A stretch of 64,000 nt of DNA from Narthecium ossifragum (lineage: Eukaryota > Streptophyta > Magnoliopsida > Dioscoreales > Nartheciaceae). The notes beneath the pieces are model-generated. The model had not been told where the DNA came from. It worked only from the letters and a program-made list of their open reading frames with translations, and did no database searches. The stretch covers positions 8,248,779 to 8,312,778 of the forward strand of contig OY986971.1 of NCBI GenBank assembly GCA_963920575.1, given 5' to 3'. This document shows, piece after piece, positions 1-64,000 of this stretch. Within the stretch, counting starts at the first letter, position 1. Each line of letters starts with the position of its first letter. A program made the position numbers and the translations under genes.

Positions 1-893
1 AGGGTTTCTAATATAAAAAGGGGTCTTCCAGCCGAAAAATATCATCTTTTGGAGCACTTTTGAAGGAGAAGGTGAGGGTTTTGAAGACGGTGATCTTTCC
101 GCGGGGATCGACGGCTTCATCTTCTACACCTATGGCTGATTTCCAAGAGATGAGTGGCTAGTTTTCTTGTTCTTAGGAATACCATGAAACCCTAGTGTAA
201 CTTTTGATCTTTCTTAGTTGGATTTTTGTGAACTTCTCTATGTATAATCTCATGAATATGGTTTTAATGATTATAGAGTTGAAGGAATAGATTTCCGTTG
301 ACGTATTATTAGTCCTACATGATGGTTGTACTTGAGTGTAGAGATTCATGAGATAGTTTGCATGTGGTTTGTGATTTACCTTTGAGATAATCTATGCTAC
401 GTGAAGATAAGTCATGCTAAGGTCATTAGGAGTAGAATAACTTAAGATAATGGTAGGACCAAAGATGATTTATGCCAAACAAAGATAGGTTATGCCGTAG
501 GGAACATAAAACCTTCTTTTAGGGATTCGTGTGAGCTTGTAGCCATACGATCCATAATACTTAGAGAAGTGATCAAGATGATAACTATGGAAGATTAAGG
601 GTGAAACTAGGGTGGATTGTGTATTTCCTAAGACATCTTTTTCCATCTGATTAAAACCATAATATTTTCTTTTGCTTTCTTAGATAATTTCAGTTAAATC
701 AATCTATCAGTGAAGTGTTTGATTTAGATCAAGAGTTTCGAGAATCGATTTTGGTTTTCCTAGTAATTCCCTGTGGTTCGACTCCGGATTTCACCACTAG
801 TCTACCTAGTAGTATTAGTGATTGAACAAGGATATAAATTTAAGATTTGATTGAGGTTAGCAACGTTTTAACGACGACGTTTGCGAGCGATCA
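1..893 (+). repeat. 5' LTR of the Athila-like element (3' part only)
   Basis: This stretch matches 7840-8732 at 891 of 893 positions. It ends in GATCA immediately before the primer-binding region. The first part of the LTR, about 690 bp judged from the 3' copy, lies outside the window. Confidence 0.95.
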
Positions 894-898
894 ATTTT

Positions 899-916
899 TG
901 GCGCCGTTGCCGGGGA
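899..916 (+). promoter_or_regulatory. Primer-binding site, tRNA-Asp type
   Basis: TGGCGCCGTTGCCGGGGA lies five bases after the LTR end. It is complementary to the 3' end of plant tRNA-Asp, the primer used by Athila and Tat elements. Confidence 0.9.
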
Positions 917-1103
917 TTTTCGACGGTTAATTGATTGATTTTCTCTTGACTCTTTTTCTTTGTTTAATTCATTTTTTTATCTTTCTTATTTTTCCCTTTC
1001 GTTATTTTACACTTTTTAGGAATTTTCTGACAATTTTCTGGAATTTTTGCAGCATTGGAACGGATTTTTCTTGGAGAAGAACACAACTCGGCAGACACCT
1101 GGA

Positions 1104-1202
1104 GCGATCGGTCGGACTTGAATCCGATCGATCGGACCGCGCCATCTGCTTTGAAGTGGACTTCGAGTGAAGGAGCTTGCGGACTGGAAACCGACCGATC
1201 GG
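1104..1202. repeat. Palindromic word array in the Athila-like leader
   Basis: Three words of one type occur in the untranslated leader: GCGATCGGTCGG near 1104, a perfect CCGATCGATCGG at 1124-1135, and CCGACCGATCGG at 1191-1202. The same word appears in the gag linker and LTR of this element. Confidence 0.7.
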
Positions 1203-1461
1203 AACTGCGTAGTCAGCTAAGCCTTTTTACTTCAAAGTCTTTTCGTTTCAATTGTTGTTTTCCGGGTTTTGTCCTCTCCTCTGAATCTTCTATTTTTTTT
1301 TTCTCTGTTTGTGTGTGATCTTACATGCAAGGTAGACGATCCTTAAATACCCCGCTGGAACCTTTGGATCTAGAACTAGAGACCACACTCCGAAAAGCTA
1401 GTGCCTCAGAGGCTTGCAATCTTTGAGTAACTTGCAATCTATTCACGAGACCTTTGTCACC

Positions 1462-4400
1462 ATGGCTGAAAATGAGGGATATGTCATCAACCTTAATGCT
1501 AATATGGGAAGGGAGGCTAATAATAATAACAATGGGGGGGTACAACGTGTTCCTTTGAGAAATCACTTCTTGCCCACTGCCTACACTTACACTCCTTCCA
1601 TTGATCCTCCTGCAATCACAGCCTCACACTATGAGATTAGACCCCAAACGATTCAAATGTTACCCCACTTTCAGGGTTTAAGTAATGAGGATCCTTATGA
1701 GCACATTCACAATTTTATCGATATTATCACTACACTAAAATTGGAGAACTTTAATGATGATGCATTTAAATTAAAACTTTTCCCCTTCTCGTTGAAAGAT
1801 AAAGCTAAACACTGGCTTCAATGTTTACCTCCACGCTCAATCACAACTTGGGACCAACTTCAAGAGGCATTTTTAAGGAAATTCTTTCCCATAATTAAAA
1901 CTGAGAAATTCAGGACTGAAATCCTTACTTTTGTTCAATATGATGATGAGTCTTTCCATGATGCCTGGGATAGATTTAAAGATCTTTTGAGAAAATGTCC
2001 CCATCATGATATTGAAAAGTGGTTGTTAACGCATAAGTTTTATAGAGGTCTTAATGAAAGATGTAAAACTAGGGTTGAAGCTTGTTGTGGGGGTATTCCT
2101 TTAGACAAAAATGATGATGAGCTCTGGAACCTTTATGAACAAATTTCCATTGATTCTCAACAACAGTATACACACCCTAGGAGTCGGCCTACATCTAAGG
2201 GAACCTTTGAAATTTCTGGATTTGATGCCCTTACTGCACAAATAGCTCTCCTTAATAAAAGGTTTGATAAATTGGAAATGAGACAAGCACCTGACCCTCT
2301 ACTGTTCCAAAATCAACCTCAAACTTGTGCACTATGCTCTAGCCTTGAACATCACATTACCGACTGTCCCCTGGCTCCTTCACTTCCTGAATTCGTTCAG
2401 GAACAAGCAAACGCAACATATGGCTTCACTAAACCTGAGAATAATTCGTATTCAAACACACATAATCCAGGTTGGCGGAACCATCCCAATTTTAGTTGGA
2501 GACCACCTCAACAGTCTGATAGGTACCCATCTATGCCGCATACAAACCCCAACCCAGGGTACTCTGCACCATATCAACAAACTGCACCTAACCCTCCTCC
2601 ACAAGTACCCTCTGACCCAACTTTGAACGCAATCATGACTACTCTTGCAAATTTGAGTTCTAGCATGAATAACATGAATGAAAACATTACTGCTAGCATG
2701 GTTGAGCTTAAGAGTGAACTTAGGAGCGAAATTGCTTTGATAAGAAATGATGTTAATTCGCATGCTCAATCTATATCCAAAATAGAGACACAACTAGGGC
2801 AACGGGCTAGCACAGTGTCTAAGCAAGAAGATGGTCATTTACCTCGTCAACCAGTTATAAATCCTAGGGCCTTGAACCACGTAAATACCCAAAACTTTGA
2901 AAGTGCAAAAGCTGTAGTAACCTTAAGGAACGGTAAGCAAGTGGATACACTTCCTGACACTGCCCAGAGCGACGGATCGCTCTCAGATCCGACCGATCGG
3001 AACTATTCCGATCAATCGGGTACTGGTTCGACCGATCGGTCTCTGCCCCTACAGCAACCTGATGATACTCCTAATCAAGTGGATTCAAATCCAATTGATG
3101 AAAATGAACCCGACCCACTCACATACATACCGAAAGTGCCTTTTCCTGCGGCCCTTAAGGATCCCTATCCAACTATCAAAGATCGAAGAGCCATAGAGGA
3201 CGCTCTTGAAATCTTCAAACATGTCAACATCAACATACCCTTGATTCAGGCCATTCGTCAAATCCCTTCATATGCCAAATTTCTTAAGGATTTGTGCACT
3301 CATAAACGCCAGACAAAAACCAATAGAGACAAGAAAATCCTTTTACCTGAACAAGTCAGTTCGATTTTGAGACATGACACGCCACCCAAATTGAAGGACC
3401 CTGGTACCCCTACCATACCATGTTGCATAGGCGACTACCAGATTGATGGTGCCCTTCTTGACCTAGGAGCCAGTGTTAACATTTTGCCCTATTACCTTTA
3501 TAAGGAATTTGGGATGGAGGAACTGAAACCGACCTCGGTTGTTTTGCAATTAGCTGATAGGTCTATTAAGACCCCTAGAGGTATCGTAGAGGACGTATTG
3601 GTTAAGGTGGACAACTTCTTTTTCCCTGTCGATTTTGTCGTCTTGGATATGGAACCCGCTGTTCACTGCAGAAAGACTGTGCCTATCATCTTAGGACGCC
3701 CCTTTTTGGCAACTGCAAATGCCAATATTCAGTGTCGAACTGGTGTCATGGATATCTCTTTTGGTTATATGCATGTTAAACTAAACATCTTTAAGACTAC
3801 ATGTTTGCCTAAGAGTGAGAATGAATGCTTTCGTGTTGATGGTTTGACTGACGGCTGTGATGATAAATCTCATGTTATAATGATTGATAGATTATCTGAG
3901 ATTTTGAGGGATTATGACTCTGATGATGATGATGATGGTGATGCTACACTGCACAATGATAGAGTATATGAGATTTTGAAGGAATATGATTCTGACAATG
4001 TTGATTATGATGTTGAATTGTATAATGCTAGATTGGTTGTGATTCTGAATGAGTATGAGTTTGAGGATTCGGAGGATGATGATGTTGAAGTGGAGAATGA
4101 TAGGCTATCTAATATCTTGAATGCCTATGCTTCTGATTCTGATGATGATGTTAATTTGAACACCGCACAATCAAAATATGATATCAAAACACACATCTTG
4201 CCCGACCAATCACTCGATCGGCATACTGCGGAAATAAAAACTATTTCTGAGATGGTTGAACCCCTTTCACCGCTATCTTTTGCTCCCGCACCTGTGATAG
4301 ATACAGGCCAATTGTGTGCTTATTATGCCGACACTCACCTTTGTATAGATGTGGCAGTATATCCTAAGGTTGAGCCACCTCCTCTTTTCTCTATATCTGC

Positions 4401-4710
4401 ACCATCATCACTGCTTTCACTGCGTCTTTTATCTATATTTGACCTTCCACTTCCGGTTCACTCGAATGATAGTTTCACTATTCTGGATGACACATACTGT
4501 AGACCGGGTTGCAAGATGAAACATGACGATAGGTTGCCTTTTATAGAGGGTGGGGTCTCTAGTTTTCTTGTAGGTAGGAAAGACTTTGTTAGCCTACATC
4601 ATCAACTACTTGATTTACTGTGGGCTCGGGTTTGGTTTCAAGCATTATATGGAGGAAATTATTTTAAGTGGGGTGATCAATTCCGTCATTTAGACGGATC
4701 CATGCTATAA
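1462..4710 (+). CDS. Gag-protease polyprotein of the Athila-like element
   Basis: The first in-frame ATG at 1462 gives 1082 residues. A conserved retrotransposon gag domain occupies about residues 70-210. A zinc knuckle CX2CX4HX4C starts at residue 289. After a variable linker comes an Athila-type region with LKDPYPTI and SYAKFLKDL, and then an aspartic protease with DLGAS at residue 667 and IILGRPFLA downstream. Leucine in place of Thr/Ser after the catalytic Asp is usual in this family. Residues 806-903 form four acidic repeats, and the tail ends with CKMKHDDRLPFIEGG. No RT or integrase follows. The dead copy at 13650 starts at an ATG whose counterpart here is 1325, but that reading hits a stop near 1423 after a small deletion and frameshift, so the protein may have lost about 50 N-terminal residues. 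The frame is otherwise intact. Confidence 0.88.
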   Translation: MAENEGYVINLNANMGREANNNNNGGVQRVPLRNHFLPTAYTYTPSIDPPAITASHYEIRPQTIQMLPHFQGLSNEDPYEHIHNFIDIITTLKLENFNDDAFKLKLFPFSLKDKAKHWLQCLPPRSITTWDQLQEAFLRKFFPIIKTEKFRTEILTFVQYDDESFHDAWDRFKDLLRKCPHHDIEKWLLTHKFYRGLNERCKTRVEACCGGIPLDKNDDELWNLYEQISIDSQQQYTHPRSRPTSKGTFEISGFDALTAQIALLNKRFDKLEMRQAPDPLLFQNQPQTCALCSSLEHHITDCPLAPSLPEFVQEQANATYGFTKPENNSYSNTHNPGWRNHPNFSWRPPQQSDRYPSMPHTNPNPGYSAPYQQTAPNPPPQVPSDPTLNAIMTTLANLSSSMNNMNENITASMVELKSELRSEIALIRNDVNSHAQSISKIETQLGQRASTVSKQEDGHLPRQPVINPRALNHVNTQNFESAKAVVTLRNGKQVDTLPDTAQSDGSLSDPTDRNYSDQSGTGSTDRSLPLQQPDDTPNQVDSNPIDENEPDPLTYIPKVPFPAALKDPYPTIKDRRAIEDALEIFKHVNINIPLIQAIRQIPSYAKFLKDLCTHKRQTKTNRDKKILLPEQVSSILRHDTPPKLKDPGTPTIPCCIGDYQIDGALLDLGASVNILPYYLYKEFGMEELKPTSVVLQLADRSIKTPRGIVEDVLVKVDNFFFPVDFVVLDMEPAVHCRKTVPIILGRPFLATANANIQCRTGVMDISFGYMHVKLNIFKTTCLPKSENECFRVDGLTDGCDDKSHVIMIDRLSEILRDYDSDDDDDGDATLHNDRVYEILKEYDSDNVDYDVELYNARLVVILNEYEFEDSEDDDVEVENDRLSNILNAYASDSDDDVNLNTAQSKYDIKTHILPDQSLDRHTAEIKTISEMVEPLSPLSFAPAPVIDTGQLCAYYADTHLCIDVAVYPKVEPPPLFSISAPSSLLSLRLLSIFDLPLPVHSNDSFTILDDTYCRPGCKMKHDDRLPFIEGGVSSFLVGRKDFVSLHHQLLDLLWARVWFQALYGGNYFKWGDQFRHLDGSML
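2966..3041. repeat. Palindromic word array inside the gag coding sequence
   Basis: Four words lie in the gag-protease linker: GAGCGACGGATCGCTC, CCGACCGATCGG, CCGATCAATCGG and CGACCGATCGGTC. They are read in frame as runs such as TDRN, DQS and TDRS, so the array is translated without breaking the ORF. Confidence 0.7.
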
Positions 4711-4727
4711 TGGCACCTTTGCGGGAA

Positions 4728-4775
4728 GTCGAGCGAAAGACTTAAAATTGCGCGCTTGTTGGGAGACAACCCAAG
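4728..4775 (+). other. Conserved Athila/Tat post-pol sequence
   Basis: The stretch from GTCGAGCG to GGGAGACAACCCAAG resembles the sequence that normally follows the integrase stop codon in Athila/Tat elements. Here it lies just past the gag-protease stop, as expected if RT, RNase H and integrase were removed by an internal deletion. Confidence 0.65.
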
Positions 4776-7140
4776 TTTTATATTTTTTCCCGTTTTTTTT
4801 CCCCTTAATTTTTAGGATTTTCCATGATTTTTTTCCGTCTTTTTCCTATTTTTCCGAAGTTTCTTTATTTTTCTTTGAGTTTTCTCTCTCCTCTCGCTCT
4901 TTTCTTCTCCCCGCGGCTCGTCGGCTCATCCCCGAGCCGACGACCACCGCCGCCCGTCCCCACCTCTCCGGTCGTCCCCAGCCCCTAAAAATACCACTGA
5001 TACCTCCGCCAACCTTCCACCTATTCATCCCCGTCCTTCATTTCCCTCGCCAACTTCTCCTCCGACGCCGGTGAGCCCCCCCCCCCCCCCCGCCATCGTC
5101 TTCACCATCATCCACGGCCGTTCACCGCCCCAAAACACCTCCAAAAGCTTCCTTCCATCTCCACGACGCTTCCGCCACCATCAAATCCCTTCCTTTCCTC
5201 TGGGATCCTCGGCCTCAGCCTCCGACGAAACCAACGCTCCGACCATCTTCATTTCACCGTCTGGAAGCTCAGTTCCTCAATCCAGCACCATCGGACCGTT
5301 CCCCATACCTCCACGATCCTTCCTCACCCCTTTCCATCCGTGATTGGAGCTCCGATCCTCGGAATTCAATTCCGGCCGTCACTTCCTCCGATCCGGCCAC
5401 CTCCGTTCTACCACCTGGGGACCTCCATTTTTCGATCAGAGCTCACTGGAGAACTCCTTTGCCTTCCGCGATTCTTCTTGTACCCTTCCCGTCCTTCGGC
5501 GAAGCCGTTTCACCGTTGACCCATCGCCGGCGAGCTCTCAGCCGTCCGTTGGCTGCCAACACAATCCAGATGCTACGTAGCTTCAATTTCGAATCGGACG
5601 GTCCCGATCTTCAATCAGGATGATATTATGATGCTCAATATTTTTGGTGTTGTGCATGGATAATTTCCTGTATTTTAATATTTTCATGTCTATAATTTAA
5701 TTTTTGTGGGATGAATACTTGTACAGGATTGATATATCATGAAAATACAAAGGAGATCCTGCCGAAATTTTCTCTGATTTTAATACCTTTTTGGACTTTT
5801 ATTTGTTATATTTGATCTTTTTGGAAAGGTATATATTTCTGTGACAGGTTATGGGGGGAAGGAAGTATTTATTCTATTATGGCGATGCTGGGTATATCTA
5901 AAGCGAGAGAAATCTATTTTTGAGGCTTTCATACTGGTTATCTCTACCCTTTATTCCTTGCTTTATTTTTATGACTTAGTGTAATTGGGGACAATTACAT
6001 TTAAGTTGTGGGGTAGCATTCATAAATTTCATGCTTATATTTTTCTGATAACCAACTTTATACACCCTTGAGTTATGTCATGAGAATGAAATTGTGATAT
6101 TTATTGATGAAAGATGCTTGATTTAGAAATATAATTTATGATTTATTCTGATCTCATATGTGATATAAGAAATAGCTAAATTTTTGCTATGCATGATATT
6201 ATTTCTATACTTCAACACTTTTGCCACGAATTAAGGATGATTTGACATATCCTAATGCACATGTTCACTTCCACATATTGATGAGTTGAAATTAGATTCT
6301 AAACATGATACTATGATGAAATTATGATCTTATGCTAGGTTACATGAAAAATATGCAATTGAAAAAAAAAAAGCTCTATATGCAAAAAGGGTTTCATACT
6401 TAGTAACCGGGCAATGTGCCTAACAAGGCGTGTTGTTCGCGTAAAACAGTTGAAATTCCTGAAAAATGACTAGTTATGATTTGTAGCCTTCATGGTTTGA
6501 GCATTAGAGTCTGAAGAGTGTTCTACACTTAGTGCCCTAAAACCGTCTGGTTTGGGAGTCACTGGCTTGAACCTCGTTACATGGACCATGAAGAAAGCTT
6601 AAGAAATCATAACATTGCACATGTCATATATGAAAAAAAAAATGAAAAAAAAAAGATTGCAAAGTAGTGAATGAAAATATGTACTTGGCCAAGTTCGTAT
6701 TCTTGAATGGTTGAATTGTGTAGATATAATTGATACTTTGAGATATGTGGAACCCTTTTCACACATAGGAGTGTTAAAGTTGTTCTTAATTGTAGTTAAA
6801 TATGTTGAAGTGTTGGAAATATGTTTGGCATGCATTAATTTGCTATCGTTTTATCTTGCTATGGGTAGAAGAATATATTCATGGATATTATTTCTATTTC
6901 ATGCATTAGAGTTGATGAGTATTATGATTGATTTCAAATGATATATTCAAGGGAATGTATAGATGTTTGTGGGTGTCATCCCTGAAAACTCTCAGGAGAC
7001 TATAACTCCTCCACTGGGGTAACCCAGGGGTTTAAAGGCTTGTTGCACATGCTAAGTGCAATCGTGAGACCTACGAAAGTGGCTAGTTAGATTTATTGCT
7101 TTCTTTTTATCTTTTCTTTGCTCGAGGACTAGCAAAGTGT
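4776..7140 (+). other. Non-coding 3' internal region of the Athila-like element
   Basis: No supported gene is present. About 4880-5580 is CT- and CCG-rich with a run of 14 or more C at 5077-5090, and resembles plant 5'-leader DNA. The ORFs there are low complexity without recognisable domains. About 5600-7140 is AT-rich, with short oligo-A runs near 6362 and 6632-6652. Confidence 0.6.
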
Positions 7141-7151
7141 AAGTTGGGGGA
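7141..7151 (+). promoter_or_regulatory. Polypurine tract
   Basis: AAGTTGGGGGA directly precedes the TGTGATAAG start of the 3' LTR, the expected place for plus-strand priming. The one T pair is tolerated in plant elements. Confidence 0.75.
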
Positions 7152-8732
7152 TGTGATAAGTCACTAATTATTCATAATTAAACCCCTTAAATTACCTTTG
7201 TTAGGCCTAGAGTGGTTGTCTTTAATGTCATATTGCTTGATTTCAGGTTTAAATAGGTTTTGAGAAGAAATACAAGAGTTTCGGCTAAGAAGAGGAATTT
7301 ATTTGATAAAGACTGCTTCGTCGCCTGTCAGGAAAATATTCGCCAGATATTCTGTATAAGTCCAGATATTCTGTATAAGTCCAAATAGTACATGATAGAA
7401 GACTTCAAGCTCTACAATATTCATGTTGGACACTTTGCGAGATTCCTGATGGCGTGATAGCAGATTTGAAGAATACATGAAGATCCATAAGCTGGAAAGC
7501 TGCACCATCGATGCTGAAGTGAATATTCACCAAATATTCTACATTAATTAGAATATTCTGAAATTTTGGGAGATGAAAGAAGACTTCCAGATCTAGAACT
7601 TTTCTGTTGAAGACTTTCTCAGATTCCGAACATATTAGCTTCAGAATTGATTACAAATCGGAATTCCGAGTAGGAATTGAAGAATAAGGAAGCTGATGAC
7701 GTGGCAGTTATTAACCTAGTCAAACTGGGAAGTCCGATCGATCGGTTTGATTCCGATCGATCGCTCTGATGACGTCAGCGACCCGGAAATTAGGGAAATT
7801 AGAGTTTAACCTCTGTTAGGACTCCTAATTCGCAGGTTGAGGGTTTCTAATATAAAAAGGGGTCTTCCAGCCGAAAAATATCATCTTTTGGAGCACTTTT
7901 GAAGGAGAAGGTGAGGGTTTTGAAGACGGTGATCTTTCCGCGGGGATCGACGGCTTCATCTTCTACACCTATGGCTGATTTCCAAGAGATGAGTGGCTAG
8001 TTTTCTTGTTCTTAGGAATACTATGAAACCCTAGTGTAACTTTTGATCTTTCTTAGTTGGATTTTTGTGAACTTCTCTATGTATAATCTCATGAATATGG
8101 TTTTAATGATTATAGAGTTGAAGGAATAGATTTCCGTTGACGTATTATTAGTCCTACATGATGGTTGTACTTGAGTGTAGAGATTCATGAGATAGTTTGC
8201 ATGTGGTTTGTGATTTACCTTTGAGATAATCTATGCTACGTGAAGATAAGTCATGCTAAGGTCATTAGGAGTAGAATAACTTAAGATAATGGTAGGACCA
8301 AAGATGATTTATGCCAAACAAAGATAGGTTATGCCGTAGGGAACATAAAACCTTCTTTTAGGGATTCGTGTGAGCTTGTAGCCATACGATCCATAATACT
8401 TAGAGAAGTGATCAAGATGATAACTATGGAAGATTAAGGGTGAAACTAGGGTGGATTGTGTATTTCCTAAGACATCTTTTTCCATCTGATTAAAACCATA
8501 ATATTTTCTTTTGCTTTCTTAGATAATTTCAGTTAAATCAATCTATCAGTGAAGTGTTTGATTTAGATCAAGAGTTTCGAGAATCGATTTTGGTTTTCCT
8601 AGTAATTCCCTGTGGTTCGACTCCGGATTTCACCACTAGTCTACCTAGTAGTATTAGTGATTGAACAAGGATATAAATTTAAGATTTGATTGAGGTTAGC
8701 AACGTTTTAACGACGACATTTGCGAGCGATCA
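7152..8732 (+). repeat. 3' LTR of the Athila-like element (1581 bp)
   Basis: It starts TGTGATAAGTCAC after the polypurine tract and ends GATCA. Two palindromic words lie at 7734-7745 (CCGATCGATCGG) and 7753-7763. Confidence 0.93.
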
Positions 8733-8757
8733 GTCCTCACAGGAATAGATGGGGTTT
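8733..8757 (-). repeat. End fragment of an older minus-strand LTR
   Basis: GTCCTCACA at 8733-8741 is the reverse complement of the TGTGAGGAC start used by the LTR family filling 8758-23757. It is all that is visible here of the copy that the Athila-like element entered. Sixteen unassigned bases follow. Confidence 0.5.
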
Positions 8758-10304
8758 TGTCACGTCCCGACCTAGAAAACCAATCCAGATCGAGGTGCGA
8801 GCCACCTAAGCATGTTACATCATCAATAGGTGCACAAATATATAACTGCTATGAATTTAAACCATCTAGTCCTCCAGTTCATAAAAAACATTTGGCAGAA
8901 TCTCCTACATAATTATAACACACAAAACCTATATATTTTATAATTTTACAACTTCAACATCATTACTGACACGCCCTGACCCAGAAAACACATCCAGATC
9001 GAGGCGTGAGCCACCTAAACCTGTTTACATCATCAATAGGCGCACAAGCTGTCACACCCCGACCCAGAAAACCCATCCAGTACGGCGCGTTAGGGTTCTT
9101 ATAACTATTCATCTTCAACTGGCGCGATACATTGCGAAAAACATGGGTAAACTTAAACAATTTATATTCCAGAAGTAAGCTGTAATTCAATTTATAAATA
9201 CATCAAGTTGTACTGTCTAAACATCTGATTACTATTCTTATGAAACTCCTCCAAGGGAAAAGATATTATACAAATAATCCAAAAATTCTCGAAAGATGTT
9301 TATAATATACAAAACTATGAAAAAGTACAATAGTTACCCTGCAGCAACCTCAGACGCCTCTGGAAGTACTCGCGCCGCCAAAGGCTGATCCCGCCGGCTC
9401 TACTGCTGAAGAACTGACGCCTGCACCTGCAAACGCAGCCTGGGTAGGAGTGAGCGATAAGCTCAGTAGGGTTCTACTCTACGGCACACAGAAGGGAGAA
9501 AAACATCAACAATGATATCTCCCCGCTCAAGCCTAAGGAATGCCACGGGGTCCCACAACCCCTATCGACTCCCCAAAGGGATCCTACTCTTCTCAACCGA
9601 CCATGCTAGGAACATCAACCAACACGCTGGGAGGAAAAGAATCAGAACTAGTAGAATCACCGTTACCCAGCAGGAAACCACTGCCTGGGGACGATGTCAG
9701 GGACATCGACAACCATCCTTAACACTTAGCATTGGGAGGACAACACGACCTCTAAACCTCAAAGCAAAGATCATAGCCAACTATAACACATCCTCGATAA
9801 CATGAGATTCCGATTAAGATCACGTCCTAATCCTCACTACCCAGCCGCGGTCCTATGGCTAGATTCGAGCTACCCGAGAGCCTCGGATCGGCGATCAACC
9901 CATCGCCTATCTAACCTAGCATGTCTCTAATGCATACAATGTATGAACCTATGCAAACATCTATCCTAGATGTCTCTACATGACACAACATCAGTTAAAG
10001 GTTCAACATTTATACAATAGCCCTCGGCACTCGTCGGCAACGGGCTAAGCTTCCACAATACCTCATTAGCTAACACTCATAGTTAGCTAACGGCTAGTGA
10101 AAGCGATAAGCATTCAAGCTACTATCACCCAAACATTTAAATGCGAGTAAAGACCGTAAATTCGTCAAGAGATTAAATTCCCGATTCAATTCCCAATCTC
10201 GATAGCAATCCCGTGAAAACATCGTGTATGCTTCCTAACATGATTGGATATCTATCATAAATGAAAACCAATCAAAGAAAACCAGAAAACACAGCTCAGT
10301 GGCC

Positions 10305-10629
10305 CACGGTCGATGCGACGGTCGATCCGACGGTCGACCGTGGGGTCAAATGAGAAAAAAGCTTAAGGGCCACGGTCGATCGGTGCATTGACTCTGGGAA
10401 GCCCAAAACGAGACAGAGCCTTTGGGACGATGTGACGGTCGATCCGACGGTCGACAGTGAGGCGAAAAGGAAAAGAGAGGGAGCCCGCAGTCGATCGGTG
10501 CATCGACCCTGGGAAGCCCAAAACGCGACAGAGCCTCACGGATGATGCGATGGTCGATCCGACGGTCGACCGTAAGGCTCAAAAGAAGCGTATCAATGCT
10601 TGACGGTCGATCCACCGATCGACCGTCAA
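10305..10629. repeat. GGTCGA palindrome array with the shared 90-bp module
   Basis: GTCGA cores occur at 10309, 10321, 10333, 10375, 10439, 10450, 10490, 10553, 10565 and 10606. Close neighbours are 11-12 bp apart, about one helical turn. Words such as ACGGTCGACCGT are perfect palindromes. GGTCGAT and ATCGACC also pair across six-base loops. The module running from a GTCGATCGG word to GGTCGACCGT occurs twice here and again near 56080 and 62990. Confidence 0.8.
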
Positions 10630-11114
10630 GCCTAATGCACAGTTCATCAGAACAGTACCGGAAATCCAATTTCTTGGATTTGAATGATCAAAACATGTTG
10701 GACGTTGATGAAACTTTGCAAGCATGCGTAAAAGATGATGGAGAAGCTAATGATACGAATAAAACATGATTTTGATGGTTAAATCTCAAACCTAGGTCTC
10801 AATGGCCGAAACCCGACAAAACGGCGATAATACGGAAATCATCCGATAAAATACGAAAATCATCCGATAAAATACGGAAATCAACTGATAGGGTTACTAG
10901 AAGCAAGCTATAATGCACATGCATTGAACCACACAACATTCTAACAAGTATTCCTACAGCGAAAATACAAGAAACCTATCCTAAGAGAACCCGATTACAT
11001 GATCGAGGTAGAAACACCAACTTGGCCAAGTAGGGCAGCTCCTCCACGTGTCCAACCAGTCAAACCGCCAAGATCCGCTCCTCGAAGCTCGCGTCTCCAA
11101 GCCCTAGCTCAGCC

Positions 11115-11156
11115 GCAGGAGAGAGAGAAAGAGAAAGAGAGAGAGAGAGAAGGAGA
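11115..11156. repeat. GA-rich simple repeat
   Basis: A run of GA and GAAA units lies in the LTR. A counterpart is seen in the related LTR near 23398-23420. Confidence 0.8.
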
Positions 11157-11221
11157 CAATGACAGCAAAGGAGAAAGGAAAGAGAGAGAAAAGGGACAAG
11201 CTATATATAGAGATCTGAACC

Positions 11222-11275
11222 GATCTCGGTCGTCCGATTCGATCTTTCCCGATCGAGCTCCGATCTTCCGATCGA
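11222..11275. repeat. Loose GATC cluster near the LTR 5' end
   Basis: GATC cores occur at 11222, 11241, 11251, 11262 and 11270, mostly about 10 bp apart. The position in the LTR matches the first array of the plus-strand relatives at 15994 and 58249. Confidence 0.45.
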
Positions 11276-12126
11276 ACGCACCCTTAAGGTTCTAATCAAA
11301 CACATACATCAATCCAAGGCCGTGTGTGCAACGCGGGTGTGAAACTGATCACCAGGGGGCATATTTACCAAAATGCCCCTGGGGCTAAAAGCCACCATAC
11401 GATCGCCCGATCGTACCCGACGCGGAAATGAACCAAAAAGGAAAACGGCCCTCGACCCACGAGGTCGAGCCAGGTCGGAGGGACGGGCCCTCACACAAGC
11501 ATATAACGATTTTCACATTTAATTTGAACAATATGATCCTCCAGTTTATAACAAAATCGGCAGAGTCTCCTTTATAATTACAACACAAGAAACCTATTCA
11601 TTTTACAATTTCAAGTTGAGCAATGGCACCATATAAAAAACTAATTATTACATTTCTCAAATGTCTACATAAGTAATATGACAACATTTCACAAATACAA
11701 TTTAATTAATAATCATACAATTATGTTCTCGAATATTTCAGATTATACACCAATTTATACATCACTGATTAAAACTGTAAATTAACTGTAGAAGAACTCC
11801 TCAAAGCTCCAAGTCCTTGATCACCCCGAAATATCGCACCATCTTCTAAAAGAACACCTGAAAGAAGGAACTGCATCGACCTGCATCGCCGATGCAGCCC
11901 AGGTAGGGCGAGCAACAATGCCCAGAAGGGTTCTACTCTACGTCGCACAGAAAGGAAGAAAAACTACAACCGTGTCGTTCTCCGCCTAATTCTAAGGTAT
12001 GCTAAGGGGCCGCATAACCCCGTCGATTCCCGAGGGCTCCTGTCTAGGTCCCACCCTCACCCAAGAACAAACGAGAGGAAACAAAGACTGCAGGCTCCTG
12101 TCCAGGTACCATCCTGCCTAGTCGTA

Positions 12127-13548
12127 TGATGAGTCACAAAATATTCATACTTAAACCCCTTAATTTATATTTGTTAGCCCGAGAGTGTTTGTATTTGATA
12201 GTTTGTTAAGGGGTTGTTTGGTTGCTTGTATTAGCTCATGCATGTATGAGCTAATGCAGCATTTTGGTCTATACCAGTCTTTGGTTGGCCACTGCATTAA
12301 CTGATGCATGCATTAGCTAATACAAAATGGTATTTGGTTGGGCACTGCATTAACTGATGCATGTATCAGTTAATGCAAAAAGGGCCTCAAATACTGCATT
12401 AGGAAAAACAGTCATTTTGGCTGTTTATGCTAATGCAGCATTGCATTAGCAGATGCAATGCAATGCATTGCTTTAGCAGATGCAATGCACTGCATTGAGC
12501 AATGCACTGCATTAGCTTATGCAAGCAACCAAACGCCCCTAGTGATTTCAGGTTTAATGAAGATTCAAGTTAGAAAATACAGAAAACGACTAATCTGTGG
12601 AAATTACGCCGCTCCGCTGTCAGTTTGAAAAGAATTCACTAAATTCTCCAGATAAATCCTAAATTCCGGAAATTTGGAGGACTTATAGAAGACTTCAAGA
12701 TGAACAACTTTTATTTTGGACACTTTGCGAGATTCTGGACACATTAATAGCAGTTTTCAAGAATATGAAAATAAACAGATGCTGGGAGACTGGTCCATCG
12801 ACGCTCAGGAAAATATTCGTCAAATATTCCAGATAAGTCCAAATAATGTTAAATCTTCGAAACATGACAGAAGGCTTTCTAATCTACATCTTTCATGTTG
12901 AGCACATTTTCAAATTCCGGACGGGTTGAACCCAGTCGTGACCGGAAGAGGCTGTCAGAATTAAACCAGGAAATCTGAGTTGCACTAGAGGTCCAACTCA
13001 ACCCAAAACCCTAATTCCGGGAATTAACATATAAAAAGGGTTTTGTTAGCCAAAAACCAGAGGTCCCCATAGACAGAAAAGAGAGAATTAGGGTTTGGAT
13101 GATTCTCTGGAGAAGATGGAGTCGCAGCGTGGATCCCAATCGTTCTTTATCGAATCTATGGCTTCCATCACAAAGATGAGTAGCTAATTCTATATTTAGG
13201 GATCTCATGAAGCTTTAGTAGATCTTCCTTGTATTTGTTCTAGTTGAATCTTGTATTCATTTTCTGGACATGATCTTATAGATTTGGTTTTAATGATAAA
13301 AGAGTTGAGGGGACAGAGTATCTTGACGTATTTTTAGTCCTACTTAATTTCGGTGATTGATGGTAGAGATCTATAGGATGATTTTTATGTGGTTTGTGAA
13401 TGGCCGATGAGATATTTTATGCTTAGTGATGATAGCTTGTGCTAAAGTTATGCCAAAGAAAATCTATGTTAATCGAAGATAAAATATGCCTTTGGAAAAC
13501 ACTACCTTATTTTAGGGATTCATGTAAGCTTAAGAAGCTGTGAAAACA
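12127..13548 (+). repeat. 5' LTR remnant of the second Athila-like copy
   Basis: Colinear but diverged from the LTR at 7152, interrupted by the MITE. The phrase GAAAACACTACC occurs near 13496 and again near 13542 at the deletion junction, which suggests repeat-mediated loss of the LTR end and primer site. Confidence 0.75.
12209..12541. mobile_element. MITE in the LTR of the second Athila-like copy
   Basis: Terminal inverted repeats begin AGGGGTTGTTTGGTTGCTT on the left and, reverse-complemented, AGGGGCGTTTGGTTGCTTGC on the right. The interior is almost entirely GCATTA/TAATGC repeats able to fold. The interrupted LTR is recognisable on both sides. The target duplication is unclear, so the superfamily (PIF/Harbinger or hAT) is open. 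Confidence 0.75.
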
Positions 13549-15328
13549 CTACCCTTTTCGTTTCAATTGTTGTTTGCCGGGTTTTGTCCTCTCCTCCACA
13601 CCTTCTGTTTTATTTTTATTTATTTTTTTCTCTTTTTGTGTGATCTTGCATGCAAGGCAGACGATCCCTACATAATCCGTTGGAACCTTTGGATCTAGAA
13701 ATAGAGGCTACACTCAGGACAGCTAGAGCATTAGGACAGAAATCTTTAAGTAACTATCAGGAAGCCTTAAATAACTTGCAAGCTATTCAAGAGACATTTG
13801 TTACAATGGCTGAAAATGAAGGACGTGTCATAAACCCTAATGCTAATATGGGTAGGGATAATAATAATGACAATAGAGAAGTCCCTATTAGGAACTACTT
13901 CCTACCTAGACCCTTTACATATGCCTCCTGTATTAGCCCACCTGTTATTCCTGCTACACATTATGAGATTAAGCCCAATTGGATTACTGTTTTACCTTCT
14001 TTCTACGGTCATGAGAATGAGAACCCCTATGCACATATCGTTAACTTCCTTGAAATCCTCTCCATGTTCAAACTCGAGCATTTCAATGATAATGCCTTTT
14101 GATTGAAACTCTTTCCTTTCTCCTTAAATGATAAGGCAAAACATTGGTTTTACACCCTAGCGCCAAACTCGATTTCAACATGGGACCAACTTCTGGATGC
14201 TTTCCTTAAAAAATACTTCCCTATCATTAAAACTCAGAATTATCGTACCATGATCATATCTTTCAAGCAATACGATGATGAGTTGTTTCATGAAGTCTGG
14301 GAAAGATTTAAGGACCTTCTTAGGGAGTGCCCTCATCATGAGGTACCTGAGTGGCAGTTAGCCCACTCGTTCTACAACGGTCTCACCGATCGCTATAGGA
14401 CGATGGTCGAAGCTTGCTGCCAGGGCGTCATTCTTAGCAAGCCTTGGACTGAACTTTGGGAGATGTATGAAAATCTTTCTGAAAACTTCCAACATAATGC
14501 CTCTGTTTCTAGGAGCTGGTCGACTGTTGTTCGAAATCCTAGAGGAATTCATGAAATTTCTGAATTCCAAAGTCTCTCCGCACAAGTAGCCCTCCTAACT
14601 AAAGATTTAAACCAGTTGAAAACAGGGCAAATTCTTACTCAACAATTGCCTCACACTTCTTCTGAGACATGTACCCTTTGTCTTAGCTCTAATCATCATA
14701 TCACTGATTGCCGCTTGGCACCCAATTTCTCTGACTTTGTTCAGGAACATGCCAACGCCACATATGGATTCTCCAAGCCCCAGAACAATCCTTATTCGAA
14801 CACCTATAACCCTGGTTGGAGAACTTATCCTAATTTTAGTTAGAAGCCACAACAGTCAAATGCTTTCCAAGGGCAAAACAATCCTCCTGCTTTCATGTAC
14901 CCACCAAAACCTTCTGCAAATCCAAATCCTGGGTGCCCTCCATATTATCTGCAGAATACACCTCAGCCTTCTCCCGCTGAACCATCTAATGAACCCACTT
15001 TGAGTTCCATCCTTGCAGTCATAATTGAAAATTTTAGTGGAATGAGAAGTGACCTAAAAAGTAATATCTCTAAAATTCAGAATAATGTGTCTAGAATAGA
15101 GAACCAGTGTAATTCTAATACCCAATCCATTGCTAAACATGAGAATTAATTGGGTCAACTTTCTAACACCTTGTCTAAAAGAGAGGATGGACATTTGCTA
15201 AGTCAATCTGTCACCAACCCGAGAGGCCTGCACTATGTAGAAAGCCAAAACTTCAAGAGTGCTAAAGCTGTTGTGACCCTTAGAAGTGGTAAAATAGTTG
15301 ATAATCAAATAGGTGAACCTGTCAGTAC

Positions 15329-15364
15329 GGACGATCGATCGGCCTACCAGCCGATCAATCGTCC
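15329..15364. repeat. Palindromic words forming a 15-bp hairpin in gag
   Basis: GGACGATCGATCGGC at 15329-15343 and GCCGATCAATCGTCC at 15350-15364 pair at 14 of 15 positions across a six-base loop. This is the counterpart of the gag-linker array in the young copy. Confidence 0.75.
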
Positions 15365-15993
15365 AACCCGAGATGACTCTTTCCTTCCACCTGATTATGA
15401 TCCAACTGAGTCTAAAGAGCCTGATCCAGCTAAATACATTCCAAAAGTGCCCTTTTCTGCAGCCCTTAAGGACCCGTACCCAACCATCAAAGCCCGAAGA
15501 GCTACTGAGTAAATTCTTGAAACTTTCAAACATGTCAACATCAACATACCCTTGCTTTAGGCCATTCGCCAGATTCCTACTTATGCCAAATTTCTTAAGG
15601 ACATGTGCACTTATAAACGCCAGATAAAACCCAAAGGGGACAAGAAAATCCTTTTACCTGAACAAGTCAGTTCAATTTTGAAACATGACACGCCACCCAA
15701 ATTAAAGGACCTTGATACCCCTACCATACCCTGTTACATAGGATACTACCAGATTGATGGTTCCCTTCTCGATCTAGGAGCCAGTGTGAGGACCCGCCCC
15801 TCTATCCCCGTGGCTTGTTGTTTACCCCAAGGGCAATTTGGGAAATTGCGCCTTGGCGGTCGTTTCACACTGGGTGTGCACACACAGACCTTGGTTGATG
15901 CTTGTGTTTGCTTAGAAAGGTTAGGTGGACCCGGGATCGGAAGATCTGGGCTTGGGCTTGAGTCTCAGCCCAAGGTTGCCTTTCTGAGCAAGG

Positions 15994-16073
15994 GAGATCG
16001 ATCTCATTTGGTGGTGAGATCGATCTGGCCTTGCTATCCAGATCGATCTGGCATGGCATGCAGATCGATCTCT
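15994..16073. repeat. GATCGATC array, GAG/CTC type, first cluster
   Basis: Cores start at 15996, 16018, 16041 and 16063, with spacing 22, 23 and 22 bp. Words include GAGATCGATCTC and CCAGATCGATCTGG. Confidence 0.85.
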
Positions 16074-16626
16074 TTGTGCCTGGAAGTCGTTGGCGGTGGC
16101 GTTCGAAGGACGGCCACGGCGATGGCCGTCGCTTCCCTTATCAGGGGAGGGGAGACTTTTGCTCCCCTCCTTCGCCTTTTCCCCGCCTTCGCCGGCTTTC
16201 CCCGGCCTTATCCCCTTCCCCTCCTCCTTCCTTTCTTTATCTTCTTCCCTCTTCTTCCTCCCGGCTCTGTTTTTCCTCCCCTGTTCCGGCAGCCCCTTTC
16301 CTCCTCTGTTCTCCCTCCTCCGGTCACCGTTCTCGGAGCTTGAAGGCTCGTTGGAACCGTGACGGCGTGAGGAAGATCCTAGGCTAGGCTTCGTGGATCG
16401 AAGCAGCTTTGTGGAGGTAGGGTTCTTACTCAAAGACTCCGGTTGTTTTAAAGGTTTGAAATCCGGTTTTGATTTCGATAGATCTCTTTGTGTAGTTGAT
16501 GTTTTCCGATTTTGAAGCCTTGAGTAGCTTCATGGTGCTTGGTTCTACCAGCCCACCTAGTTTGGTGAGGTTTGGTTGCGGATTCTGGCGGTATTCCTCG
16601 CCGTCCGGCCGCCGGTGAACCCAATC

Positions 16627-16858
16627 CGGATCGATCTCATGGGATGAGATCGGTCTCGGTCGGGGTGGCCCAGCCCACCCGAGCGAGAGCGATCTCCCTG
16701 GGAGGGAGATCGATCTCTTGGCAGCTGGCGTTAGTGCGTCCCACGTCACCTACGAGATCGATCTCCATATGGGTGGAGATCGATCCCGTTGGGGTGACCA
16801 GGACTGGTACCTATCGCCTTGAGGCAGATCGATCTCATTGCTACATGAGATCGATCTC
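16627..16858. repeat. GATCGATC array, GAG/CTC type, second cluster
   Basis: Cores at 16629, 16648, 16708, 16756, 16778, 16827 and 16849, plus a partial word near 16691. Pairs 16756/16778 and 16827/16849 are each 22 bp apart. Confidence 0.85.
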
Positions 16859-19312
16859 CTTCGATGCAGGGAGGACTTTAATTCGTTTCAAATGTTGTCT
16901 TGCCCGCGGGGCTTCGCATGTAAGTGGTTTTGACGGTTCTGCCCTTGGGGCTTATCATATTACTCATCATGCTTGAATGCTTATCGCTTTGTGGTGGAAC
17001 CGAGAGGGTGATGCCTCTCGGGATGTGTAGAATAAATGGGCTTACGGTATGCCCTTTACCGCTTTGTGGTGAACCGAGGAAGTCATGATCCTCGGGAGTG
17101 CTTAGACTAAATGGGCCGAAGGTGTGCCCTTGTTGTGTTGCCTGTTACTGCTTTATATTTATTCTGCTCTGCTTCCTGTGCATTAGACATGCTAGGTTAG
17201 ACTGGGTGGGGTTGACCCGTGGACTTCGGTGATCAAAGGGTAAGTGGTGGATGCCGTTACCCGACCTGTGTCCCCGTGCTGGTGTCCAGCACGGGCAAGG
17301 GTGTCCTACAGGTATCGTCTGGCCCAACCTGTGTCAGGGACCGTCGGAGGTAGCCCAGTCCTTGAGCAGTGGTTATCGGAGGGACGTACGTTGGACAGGA
17401 ACCCTGGAGGGGGAGAACATCGATGGGATCGATGGATTCCTTGGCTAGACTTAGTCTTTGGTCGGGAGTTAGGGGTCGTGTTGGCTTTGCTGCTTGGATT
17501 ACTGAGAGATGGTAGTCTTAACCACGGTCGTTCCGCCAAGTGTGGAGATCCCGCTTGGAGAAGGGTGTCCTACCAGTAGCGCCATGTCCACCCTGTGACA
17601 GGGATTGTCGGAGTTGTCCTCCCCTGAGCAATGGTTGTCGGAGGGGCGTACTTGGGACAGGAGTCCTTCGGGTTATTGACGGGATTTATGGGATCATTGG
17701 CAAGCCTCAATACTTGGCACAGAGTTGGTTCGTTTGAGTTTGCTTTCTTAGCGAGAGTGGTAGAGTAGGACCCTGCTGAGCTGTTGCTCATTCCTACCTG
17801 GACTGTGTTGTTTGCAGGTGCAGGTCCCAACTCCTCTCCGGTGCTTCCCCGTCGGTTGTCTCGTGGTAGCGCGCCGGCTCCTGACCATGTCTGAGGGTCA
17901 GGAGGGTTTTGTTTGTGCCTTTGCGGAGACCCCGGTGGGTGTTGTAGCTCTTTTTGGGGACTGTGTTGATCCCTTGTAAATCTGTTGTATTAGAACCCTT
18001 GTTTAACTCTATTATATCCGTTTGTTAATAGATGTTGTTAAGTTTGCTTCCGCTTTGTTCCTGTTGTCGGCTGTTTCCGCCAGCTGTGTGTTAGTTTCAA
18101 CTGTTTTCGCCAGTTGAGGCTAGTAGTTGTAGGTTTTCCCCCTCGTGTCCCGGCCCGGTTTGGCGTCCGCGGGTCGGGGCGCGACAGCCAGTGTTAACAT
18201 TTTGTCCTACTACCTTTATAAGGAATTTGGGATGGAAGAGCTCAAACCGACACTGATCAGTCTACAATTGGCTGATAGATCCATTAGGACTCCTAGAGGC
18301 ATTGTAGAAGATGTTTTAGTGAAGGTGGACAACTTTTTTTTCCCTGTCGACTTTGTCGTCTTGGATATGGAACCCGCTGTTCACTGCAAAAGAAAACGTG
18401 TCTATCATCTTAGGACGTCCCTTTTTGGCTACAGCAAATGCGAATATCAACTGTCGAAATGGTGTCATGGATGTCTCTTTTGACCATATGCATGTTAAAC
18501 TGAACATCTTTAAGACTGCATATCTGCCTGAGCGTGAGAATGAATGCTTCCATGTTGATAGTTTGACTGACTGCTTTGATGATAAATCTCATGTTATAAT
18601 GATTGATAGATTGTCTCAACTTTTGAGGGAGTATGATTCTGACGATGATGATTATGATCTTAAACTGCACAATGATAGATTGTCTAAGATTCTGGAGGAG
18701 TATGATTCTGACAATGCTGGTAATGATGCTAAACTATATGATGATAGATTGCCTATAATTTGGGATGAGTATGATTCTGAGGATGATGATGTTGAATTAA
18801 AGAATAAAATTATGTTTGATATTTTGAATGCCTATGCTTTTGACTCTGATGATGATGTTAATCGGGACACTGCACAATCGAAAGATGACATCAAACCACA
18901 CATCTTGCCCGACCAATCACTCGATCAGCACACTGCAGAGACAAAAACTATTTCTTGGGTGGTTGAGCCCCTTCCACCGTTATCTTTTACTCCTGCACCT
19001 GACTTAGATCTTGGACAAGTTCGTGCTTATTATGTTGACACACACTTTTGCACAGATGTGTCAGTATATTCTAAACTTGAGCCACCACCTCCTCCTTTAC
19101 CTATATTTGCACCATCGTCATTGCCTACATCTATTCTGAGATCAAAATCCCCTCCATGTTCACTTCCGGGTTTCAACATTATGAGGGACACATACCGTAG
19201 ACCGGGTTGCAAGATGAAACATGACGATAGGTTGCCATGCATAGAGGGTGGAGTCTCTAGTTCACAAGTGGGGAGGAAAGAACTGATTGACCTGCATCAT
19301 CAAATATGATCA

Positions 19313-21035
19313 TTCGATGATAATCACGTCCTAATCCTCAACTAACCAAACCCCGGTTATAGGGCTAGATCCTGGCTACTCGAGAGCCCCGGATCGGCGA
19401 TCGAGTCCATCGCCTACCACCTATCCTTAATGCTTCTAATGCAATCAAGATGCATGCAATGCTCAGGCACATAGATACAGAAATATAAGCATGCAACAAT
19501 ATAACATCACAACATACAGGGCTAGGCGTAGCCTACAGCTTGCCAAAGGGTGAACATAGCAAGGGGTCTAAAGCAGCAGAGATTAATCTAGCAAAGCAAT
19601 TATAACAAACACCCAACAGATCAAAATCCGGCATTACAACGACGTCCACAACCTTCAACCGTAATTTCTACAACGGAATACAACCCCGGCCAAACAATAA
19701 ACAACAGTTATAAAACACATTAACTAGGGCACACCCTCGACCCAATTAATTACCTAAACATCCCAAGGGGCATGACTCCCTTAGTTCAACAATGAGCTAC
19801 ACACAGGGCTTACATACATAAGTGTATGCAATACATGTATAGATAGCATTCTACCAAAAATTACATTGATACTAAGCATACTTCATAATCAATTGCTAAT
19901 TAAACTAGAAGATTAGTAACATAAATAGCCGTGTAGAAATCGAGGGATTAATCTCCCAAAACTTATCAAATCACATGTATCTACTGTATACTGTTAAGAA
20001 CATCAATTCAGGATAGTAGATGAATTAGACAAGTTACAATTGATTAATCATGCTTTAATTATATATAGTCGACAAGATTAGGGTATAACCTAGGATTCAC
20101 TATGTCTGTCCAATTAATGTGAAACTTAGCATACATGCTCATCAATGGTTCTCAATACGCATACCCGAAATCCATTTCAAACGGACGAACGAAAATAGAT
20201 GAAAACCATGTATTTCGGTCTTCGGCCAGAAGCGATGAAATCTCGTCGAATTGACGTCCAAACGACGTCAAACTTGAAATCAAACTTAATCATGTATTCA
20301 ATTGCATGTTAGGAGTGTCATGTCCAAGAATTGAGTCTAATTGATGTCTAATTTCCACTTAATTAACTAACTAATTTCTTAATTCCTGTTTCACAGCAGT
20401 TTAGAAGAAAATTCACCAAAACTCGTATATAAATCCAAAAATCATGAAACTAGCAACAATTGAGAGTAGATTCGATGATCTGCAACTTTTATCTTGAAAG
20501 TTACACGAGATCATGCTCACACAACTCAGACATCGAGCATGAACTCGACCGTTCATCAAAGAACAGAGCATCGATGAAAATCCGGGAAAAACATGTATAA
20601 ATGCGGTTTAGATCCAACTAAAAACTGCATGGAAGCTAGATAAGATGTTAAGCATGCTAAGAGGAACAGTCTAACACAAAGAAATCAACAAGCAATCAAA
20701 CCAAACCCTAGATCTAGCTTAACCCAAAGATTTAGGTAGAAACCCTACCATAAAACGCAAATCCAAGTCTTCAATCCTTGCTAATCCGCCGTCCTCGGTC
20801 GCTGTCACCGTCTCCAGCTCACCGGAGCCCTCCCACAACCGCAGCCATCGTCAGAGAAGGAAGAGGGGCTGCCGCGGGAAAGAGAAAGGGAAGGAAGGAG
20901 AAGGAGGGGCCCTCGCCGCCGCCTCCAGGTCGACGGGGAAGGGAGAGGGGCTGCCGTGGGAGAGAGAAAAGGAAGGGAGGAGAAGAGGGATCGAGCACGG
21001 GGAAGGCAGGGGAAGGAAGAGGAAAAGAGAAGAAA
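19313..21035 (-). repeat. Segment of the second-level LTR, no gene
   Basis: Non-coding LTR sequence that aligns with 9790 onward and with 25886 onward. It lacks the palindromic array found at the equivalent place in the LTR at 9050-11495. The right end is purine-rich GGA/GAA sequence. Confidence 0.65.
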
Positions 21036-21184
21036 TGTAAGGGCCTAAGTGTAAATTTCTGGGCTTTTATGTAAATTGGAGATCTTTTCACGTAATTTGG
21101 GTCTTGCGGGGTGTTTTCTGCAAAAAGACCCCCACCCTTCTAGAGAAATCCAGGCTTCTTTTTTCCCATCCTTTGGCTGCCAAC

Positions 21185-21186
<2 letters not shown>

Positions 21187-21226
<40 letters not shown>
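21187..21226. repeat. (GA)n microsatellite
   Basis: About 20 uninterrupted GA units. Confidence 0.95.
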
Positions 21227-21229
<3 letters not shown>

Positions 21230-21904
21230 AGAGAGATCGGGAGGGAGAGAAGGGTGGAGGAGACGGAGATCGCCGGCGCCGGAGCAAGAGAGGGCGAGAC
21301 CAGCAGCGAGGGAGAGAGATCGTGAGAGAGGGAGCTGGAGAGGGAGGAAGAGGAGCGGAGAGGGTGAGATCGAGATGTGGAAACGATGGAGCTCACCGGG
21401 GAGTGAACCTTCGGGGTGGCTCTCCGTCAGATTTCTTTCCGTTCTCGTCGAAGGTGAGCTTCCATCTTCTCCCTCCTTTCATTCCGAGTTTTTTTGTTGG
21501 GTTTCCGGCGGGTTTTGGGGTCTTTTGTGGGTTTCTTCGGCGATGGGTCGCCAAAGACGACGTCGGAGTTGACGCCACTCCTCTTCCCGGTGACTGCAGC
21601 GTCGGGAAAGGGTGGAGGTGAACCTCGATGCCGTCCTCTCTGTCCCTGGGACTTTTCCCAAGTCGGCAGCCTTGTTTCTTCTCCCGGCCATGGATTCCGG
21701 TGCGGATTCCAGCCGGCCTTTCTCTAGTCGTGGCCACCGACCTCCTTGGGAACCTTGCTAGGGACAGCGAACGGCTTCCCTTCTTCTCCTCTGGTGGTTT
21801 TCCCGGTGATTGAGCAACCTGGTTTGGAGATTCGACGGAGCTTCGACGTGAGCTCCGGCGATCTCCTCCAGGAGGAAGGCGACGCTGTGCGCATCGTCTG
21901 CCTG

Positions 21905-21980
21905 GTGCACTGGTCAGTGCCCTGTGCACTGGACAGTGCCCTGTGCATGGGTCAGTGCCCTGTGCACGCAGTGCCCTGTT
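21905..21980. repeat. 19-bp tandem array with GTGCAC palindromes
   Basis: Words at 21905, 21924, 21943 (GTGCAT) and 21962 are exactly 19 bp apart with CAGTGCCCT between them. The relative position in the LTR (about 870-945) matches the GATCGATC array of the LTR at 15785 (about 845-1075), but the word is different. Confidence 0.85.
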
Positions 21981-22439
21981 AGCTGTTTGGTAACGTGCCA
22001 CCAAAGCCTCTAGATTCCTATTTTCGTTGGTTTTCGCGCCGTTTCGATCGGCTTTTCGAGATCGGCCTAATTCTAGTAATTTTAATCGCGTTTGGAGCCC
22101 TACCTGACCGCTTTCCTTATTCTAGTTCTTTAGGTGATCGGGTGGGCGGTGGTCAGGGGTCGGAGCAGGACGTGGACCCCCGGACGTAGGGAGCGCATTG
22201 ATTGTTCTCTTGAGGTAGGAGTTACCTACTATTATGATTTGTATGATTGTTGCTATGTTCTGCTAATGATGTGTTGTTGTACATGTTTTTCCCTTGTGAT
22301 GGTTGTGTGATATGCTATGAATATATGATAATTGTTATTGACTTTATTGCTGTGTTCTTTGTTTTGTGCATACATGATAGGTTTGGGGTTGTGATTGGGT
22401 CTAGTAGGTCCTGTAGCTAGACTAGTCAGAGTCTAGGGA

Positions 22440-22590
22440 GTCTAGGGACTAAGTTGATTAAAGATCTGATCTGAGGACTTTGATTTGATTGAAAATCTGA
22501 TTTGAGGATTTGATCTGATTGAAGATCTGGCTTGAGGATTTGATCTGATTGAGGATCTGGCTTGAGGATTTGATCTGATTGAGGATGTGT
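22440..22590. repeat. About 29-bp tandem repeat
   Basis: GATTTGATCTGATTGA followed by AGATCTGGCTTGAG or variants repeats about four times. Confidence 0.8.
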
Positions 22591-22868
22591 TGCCTATACT
22601 AGTGTACTGAGGCCTGTATAGAGTCTATAGGGGTCTGGCGAGCGTTGACGGCCGGACGCGGCGACTGTGCGTGTAAGACTTACCCAGACTAGCCAGACCA
22701 TACTAGGATCAGTAAACTAGTATAGGATGTTGTACCTATACTAGTATACTGGGGCTGGGTATAGAGTCTATAGGGGTATGGGCTAGCGTTGGCGGCCGGA
22801 CGCGGTGCTGTGCATGTAAGACTTACTCATACTAGCCAGACCATAATTGGGCAGTATACTAGGATAGG
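22590..22868. repeat. Tandem duplication of about 135 bp
   Basis: Two diverged copies share CCTATACTAGT, GAGTCTATAGGGGT, GCGGCCGGACGCGG-like and ACTAGCCAGACCATA segments in the same order. Confidence 0.8.
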
Positions 22869-24444
22869 TGGGTGTACACCAGTGTCCTAGAGTGTCAGGT
22901 GACTCCTACTGGGCTTTTGAGCTCATTGTTTGGGTTTTTGGTTTTTGGTGCAGGTAGGCCCAAGACCACTGTACTTATGGAGATCATGTTCTATGCAGAG
23001 GAGTCATTCTGTATTTTTGTTTCCTTTATTATGTATGATAAAGCCTGTATATGTTGGAAATGGAAGAATTGTGTATTATAAATTTTGGGCTGAATTATCA
23101 TGTATCTTTGTTGGATTTGTACTCATACATGCAATCTGATGAACTAAATGTATATTATTGGAAATGTTGAGGGCGGATGTGCTCCTAAGTGTGGTGAATG
23201 GTTGTAAAGAGATAAAGATTGTGATTAAATGCTTAAGATGTGTATATAAATTACCTATTGACAGGTTGTAATAGTGATCTCACGTGCCCGTGCCCAAGGG
23301 TCATGCCAAAATTTTCAGTAATTATTTGGGATAAATTGTATTAAATTGGGGCGGGGCGTGACAAGAAAAAAGAAAAGAAAAAGGAAAATAAAGAAAGAGG
23401 GAGAGAGAGAGAGAGAAGAGGGTTAAGCCACTTAAGTGGCTGAACTGGTCTAGCCGAGTCAACTAATCGGACTGAATCCGATTTGACTCCAAATTGTGAT
23501 CTCGTCACAATCTCATCCGGATCTGACGATCGTGATCGCTTCAACTGAATCTAAACAATCAAATACATAAATCAAGGCTGTGTGCACTACGCGAGTGTGA
23601 AACCGACCGTCAAGGCGCAATTTACCAAATTGCCCTCGGGGTCCAAAAACAGCGATGCGATCAACTGATCGCAAAGAAAGGCTAACCGAGCCAACCCAAC
23701 CAAGTCAGACCCTCGACCTAACACGGTTGGATCGGGTCGGAGGAACAAGTCCTCACAATTACATTCCTCAACGTCTACATCAAAGAATATTACAACATTT
23801 CTAAAATACAACTGAATTAGTAATAATACAATTCTGTTCTTGGATACATCAGATTATATATCAATTTGTACTTCATTGATTAAAACTGTAAATTAACTGT
23901 AGAAGAACTCCTCGAAGCTCCAAGTCCTCGATCAACTCGAAATATCGTGCTATCTTCTAGAAGAACACCTGAAAGAAGGAACTGCATCGACCTGCATCGC
24001 CGATGCAGCTCAGGTAGGGTGAGCATATAGCCCAGTAGGGTTCCACTCTATGGCACAGTCAAGGAAAGGGAACTGCAAATGCGTTGGGTCTCATCACGGG
24101 TTAAGGGGACTCTCTCTACGCCCACGACCTACTCAAGGTACGGACACAGGGTTGCTAACTCCTGAACCAACCGCCGCCCCTATTCCCAAGGGTCACAACC
24201 CTATTGGCGAAGCAAGGTGGTGAGCACAACGGGCTAGAACACACAGTGCGAGTGTATCGCCGCTACCCTGCCGCCTACCACGTCCTCATCCACTATGCAC
24301 GGGGAAACATAACAACGGAGGTAGGACACAGCATGGTGCACAAGCCCTACAGAGCACACCGTTCTGAAACCACGATACAACCTCTACACCTCAAGAACCA
24401 CGATTCAAGTCAACTACTTAATGTCCTCAAATACGAAATATGAT

Positions 24445-25880
24445 TGATATCACTCAAATGTGTCACGCACATAAGAGAGGTCGAACCCACAGAGAGATAA
24501 GCAGAAAATATCCAAAACACAAATAACAATGAATCGAAAACAAACGAGAATTTAAGAATTAACTAAATTAGATCGAAGGATTTAATTATAATGTAAGGTT
24601 AACTAAAGATATCAGGATTTTGATAAGGCTAGGAATCGGGAATCACTTCACTCGGATTTAGGTTCTCCTTCTACCAACGGTTCATTCAATACTCAGTTAA
24701 GGGATTCACATCCCAATCACCTTAACCGGAAGATATGGAATTATGAATCTAACAAAATATATAAATGTCTCTTCATACGATTGATTCTTCCTTATTATAG
24801 TTCTAACTTCATCCAACCCAAACCTTAGAATATATGATACCGGCTGTCACTACAGGCAACGTATAGCAAAAGTTCATCGGGACAAAGCCCTAACTCTATC
24901 TTACCATATCTCTAAGAATACACAATACCAACTCTCACAATCGGCAATGCATAGCAAAAATTTCACGAGATAAAGTAGGTAAATAATAGATATAATCCTT
25001 GAAGATTCAATACATAGAAAAGAGTTTAACAATAAAGATTAAAACTATGAACCATGATGAAGAAGAAACCCTAATCCTTGCTAGATCATCTGTCCGCCAT
25101 GCTCGCGGATTACTCGACCATTGATGGAGATTTCTTCATCCTCTTCCTTGTCTTTCTCCCCTCCAAAGGCTCTGTAGGAAAACCTCTTGGAACCCTAGAA
25201 AGAGTCCTATTTATAGCCTTAAAGTGTCTCCATCCTCGAATTTAATTTTCTTCACTGCGAAGGTAAGATCGACCCTTCCATAGGTGTAAGATCGATCATT
25301 TGATATCAAAATCTTAAATTTCTGGCTACACCCGAGGAAGATCAATCTCTTGATAGAAGCATAAACGATCCTTTTCAGTAGGATGGATCCTTCGATAAGA
25401 GAAAGATCGATCCTTCTCCTCAACGATTTCCTCAATATTCTCGAGTGAAAGGAGGATCGATCCTTCTGTGATCATCTGAAAAGTATATGCTCTGTCAGGT
25501 CTATCTGCATAAAAGGATCGATCCTTTAAGGGAAAATGATCGATCTTTCTTTCCTGAGTATTTACTGTTTTGCCATCCATACTGCGCCATTGGTACTAAA
25601 ATTGCCGTAACTTCCTTTACAAAACTCGGAATCACGAACCGTAAAATTCTCCAGAAACTAGACTTCAAGAGCTTTCCAACCATTTATGGAACATCATCTG
25701 ATTCTTCATAAGAAGGTACAGTTTTGGTGTTAAAGACCAATCTTTGCTTCAATTTCTTGCATAATACAAATAACTTTGTGTAGCAACATATACGAACGAA
25801 AATCATCTACATAAATTATGAAAACTCAACAAATAAGCTGCTCTTAGTCATGTTCAGAGTGCAATTTCATGCACTCATCA
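24445..25880 (-). mobile_element. Solo LTR, TGATGA family, minus strand (1436 bp)
   Basis: The plus-strand ends are TGATATCACTC and GCACTCATCA, with the perfect duplication ATGAT at 24440-24444 and 25881-25885. It is related to the LTRs at 28208-30020 and 61965-63668. No coding region is present. Confidence 0.82.
25267..25545. repeat. GATCGATC array, AAG/CTT type
   Basis: Cores or variants at 25267, 25290, 25340, 25382, 25405, 25455, 25516 and 25538. Pairs 25267/25290, 25382/25405 and 25516/25538 are 22-23 bp apart. Best words are AAAGGATCGATCCTTT and AAAGATCGATCCTT. Confidence 0.82.
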
Positions 25881-27660
25881 ATGATCACATCAACACAATC
25901 TCGCCTAAATCCTCAACTAACTAAACCCGGATCCTAGGGCTAGATCCGAGCTACCCGAGAACCCCGGATTGGCGATCGAACCAATCACCTACCACCTAGC
26001 CTCAATGCTTCTAATGTAAACGAATGCATGCAATGCTCACGCGCATATTTAATAGATCAGGGCATGCAACAGTATGTCATATATCATACAGGGCTAGGCA
26101 TAGCCTCAAGCTTGCCAGAGGGTAAACAGAGCAATGGTCCAAAGCAATAAGGATCTATCTAGCAAATCAAATCCGGCATTACAACGACGTCCATAGCCGT
26201 CAACCGTAATTTGGTACAAAGAGGATACAACCCCGGCCAACCAACACACAACAGTTACAATACACATTAAGCAGGGCACACCCTCGACCCATCTAATTAT
26301 CTAAACATTCCAAGGGGCATGACTCCTTTGGTTCAATCACAAGCCTCACGTAGGGCTAGGCCACACATAAGGCCTACATATATATACATATAAATAACAT
26401 ACTACAATTTGAAGTAAACTTCTAAGTACATGAAATTGATGATGGAATACACGCTCATTAGCGAAATACAAACTCATATAGATGATAGGCATGATGGTCA
26501 ATTTAATGCTAATTAGACAAGTAAGCTACTAGTTAAACCGACAAACCGATATCGAGGGTTCAAACACCCAAAACCTATCAAAGCTAGCTTGTAAATCCTA
26601 GATGTTACTAAGAACATCAATTAAGGGTATTAGGTGAATTAAGCATGTAGAATTCAAATACATAACCATACGTGATTCACAAAATGTAAAGGCTAATTAA
26701 GGGAAAGTTAGCAACTAAGAAAATAAGCCGATAAACAGTGCAATTAGCTGTCAAATTCCAACCAACTAATCATGATAGTCCTAACCAATGCTAGGAATAC
26801 CAACTGCATGTATCTTGAAGGATTAAACAGGGTAAAACATCGAAAATCCACTAAAAGGCTAAATTATGGATTGCTACAGTAAACCCTAGTTAGAGGCGGT
26901 GAAATCTTATCAATTCGACTTCCAAACGGCGTCAAACTGCAAATTAAACTTGGGTAGATGTATCTCAGCATGTTAGGGACATGCAGGCCAAGTATTGGAT
27001 CTAATTGATATCTAATTTCCACATAATTTACTAATCATTTTCTAATTTCAGTTCTGCAACAGCTTAGGAAAAAATTCACCAAAAATCATATATAAATCGA
27101 AAAATCACGAAATCAGCGGAAATTGAAAGTAGATTCGAAGATCTATAACCTTCACGATGAAGGCTTCATGAGATTCCTCACGGAAAAGCACCTACTTTGA
27201 GGAGAAGATGGCTGGATGCACTGAATAGGGGCTGAAAATCAAATCCGGGAAGAACAACTTGATAGACTCCAATTAAAACCCATCAACATATGATTAGACC
27301 TAGGTTAAATGAAATCGAAGCTCAGGGAAACAACGCAGGAGGAAGAATTCGACAAGAATCCGATTGAGAACCCTCTCAATCAAATCCGAAATCTATGAAT
27401 CCAAAACCAGCAACTAATCTAGCATGAATAGCATTCAAACAATGAAGGAAACATCCCACAATCACATGAAGATCCTAACTAAGATGGAATCAAAGATTCA
27501 GGTAGGAAACCCTACGTCAGAGCTCGGGGAAGAGGAGATCTGGGCTTGGTCTTCGTCCCCGATGCTGTCCCAGGTGCTCAAGCTTGGCAGAGGTGGCCGA
27601 CGGAACTTGTCGATCGGCGAGGAAGAGGGTTTCGCCGGGCCCGGCTTGGGTTGAGTCCAA

Positions 27661-28207
27661 GGTGGGCCCGGTTCGGTGCGTCGAGTTCGGATTTTGAAGG
27701 GTTTAAAATTTGACATGTGCATTATAGGAATAGTATGTTTTTTGTAGTTTGGTTTTGCCATCTTTTAAGGTGGTTAGAAACTATGATTTTTTTTTTATGA
27801 GTTGGGCTAGAAAGTATGATGTCCATGCTTCCTTGTATTAGTTACCAGTAAAAGACCAATGTAATTGTATTATGGAAGGCGGAAATAGCTACTAAACATG
27901 TAAACTTTAGCTATGGATGCGGGAAAAGCAATCGAAGAATGAAGAAGTCAAATAGAAAAAAAAATGAGGAGTATTCCAAAGAAATAAAAAAGGAATCTGT
28001 CGAACTAAGTATTCCAAGATAAAAAGATGAGTGCTGATTGAAATAGCTTGCTGTGACTATGGGTACTCCTCACATCTGTAATAAGTGATGAATATTCCTT
28101 CAAGATGGAAGATATCAAATAAAAAAAGGAATGAGAAGGAGATGGATTTCCGTAGCGATACTAAACGAAAAATCAATGAAGGTATAGGAGAAAGCCAATG
28201 ATGACAC
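27661..28207. other. Spacer without a gene
   Basis: AT-rich DNA with short oligo-A and oligo-T runs. I see no ORF, structured repeat or transposon end. Confidence 0.5.
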
Positions 28208-30020
28208 TGATGATGATGCAAAATGTCATATTTTTATCCAACAATGCCTATTTTTCTGTGCTTATTTGGTACCTAAATATACTCATTATTCTTATATTTT
28301 GATTTAGGATGCAATTGGAGTCCTTCAGTGCGAAATAAAGCTGATTGGTGATTTTGGACAGTTTTGACATCAATTTGTAAATAGGGCATAATGTTTTCAT
28401 CCGAGCTCTGATTTGGATGATTCAAGATGCTATGGAAAGGCAAGAAATAGATCTATAAATTTCATGTTTTGAGTGTTAAGAGATTCTGGTTGATTGTGTC
28501 AAGGAAATCGAGGCCAAAAGGTACAAAGAGTATTACAAAGAAGATGGATCAGATTCCAAGATTAAACTATACCTAGTCGGGAAGAACTAGATGAGGTGCC
28601 ATATATGATTGGATATCTCTAGAAGTCTAGTTTCTTGAGAATTTTACGGTTCGTGATTTGGAACTTCCTAGAGAAAGTTATAGTGCTTTTAGTACCATCA
28701 ACGCAGGGCTGAATAGCAAAAGAAATATGCAGATGAGGTGCCATAGATGATCGATCTTTCTGCTATGACAGAGTTAACAGAGAGCAAGACTTGAAATGAT
28801 CGATCATCTCTTCTATGAATGATCAATCATTAATGCACCCAGAGATGACAGGGAGCCATGTTTAACCGGATCAATCATCTTCCATATGCAGATCGATCTT
28901 TGTTGGACGGAGGAAATTGAAGATATAAATGATCGATCATTTTCTATAAGAAGATCGATCATCTTCCAAGCTAGGAAAATTGAGAAAATCGATGATGGAG
29001 AAGATCGATCATCGTCGGGGTGCAGCCAGATTTGGGAGGAAATGATCGATCATCTTTATGAAATGATCGATCATTTTATAGCAGTTCAGTAAAATCAAGG
29101 GTGTAGATCTAATCCGAATTGAAAACTATTGGAGTCTATAAATAGGGGACCTAGGGTTACTCAAAAAGGATAGTCCTACATACTTTTGCTGCTACTTTAT
29201 ATTTCTTTTATATTTCTAGGGCTTTTCTCTTGAATAGTTTTGTCTTTTAAGGATTGTTCTTGATGGCCTTGTGTGGCTAATTCTTGATTCTTGGTCAAGG
29301 AAACTGAAACCTCGGAATCAATAAAACTATGAGATCTAATCTGTTTTCATTAGTCAATTTATACTTGAGTATTGGATGTTCTTCTGTGATTATATTCATG
29401 ATTGTCTTGTCTAATTGCGAGGAGGCCTACTAGTTTATTATTCATTGCAATCTACTGTCAGGTTGGATATCAAATCCGTAATTGTTTGATCCATCTAATA
29501 TGTGAAGCAACTAAGATCTATTGATTTACTGTGTTTCAGAGATTGTTAGATCTTAGGAAGAACGTTCGACTAAATTAAATACAACCGATTGTGCTTGTGT
29601 TATGTAGCTTCATCGATCTCTATGAATCTTAAGGCTGCTACTAGATTAATTCTACAGTGCTTGTCTTGGGATGTTTAATTGGATCGCCTGTTTCTAATTA
29701 ACTACGACAAGGAGAGATATGAAAATAATTCCAATGGTGAATATTCAAGGTGTGGATTGATATATACTTGCATCAATGATCAATTATAAAGATTCTGACG
29801 GTGGATGTTGACTTCGACCAAGTTTTGTTCTCTTGATTAAATTCGATTCTTCAATTTAGATTATTTCTTATTTGTTTTCGCTATACTCAAAACCCCGATA
29901 TTAATTCACGAAGCATAAGACTAGATTAGACACTCCTCGTGGAAACGACTCGTACTCGCACTACTACATTCATTTTAAAGAGTATTGGTTTTATTTTTGA
30001 TTGTCTGCAACAACACATCA
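28208..30020 (+). mobile_element. Solo LTR, TGATGA family, plus strand (1813 bp)
   Basis: The ends are TGATGATGATGC and CAACACATCA, with the perfect duplication GACAC at 28203-28207 and 30021-30025. Both the start (GCAAAATGTCAT) and the last about 150 bp align with the minus-strand copy at 61965-63668. No gene is present. Confidence 0.88.
28749..29075. repeat. GATCGATC array, ATG/CAT type
   Basis: Cores at 28749, 28798, 28821, 28869, 28891, 28931, 28953, 29003, 29044 and 29065. Successive pairs are 23, 22, 22 and 21 bp apart. Typical words are AATGATCGATCATT and AATGATCAATCATT. Confidence 0.87.
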
Positions 30021-30025
30021 GACAC

Positions 30026-30484
30026 TACTACTAAAACAAGAAGAACAAAAAGAAATAAATTCCCTCATATATATTGGTAGTCTTTGCATTTTCAAAGGAA
30101 TCCCTGCATAAGAAGATATTTCCTCGTATAAGTTGGTATTCTCAATAATTAAGAATTACTGCAGAGAGGGGGGATATGAGAGACAAACGGGAGAGAGAAG
30201 AAGCTTGGAGAGAATAAAGGGGATTCACTCTCTACTCACATTGGTGCACATTAAATGCAATCCCATTCATATAGCAAGACATTAAGGATGAGGGGGGAAG
30301 ACACTCGTCGAGGGTGACATGGCGTCCGGCTGTGACAACCGTAAGAAGCGAGAGCATGACTAAGGATGAGGGCGAGAAGAACACCGACGGGTGAGAAGAT
30401 AACTGGCGGTGACAGAGACCACGGAACTGTGACAACAAAGAGACCAAATGATTAGGATTTGAAAGAGGAAGGAGAACGCAAGGA
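30026..30484. other. Spacer without a gene
   Basis: Anonymous DNA between an LTR and the Mutator-like element. The ORF across it on the minus strand shows no recognisable domain. Confidence 0.5.
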
Positions 30485-30699
30485 TTTAGACAAAGAAAAA
30501 TGTTTCCCAGCCAACCGTCCTTTGGTTGGCTCTCAGCCAACCTGACATGGCTGATATGGATTGGCGACACGTGGCTGGGAAATCGACGGTGGAGAAGAGC
30601 TTACCCAGTCACCCACCTTTAGTTGCCCTAGCTGACCTCCACTTCTCCCATTCTCCTCCTTCTCCCACCGAGCTCCCATTCTCCTCATCCCGTCGGCGG

Positions 30700-31330
30700 T
30701 GCTCTCCTCCGCCGCGGGCTACTCCACCCGACCTCCTTCCGGCGGCTCCTCCACCTGGACCTCGCCTCCTCCACCCAGACCTCCTCCCGGTTTCTCCTCG
30801 ACCGGCGGATGCTCCCCAGACCTCCTCCCGACGGATCCTCCCCAGACCTCCTCCCGGCTGTTGCTCCTCCCGGCGGCTCCTCCACCTAGACCTCCTCCTG
30901 GTTTCTCCTCCACCCGGACCTCCATCGATCTACGCATCTCCCAGTGGCCCCTCCACCCAGGCCTCCCCATACCTCCTCCTGGCGGCTGCTCCACCCAATC
31001 CTCCACCCAGACCTCCTCCCGGCGGCTCCTCCACCCAGACCTCCTCCCCCCAGACCTCCACCCGGCGGCTCCTCCACCCAGTCCTCCTCCCGGCGGCTCC
31101 TCCACCCAGTCCTCCTCCCGGCGGCTCCTCCACCCGGCGGCTCCTCCACCCAGTCCTCCTCCCGGAGGCTCCTCCACCCAGACCTCCTCCCGGCGTCTCC
31201 TCCACCTAGTCCTCCTCCCGGCGGCTCCTCCACCCGGACCTCCATTGATATACTCAGCTCCCGGTGGCAGCGGCTCCTCCACCCGGACCTCCATTGATCT
31301 ACGCAGCTCCCGGTGGCAGTGGCTCCTCCA
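30700..31330. repeat. CT/CCG-rich minisatellite in the left TIR
   Basis: Degenerate units of about 27-30 bp built on CGGCGGCTCCTCCACCC and AGACCTCCTCC. The several long proline-rich ORFs on both strands are products of this repeat. Confidence 0.9.
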
Positions 31331-31679
31331 TCGATCTAGCTTGCAGCGGCTTCAACCTCGATCATTCTCCGGCTAACTACTTCCACGGCGGTGCTGCCGG
31401 TGCTCTCCGATCGACATAGACCTCAGGTTAGTGATTTGATTTTTTATTTCCTAGTTAAAACATGTTAGTGATCTGATTGAATTCATAGCTCCATCATAGA
31501 TGTAGTATGCACCATTTCAAGAGTTCTGTTTCAGTTCTAATGCAGTATATTTCAAGTGGAATATTAACAATAGATGTAGCAATTCTTGTTATTGAGTTCT
31601 CTTTTTAGCTTCAATTTCAACATATTAATGTGTTATCTTCTATGTTATTTATGTTCATGTTAGACACACGTTTAGAGTT

Positions 31680-32576
31680 ATGGCTACAAGTTCATCGAAT
31701 TCAAAGGGAGATGAAGCAAATGATGTTAATTTGTTGCCGGATCATTCTAATGTCATGATGGGCATGTGTGAAATAGTTGAAGAACCTAAATGTGGAATGA
31801 TATTTGATTCTGTAGAGCAGCTTGTACAGTATTACAGACTTTATGATAATCAAATTGGATTTTCTACGGCCAAGAGAAGCCGAAAGTTGGATGATAATGG
31901 AAATCTAAAACATATAACTCTAGTGTGTTCTCGTGCAAGGAAATTACAATCAAATGCAAATAACACACTACAGATGCATCCCACTTGCAAGACAGATTGT
32001 CAGGTTAGGTTGCATGCTTCGGTAGGTGTTGATGGGAGGTTGGTAGTCCTCACAATCATAACAGAACATAACCATACACTTAGCCCTTCTAAAGCAAGGT
32101 TTTTCTCATGTAACAAGATCATAGATGGAAAAGCGAAAAGAAGGCTCGAATTAAATGATCAGGCTGGCATTCCAATGTGTCGGAATTTCAATACATTTGT
32201 GGTTGAAGCAGGTGGGTATGAAAATTTAACATTTGGAGAGCGGGATTGTCGAAATCATATTAGTAAGGCCCGACGTTTGAGGCTAGGTGAAGGTGATGCC
32301 AAGGCTGTTTTTGCTTATTTTCAAAAGATGCAGGCAAAGAATTCAAATTTCTTCTATGCTTTTGATCTTGATGATGACTCTAGGATTCAGAATTTGTTTT
32401 GGGCAGATGCGCGCAGCAGGGCAGCCTTTGAATACTTTGGAGATGTGATAACCTTCGATACCACCTATCTCACTAACAAATATGACATGTCGTTTGCTCC
32501 ATTTGTAGGAGTGAACCATGATGCATACAAACCTGGTTTCAAGCTCTGTCCATGTCATGTACTCTATCATGACTAG
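31680..32576 (+). pseudogene. Truncated FAR1-type MULE transposase (298 aa)
   Basis: The ATG at 31680 opens a clean ORF. Residues about 45-150 form a FAR1 DNA-binding domain (C2HC-type region with CKTDCQVRL and EHNHTLS). Residues about 230-282 match the start of the MULE transposase core, with the first catalytic-type Asp in VITFDTTYLTNKYDM. Full proteins of this family are usually 600-800 residues. Here the reading ends soon after FVGVNHD in unrelated sequence, so the rest of the catalytic core and the SWIM zinc finger are missing. A leader intron from CAG|GTTAGT near 31427 is possible. The protein may still bind DNA but should not cut it. Confidence 0.82.
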
Positions 32577-32675
32577 GAATCTGATTTCCTGTACTCTTAT
32601 CATGACTAGGAATCTGATTTCCTGTACGCTTTTCATGACTAGGAATCTGATTTCCTGTACTCTTTTCATGTAGGA
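32560..32675. repeat. About 36-bp tandem repeat after the transposase fragment
   Basis: CATGACTAGGAATCTGATTT followed by CCTGTACTCTT is repeated three times, with a fourth partial unit. The first copy supplies the stop codon of the transposase ORF, so the array sits at the truncation point. Confidence 0.85.
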
Positions 32676-33687
32676 ATTCCAACAGAGAAGCATGTATGAG
32701 TCGTCTCATAATGACAGCGATGGAGAATTGTGATTGTGGCTTGCACTTTGAGTTCCATATTAGCAGTTGTTTGTACTTCATTGTATGATAAATGTGACAT
32801 ACTTCTATTTTTCATTAGTAAATGTGTGACTGAATGGTTGTTCTTAATTCAGTGTTTGTGATGGTGTACATCGTATTTTTTTTGGAGGGTGTACCTCGTA
32901 TTTTGTGATGGAGTAAATGTGTGATTGAATGGTTGTTCTTAATTCAGTGTCTGTGATGGTGTACCTCGTATTTTGTTTTGGAGGGTGTATCTCAAATATA
33001 CAAAGGAAATGTTGCCAAAATTTTCTCCAATTATGTACAAAGGAAAAGTTAAAGCTCTACTTAAATTGAGATATCAAAGACTTGCAGAAACAGGTGGAGA
33101 TGCCTAGTGGGAGCAAATTTTATGTTGTAGCATAAGATATGGGGCAGTAGTAGGTAAGCATACAAAATGTCAAGTTGACATGATAAGGAATATATAGCTG
33201 TTATTCTCAGCTCTTAAATTGTCTGCAAGGACAAACTCCTCATACCAAAAAAAAAAATTAAAGAAGAAAAGAAAAGAAAAACCTTATAAGTGCCTGGTTC
33301 AAAGGATTTCATACCCTGGCATAAGCAATTTGGATGCCATAATTGGTATGAAAAACTTATTATATGCTACATAAAGATAACCAGAGGCATATATATGCAT
33401 GACAGGTTGATGAAAAACTTATTCTTCATTCATTCAAGTGGCATTCACATCTTTGTGTAATCACCAAACTAGTTGCACTTGGTGACACAACAACAGCTAC
33501 ATACCCGTCAGTTACCACAACAATTTGTATAATCAATTTTGACCATCCGTTACAAAAATATTTTTACAAAAATTGCCGTTACCACAATAACTAGAATCCA
33601 AGTGATGATGCACATTTCACATAATTGGTCGCGCATCACTTGGACGTTAAGGCCCAATGTGTCATCCGTGACTTCACTAGAGCTTGG

Positions 33688-33879
33688 TCATGCTTCAGGA
33701 GTGGAATGTAGAACGTCTTCCCAAATAAAAAAACCACAACCATCACGACGATTTGAACACGCATAGAAGATGCGACCGGGGTTTTTCGAAGTGCTGGAGG
33801 TTCGCCACACGACGTTGAGCCCACAGCTACACCTTAACGTAAGCGGCCGAGGAGATGCAGATGACGACGATTGCGACAT
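33688..33879 (-). CDS. Small GRF-type zinc-finger protein (63 aa)
   Basis: Reading from the ATG at 33879, the protein starts MSQSSSSASPRP. It then has a GRF zinc-finger pattern: CSCG near residue 18, YACSNRRDGCGFF in the middle, and FIWEDV. GRF fingers bind single-stranded nucleic acid in nucleases and helicases, and short GRF-only proteins are common next to plant transposons. It lies inside the Mutator-like element on the strand opposite the transposase. The ORF stops soon after the finger, so it could be an intact small protein or the first exon of a longer one. Confidence 0.65.
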   Translation of the reverse strand: MSQSSSSASPRPLTLRCSCGLNVVWRTSSTSKNPGRIFYACSNRRDGCGFFIWEDVLHSTPEA

Positions 33880-33899
33880 CCTTCATTTTATTGCAAGAA

Positions 33900-34904
33900 T
33901 AGTAAACAATAAATAAAACTAATCATAAAAGTTACAATTTCCAACGCATATTACATATAAAAATTGATATTATACATATACATATGGCGCACAACACATG
34001 AGCATCTCTACCAAAAATTTAGCAAGTTATAAAACAGTAGACGCTAGATGCTGGCAATTAAACTTTCTTTTGGCAATGAACAACATCCTTGCTTAAACAG
34101 TAGATGCTAGATGCTGCGTAAAAAAGAGCTTGCAGTGGTTAATGGTTGCACTTGCTTTGGATATAGATTTAAATGAACCAAGATTGCCATACTTTATTGG
34201 TTAGGAATCATAAGAAGGCATCTCAGTTCTCCTTATTTTTATTTCTCTCAAGTACCTCATAACTGACTAACTTAAAAGCACCTCACTGATCATTGAATTT
34301 TGCCTGTTAGAAAGCCCATAAACATGATAGCATCTTCACCACAGTTAAAGGAAAGAAGAAAAAAAAACACATCATGCATTGCTGTATCTCTGTAGGAAAA
34401 CATCACTAATGACACTATGAATGCTACATCCTGTAAAGTTATTTATGCATGCCGTTTCATAGAGGACTCATAGAAACAGTAGCATGGCAAAAATTAATCA
34501 AGTCAGAACCAAAGAAATCTATTCTGATTTTTACAGAAAGAAAAACTTCCCTACGACAAACAATCCTTAATTTGAAGCCCTAAGTGATTGGGACCAGCCA
34601 AAAACAACTTTAGCCATTGAGATTAATCATAACAGGTCTTGCTCATAGCTGTGAATCCAACTTTGGTGCAATTCTAAAAATATTGTATTACATCAATATT
34701 GCTTGCTGGAATCTGAATTACAGTAAGCATTTTTACTTTTAAGCATGGAAATAGAATTAGTGAAAGCATTTTTGCTCATAGCTGTGAATCCAACTTTGGT
34801 GCATATTGCTTGTTTTCAATCGGAGAGCACCGACAATCACCAAAAATAGCCAAAATTCCAACAAAAAGTATGCAACCATAACAGGAAAGAGAATTTTTTT
34901 CCCA
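33900..34904. other. Non-coding interior of the Mutator-like element
   Basis: No gene seen. The phrase GCTCATAGCTGTGAATCC followed by AACTTTGGTGCA occurs twice, near 34640 and 34772. Confidence 0.6.
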
Positions 34905-34969
34905 AACCTGAGATCAATGTGGTTCGGAGAGCACCGGCAGCACCGCGGTGGAAGCAGTTAGCCGGAGAA

Positions 34970-35420
34970 TGATTGAGGTTGAAGCCCTGCCACCGGGAGC
35001 TGCGTAGATCAATGGAGGTCCTCGTGGAGGAGCCGCGGGGAGGAGGACTGGGTGGAGGAGGTCTGGGGAGGAGGTCTGGGTGGAGGAGCCGCCGGGGGGA
35101 GGTCTGGGGAGGAGGACTGGGTGGAGGAGCAGCCAGGAGGAGGACTGGGGGGGAGGTCTGGGGAGGAGGTCTGGGTGGAGGAGGTTTGGGTGGAGGAGCC
35201 GCCGGGAGGAGGTATGGGGAGGAGGTCCCGGTGGAGGAGCCGCCGGGAGGAGGTCTGGGGAGGATCCGCCGGGAGATGCGTAGATCGATGGAGGTCCTGG
35301 TCGAAGAGAAACCGGGAGGAACCGGGAGGAGGTCCGGGTGGAGGAGGTGAGGTCCGGGTGGAGGAGCCGCCGGGAGGAGGTCGGGTGTGGAGTAGCCCGC
35401 GACGGAGGAGAGCACCGTCG
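34970..35420. repeat. GA/GGC-rich minisatellite in the right TIR
   Basis: Inverted counterpart of the left-TIR minisatellite, with fewer and partly different units. Slippage has therefore acted separately on the two ends. Confidence 0.9.
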
Positions 35421-35789
35421 GCAGGATAAGGAGAAGGGGAGATCGGCGGGAGAAGAAGGAGAAGGGGAGATCGGCGGAGGATAGCGGAGCTCGCGGGAGA
35501 AGGAGAAGCGTAGGTCGGTGGAGGAGATCACCGCCGACAGCCTAAGGAGAAGGGGAGATCGGCGGGAGAAGGAGAAGGGGAGGGGAGATCGGTGATCGGT
35601 GGAGGAGAGGAGAGGTTGGCTGAGAAGGAAGGAGAAGAAGCAGAGAAAGCAGAGAGGAGAGGTTACCGGTCAAAATTGATTCAGCTTTCAAAATGTGGAC
35701 ACGTGTTGATCATCTACGCACGCCACGTTAGGTTGGTTGAGAGCCAACGCCACGTCAAGTTGGCTGTATATCACGGTTCTTTAGACAAA

Positions 35790-36211
35790 AGGAGGGGCTT
35801 AATTGACATAAAGCCCGCCTTCATGTACTTTTTCTATGTGATCATTAAATGCACATAGGGGATGGATGGAAGGGTATTTTGAAAATAAAAACATGAGTGC
35901 TTATTTATGTATATATGATTGATTTAGTCCATCGATAATGATCTATTGATGAAATAGAATACATAATGGATATTTTCACTACCGATTGATAACACATGTC
36001 ACGTGACAATCTATACAAATCTTTATTCCATAAACATTATTTTGATATGATTTGTAACCAAAATAAAAGTGACTTGGTTTTGCAAATTCAATAACTGAAT
36101 TTAATACGTAAATAATTCCCAACTATAGCCAAAACCAGACCTCTATCATCAAGATTTCTAGAGAGAAAGAGGCCCAACATTTGTGTCGTGGAGCTTCGGA
36201 AAACCCCTGGT
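35790..36211. other. Spacer and likely promoter of the zinc-finger gene
   Basis: AT-rich DNA leading into the gene at 36212. No clear TATA box can be assigned. The Mutator-like element ends about 430 bp upstream of the start codon. Confidence 0.5.
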
Positions 36212-39200
36212 ATGTCGCTTCCCAATCCCGACCCCCTCCTCTCCTCCATCATCCCCAAGCCCTCCGTCCCGTCCATTACCCCTCTCCTCCGCCTCCGACA
36301 TCCCTCCCACCTCCGCCGCCGCCGCGTCACCCTCGTGACCGCCGCACCCTCAGGCCCCGCCGCACCCTCGCCGGGCTGGTTCAGTCCCCGCGCGCCCCCA
36401 TCTTCGGCGGAGGCCGACGGGCGGACTGCCGGGGTCTGCGCAAATGCCGCCGAGGACAGCGGCAAGAGCGCTGGCAACAAGAAGAAGAAGAGGCGGTGGT
36501 GGTGGTGGTGGTCAAGAGAGAGGGAGAGCTACCTTGCCGACGATTCGGATGCGCTACCGCTTCCCATGACCTACCCTGATACCACTCCGGTCTCTTCCGA
36601 AGAGATAGACCGCCGACTCCTATGCGATCCGAAAACCGAGGTTTGTTCTAGAGATACGAGTTATCAGGGCTTAACTGTGTCTTTTGTTTTTAATTAACCA
36701 TTTGCTTGTGTGGGATCGAAGGATTGCAAGGAAGTGGTGTACGAATGGACGGGTAAGTGTAGAAGTTGCCAGGGCACAGGGTTCGTTAGCTACTACAGGA
36801 AGAAGGGACGAGAGACAATATGCAAGTGCGTCCCTTGCCTTGGAATTGGTAAGTGTTTGATCTGCTTTTCATTTTATTCCAATAGCTTTCAATGAAATGT
36901 TCGGTGAATATTGCTTGAAGTGTATGAGCTCGCTGTACTGTTAGGTTGAATTTATGTTAGCATGCTTACCTGATTTTTGGAAATATAACCTTTGGAAAGA
37001 TTTTTACACTTGGCTTTTCTAGAACGGCTACATGAGGCATAGGAAGAAGTCGGTAGGATAAATATGTCATAAAACTTCTCTGCCCGCCTGTCAAAGTATG
37101 TTCAGGTATTGCCCCAATTGGCTATACAGCCTTACTGGTTGCAGCTATGACTTTTGAGTCTTGTCTCATTGAACTGACGGAGCAATGCTTTGGAGTTAAT
37201 TCTTTTGGAACAGATAAAGCAATGTTTTTGTTTCTTGAAGTTCTCTCCGAGTATGTCCCATATAAGTTGCTCCTCATGTGTGACATTTAACACATGATAG
37301 ACTTCATCCTTGGTTCCTCCCTCTCCAACATAGCTCCTTATGAGATGAATCCCTTTGAGCGCGTAGATTTACGAAGGCAAATCGACAGGCTTATTGGAAA
37401 GAGCTATTTTGTGAAAGCCTAATTCTTTGTATTATGCCGGGACTTCTTATCGTAAAAGGGATGGAACTTGGACGATGTGTGTCGATAAGTGTGTAATAAA
37501 AAAAATCTTGGTTAATTTTTGCTTTTCTATCTCTAGGATAGATGCTGTATTAAATATGATGGCAGGTGCCACAATCTTTTCTAGTGTTTTGGATTGAGGC
37601 TAACGAAAAATTAGAATTATGAAATGAATGGAATATCATCTTCAAGAAAAGTCACGGACTATATGATTGGTTGGTCATAGGGGTGTATATGAGTCGAACA
37701 TGAGCTAGCTAAGCCCAGTTTGAGTTCGGCTCGAGGTTCATACTTCATATTAGTTGGTTCAAGTTCGGCTCAAGCTGAATACTCTTTGGGAACATGTTCG
37801 GCTCGAGTTTGAATCAAGAAAGCTTAAACTCAACTCGTTGAGCTTGATTCAAGCCAAGCCAAGTCGAGCCAGCTTGATACCGGGTTGAGTTTGAAATTAA
37901 CTCAGCTCCATCCGAGCTCGAAGTTTGATGCAACTAAAGTCGTGCTCATTGTTTATATTTGACAACCCATGCCGTTACCTCGCACTTATCATGATGTTGA
38001 ACTAACTTGCCCCTCCCTTTTAGGGTTGTTCGCGAGTAGCATGTGTTCCACTCGATATATTCCTTGAGTTCAACTCGATACATTGCGACTAGATTGATTT
38101 TATTTTATGTATTTATATGAATACCTATCCATCTGTAATTATATAGATTCTATATTGTATATAATACTGTGACTTTATTAGGTGTAATGATTACGATATA
38201 AATATAGTAGCTTATATGGTATTAACATCTATATAAAAATGAATATGGCTCACAAATGAGCCGTATATACCCAAAGAGAGAAAAGGGGGAAGATGCATCT
38301 TTTGACCACTACAAGAAACATAATTCACAAAAAAAAAAAGGAATTCACTCTGTGACTATCAAGCTTCATATTCCAAAAATGTGATCATAGCGTTTGTGTT
38401 TCCAATAATCGGATGGTTGTTCTAGTTAAAAACCCACATGTATAGGTCTCAATTTTTGTCCCACATCGGATGTAGTATGTTGCGGGAAATAGACATACTA
38501 CTATAAGAGGTTGTCGATAGGTGTTAGCTTGACTCAGCATGCTTTAAAAATAAAAAGTGAGCTTGATATGTGTTGAGACCAAAATTTTAAGCCTGGACAG
38601 AGCTGAGTTGATATAATATTTAACCAGCTGAACATTTTTTGAGCTTGGCTTGAATCGAGCTCAACAAGGCTTGAGCTTGATTCAAGCCTGAGCTGCACAC
38701 GAATCTAAAGTTTTCAGCTCGACTCGCACTCAAGCCGAGATGAAGCTGACTAATATGCTGAACTTGTGCCAGGCTTAGCTTGCTAATGTTCGGCTCGTTT
38801 ACACCCCTATCCCCCTTATAGCAAGAGTCTGGCTTTCATCTCATAGTTTTTCGGATGCGGACTAAATCCAACGCTTATACACATGACTCTTTTTCGCAAT
38901 CACCCAGATACGATCCGATTATTGGTGATTCTAGCATCACCTTACTTTTTGGGTATATAAAGTTTGGATCATCACCCAGTGCACCCCTTAATTCCAGTGA
39001 GCCACATTGCTTGAAATTGATGAAAATTTACCTTCTTTATTTTTTGTTGCTAATTATGATTTATTTATGAGCTATGTTTGTCCTAAACTTATATGGATGT
39101 TTGTATCACAAAATGATGTCATATACCAGAATGTTTACAGGTTAATTATAGAACTCATAAAGTAATATTGTCATATGCATCATAGAATCAATAAAGGTAT

Positions 39201-42200
39201 GTATAAGGTATTCATATAACATGGTACATAGAGAGAATCAATATAGTCGAGTTGTATCAAGCCGAATAGGAATGAGCTAGGTCTTGTTCATATTCAGTTC
39301 GTTTATATTTTAAGCTCAAAAAGTGTTGGTTCGTGTTTGGCTCGAACTAATGAGGGAGTTGGTCTCGAGCAAAATATAGAGCTAAACACAAGTTGCTCCT
39401 GATAGAATAGTAAGAACAAGATTTTGTAAAGGAAAACATGACCTTCTCCATTATTGAATATGATAGAGCTCTACATAAGAAGACAACTGCTGGACTCTTT
39501 ATAGAGGCATGTACAGCCGCATATACAGCTATACAGAAACAATCAAATCCTCTAAACTAGGTAAGCAAATAATCAAGCCTTCTAACCTAGGTAAGCAATC
39601 AAATCCTCTAAACTAGGTAAGGAGAATAATGGACAACTGCCAGCATCTAATCAGCAATGCGGATCAGATCTAACAGCTCCAAAATAGCGACTGGATTGAT
39701 AGCCTTAGTTGGTCATACCTTTTAAAAATGTGGAAATAACGGAATACCAACTATAAGAGTGGTAATCCGTGCCTTTGGTTTATCAATGCTCCTAGCATTT
39801 TATGAGTGATGAAACAAGTATGCAGGACTTGCGTTGCAGGTTTTTGCTTTTGCATTTTGACTACCATGCTTATTTACAGCAAATCTAGGGAGCAATTTAT
39901 TGACTACCTTGTACAAGTTTGTGGAACTTTCTAGGAAGAAAAGCTACGCATTAACCTCTAGAAATGTTCGATCTTTAACGATAGCTATCTTCTTAGTTTT
40001 TGTTTATTTCTTTCATAGGTGATTCCGCTAACACCCAAAAGATTGAGATAATTGGGGAATAGCTCGAGCCAAAGATATTCCTGATATGCTCAATTTCCAT
40101 TGTCTTGCTACATTTTTCGTTGTTTGTTATAGGTCTTAGTTCTCTCATTTCTCATATGACTGCTTGTTTAAAGAAGAGTGAATTCAAATGGATATGCTAT
40201 TGTTAGGACTTTTGGAGGATTAGAAAATGAGCAATGATCCTTGCTGGTTTTATGAATTATTTGTAATGGAGTGCGATGCATCAAGAAAAAGAATAGGTGC
40301 TGTGCTTAGTCTCATTGCATAACCTACTTCGATGAGAAGCTGAACGAGACCTATGTGCCAATAACTACTACCCAGTAATGTTTTCTATATTCTGATCATG
40401 AAGTCCTGCACTATCTTAACTCCCAAAGGAAGTGAAATGCTCAAGATGACTGATGGATTGAATTCATTGAAGCATGTATCTTTGTTTTGAATCATCAATC
40501 ATGAATTACGAATCAAGTGGCTAATGCACTCAATCATAGTGTTCAACTACTTTTTATGTTCTGGAGTCATGTAAGAAACTCAAGAAGGATTATGAGTTCT
40601 CCTGATTTTGGAGTGTTTTTAATAGTGTTGACTGATTGAACATGTATGTTAGATGTTGATTCCCTCCAAGAAGGATATATGCCCAAGGCCAACAAGCTTT
40701 GGTGTCCACACGGGAAGTGCACTTTAGTGGCCTATCTAGATGTTTTGGATATGATAAAACCATTGACAAAGTAGAGTGCAAGTTTTACCAGCAATGTCCA
40801 AACAGAGATGTTGCCAAGATGATTCCCTAATGTCACATTTGTCGGCCAGCCAAGTAATGAAGGGGTGAGATGTTTGTCTTTGTAGTCCATTGTTCGCCAG
40901 TGTCCTTGGCAAGATGCAACTAGGTATTTGGTGTTAGGTCTTCGTTGAATGTTTTGAAAACATTACTCCACCTTTACCATGTTTGATCAGTTTTCCAAGA
41001 TGGCCCACTTTATTTTGTGTCCCAAAACCTCCAACCTGAAACCGAAACACCGAATCGAAGGATTTCGGTTCATTCGGTTCTGTTTGGTGTTTGATTATTA
41101 AAATATTTGGTATTTGGTTTGGTTTGGGCTGGTTTGGTTTTTTATATTATTTCCTTTCTGTTCAGTTTTTTAATGTTGGACAGAAATCCTTGGTTTTTTG
41201 GCTTGACCCAAAACGGATTTCTAAGGCCTAAAATCAATCATGTCCACTACAGATACTTGGTTCATGATTTATTCTCGGAGACCCTTTGGCGCTTGGTACA
41301 TATGAAATTTAAACTTTCATTCTTTATATCCATCAAATTGGTGATAGAACTGAAGTAGTTAATGCGAGCCTTGAAAGCCTCTTGAGATATTTGGTGAGTG
41401 AGAACAACCGAATCTGGGATATCACTTTATAATAACTTTAGGCATGCTTCTATTTCATGTAAATCATGTTTAATCCTTAGATCTCCTGCTCATGTGGTCA
41501 CAGGCTAGGATTTCTACTTGTGCATGTCCAGCATATGCATGAATGACATGAAGAGATTAATAAAAAGATAGAGTTATGCTTTGCCCACTATATGGCTGGA
41601 GCTAATTTACACATAAGTGTTAAGATTTCAGTGACAGGATATGGTCATGGCTCGTCTAAGGCTCGATTGTTACGTATTTTACTTTTAAGAAACAGCGATC
41701 ATGTAGTCCCGAACCATTTAAAATGTTGAAGTAAGTTTGGCTGAATGCATGCTATTAACCTTCCATCTGACTTTGTGGTTAAGTCACACTTTTGTTGTCG
41801 AGAATCTAGTTGTTTATAGTTCTACAGTATTAATTCCAATGATAGTTTTGCTATCCGGACTGTATTCCCCAAGCTAACTTTTATACTAGAGCGGTAGTTC
41901 CAAGTCTTTTGCCAGTTCATATGGAAAACATTGATGTCATTCTAGACGAGCAGATTGTTTCTACTTGGACAACCAGTCTGACTGCACATGGATCACTTTT
42001 GATTAGCTGTAGCTGTCAGACCCTAATCTATTGGATTTATTCCAGAGTTGGCAAGAGCTACACTCAAGGTGTCAAAATTCCCCCCCTTGGGAGAGTTAGT
42101 GCAGACACCAAGATCGGTCCAGTATCCTTTTGTCGACGAGGAAGGGTATCTGGGTGGATTGAGGATTGAACTTATTATCTTTTGTTTATCAACTCTGTTT

Positions 42201-44010
42201 GATGAAATATTTTGTTTTTCTGGGTCGTTAATTTATTTTTGATTGTTTTTGAGTCAACTTGTGCTGAATCATTTTGTAAATGGCCTAGTAGTGGCTTGTA
42301 AGACATGGGGAGAATGTGTACATTTCGAGAATGATATTTGCTTGAGAAAATTTCATATTCTTTTCCTTTGGTCCATGTGACTTGTCCCTTTCAAAAGGTT
42401 TCCAAACAGGGGTGTAGGAGCGGATATTTGGATTCTTTCCGGCTGTTGAGTTGAGGCAATGAAGGAATGTAGAAGTCCTAAGGCAGTCTGAAGGCTTAGT
42501 TTATTGCTGTAGAAATCGCAATTTCCAAACTTTCTTCTAACGGCATAACAATCAAATGAATTGCATTTGGCTTATTTCGTTCACAACGAAGTTTATTATG
42601 TATGCTCAAGGGTGGTTGCGAAAATTTAGCATGAATTATGCTTTGTTTATTGCTGTAGAAATCGCAATTTCCAAAATTTCTTCCAACGGCATAACAATCT
42701 AATGAATTGCATTTGGCTTATTTCGTTCACAACAAAGTTTATTATGTATGCTCAAGGGTTGTTGCTAAAATTTAGCATGAATCATGCTTTGTTTTTTGCA
42801 TTAGTTGAGCCATGCCTACTTTGACATGTTCGAGTTATTAAAACCAATATAATAAAGCAAAATTTTCAAAATTTCATTTTTGTGGGAAATTGTGTTTGAA
42901 CATTTCATTGAAAAGTTTGATAATGTAAATGATAAATCGATCTTTGCTTATATCTTGAGGCACATTAAATTCAGCATACATACTTATATCCTCTCCCTCA
43001 TCTTTTTCTTCCCGTTGTCTGGCAACTTTCTATGTACTATAGTGGTAGTTTTGGATAACTACCCTGCTTTGTCTTTTTGCACCTCCATCTAAAGTCATGT
43101 AGTCACCATAGAGTAATTACATGAAATAACGCAACCTTTCAGTCAGAAAGAAAAGGGGAATAAAAATCTAAATGTTAACATATTAGATGTAGAACATATA
43201 TCTTGCTCTTTATTCTTTTTGTAATTGCCTTTAGAGCCTTCACTTCCTCATCTTATATAGTGTAACAACATGTTCTTATAGAACTTTTGTTTTCATTGTA
43301 GCTCAAGGCCATTATCGGGTATTTTGTAATGCCTTCCCCTCCTTATAAAGTACGAGAAAAGTTTGATTTGGGGCTAATTCTAACTTTATAAAGGTCCTTG
43401 CCTATTTGTATTTTTGGAGTTATAGGATAAAAAAGAAGCTCTGTTTAAGGAAGCTCTTATGAGGATTTGCTGAAGAGGCTGGTTTTATACCATCATGCTC
43501 ACATAGTGTTGTAGGATATTAATGTTGGTAGTGCTTGCCATATTTGAGAATCGTAAAAACTTGTTTGCAAGCTCATAACTGGAGAAAAATGGTTAATGTT
43601 CTCCAATGTGGACAATTCTTAGAGACACACACAGTGCCATGAGGGTTTTATATTTTGTTTTGCTTCATTTCCATTTGCTTGATAGCATGCTGACTTTAAG
43701 CATCATCGCTGGTATTCCATAAATAGCTGAAGTTCCACCCTCTTGCTTACTTTTATGTTGCTCACTGATCTGCTTTCTGTTAATTGTACTTGTACCCTTC
43801 AAGTAGTGGTGGGATTCATCATTGCCCCTTTCTTTAGATGCACTGGTTATATGATCATGTTGAGCACATTTGAATCACAAATGGTGCTAAACAATTAAGT
43901 ATCTGAGTTAGTTCCCAATTTGCTTACTCTATTCAGGATATGTTCAGAAAATGACTGCTCGCAAGGACATTGATGTTATGGAGGATCTAGACAATGGGAA
44001 ACCACCTTGA
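36212..44010 (+). CDS. Plastid DnaJ-type zinc-finger protein, three exons (36212-36640, 36722-36848, 43937-44010)
   Basis: Joining the exons gives a continuous 209-residue frame. Splice sites are GAG|GTTTGT with AAG|GATTGC, and ATTG|GTAAGT with CAG|GATATG. The N-terminal about 80 residues are rich in Ser, Pro, Ala and Arg and poor in acids, as in a plastid transit peptide. A basic [11 protein letters not shown] stretch follows, coded partly by a TGG/GGT repeat. Exon 2 holds two CXXCXGXG motifs (CRSCQGTG at 156 and CVPCLGIG at 179), half of a DnaJ zinc-finger domain. There is no J domain. Exon 3 codes the ending [20 protein letters not shown]. Such proteins resemble small plastid chaperone-like zinc-finger proteins; the exact role is unknown. 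Its second intron is 7088 bp. Confidence 0.82.
37680..38809. mobile_element. Non-autonomous TIR DNA transposon in the intron
   Basis: The left end GGGGTGTATATGAGTCGAAC and the reverse-complemented right end GGGGTGTAAACGAGCCGAAC match, and similarity continues for about 40 bp. Subterminal GAGCTCGGCT/AGCTTGA repeats fill both arms. It has no transposase. A related fragment lies near 39240-39370. Confidence 0.75.
40258..41035 (+). pseudogene. Decayed Ty3 pol remnant (RNase H to integrase)
   Basis: Translated pieces match the order of a Ty3 polyprotein. [14 protein letters not shown] is the RNase H start. [12 protein letters not shown] and WIEFIEAC lead to [27 protein letters not shown] is the integrase core start. 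Many stops and shifts separate them. It is an old insertion within the zinc-finger gene's intron, in the same orientation. Confidence 0.75.
42498..42790. repeat. Tandem duplication of about 147 bp in the intron
   Basis: Two copies begin TTTATTGCTGTAGAAATCGC and end with AAAATTTAGCATGAATTATG or its variant. Only a handful of differences separate them, so this is much younger than the surrounding debris. Confidence 0.9.
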
Positions 44011-44485
44011 TCCTGTGGCATTTAGATGAACAGGTGTAACATTTTTCAATAGCTTTATACCTGTTTCTGCTGATACATAAACTTTTCTTAGGTATTCATT
44101 TGTCATATGTATCTCATTGTGTTTACGTGGCTTTTTTGGAATAAAGGAGCTCAAAAGTGTGCATTATTGCACACAAAAGCTAGTGGCATAATGAGAAGCT
44201 GTTGTCTGAGGACCATTGTCAGGATTCTTATGCTTGTCCTCTATTGGCCGCACACACCATTCTTTACTCTATCTTTTGGTTTCCTTTTGCCTTAAGAATA
44301 TACAGTTTCTTGAGCTTGAAGCTACTTTGTCCTAAGGAAATTCCAAGCTTTCTGCTTCAAAGTGGAATCTCTAACCTAAACTGATTTTGACATTCAAAGT
44401 TAGTATGAGTTTTTATATGTAAGGCAATATATGTCTGGGCCTTCTAATCTCATTTGGATCACTTCATTGCACAAGTTCTCAAAAA
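44011..44485. other. 3' end of the zinc-finger gene and upstream region of the EF-hand gene
   Basis: This intergenic DNA must hold the terminator of one gene and the promoter of the next. No firm polyadenylation or TATA signal can be assigned. Confidence 0.5.
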
Positions 44486-45022
44486 ATGTCAAAGCTGAGA
44501 GTCCTGGACTTCCAGTACAGCTTGTCGAAGAGGCTCTCGATGAAGCCTGTGAAGCGGCAAGTCTCTGACCTCGTGCTCACTTTCCAGCCCAACGCCAAGG
44601 AGATGAAGCAGGTGTTTGACAAGATCGATGCCAACAAAGATGAGAAGATCTCCGTGGGGGAGCTCAAGTCATTGTTGGAGGCTCTGGGCAAGGAGAACGC
44701 AGCTTCAGAGGCGAAGCAGATGGTTTGTGTCGCTGATCTTAACAAGGACGGGTTTATCGATTTCCATGAGTTCATGGAGGTGCATGGGAGGGGAATAAAG
44801 ACCAGCGACATCCAGAGTGCATTCTGGATGTTCGATCAGGATGGAGATGGCCGGATCAGTGCAAAAGAGGTGAGAGCAATGCTGAGGCGGCTCGGAGAGA
44901 CCTGCACCTTGGAGGAGTGCAATAGGATGGTGAAGCAGGTCGACAAGAAAGGGAAAGGGGATGGGCTCGTCGACATGGACGATTTCATGACCATGATGAC
45001 CTACAACATGAAGCTTGCATAA
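44486..45022 (+). CDS. Calmodulin-like calcium-binding protein (178 aa)
   Basis: A single intronless ORF starts at the first ATG (context AAAAAATGTC). After about 38 N-terminal residues come four EF-hands. Loop 1, DANKDEKISVGE (48-59), has Glu instead of Gly at position 6. Loop 2, DLNKDGFIDFHE (84-95), and loop 3, DQDGDGRISAKE (117-128), are canonical. Loop 4 starts at Asp153 and carries two extra residues (DKKGKGDGLVDMDD), apparently from a 6-bp duplication. CML proteins sense cytosolic or nuclear calcium and pass the signal to target proteins. The lack of introns and high GC3 are usual for plant CMLs. The basic N-terminus (KRLSMKPVKRQ) might direct membrane or nuclear location. I cannot assign a CML number. 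Confidence 0.9.
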   Translation: MSKLRVLDFQYSLSKRLSMKPVKRQVSDLVLTFQPNAKEMKQVFDKIDANKDEKISVGELKSLLEALGKENAASEAKQMVCVADLNKDGFIDFHEFMEVHGRGIKTSDIQSAFWMFDQDGDGRISAKEVRAMLRRLGETCTLEECNRMVKQVDKKGKGDGLVDMDDFMTMMTYNMKLA

Positions 45023-45590
45023 GCTTTTCAGAAATATTTCAGAAATCTGAAAGATTTGTTCCTGAAGTCTTCTGATCCTTGTGAATCTAACAGCATGTGT
45101 TGTTGTATCTCTCTTAAATCCTTACTAAAGATTGGAAGGCTGCTTTATTTATGCTTGTGTTGGGAAAATCTCCTCTCCTTCAGGTGCACAATGACGTTAC
45201 ATGCAATACTTTCGCCTTGTAATGATGAAAGCTCAAGAAGTAAACGTGGAAGGCATTGCTATGAAGACATTAGTTTGCTGCATCAATAATGGCAATTTAA
45301 TTAGATATCAAGGTTACCAGCAACAACTGAAATATGCAGGAGCCGAATAGAAAGTTCATCAGGTGGGACGTTTGAGTTTGTTTCTTTTTAGGGCTTACGG
45401 TTAGCTTGAAATTTGATATTTCAAGGCCAAGCAGCTGATGATAGGTTTAACAATTGCTGCTGCCAGTGTGTCTCAATGCCTATTCTTTCTGGGGTCGTCT
45501 GGCGATTGTAGTAATCCTAAAATACAAAAGAAAATAGTTTCTTCTGTTTTTTTCTATTTATGAAATTAAGACATAATATATGGTTCTTCG
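45023..45590. other. 3' flank of the EF-hand gene
   Basis: Probable 3' UTR followed by anonymous DNA. The ORF at 45056-45289 has no recognisable domain. Confidence 0.5.
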
Positions 45591-45599
45591 TGGTAAGTG

Positions 45600-46640
45600 T
45601 TGGGGTTTCCTTCCTTGATCTTCTCGGTCCACACGGGCGCGATTGGCGCGCCCCGGATCCCGCGGATCGCGGGATCCGGGGACGCGCGGATCCCGCGGAC
45701 CGGGATCTGCGTGTTTGGCAACGCGCGGATCCCGGTCAAATTGAAATCCGCCTGAGGCGGATTCCAATTTCGGCGTCCCGGAATTTTTTCGGGACGCCGA
45801 TCGCGGAATCCGCTCCGGCGCGGATTCCGCGGATTCCGTGGATCCGTCGAAGCCAAACGGCCGGTGCGTTTGACAAAACTGAATCTGATGAATTAGCTGA
45901 ATGAGGAATATGTGAAATTAGCTGAATGGGGAATGAGCTGAATCTGATGATTTCGTGGATTTTGATTCTGTTGTTTGGTTGGTCTGTATGGGATGAGCTG
46001 AATCTGTTGATTCTGGCGTTTGGCTTGACTATTATGGATGAGTTGAATCTGCTAATTTTGTTCAAATTAATAATAAAACTTTAAATTTTCTTCAAATTAA
46101 GACATGTTTTTTATTATAATAATAACAATACCCACGAGATATGATTGATCGAAATTATTGAAAATTTAGATCAAATTAATTCTTTGAATGCATCTAATCA
46201 TGTAAAATGATTGATTGAAATTATTGAAAATTTAGGTATAATTTAAGTTATAATATATTAAATTATTTTATAAATTAAATTACATCAAATATTTGCTTTA
46301 AAAAATACTCAATATTGGTCTCATAACGAAGATATCGATGATATCTTTTCAATGAGATTAATTTCATAAAGTTTCAATATGTATAGTTAAAGTTATGATA
46401 ATATAGTCATTTTAAATATCAAAGGGATATAAAAATCATTATAGCATTTCTTCAAATTCGGGATCCGCGTCCGCTCGATTTTAGCGGAATCCGCGATTCC
46501 AAAATGTTGGAATCCGACGCGGATCGGATTCGGCCGGATTCCATACTCCATTCACGCCAAACAATAGAATACAATGAATCCGGGATCCGCTCATCCCTTA
46601 ATCCATTGGATTCATCTCATACATGGCATGCCAAACGGCC
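45600..46640. mobile_element. MITE-like cluster rich in GGATCC/GGAATCC palindromes
   Basis: Both ends of the tract are built from CGGATCCCGC- and GGAATCCGC-type words around an AT-rich centre. Phrases typical of MITE ends occur at 45852 (GCCAAACGGCC), 45865 (GGTGCGTTTG) and 46628 (GCCAAACGGCCCTAG). It may be one element nested in another. I could not fix exact ends or target duplications. Confidence 0.5.
45651..45681. repeat. 14-bp perfect hairpin
   Basis: CCCCGGATCCCGCG and CGCGGGATCCGGGG flank a three-base loop. A second hairpin, CGGCGTCCCG with CGGGACGCCG, lies near 45770-45800. Confidence 0.9.
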
Positions 46641-46757
46641 CTAGTAGATGATATCTCGAGCTTCCTCAAAGCAGAGTTCAGGAGTTCACATACAGACGTA
46701 CTGTTCTCACATCAAAGAAGTGGACTTGGAAAGATTGTCCATTTTATTCTCATTAAC

Positions 46758-46778
46758 ATATATATATATATATATTTA
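46758..46778. repeat. (TA)n microsatellite
   Basis: About ten TA units in a noncoding stretch. Confidence 0.85.
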
Positions 46779-46879
46779 TTATATAAGGAAGGACGGTTTT
46801 TGAAATGTCCCCATATAAAACAGAAAGAGTGGTCAAGATTTGCCTACAAACACATTCAATGGCTGTGATTCCATAATCA

Positions 46880-47255
46880 GCTTTAAGATTCGCACTCAAA
46901 TTTTCCTTCCCTCAAAATCTCCCGCCCAAACTTCTTTTTTCCTCCCACACACTCTCCCACCAACCCGCCCACCCACCAATTCAAATTTCAACTCCCATCC
47001 CCCTTAGAGAGAGAGAGAGAGAGGATGGGACGTGAGCCCCATCCGTCCCATCCCCCTCCCCCTCAACCTCCCCCGTCCCCTCTGCCTTTCACCCTCACCC
47101 TTTACCACCCAAGCTCCCCTCTCCCCCGTCCCCTCTCCCTTCCCTCTCCCTCTCACCCTCAGCCGCACCGCGCCGACCTCCCCCGACCTCCTCTCCCCAC
47201 GGCGACCTTGCTCGACCTCGCTCGGCGGAGGGCATGGGCGGCGGCAGCGTAGGTG
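46880..47255. other. CT-rich leader-like region
   Basis: Pyrimidine-rich DNA with a short GA run at 47007-47024, resembling a plant 5' UTR. ORFs here are low-complexity Pro/Ser sequences. I see no supported gene. Confidence 0.5.
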
Positions 47256-47259
47256 CGAG

Positions 47260-47775
47260 CGACGTCCTCTATCGGCTCCGTCGTCGCCCCCTCTACCGGC
47301 TCCGTCTTCCATCGGCCTCGCCCGCACGCCTTCGCCAAGCGAGAGAAGAAGTCCCTCAAGAAGCTGGAGTTCTACCTGAAGCTCTACGCCCCCGATTCGG
47401 CCCCCTCTTCCTCCTCCTTCTCTCTCCCGGCGGCCTCCCCCTCCTCCTCCACCGCCCCCGCCACCTCCCCTTCAGCCGCCTCTCCCTCATCTCTCTCTCC
47501 CTCTCGCCGATCTCTCTCCCCGACCCTCATCTTTCTCTCCCTCTCGCCGATCTCTCTCCGACGCTCGCCTGCGCCGCCTCCTCCGCCCCCATTCACCCTC
47601 GGCCTCCCCCTCCTCTTCCGCCTCTGCCACCTCTACCGGCTCTACTGGCTCCGTCGTCGCCCCCTCTACCGGCTCCGTCGTCCATCGGCCATGCCCCCAC
47701 GCCTTCGCCAAGCGAGAGAAGCAGTCCCTCAAGAAGCTGGAGTCCTCCCTGAAGCTCTACACCCCCGACCTGGCC
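47260..47775. repeat. Duplicated block of about 140 bp carrying PsaF sequence
   Basis: 47260-47405 and 47636-47775 share CTACCGGCTCCGTCGT, CATCGGCC, the PsaF segment from TTCGCCAAGCGAGAGAAG and AAGCTCTAC in the same order. They flank a Pro/Ser-coding CT-rich stretch. Confidence 0.85.
47322..47403 (+). pseudogene. psaF: Short PsaF fragment (first copy)
   Basis: It codes FAKREKKSLKKLEFYLKLYA followed by PDSAP, similar to the lumenal N-terminal part of mature photosystem I subunit III. It then runs into low-complexity sequence. Confidence 0.7.
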
Positions 47776-47920
47776 CCGGCCCTCGCCATCTAGCCCACCA
47801 TGGAGAAGACCAAGCGCCGGTTCGAGAACTACGGCAAGTTTGGGCTCGACGGGCTACCCCACCTCATCGTCAGCGGCGACCAGCGGCGCTAGGGCGAGTT
47901 CATTACGCCGGGGATCCTGT
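47699..47920 (+). pseudogene. psaF: PsaF (photosystem I subunit III) pseudogene fragment
   Basis: From 47704 one frame reads FAKREKQSLKKLESSLKLY, then APALAI, stop, [32 protein letters not shown], stop, GEFITPGIL. PsaF is the PSI subunit that docks plastocyanin. Intact plant PsaF has Gln/Lys and Trp where this copy has TAG codons (47791 and 47890). About five residues (LLCGS in usual PsaF) are missing before DGLPHL. No transit peptide, bipartite start or membrane helix follows. It is a dead fragment and probably a capture. Confidence 0.87.
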
Positions 47921-48467
47921 CCACCCACGCCGCCGTCGTCGAGCTCGACCCACACCGCCAACATCATCGATGTCCGAGCTTCCAAACCCCGCAGAGCTCC
48001 CCTCTCTCCATCTGGCTGCCATCGCCGCCGGTGCTCTGTCTTCCGCATCCTCCCCCGGACATCCAAGTAGGTATCCCTACCAACCCACCTCCCCCAACCC
48101 ACCTTCGTACTCCCTGCGCCCCGCCCAGCAACCGACGCCCCGCGCCCCGCGCGCTTGCGCCCCGCGCGCTTCTCCTCTTCTGTTCCGGGCGACCCCTCGC
48201 GTCCCCTTCGATCTGATCCGTCTCCCAAACCACTGTAGCTCACCAGCATACTGGCTGCGCCGTCGCCCTTATCTCTCCCCCACAGGGCCACACCGATCTC
48301 GCCCCGTACGTCCCCGCTCTTCCCCCTCCGACGCCGTCCGATGCCTCTCCGGTCGGTTTTCTGATGAATACTTTGTAATATGACTTTTTTTTCTTTGGCT
48401 TGGGTATCCTATACTCTCGGATGTTTCTAAAAAATTCTCTGCTCGATTGTTATTGGTACCATAGCAG

Positions 48468-48744
48468 CGGCGCCGCTGAGCCCGGAGCTGAGGTCGACGT
48501 TGGATAAGGTGGTGAAATCGAACAAGGTGGTCTTATTCATGAAGGGGACCAAGGATTTCCCGCAGTGCGGCTTCTCAAGCACAGTGGTACAGATTCTCAA
48601 AGTCCTTCAACGTGCACTTCGAGACGCTGGACATACTGGAGAACGAGGTGCTGCGGCAGGCCCTCAAGGAGTACTCCAGTTGGCCCGCCTTCCCCCTGCT
48701 CTACATCGATGGCGAGTTCTTAGGTGGCTGCGACATCACCGTCG
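48468..48744 (+). pseudogene. CGFS monothiol glutaredoxin exon with a frameshift
   Basis: After an acceptor-like CATAGCAG the frame reads [40 protein letters not shown] and VQIL. It then shifts by one base at an AAA run (48599-48601) into [29 protein letters not shown] and [18 protein letters not shown] glutaredoxins carry [2Fe-2S] clusters using that Cys plus glutathione, and this type resembles the plastid GRXS14 class. The exon ends at GTCG|GTATGC. The final exon (usually EAYKSGELQE-like) is not visible downstream, and the expected upstream exon is replaced by PsaF-like sequence. A sequencing error at the A run could mimic the frameshift, but the missing exons favour a fragment. Confidence 0.75.
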
Positions 48745-51700
48745 GTATGCTCGCTCACGCTTCTTCTTCTTCTTCTTCTTCAGTATTTCTATGCTCCATA
48801 AATTTTCCTACTTTTCTCTGAACCATGGTCCCTTCGTCCTAGCAGTGCATCTTCTATTAGTGATTTCTCTCTTATTCTGTTGTTGATCAACCGTAAAACT
48901 GAAATTCGGGAGCTTTTCCAATGATTTCGATTCTCTAGATCATGACCAGTGGATCTTTAGATGAAATAGAATATGTTCTCCTCCATCAACGAATATGAGC
49001 TCTAATAAATGACTTTAACAAAAATTTTGGATTGAGGTAAATAGACTTCCATTGAAACAGAGGTAAGTATTGCACAGGTTGAAGATTCAGAAAGAACATT
49101 TTGGGGGGATGAGTTAGAATTAATTGAGGCATAGTAGTTGCTACATAGTTTTAAATATATAAATTATGAAAGAAGTTGTTTCTGAACTATAAGGTAGATG
49201 TGGCTCAGTGAAGAGTCAACATTTACAACCCGGTACCTTATGGATCAGAGACAGTATTCCATGTGTTATTGTGCAGCAGTATAGCTACTCACTATTTGAG
49301 GAAGCCAGAGAGTACCTTATTGTTGTCTCTGCATGTGTGTTCCATCTGGTCTTATACTCTTTACTTATACATCTGAGTTGTTAATTGAGTTTATTTTATG
49401 GTGACTTAAATTTTCGATTGATGGATATTCGTTCTTTCTATTGGTTTCCTGATCGTTTGGGTCAGTGGAATTTAAATCCTTTGGCCTTTCTAAATGTTTG
49501 GCTAATTGGTTTCTTTCAGGATTTGAATTTTTGATTTGGAGGAGGCTGAGAAGTGTTAGGTGAGTTTCCTTTTTATTTCTTTCTTTCTCTCTTTTGATAA
49601 GTTGTGGTCCTTTTATAATATGGAATGATTTTTTTTTTTCCAGTTATATAAACGCCATGTTCGATCTTCAAGGTTGACAAACAATCTAAGTACCTCTGAA
49701 AAATTCAACTTAAAGATAAAGGAGTAGCAAAGATAAACTCCATTGATTCACTCAAGGAACTTATCTACCAACAATTCAGGAGCAGCAAAAATTAATAGAT
49801 AAAGGGATTGTTAGAAAGATGGAATACAAATTAATGTATCTCAGACTCATGTAAACCATCTTCTACTTGCTCCCTGGTTGGTTAAAAGAAAGTAGGAGAG
49901 AATGGCAGCAGAAATTCATCTCCTGATCATCCATGTCTCCAATCATCACCATAATTAGCTCACGTGATCTTGATTGCATGTTGGCATTCTTCTCAAGCAT
50001 GCATTCTTCAAAATTTCAGCTATGACATGCTGAAGCAAAAAGCTGTCTGAAGCAAACAAGTACTCTATCAGTACTTTAGATTGACAACAACCAATCATCC
50101 ACCTGTCTTCAAAAATTCAGCTCATGTATTCTTGATTGCATGTTGGCATTCTTCTCAAGCATTCATTGTTCAAAAATTCAGCTATTACTATTTTTCCTTT
50201 TTAGGTTTTGGGTTCTTTTCATTTGCTAGCAATATGTTCATTATTTTGCTCAATTTTAGGTCCGTATTATTTTTCATTGGCTAATGTTCTTGATTTGTAT
50301 TTGTATGCTTTTATCCTCTCAAAACTTAGAGCCAATGTCATGGTAGCTAATAAGCCATAAATCTGCAATTGCCATGCCATCTCTTTTCTCCTCTTTCACT
50401 GGAATGAATGTTCAAACTTTCAGCTGCCAAGAAAGCTAATTGTTAGAAAATTATCATCAATGATCATCCTTACAGTCCTTAGTCAACAGTTGCATCACAT
50501 ATGTATGGCCAATGCTTGGTTTCGTCTCTCTTTAGCCAAATTGAGGACTTTAGAGACTCAAGTTGTGGCAATCTGGTATTTTTAGGCCTTAGTATTGATC
50601 TTTCTCACATTATTCCACCTGGATGAATTGGTTTCATGACTTGGTGACTTAAAGATCGGTTTTGCTAAGTAATTTTATACTCTGAGAAACATGTAAAGAA
50701 AGATGGGCACATTGAGATTTATGATATTGCAGTTTCAAGTGATTGAATATATACTGATAAATTTATACTTTCTTCTTTTTCGTAGAAAAAAGAACTGAAG
50801 GTTTTTCGATGTTAAAATTCTTTTGTCGTATGTGTGATGGATGTGATTTACTTTGGTGATCATTAAAATCATGCTAAATATGTTGATCTGCAATATGTCT
50901 CATTAAATCCATGGATTTTTTGCAATCTATTTATGCTCTTTCCAACAGCCCACACCCCCTCTCAAAATACTATATGCTCATGAATTTTAAAATTATGGTG
51001 TTTTGATAGGCTCTTCGTGTCAAACTATACTGCAGCTCAAGCTCTTTTTACTGTTTAAGCGAGGGGCACTACAAGCATGAAACGTTGCTAATCATTCCTT
51101 CACATGATTAAAGACCAGTTTTTTGGGCATGCCCTACTGCTTTTTATTGTATGACTAAGCCTTTTTTTGTAAATTAAAAGGTAACAACTAAGCTCCTATT
51201 TGAATTTCAGAATCTGAATTTCAGATTTCTTTGTTAGACTTTTAAGTCATTGCTTATTGATTTCTTAGAAATTTTATAGTAGGTTTTATTTGGTTAAGGC
51301 TTATGAAGCAGGGGGGGGGGGTTGACTCTTTTGCAGAAAATATGATCTTGATTCATTCAACTTGGTTTGGGAACCTCATCTGTAGATGGTTTGTGTGAAT
51401 TTCAGATTTGGGTTGTCTTTTACTCTGAAATTCTCAAAAAGTTGAAATTCATATAAATATGATGTTCTAGAAGGTTTTAAGGTTTTAATTTCAGTTTGAT
51501 CATTGCTTGCAGTTTGATCTTTGTTATGTGGCTAATCACTTTCTTCACATGATTAAAGACCAGTTTTTTGGGCATGTGAAACTGCTTTTTAAATGTGAAA
51601 CTGCTTTTTAAAGTGTTTGCTTCCCAACTTTGAATACCACGACTTTGTTATTAGTTATGATTAATACTATTCAAAATTAAATAAGTCAGATTCCTCCTCA

Positions 51701-52230
51701 AGGATGGGCTACTGATTGAGATATATTGTGTTCTTCCATTCATTGTGAGAATTGTTTCATAGGTTTGTTGATATTGGGTTCTTCCATGTTCTTAATTGGT
51801 TTTTTGATAATGAATTTCTCTTTTTAGAATAGTTTAGAGTGATTGCATTTATTATGAGCTTCAAACCTTGATCAAGCATATCCTAGCATTTAAAGATATT
51901 TGTTTGTGTGAAATATATCCTCTTGAAATGCATAAAGTAAATGCATGCGTATGTGTTTATATAACTCTGTATTTGTGAATATTACTGTCTTTTTTGAAAA
52001 TCATCGTTCTCTTCTCTTCTTGCAGTTTCTGTCGATCAGTTGCCGTGGAGGGGACTGGGTTTGCTGATCGACCTGCTATTAGAAGTTATTTGAGAGAGAG
52101 AAAACTATCTATAGAGACATGATTAAACTTTGGCTGCAATGAAAGCGGGCATCATTCGGGAGAATATTTGTCAAATAGATTAGTATTAATAGGAAGGGGT
52201 AGGGGGTATGAGAGAGAGAGCCATGCTCAA
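48745..52230. other. Long stretch without a supported gene
   Basis: AT-rich DNA with two diverged direct repeats: GATTGCATGTTGGCATTCTT near 49973 and 50136, and CACATGATTAAAGACCAGTT near 51104 and 51549. There is a run of G at 51311-51320. No last glutaredoxin exon is convincing. Confidence 0.55.
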
Positions 52231-52231
52231 T

Positions 52232-52256
52232 CGTGCCAGGGCACGGGTAAACATTA
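52232..52256 (+). mobile_element. Possible Helitron 3' end
   Basis: CGTGCC and GGCACG form a hairpin, followed ten bases later by CATTAGT. This is close to the Helitron hairpin-CTRR terminus, although the last tetranucleotide is TTAG rather than CTAG. The matching 5' TC end was not located. If real, the PsaF and glutaredoxin pieces upstream could be its cargo. Confidence 0.4.
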
Positions 52257-52604
52257 GTATTTTTAAAATAAAATGTTAAAAATTCGCGCCCGTTTTATTT
52301 AATTTAGCATTTTTTAATATATGTGTTTTTGAAAAGAATTCTTTTAACATTTTATATTTTGGACAAAAAATAACCTTGCAGTTTTTTTCATTGTTGATTT
52401 TTTATTTAATCTAGCATTTTTTAATGTATGTTGTTTTTTAAAAGAATTCTTTTAATATTTTATTTTTTGGACAATAAATAACATAGCAGTTTTTTTCATT
52501 AATTTATTTTGACATATTGGCGATTTAACTTGATATTAGAAGAGAGTATAAATCATAATTCCATATGAGTATGTATGTTCACTTATTCAATTATTCCTAT
52601 GAGA

Positions 52605-53638
52605 TGAGAGTAGGGGGTGGCAATCCGGGTCATGACCTGGGAACCCGACCCGACCCAATCCGAAATAAACGGGTTTGGGTTTAGTGTTATCGGGTTCGGG
52701 TCATGAACGGGTCGACTCGTTTATGACCCGTGATTAAATGGGTCGGGTCGGGTTGATTCGCGGGTTAGACCGGTCAACCCGTTTACCCGTTTAATGTCAG
52801 TATGTCGGAGACGATGACTGCCTTGACCCAAGGATGGAGGTGGCGCTCGGCGGCCGGATCTGGCCAGGAGACGGCCGGAGGAGGGTCGCGGTGGATAGAG
52901 GGTGTTAGATCGGGAGTTGGGTGGTGCAGGGGACGTCAAGGGTGGCCGCGCGTCGGTGGAGTGGAGAGACGTCGGGGGTGGCGCACGTCGAGGGTGGGCA
53001 CGCATTGGTGGAGTTGAGAGGGGGAGGGGGCCGGTGGAGTGGATAGACGTCGGGGGTGGCCGCGCGTTGGTGGAGTGGAGAGGGGGACGGGGGCGGTGGA
53101 GTGGAGAGGGGGAGGGGGTGGCCGCGTGTCGGTGGAGTGGAGGGGGGGAGGGGGGTTGCCGTGGGTGGCCGCAGCTTCACCGGAGAAGGAGGGAAGGAGT
53201 GGGTTGCGGCCCTTGCGAGGTAGCTCAGGAGGAAGGAGAAGGCGGGTGGATCGGTGGAGGAATGTAGAGAGAGAGAGGAGAGGAGGAGATGGATTTAAAC
53301 GGGTTAATCTAAATCGGATCCAACCCGACCCGTTTAATAAACGGGTTAGACGGGTCGGGTCGGGTTGACTCATTTATAAATGGGTCGGGTTCGGGTTGAT
53401 AAACCTGACCCGTTTAATAAACGGGTCAGATTCGGGCCTCGCGCTAAGAAGGTTTGGTCTGAGGTTTTGAACCTGATCCCTTTAATAAACGGGTTCGGGT
53501 TGATAAACCTGACCCATTTAATAAACGGGTTCGGGTTGATAAACCTGACCCGTTTAATAAACGGGTCAATACCTGACCCGACTCGTTTAATACAAAGTAA
53601 ATTATAATATCCGTGGCGTAGGCACGGGCATTTACTAG
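52605..53638 (+). mobile_element. GGGTCGGGT-rich element ending in a Helitron-like terminus
   Basis: It starts near GGGGGTGGCAATCCGGGTC and ends with CCGTG...CACGG (53611-53627) followed by GCATTTACTAG, the classic Helitron hairpin plus CTAG, abutting TATA. Both flanks are full of GACCCGTTTAATAAACGGGT repeats. The centre is a G-rich repeat tract whose ORFs (GGV, RGWR, VEW patterns) are low complexity. It may be two elements; the left edge is uncertain. Confidence 0.5.
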
Positions 53639-54280
53639 TATATATATATATATATATCAACCTTATAAGGAGCAATAACGGTTAACCTGCATTAATTCAT
53701 ATCCTCTAAGTTTCTTTATATGTATTCTCTAAGTTTGTTTTATATAAACCTGCATTAATTCATATCAACCTAAGTTCTATTAATATTATTTTATGTAATA
53801 TGTAAAGACTTATATTTATTTTATATACCCTAAGTTATATTTATTTTATATACCATAAGTTAGACTTATAATATTTTATTTTATATTTTATTGGCTATGT
53901 TTTATGGTGGCAGTGAACAAAAAGGTATGACCAACCTTCAAACCCTGAACCACCTATGAGTCAACACAGCCGTCTAACCAGACAAACTACAGGGAGTTTG
54001 TTAAAATTTTATATTAACAATAACTAAAAACTGTGTCCAGGTGAGTACTAGTATATATATGTTTCTCAAAACATCTTTCGCATCCTTTATAACTTAAATA
54101 GTGGATTTGAAACTCTCCAAATTTATGAACCCTCTTAATTAGTGGATGAACCACAGAAACCCTGCTGTACTTATCATAAAAACCTGAATTCTAAACCCTG
54201 CTAGATTTACCCATTACTAACACACCCTTTTAAGTAGAACCTTACAGAGAACATGCACAGGCTATATACTTTCTTCTTTT

Positions 54281-54284
<4 letters not shown>

Positions 54285-54316
<32 letters not shown>
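54285..54316. repeat. (TA)n microsatellite
   Basis: About 16 TA units. Confidence 0.95.
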
Positions 54317-54319
<3 letters not shown>

Positions 54320-54648
54320 TTGAGCACCGTTAAGTACGACAAAATTACATCAACATCTCTAGCATAGATCTAGGATTCTCCCGCGGAGGTCCAAACAAGA
54401 CTTCGCTGATTAGCTCTACACCAGTGTGCTAACCTATTTGTCAACTCCACACAAGAACGATGAGTGTATATAAAAATAATCGACTCCATCAAAAGAACTA
54501 ATTCCCTGTTACATCAGGGCCAGCTAGCCGGAGACAATCGCAACATACATATATAGACATGCAGGATATATACTTGAGTACGTACGGTAGCACCACAAAG
54601 AAAGCATGCGCGTATTAGTGCATGAAATGATCCTTCCAGTGTTTCCTA

Positions 54649-54871
54649 TCATACGTACTCCATCAGCTCCAACATCTCTTGCATTGCTGTCGAGAACACG
54701 GTCGCCGTTGAGATCGCATGCTCTGACGGCGAGCCACGACTTGAAGAGAGCAAAGCGAATGCCGAGGGCGGCCAGCGCGTGCTGCAGATCGGCCCTGGTG
54801 ATCCTCCCGTCGTTAATTATTGGCATCGATGCTGGCCAGCCACTCCTTGAACCTGTCCAAATCACAGGGCA
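54649..54871 (-). pseudogene. EF-hand (calmodulin-like) pseudogene exon
   Basis: On the minus strand, an acceptor-like TTGGACAG is followed by sequence reading FKEWLASIDANN. A 4-bp insertion breaks the frame before DGRITRADLQHALAALGIRF and CDLNGDRVLDSN. A one-base shift then leads to QEMLELMEYV and a stop at 54649-54651. The pieces form two EF-hands in the usual order and end where a CML would. The 5' exon is not visible. It is unlike the intact EF-hand gene at 44486, so it is not a local duplicate. Confidence 0.72.
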
Positions 54872-55139
54872 GTAATAAAGAACCATATTGCCACAAGACT
54901 CGTACGTCAAAAACTCACACCAATCTTAGTTTAATTTTTTTATGAGATGAGTTAAGTGGCTAAGAGCAGCACAATTACACTACACCTACAAACAGTCTAA
55001 CAACTCAGTCCCCCAATCCTTGGATTAGGTAAACACCACTCCGGTTCGACGACACCCACGAGCAGCAACGTCCTATTAATGTACAAAAAAAATACATGCT
55101 CAAAACAAAGAGCACTATATATATCTTTAGCCAAACCTT

Positions 55140-55260
55140 CAGCCCTCGTTTGGTTCGGGGTTAAGGGGAATAGAGATAAAGAGGTTTAGGGGTAAAAACA
55201 TAGGGATGGCTTATGGGGATAAGCTTAACTCACTTTTACCGTTTTGGCTCAAAAACAGGG
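55140..55260. mobile_element. Possible MITE end
   Basis: GCCCTCGTTTGGTTCGGGG followed by AAGGGGAATAGAGATAAAG is the style of plant MITE termini. The opposite end was not found before 55560. Confidence 0.35.
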
Positions 55261-55780
55261 GCAAGATAGTGGGTTAAACTTGGGAAAATGGTAAGAATTG
55301 TAAATTATATCAAATATATAATATTAAAATTATGGGTACGTAAGCTAGTGGGTTAAGATTATTATATTTGAATTAACTATTAATTTAATTCAAATGTTTG
55401 TGTGTAAAGTATATAAAATATATAATATTGTAACTCTCCAACGGCTCTATTTTTGAGTCAGCGCACGCTGACAGTCGATCTTAGAACCACTCTCACAACC
55501 AATTTTGGTTGCAATCAATCCCTGAAACACCGGCTAACTCATCGTTCTTTATTCTACTATTAAGTTAAGTTTTCGGTATTTGTACGTTGAAACCTATAAA
55601 ATTTATATTATTATTTTATTATATAAAATAGAGTAAAAATATATTATAATAAAATATAATATTACCAAGCCACCCGCCGTCCTATTTGACGCCTCTACCG
55701 GCGAATCCCTCTCCTATCATGCCCCACTTATTTGCCATCTCCAGCAGACGCTCGCTCCTCCGCCATCGTCAATCATGATG
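55261..55780. other. AT-rich spacer
   Basis: No gene seen. GTCAGCG CA CGCTGAC near 55458 is a small perfect hairpin. Confidence 0.5.
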
Positions 55781-55784
55781 CCCG

Positions 55785-55893
55785 CTCGTCCTCCACTAGG
55801 TAGTAGGGCTCGACAGTGTTGATGGTGTTCTTGTCGACGCCGTGGCCGCCAACGACGTACATGTAGCCTCCACCTACGACGGACGCGAAGAAG
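55785..55893 (-). pseudogene. Kelch-repeat fragment
   Basis: The minus strand reads SFFASVVGGGYMYVVGGHGV, then DKNTINTVEPYYLVEDE. This resembles one Kelch blade (GG...YVVGG...VE.Y) as found in plant F-box/Kelch proteins. It is cut by the retrotransposon LTR at 55906 and hits a stop at the other side. Confidence 0.6.
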
Positions 55894-55905
55894 GATCACA
55901 TTAAG

Positions 55906-56820
55906 TGATAAAATATATGTTTAATATTTATTACCCCTTTAATTGGAAGCCTTAAATTCAATATTTGAGGATTTATTGTGCTGACGATCGACCGTGGGAA
56001 TGCGATGGTCGATCCATGGATCGACCGTGAGGTTGCATGGTGGATGCACCATACTTGACAAAATGAAATGTTGGCACGCGGTCGATCGGAGCATCGACCT
56101 TGAAAAGCCATTTTCTTAAAAGAGCCTGACGGTTAATGCGATGGTCGATGGACCGGTCGACCGTGGAGTTTGGACTTTGTTTTTTTTTTTAAATGTTGTA
56201 GGCTCACGGACGATTTGACGGGTGATGTGACGGTCGACCGTGGAGTATGACGATGAAAAGTGAAGAAGCGATGGTCGATCGGAGCATTATTGATATTTTT
56301 GAGATCATTTGATGGCAGTTGGAGGTTCTTTTTGAGCTGGATGAAGGCCAGATATAAGTAGTTCTTTATTGTAAACTTATTAGGATTATTATTGATATTT
56401 TTGAGATCATTTGAGCAAGTTTAAGCAAGAGTTTACTACTCATTCCCTTTGAGCTACAACCTTTGTAAATCTTCTTCGAGTATGAAGAAGTATATTGAGA
56501 GTAATCCAACAGCTGTTGACTGTGATTGTAAGGTTACCAAACACCAGGAAGCTTGGAGGAAAAGCTTGTAAAGATTTGCAAGTAGTAGAACCTCAAGGAG
56601 GACCTTGAGAGAAGTGGACGTAGACCAAGAGTTGGGTCGAACCACTATAAAATTGGTGCTATCTCTCTAACCTTAGCTTCTTTCATATAATTCTTGCATG
56701 CTGACTTACTTTTGTTTCATCTCATCTACAAGCATTTAAGGTGGTGGATCTCTCCTACCTGATTTTTCCATTAATATAGTTTTTCAAAAGGAGTCCAATT
56801 CACCCTCTCTTGGACCTTCA
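55906..56820 (+). repeat. 5' LTR of the copia element (about 915 bp)
   Basis: It is taken to run from TGATAAAATAT to CTTCA, directly before the primer site. The end is well supported. The start is chosen as the TG following the Kelch fragment and cannot be checked against a 3' LTR. Confidence 0.65.
55983..56288. repeat. GGTCGA palindrome array in the copia LTR
   Basis: Words include GGTCGATCCATGGATCGACC at 56007-56026, a perfect 20-bp palindrome. GGTCGAT/ATCGACC pairs across six bases at 56080-56099. ACGGTCGACCGT lies at 56230-56241. The 56078-56168 part is the shared module also found at 10370-10575 and 62986-63080. Confidence 0.82.
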
Positions 56821-56822
56821 AT

Positions 56823-56838
56823 TGGTATTAAAGCTGGG
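56823..56838 (+). promoter_or_regulatory. Primer-binding site, initiator-Met type
   Basis: TGGTATTAAAGCTGGG differs slightly from the usual TGGTATCAGAGC copia site and lies two bases after the LTR end. Confidence 0.7.
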
Positions 56839-56839
56839 T

Positions 56840-58075
56840 CTCTATTTTAATGGTGTAACAACCCGTAGAGGATCGTATCTAGAGATTAAAAATGTAGAGG
56901 GACAAGCTACCAATAGGCCACCATACTTCAATGGATCGAACAATACATATTGGAAGACCAAGATGGAAATATTCATTCAATCTATGTATTATGAAGCTAA
57001 GAGTGACTACACCCTAATCGATCTCAAAAACCTTCAAACAAATGCTAAGACCAAAAGCTTTCTATTGTGTGCTCTTAGCCCTAGTGAATTCAATAGGGTC
57101 TCTATATGCAAATCTGCAAAAGAGATATGGGACAAGCTTGAGGTTACTTATGAGAAAACAAGGCGTGTTAAAGAGTCTAATATAAGTATGCTTGTACATG
57201 AGTATGAACTCTTTTGCATGAAGAATAATGAAACCATTAGTGAGATGTTTACATGTTTTACTAACATATTAAATGTGCTTGAATCTCTTGGAAGAATTTA
57301 TGCCGACGATGAAGTTGTGAGAAAGATACTTAGGTGTCTACCGAAATCATTGGATCCTAAAGTGACGATGATCGAAGAAGCCAAGGATCTATCCAAGTTG
57401 TCACTAGATGAGCTCATGGGTTCTCTCATGACCTATGAGATGAACTTGAAGAGAAGCAACGAAGAAGGAGATAAAAAAAAGAAGACGGTTGTTTTCAAGT
57501 CATCTAGTAGAGACTCATTCGATTCAAGTGAAGGAGATGACGATGAAGAATTGGCTATGATATCAAGAAGAATTCAAAAGATCTTCAAGCGCCAAGGAGG
57601 AAAGAAATTCTTCAATAAGAAATTCCCCAAAGGTGAAAAATACAATCCTACTTCTTCTAGCTCAAATGAAATCATATGTTGAGTGTAGGAAGCCCGGACA
57701 CATCAAGTTTGATTGTCCTCAACTCAAGAAGCCTTCAAAGAAGGAGTTCAAGAAAAAAAAAGCAATGATGGTTACTTGAGGAGAAAGTGATATGGAGACC
57801 TCATTCGATGAAGAAGAACAAGAGGTAGCCAACATATGCTTAATGACACACGGAGATGAGGAAGAAGAGGAAAATGAGGTAGAAGATGAGCTTGCATTTG
57901 AAGAACGTTTTGATGCTTATCATGCTTTAGCTAATGATTTCAAGTTCTTTAAAAAGAAATACTATGCTACTTGTAAGGATTTGAAGAATGTAGAAGAAGA
58001 AAAATTAGATGCCATGCATAGGATTGGAACCTTAGAAAAAAAACAAATGCAAGCTAGACAACAACTCTTGTGACA
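56840..58075 (+). pseudogene. Copia gag, N-terminal part
   Basis: The frame reads PPYFNGSNNTYWKTKMEIFI, a UBN2-type gag domain, then WDKLEVTYE, and ends at a stop at 57680-57682. In another frame follows a CCHC knuckle (CRKPGHIKFDCP) near 57690, then an acidic and coiled-coil stretch to 58075. No in-frame ATG precedes the conserved domain, so the start codon is lost. Gag coats the RNA genome in virus-like particles. An LTR interrupts it at 58089. Confidence 0.8.
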
Positions 58076-58248
58076 CTAGTGACACACTTGTGAGGACCTG
58101 TCCCTCTAATCCTGTAGCTCGTTGTTGACCACAAGGGCAATTTGGTAAATTGCGCATTGTCGGTTTGTTTCTTACCCGTGTGTGCGCTCGCAACCTCTGA
58201 TTGATGTTTGTGTTTGATTAGATCTGTTTAAGGGGTTTTTGACCTATA

Positions 58249-58319
58249 GATCGATCCAAGCTAGTGTTGGATCGATCCAGCCAGTCTTGGATCGATCCGA
58301 CTTGGTGTGGGATCGATCC
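58249..58319. repeat. GATCGATC array, GG/CC type, first cluster
   Basis: Cores at 58249, 58270, 58290 and 58311, spaced 21, 20 and 21 bp. Most words are GGATCGATCC. Confidence 0.88.
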
Positions 58320-59280
58320 GGGACTAGAGCAGGTCTGTGTCTTCCTTTGCGAGGACGGCCGCCGTTGGCCGTCACTCTCTCCTGTCAGAAGGGGAGGACT
58401 TTCCCTCCCCTCCTTCCCCTTTTCCCCGGCCTTCTCGGCTTTCCCCTGCCTTTATTCCTCTTCTCTTCCTTCTCTTCTCTTCTCTTCCTTCTTCCTTCTT
58501 CTTTCTTCTTCTTCCGCGGCTCTGCTTCCTCTGTTCTTCCTGGCAACCACCTTCTTCTTCGCCGTTCTTCCTCCTCCGGCCACCGTTTTGGGCGTTCCAA
58601 GGCTCGTTGGAACCGTGGCGGCGTGAGGAAGATCCCTGGTGTGGTTTGGAGCTAGGTTGGTGACTGCTTTGCGGGGAATCAGCCGAGGATTGCGTTTCCG
58701 GTAGGTTTCTACCTACTTGAGTTAGTTTAATGGGTTTCTCGTAATCTAGCCATTAGATCTTACTGTATTTGTGTTGTTGGATGCATGTTGCTCAGTCTAA
58801 TTTCTGCTTTAAGTTTCATGAACTTTGGTTGAGATTTTAGTAGGTTTTATACATGTTTAATCTCAGATTTTCCGGTTTCTGCTGTTCTTGAAGAACATCC
58901 GGCTTGCGGCGAGTTTTTCGATCAGTACGTGTATGTTCTTGGGTTGTGATGAACATAAGAGTTGTAGATCTCTGAGTTATCTCTCAAACCCAACTGATGT
59001 CATAATTTTCTGATTTTCCTATGATTTGTTATGAATTTATTACTGCAGGGCTGCGTTGCAGCAAGTAACTGGTAAGTTAGTTTGATTAGTGATTTTGATT
59101 AGTGTTTTCTCGTTAATCTAGCCGTTGGATGTTTCTGACTTTTGGATATGTTGATCATGGCATATAGATCTACTGGAGGCTAGGTTGGATCTCGAATCTG
59201 ACGTCGGTTGAATGTCGGATCGACGGGTCAACTAGCTGCTATGTAGAGAATGATTTCCTTTTCTTGGGCTTTCCGAGTTC

Positions 59281-59464
59281 GATCGATCCAAGGACAAGTT
59301 GGATCGATCGGACTGCAAGTGGGATCGATCGGACTTCATGTAGGATCGATCGGACTGCAAGTAGGATCGATCCATGGGTGTGTTGGATCGGTCCAGGTTG
59401 CACCCAAGATGGTATGTTCACTGAGGGCTGTCGGATCAATCCATGGGTATGTTTGGATCGATCC
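59281..59464. repeat. GATCGATC array, GG/CC type, exact 21-bp period
   Basis: Cores at 59281, 59302, 59323, 59344, 59365 and 59386 are all exactly 21 bp apart. Two more lie at 59434 and 59456. The 13-bp spacers differ from one another, while the eight-base core varies only in one G at 59386 and one A at 59434. Confidence 0.92.
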
Positions 59465-60464
59465 AGTGTTTCCCAGGAACAGTATCTAAGGGTAGCAGAG
59501 AATGGCATGATATAAACTGTTGTTGTTACCGCTTTGTGGTTGAACCGGGAGTGTGATGACTCCCTGGATTGTGTAGAATAAATGGGCTGGCTGTATGCCC
59601 TTTATCGCTTTGTGGTTAACCGATGGAGTCATGAACCCTCGGGAATGCTTAGTATAAAGGGGCCAAAGATTGTGCCTTTGATTGTTGCTTGTTTATACTG
59701 TTACATGCATTGTTGATTGTGCATTAGATGCCTAGGGTTTGATGGCAGTGCTGTTAGTCTGCTGTTTGGGGTCGTGTTAGCTCTGTTGCTTGGAGTGCTG
59801 AGAGTTGGTTGTCATAACCACGGTTGTTCCGCCAAGTGTGGAGGTCCCGCTTGGAGAAGGGTGTCCTACATGTATCGTTATGTCCACCCTGTATCATGGA
59901 ATGTCGGAGAAAGTCCACCCTTGAACAGTGGCTGTTGGAGGACGTGCTTTGGACAGGTGCCCTTCGGGTTATTGATGGGATTTATGGGGTCCTTGGCAGG
60001 CCTCAGTACTTGGCACAGAGTTAGTTCAGTTATAGTTTCCCCTTCCTTGTGTGTGTCGTAGAGTAGAACCCTACTGAGCTTAGTGCTCACTCTTACCCGG
60101 GCGGCGTTTGCAGGTGCAGGTACCAGCTCTCCTGCGATGGGCCCCAGTTGCTCGTCCTGCGGTGGCGTGCCGACGTCAGGGCATGTTTGAGGGCCAGGAT
60201 GGTTTCTGCTGTGCTTTTCAGGAGACTACTGATGATGTAACTTTTTGAGTTTTATACATGTTTTGTACATGAGGACTGGTTTATGTAAATCTTAATGTAA
60301 CTCTGTTTTATGTACAGTTTTGTAATAATAGGAGTTGTTAGATTTACTTCTGTCCTCTGACTGCTTGTTGTAACTGTTTCCGCTAGTTGTTGTTAGTAGA
60401 TGTAGGAACCCCCCCCCTCGTGTCTCGGTTCGGATGGGTGTTCTGGGCCGGGGCGCGACACACT

Positions 60465-60846
60465 TGAGAAGGAACTCAAGGACACTCAATATGAGCCCAC
60501 CATATTGAAGAACACAAACTATGATATGCAAATGGAACTTATCTACTTTGGGAAATCCAACAGAGATCTCACTCTTGAGGTTGATGACTTAAAGATCACT
60601 CTATCTAAATTCATGAAGAGTAGAGACAAGTTAGATGAAATCCTTGATAGACAAAGGAGCTCCTTAAACAAGGAAGGAATTTGCTACAATCCTAGGAAGT
60701 TGAACAACCAAAAGAAGATTAACTTTGTTAAAACTTCTTCTCATCCTTCTAAGGTAGCACAATCACTCACTTGTCACTATTGTTGCAAGGTAGGTCACAT
60801 TGCACCTAGTTGGTATCTCATGAAACATGCTAGTGCTAAAACCTTT
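60465..60846 (+). pseudogene. Copia gag, C-terminal part with second zinc knuckle
   Basis: It resumes in the coiled-coil region (LEVDDLKITLSKFMKSRDKL) and has a second knuckle-like motif, CHYCCKVGHIAPSW, with Trp instead of the final Cys. It stops at 60847. Its N-terminal half is before the inserted LTR. Confidence 0.75.
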
Positions 60847-60949
60847 TGAATACCTAAGCATGTTACATCTACTTATATTTCTAGAACTAATGCTAAAAGA
60901 CCCAAAAAAATTTGGGTTTCAAAAATCAAGAATTGAGTTTGATTTGTAG

Positions 60950-61388
60950 GAGTGCTGGAGATCCAAGATCAAGACAAATTCAAAAGCCAAACGATGGTAC
61001 CTTGATAGTGGATGCTCAAGACACATGACGGGAGAAAGGAGCATGTTGTCAACCTTTGAGTCCAAAGATGGAGGAGTGGTGACCTTTGGAGACAATGCAA
61101 AAGGAAAAATAATTGGCATTGACAATATTGGTAAAACCTCTTCCATTATTATTGAAAATATTCTTTTGGTTGAAGGTTTGAAACATAATTTGCTTAGCAT
61201 TAGTCAATTATGTGATAGAGGTAACAAAGTTATTTTTGAAGATTCAATATGCTATGTTAAGAATGCTCTTAGTGATAAAATCTTGCTAGTAGGTCATCGT
61301 GATGGTAATGTATACACCTTTTATCTTGATGATCTTGTTTGCAATGATGGTGTATGGCTTCCTGCCTTAAATGATAATTCTTGGTTAT
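60950..61388 (+). pseudogene. Copia protease and start of integrase zinc region
   Basis: WYLDSGCSRHMTGERSML near 60990 carries the DSG active site of the copia aspartic protease. The GAG-pre-integrase region follows (LLVEGLKHNLLSISQLC). A stop at 61388-61390 breaks the frame just before HRRLGHAH, the zinc-binding start of integrase. Stops also lie upstream near 60935. Confidence 0.78.
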
Positions 61389-61390
61389 GA

Positions 61391-61964
61391 CATAGAAGGC
61401 TTGGACATGCACACATGGATTTAATATCCAAACTTTCTCGAAAAGACCTTGTTCTTGGACTTCCCAAGATCAAATTTGAGAAAGATAAGATTTGTGATGC
61501 ATGTCAAAGAGGAAAACAAGTTAGATCCTTCTTCAAGCCTAAGGATGTAGTTTCCACCACTAGAGCACTAGAACTCATTCACATGGACCTTTTTGGATCA
61601 ACCAAACCTACAAGCTTAGGTGGTAGCTTATATGATTTTGTACCAGTAGATGATTACACTAGATACACATGGGTGATTTTCTTTGCACACAAAAATGAAG
61701 TTTTTGAGGAATTCACAAACTTTTGTAGAAGAGTCCAAAATGAGAATGGTATTCTCATTACATGCATTAGAAGTGACAATGGTGGAGAATTCAAGAATTC
61801 ACATCTAAAAAAATTTTGCAATGACAACGGGATTTCCCATAACTTCTCATCACCTAGAACCCCTCAACAAAATGGTGTTGTTGAAAGAAAAAATTGGACC
61901 CTACAAGACATGGCTAGAACTCTATTATGTGAGAATAATCTTCCTAAGTACATTTGGGCTAAAG
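61391..61964 (+). pseudogene. Copia integrase core, cut by an LTR
   Basis: HRRLGHAHMDLISK with CDACQRGKQ forms the HHCC zinc finger. The core has HMDLFG, VDDYTRYTWV and SDNGGEFKN, then SSPRTPQQNGVVERKN, which together supply the D-D-35-E residues. The frame enters the inserted LTR after KYIWAK at 61964. Confidence 0.85.
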
Positions 61965-63668
61965 TGATGTATTGTCGCAAGCAATCAAAAATAAAACCAA
62001 TACTCTTTAAAATAAATGTAGTAGTGTGAGAACGAATCGATTCCACGAGGAGTATCTAGCCTAAGTTTAGTGCTATGTGAACAAGGATGGGGGGTTTTTA
62101 ATATAATGAAAACAAATAAGGAACAATCTAAATTGAAGAGTTGAATTTAATCAAGAGAATAAATTTTGGTCTAAGTCAACATCCACCATCGGAATCTTTA
62201 TAACTGATCATTCATGCAAGTATATATCAATTCACACCCTGAATATTCATCGTTCGAATTAAATTCGAATCTCTCCTCGTTCATAGTTAATTAGAAACAA
62301 GCGATCCAAGCAACCCTAACTACTAAACAATCTAAGACAAGCGCTGTAGATTTAATCTAGTAGCAGCCTTAAGAATAGAGAGATCGATGAAGCTAAACAA
62401 CACAAGCACAAGCGGTTGCAGTAAATCATTAAACCCTAGTTGCTTCGCAGATTAGAGGGATCAAACAATTACGGATTTGATATCCAACCTAGCTGTAGAT
62501 TGCAATTAATAATGAACTAGTAGGCCTACTAGCAATTAAACAAGGTAATCATAATTATAATCACAGAATAACATCCAATACTCAAATATGAATTGAACAA
62601 TAAAAATAGATTAGATGTCACAGTTCATGGATTCTGAGGTTTCAGTTTCCTTGACCAAGAATTAAGATTTAGCCACGTAAGGCCATTAAGAACAATCTAG
62701 CCAAGAAGAAACAAGAACCCTAGAAATATATAAGAAATAGAAAGTAGCAGCAAAATCCTCTAGAATTCGCCCCCCTCAATCCCTAGAAAGAATCTTATTT
62801 ATAGCCCATAAGTTTTCCATCCTCGGATTAGATCTGAGCCTTTTATTCTACAAAGTCAGTTAACAAAGATCGATCTTTATATAGGAGAATATCGATCTTT
62901 TCTTCCCAGATTGTGGATGCACCCCGACTAAGATCGATCTCTTATGTAAAGAAGATCGATCTCTTATTCCAAATTTCATGTTTACGCTCGTGGTTGATCT
63001 TTGCATCGACCCTGAGAAGGTATATTTTTGACAGAGGCTGACGGTCGATGCGGCGGTCAATGCGACGGTCGACCGTGAGTCTTTGTGATCTCTGGGTGCA
63101 TAATGGATCGATCTTGTATGGAAACAAGATCGATATTTTATTTTCTGCATATATCTTCTTCTATTCTGCCCTACGCTGGTGGTAGTAAAAGCACTGTAAT
63201 TTTCTTTAGAAAGCTCCAAATCATGAACCGTAAAATTCTACAGAAATGACTTCTAGAACTTTCCAATAATATATAGCATTTCATCTGGTTCTTCTCGAGT
63301 AGGTACAGATTAATCTTTGAAGCTGACCCATCTTCTTTCTAATCTTCTTCGTACCTTCTGGCTTCGATTGCCTTGATGCAATCAACCAGAATATCTCAAA
63401 ACGCAAAACATGAAAGTTGTATATATCTTCCTTTCCTTTCCATAGCATCTTGAATCATCCCAATCAGAGCTTGAATGGAAAAATTATGCCCAGATTACGA
63501 ACTGTTGTCAAAACTGTCCAGAATTGTCCATTTGGCTTCGTTTCTCAATTAAGATCTCGAATTGCATCCTAAATCAAAATATAAGAGTAGTGAGTATATT
63601 TAGGTATCAAATAAGTACAGAAGACTAGGCATTGAGAGCTATAAATATGACATTTTGCATTCTCATCA
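61965..63668 (-). mobile_element. Solo LTR, TGATGA family, minus strand (1704 bp)
   Basis: The plus-strand ends are TGATGTATTGTCGC and CATTCTCATCA. Flanks TAAAG (61960-61964) and CGAAG (63669-63673) are an imperfect 5-bp duplication, and the integrase frame resumes on the far side. It is closely related to the plus-strand copy at 28208-30020. Confidence 0.83.
62868..63135. repeat. Mixed array: GATCGATC pairs around a GGTCGA module
   Basis: GATCGATC cores or variants at 62868/62890, 62932/62954 and 63106/63128 form three pairs, each exactly 22 bp apart. Between the second and third pairs lies the shared GGTCGA module (62986-63080). Confidence 0.88.
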
Positions 63669-64000
63669 CGAAGCGATTAATACTTCTTGCCATGTGATCA
63701 ATAGAGTAACATTGAGACCTATTTTGAAGAAAACCCCCTATGAGCTTTGGAAAGGAGGAATTCCAAATATTGGGTACTTTAGAGCTTTTGGTTGCAAGTG
63801 TTATATCTTAAACAATGGCAAGGATAATCTTGGAAAATTTGATGCTAGATCGGATGAAGGAGTTTTTCTTGGATACTCGGAGAGAAGCAAAGGTTATAGA
63901 ATTTTCAATAAAAGGATCTTGGTGGTTGAAGAATCAATGCATGTTACATTTGATAAAATGATTATAGTTCCTAGTAGAATTGATGGTAAACATGATGATA
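63669..64000 (+). pseudogene. Copia integrase C-terminal part, continuing past the window
   Basis: The frame reads EAINTSCHVINRVTLR, then YELWKGGIPNIGYFRAFGCK, VFLGYSERSKGYRIFN and VVEESMHVTFDK. This is the end of copia integrase leading to RT. The sequence runs off the window without a stop. Confidence 0.83.

Follow-up and report, generated by a model that had tools for sequence, protein, structure and literature searches.

Arrays of a short palindrome with conserved cores and symmetric flanks in LTRs of two unrelated retrotransposon families of Narthecium ossifragum

Clustered palindromic motifs in plant LTRs are known from Sireviruses, where they lie upstream of the TATA box and vary in their letters between elements (Bousios et al. 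2010, PMC2829016). The sections of that paper used here describe the clusters as Sirevirus-specific, with a Ty1/copia Sirevirus host, at least eight copies per element, a CGG-CCG core signature and a motif cluster that forms a CpG island as criteria, and could name no common binding factor; among the motifs given are CGGTCGACCG (Vitis) and ACAATCGATTGT (Tnd-1), Tnd-1 being the one exception to CGG-CCG. A foldback or small-RNA role has been suggested for the palindromes of maize Sireviruses, the palindrome regions of which are small-RNA hotspots (PMC5311732). The targets of the VANC protein encoded by VANDAL DNA transposons carry the non-palindromic motif YAGTATTAY (Hosaka et al. 2017, PMC5735166; PMC10398659). 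The plant GATC enhancer motif YVGATCBR is read by GATA factors and increases expression with each added copy when it lies downstream of start sites, its reported reach being within 500 bp of them (Voichek et al. 2024, PMC11525189; the main text, in the portion used here, has 0 occurrences of 'transposable' and 'retrotransposon').

The arrays of the palindrome GATCGATC described here are a variant of the palindromic LTR arrays known from Sireviruses (PMC2829016). The two have in common many-copy palindrome clusters, letters that depend on the element and, in 3/3 copies of our family C and in one zone of the LTR named F11 below, a position upstream of the TATA box. They differ in that GATCGATC lacks the CGG-CCG signature, in that not the core alone but also its flanks follow the element, and in that the clusters, Sirevirus-specific there, occur here in LTR families known as solo LTRs without internal genes. 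No description of GATCGATC arrays in LTRs was found among the listed papers on GATCGATC, AGATCGATCT and GGATCGATCC, judged mostly by titles and the starts of abstracts, and on the same basis of title and abstract start the listed papers showed none of such arrays outside Sireviruses.

The window, that is, the whole 64-kb stretch of DNA that was analysed, is plant DNA dense in transposable elements, including gag elements, a Copia gag and a FAR1/MULE protein; the gag elements are presumably Athila-like. Among the best 120 of 663 matches listed in one similarity search and the best 120 of 869 in another, those with a name are from plants, except for one labelled Pseudomonas protegens in the former. 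A total of 41 GATCGATC copies were detected in it, whereas 100 shuffles that preserve dinucleotides gave 1.05 on average (sd 0.96, maximum 5), and GATCGATC ranks top in over-representation among all 8-mers of the window. The exact copies fall into LTR A (n = 10), LTR B (n = 10), family C (n = 17, i.e., 8 in C28, 5 in the fragment C25 and 4 in C62), and gag elements (n = 4), counts to be read beside the at least eight per element of Sireviruses. Those in the LTRs form seven arrays spread over two unrelated LTR families, A/B and C, between which no similarity was detected by self-comparison (E 1e-10, pieces of at least 80 bp) or in a search with A and B (E 0.001), and the core is common to both families and to a gag element. 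As one of seven arrays, the array that was noticed first (B2) belongs to a feature that extends well past its own coordinates. The copies compared throughout are those inside the window.

The gag element at 1-8732 is young, with LTRs (1-893 and 7840-8732) that are 99.8% identical; a third core of this element, at 1126, accompanies the following pair.

7736..7762, unstranded: core pair with a step of 19 bp, close to the 3' LTR of the gag element 1-8732 on its upstream side

Several other repeats share the window. Long inverted repeats of proline-codon-like tandem units (30644-31330 and 34983-35470) surround a FAR1/MULE ORF (31629-32576), and together they look like a Mutator-like element with tandem-repeat ends. 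GCATGC-type palindromic repeats at 12200-12540 lie between ends GGTTGTTTGGTTGC and GCAACCAAACGCCCC and look like a MITE, and about four 19-bp units GTGCACTGGTCAGTGCCCT are arranged around a GTGCAC palindrome at 21905-21979. The Vitis motif CGGTCGACCG has five occurrences in the window; more TCGA-centred arrays containing it are found at 55980-56290, ahead of the Copia gag, and at 63039-63080, within LTR C62. At Rfam gathering thresholds no RNA family matched at the arrays, the single match elsewhere in the window being plant snoRNA R71 (1906-2012, minus strand, 63.6 bits against a gathering threshold of 40), antisense within the gag ORF 1402-4710. The presence of such arrays in virus contigs was considered and rejected: of two stretches in an IMG/VR scan, both read by eye and in part, one (L001) resembles a repeat within a longer coding-like stretch and the other (L002) resembles phage or bacterial DNA.

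The arrays of family A/B are as follows.

58089..60460, plus strand: solo LTR B, with ends TGTGAGGACC...GGGGCGCGACA, sitting within a Copia element
58249..58318, unstranded: array B1, four exact cores at 58249, 58270, 58290 and 58311 (steps 21, 20, 21)
59281..59463, unstranded: array B2, exact cores at 59281, 59302, 59323, 59344, 59365 and 59456
15785..18186, plus strand: solo LTR A, same family as B, target duplication GCCAG
15996..16070, unstranded: array A1, which corresponds in position to B1, with four exact cores (steps 22, 23, 22)
16629..16856, unstranded: array A2, exact cores at 16629, 16708, 16756, 16778, 16827 and 16849

B2 lies inside an LTR, as the first-pass annotation had proposed, and this LTR is a solo LTR; its target duplication is ACACT, provided that one terminal base is shared. 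The same annotation had counted six cores exactly 21 bp apart. Five exact cores do follow each other at 21 bp, but the sixth in-register unit (59386, GATCGGTC) deviates at one position. The sixth exact core (59456) falls out of register, 91 bp past the fifth, which is no multiple of 21, and 22 bp after a degenerate one-mismatch unit at 59434 (GATCAATC). The spacers of B2 have diverged overall, but unevenly, those after cores 2, 3, and 4 being near copies that represent a tandem duplication of recent date. Averaged over all pairs of units on the six-unit grid, identity was 0.958 for the 8-bp core and 0.441 for the 13-bp spacer, and removal of two of the three similar units left 0.938 and 0.359, respectively; in a column shuffle an equally conserved run of 8 columns was obtained at P = 0.0004.

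That the core is kept while the spacers drift, also proposed at first pass, holds as well between the upstream arrays of A and B, two LTRs with a mean column identity of 76%. Arrays A1 and B1 each have four exact cores although every spacer differs in length. Core identity was 28/32 when defined on A and 29/32 when defined on B, the aligner having shifted the fourth core, compared with 19/43 and 19/38 (44–50%) for the spacers and 322/462 and 321/458 ungapped positions for the remainder of the segment; these alignments are, inside the arrays, partly anchored by the cores themselves. Array A2 is less regular (steps 79, 48, 22, 49, and 22, with one-mismatch sites at 16648 and 16687). A simple motif scan detected no TATA box common to A and B, and near the ends of A and B, at distances of 44 and 43 bp, there are C runs of 5 and 9.

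The three copies of family C, which is unrelated to A/B, place the arrays relative to a TATA box.

28208..30020, plus strand: solo LTR C28, family C, target duplication GACAC
28749..29072, unstranded: array C28, with eight exact cores, followed after 65 bp by the TATA box TATAAATA (29137)
61965..63668, minus strand: solo LTR C62, family C, flanks TAAAG/CGAAG, a decayed duplication
62868..63113, unstranded: array C62, four exact cores, minus-strand TATA box at plus-strand coordinates 62797-62803, 65 bp away
25290..25545, unstranded: array C25, with five exact cores, within a fragment of family C, minus-strand TATA box at 25209-25215, 75 bp away

The arrays are thus 65, 65, and 75 bp upstream of TATAAATA in 3/3 family C copies, and this TATA box aligns between the copies; further TATA-like strings were present in the family C LTRs in a simple motif scan. 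Family C and the F11 zone described below therefore have their arrays in the promoter-proximal zone, as do the Sirevirus motifs. C28 and C62 can be aligned over their length. For C62 versus C28, identities were 25/32 and 41/64 in cores, 4/14 and 71/175 in spacers, and 1281/1624 and 1198/1486 in the rest; the corresponding values were 27/40 and 44/64, 23/56 and 63/175, and 271/461 and 214/375 for C25 versus C28, and 30/40 and 28/32, 24/56 and 9/14, and 298/481 and 315/525 for C25 versus C62. The picture is weaker than for A/B: the core is above the spacer in every comparison, although here too the cores partly anchor the alignments within arrays, and the relation of the core to the remainder of the LTR is mixed.

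The bases next to the core are symmetric as well. Complementary bases flank GATCGATC at the first position on either side in 27/41 copies (12.1 expected) and at the second in 25/41 (11.5 expected), with 0/20,000 shuffles as high, and the symmetry fades farther out (third base, 16, P = 0.04; fourth base, 17, P = 0.09). The type of flank pair follows the element: it is A-T in 8/10 copies of LTR A, G-C in 5/10 of LTR B (plus three G-G), T-A in 4/8 of C28, A-T in 3/4 of C62, and C-G in 4/4 of the gag-element sites, and mixed in C25 (G-C in 2/5). In both LTR A and LTR B, the type is common to the two arrays of one LTR, which are 0.6–1 kb apart. When shuffling was done within elements the excess of symmetry was gone (P = 0.71). 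Symmetric flanks are therefore passed on element by element, and the independent cases number about six.

Neighboring cores keep a preferred distance that is not a fixed one. Of the 30 neighbor steps in the seven arrays, 16 are 20–23 bp, compared with 2.9 expected in the 19–23 bp bin under random placement within each array (without LTR B, 9/22 versus 1.9); none is below 19 bp, none is 24–39 bp, and the others are at least 40 bp, with steps of 40–41 and 48–50 bp recurrent. An exact 21-bp period, which the first-pass annotation had read from B2, is therefore not supported for the arrays, which step by 20, 21, 22, or 23 bp in addition to the longer distances, and its suggestion that all palindromes share one helical face does not hold with such varying steps. 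The preferred unit is about two helical turns, neither exactly 21 bp nor on one face throughout. A two-turn phasing rule was tried on the 30 steps and gave no clear result, the resultant being 0.66 at 10.0 bp, 0.47 at 10.5, and 0.28 at 11.0.

More distant relatives of A/B show which of these features last.

9050..11495, minus strand: solo LTR F11, farther relative of A/B, target duplication GCTTG on both sides, boundaries set by eye
11202..11273, minus strand: upstream zone of F11, corresponding to A1/B1 in place, with six GATC in 62 bp that immediately precede TATATATA, read by eye
10305..10631, minus strand: F11 second zone, with GGTCGACC, GATCGACC and similar TCGA-centred sites, in the approximate place of A2/B2
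23425..23643, minus strand: fragment F23 of the family, the 5' part of the LTR and then three other inverted repeats where the array is expected

The array recurs in the three relatives of LTR B in the window in part, a mixed outcome for absence from other copies, which the first-pass annotation had named as refuting its reading. LTR A carries GATCGATC arrays at either place. F11 lacks exact GATCGATC but has related GATC/GGTC clusters in both places: the six GATC of its upstream zone compare with about 0.4 expected (from 407 per window), the zone adjoins TATATATA, so that its clustered GATC sites lie upstream of a TATA box, and the second zone is a GATC/GGTC array with 10 sites listed, 2 of them perfect palindromes. 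Measured from the LTR start, this second zone spans 871–1180 bp in F11, which is approximately the place of the second array in A (844–1072) and B (1192–1375). Around F23, in 22500-23800, sites that differ from GATCGATC by at most one mismatch are absent, and F23 carries other inverted repeats in the upstream place, with 22 arm bases versus 1.5 in shuffles (0/300 as high). Because neither F11 nor F23 has GATCGATC where the arrays would lie, conservation of the core as such does not extend over the entire family; what lasts in the array zone is dyad symmetry or GATC richness, and the exact core is confined to the A/B subgroup. Two minus-strand loci, 23539-24072 and 11256-12044, each have a 3'-LTR-like piece of the A/B family ahead of a 5'-LTR-like piece and are alike (86% over 313 bp).

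The element relics in the window are decaying. Among the one-mismatch sites listed near the arrays, 4/11 are GATCAATC, the pattern expected from CpG deamination. The CpG observed/expected ratio is 0.80–1.47 in the seven arrays and 0.72 in the window, a comparison of plain ratios in which the core itself contains CG.

The reading that we favor, to which we give roughly even odds (about 0.5), is that the arrays are cis-regulatory sites of retrotransposons near the LTR promoter and are read by a DNA-binding protein; judging from its sequence, B2 is most likely one of two binding-site arrays in solo LTR B. The reader would bind as a dimer or in tandem and would contact both half-sites together with one or two adjoining bases to the left and right. 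With the sites so densely clustered, its recruitment close to the LTR promoter could be cooperative and dose-dependent, with a putative transcriptional effect, and the arrays would have worked in this way before the elements became relics. Over evolutionary time a dyad-symmetric array would be retained at a set location within the LTR even as its letters and spacing change, a way of working that may be likened to that of the Sirevirus palindromic motifs.

As to the identity of such a reader, host GATA factors are the most concrete candidates, for LTR B only and as a weaker step of the argument, one that leaves out the majority of the arrays in LTR A and in family C. The GATC enhancer motif resembles the arrays in its GATC core, the copy-number-dependent effect being that of the motif, and LTR B contains 20 YVGATCBR matches (8.4 per kb, compared with 0.99 outside the listed elements). 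The half-sites that fit YVGATCBR number 16/20 in B and 6/8 at the gag-element sites, and 6/20 in A, 1/16 in C28, 0/10 in C25, and 1/8 in C62. The two differ in that the enhancer is reported to act downstream of gene start sites, whereas the flanks in family C are off the consensus and its arrays lie upstream of the TATA box; this position, which the F11 zone shares with family C, speaks against a GATC-enhancer placement there.

Several other explanations account for part of the same observations. One that we consider unlikely is anti-silencing of the VANC kind, in which an element-encoded protein binds the repeats of its own family and removes silencing marks, with protein and motif changing together. 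Like VANC targets, the arrays consist of short motifs in noncoding tandem repeats and turn over fast (PMC5735166), and their type differs between related elements, shifting in a block, in both arrays, between related LTRs (A-T in A; G-C or G-G in B). However, the VANC motif is non-palindromic in the account cited, and the palindrome core, in LTR relics here, is common to unrelated families, which is unexpected for a family-private system; solo LTRs carry no genes, and a VANC-type domain was detected in 0/9 window ORFs scanned with Pfam. Array transcripts might instead fold and feed or evade small-RNA silencing, which we regard as improbable for the arrays in general. Predicted RNA folding was far better than in shuffles for 5/5 stretches of A and B (z = −5.3, −4.7, −6.9, −7.4, and −8.1) and for C62 (z = −3.6), compared with z = −0.1 and −1.5 in control stretches of LTR B. 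C28, the richest in cores, folds no better than its shuffles (z = −0.8 and −1.6), and the same is true of the F11 zone (z = 0.99). Complementarity between neighbors, at 45/68 flank positions, is just slightly above self-symmetry (38/68 and 35/68; cross-element controls, 0.76 of 4) and so provides no separate argument for hairpins. The 21-nt small-RNA register considered at first pass is not compatible with steps that range from 20 to 50 bp. For F23, which has foldbacks without the core, the hairpin explanation is favored, and since other inverted repeats occupy its array place, the ability to fold back may be the retained trait there.

Neutral tandem duplication of a chance palindrome without function would explain the near copies among units 2–4 of B2, the growth and shrinkage of arrays between copies, and the lack of the core in F23. 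We nevertheless hold it to be a poor account of the whole, given the sharp gap in conservation between core and spacer, a core and a step common to unrelated families, spacers that are unrelated between arrays, and symmetric flanks. Two more explanations can be given almost no weight. A protein-coding heptad repeat, with 21 bp as seven codons, would fit two plus-strand frames that are open throughout B2 (115 and 80 aa), but the sister arrays step by 20, 22, and 23 bp, which are not multiples of three, and the 115-aa frame had no relative at E ≤ 1 among 75 candidates. An assembly artefact comes to mind as GATCGATC has been named as a Chicago-library ligation junction (PMC5288721); it is hardly credible here, with copies that are collinear through and past the arrays, regular steps, degenerate members near the arrays, and element-specific symmetric flanks, which a junction would not yield.

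Within the reading of the arrays as protein-binding sites, the presence of a single core in LTR families that are not related, together with flanks whose differences are symmetric and come as a block, is an argument for a protein that reads the sequence. The arrays offer a defined bait of 10–12 bp, natural variants, and matched scrambled controls, which makes a reader of LTR palindromes directly testable. A bolder extension, which we put forward as a doubtful possibility only, is that unrelated LTR families converged on GATCGATC arrays, each responding to its own version of a shared dimeric factor, as a diversifying address code; as part of this same tentative joint reading, the variants would be written as symmetric flanks (A-T, G-C, T-A, or C-G) outside the core and as GGTCGACC inside it. 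If the address code is true, the activation or anti-silencing of different elements would be kept apart.
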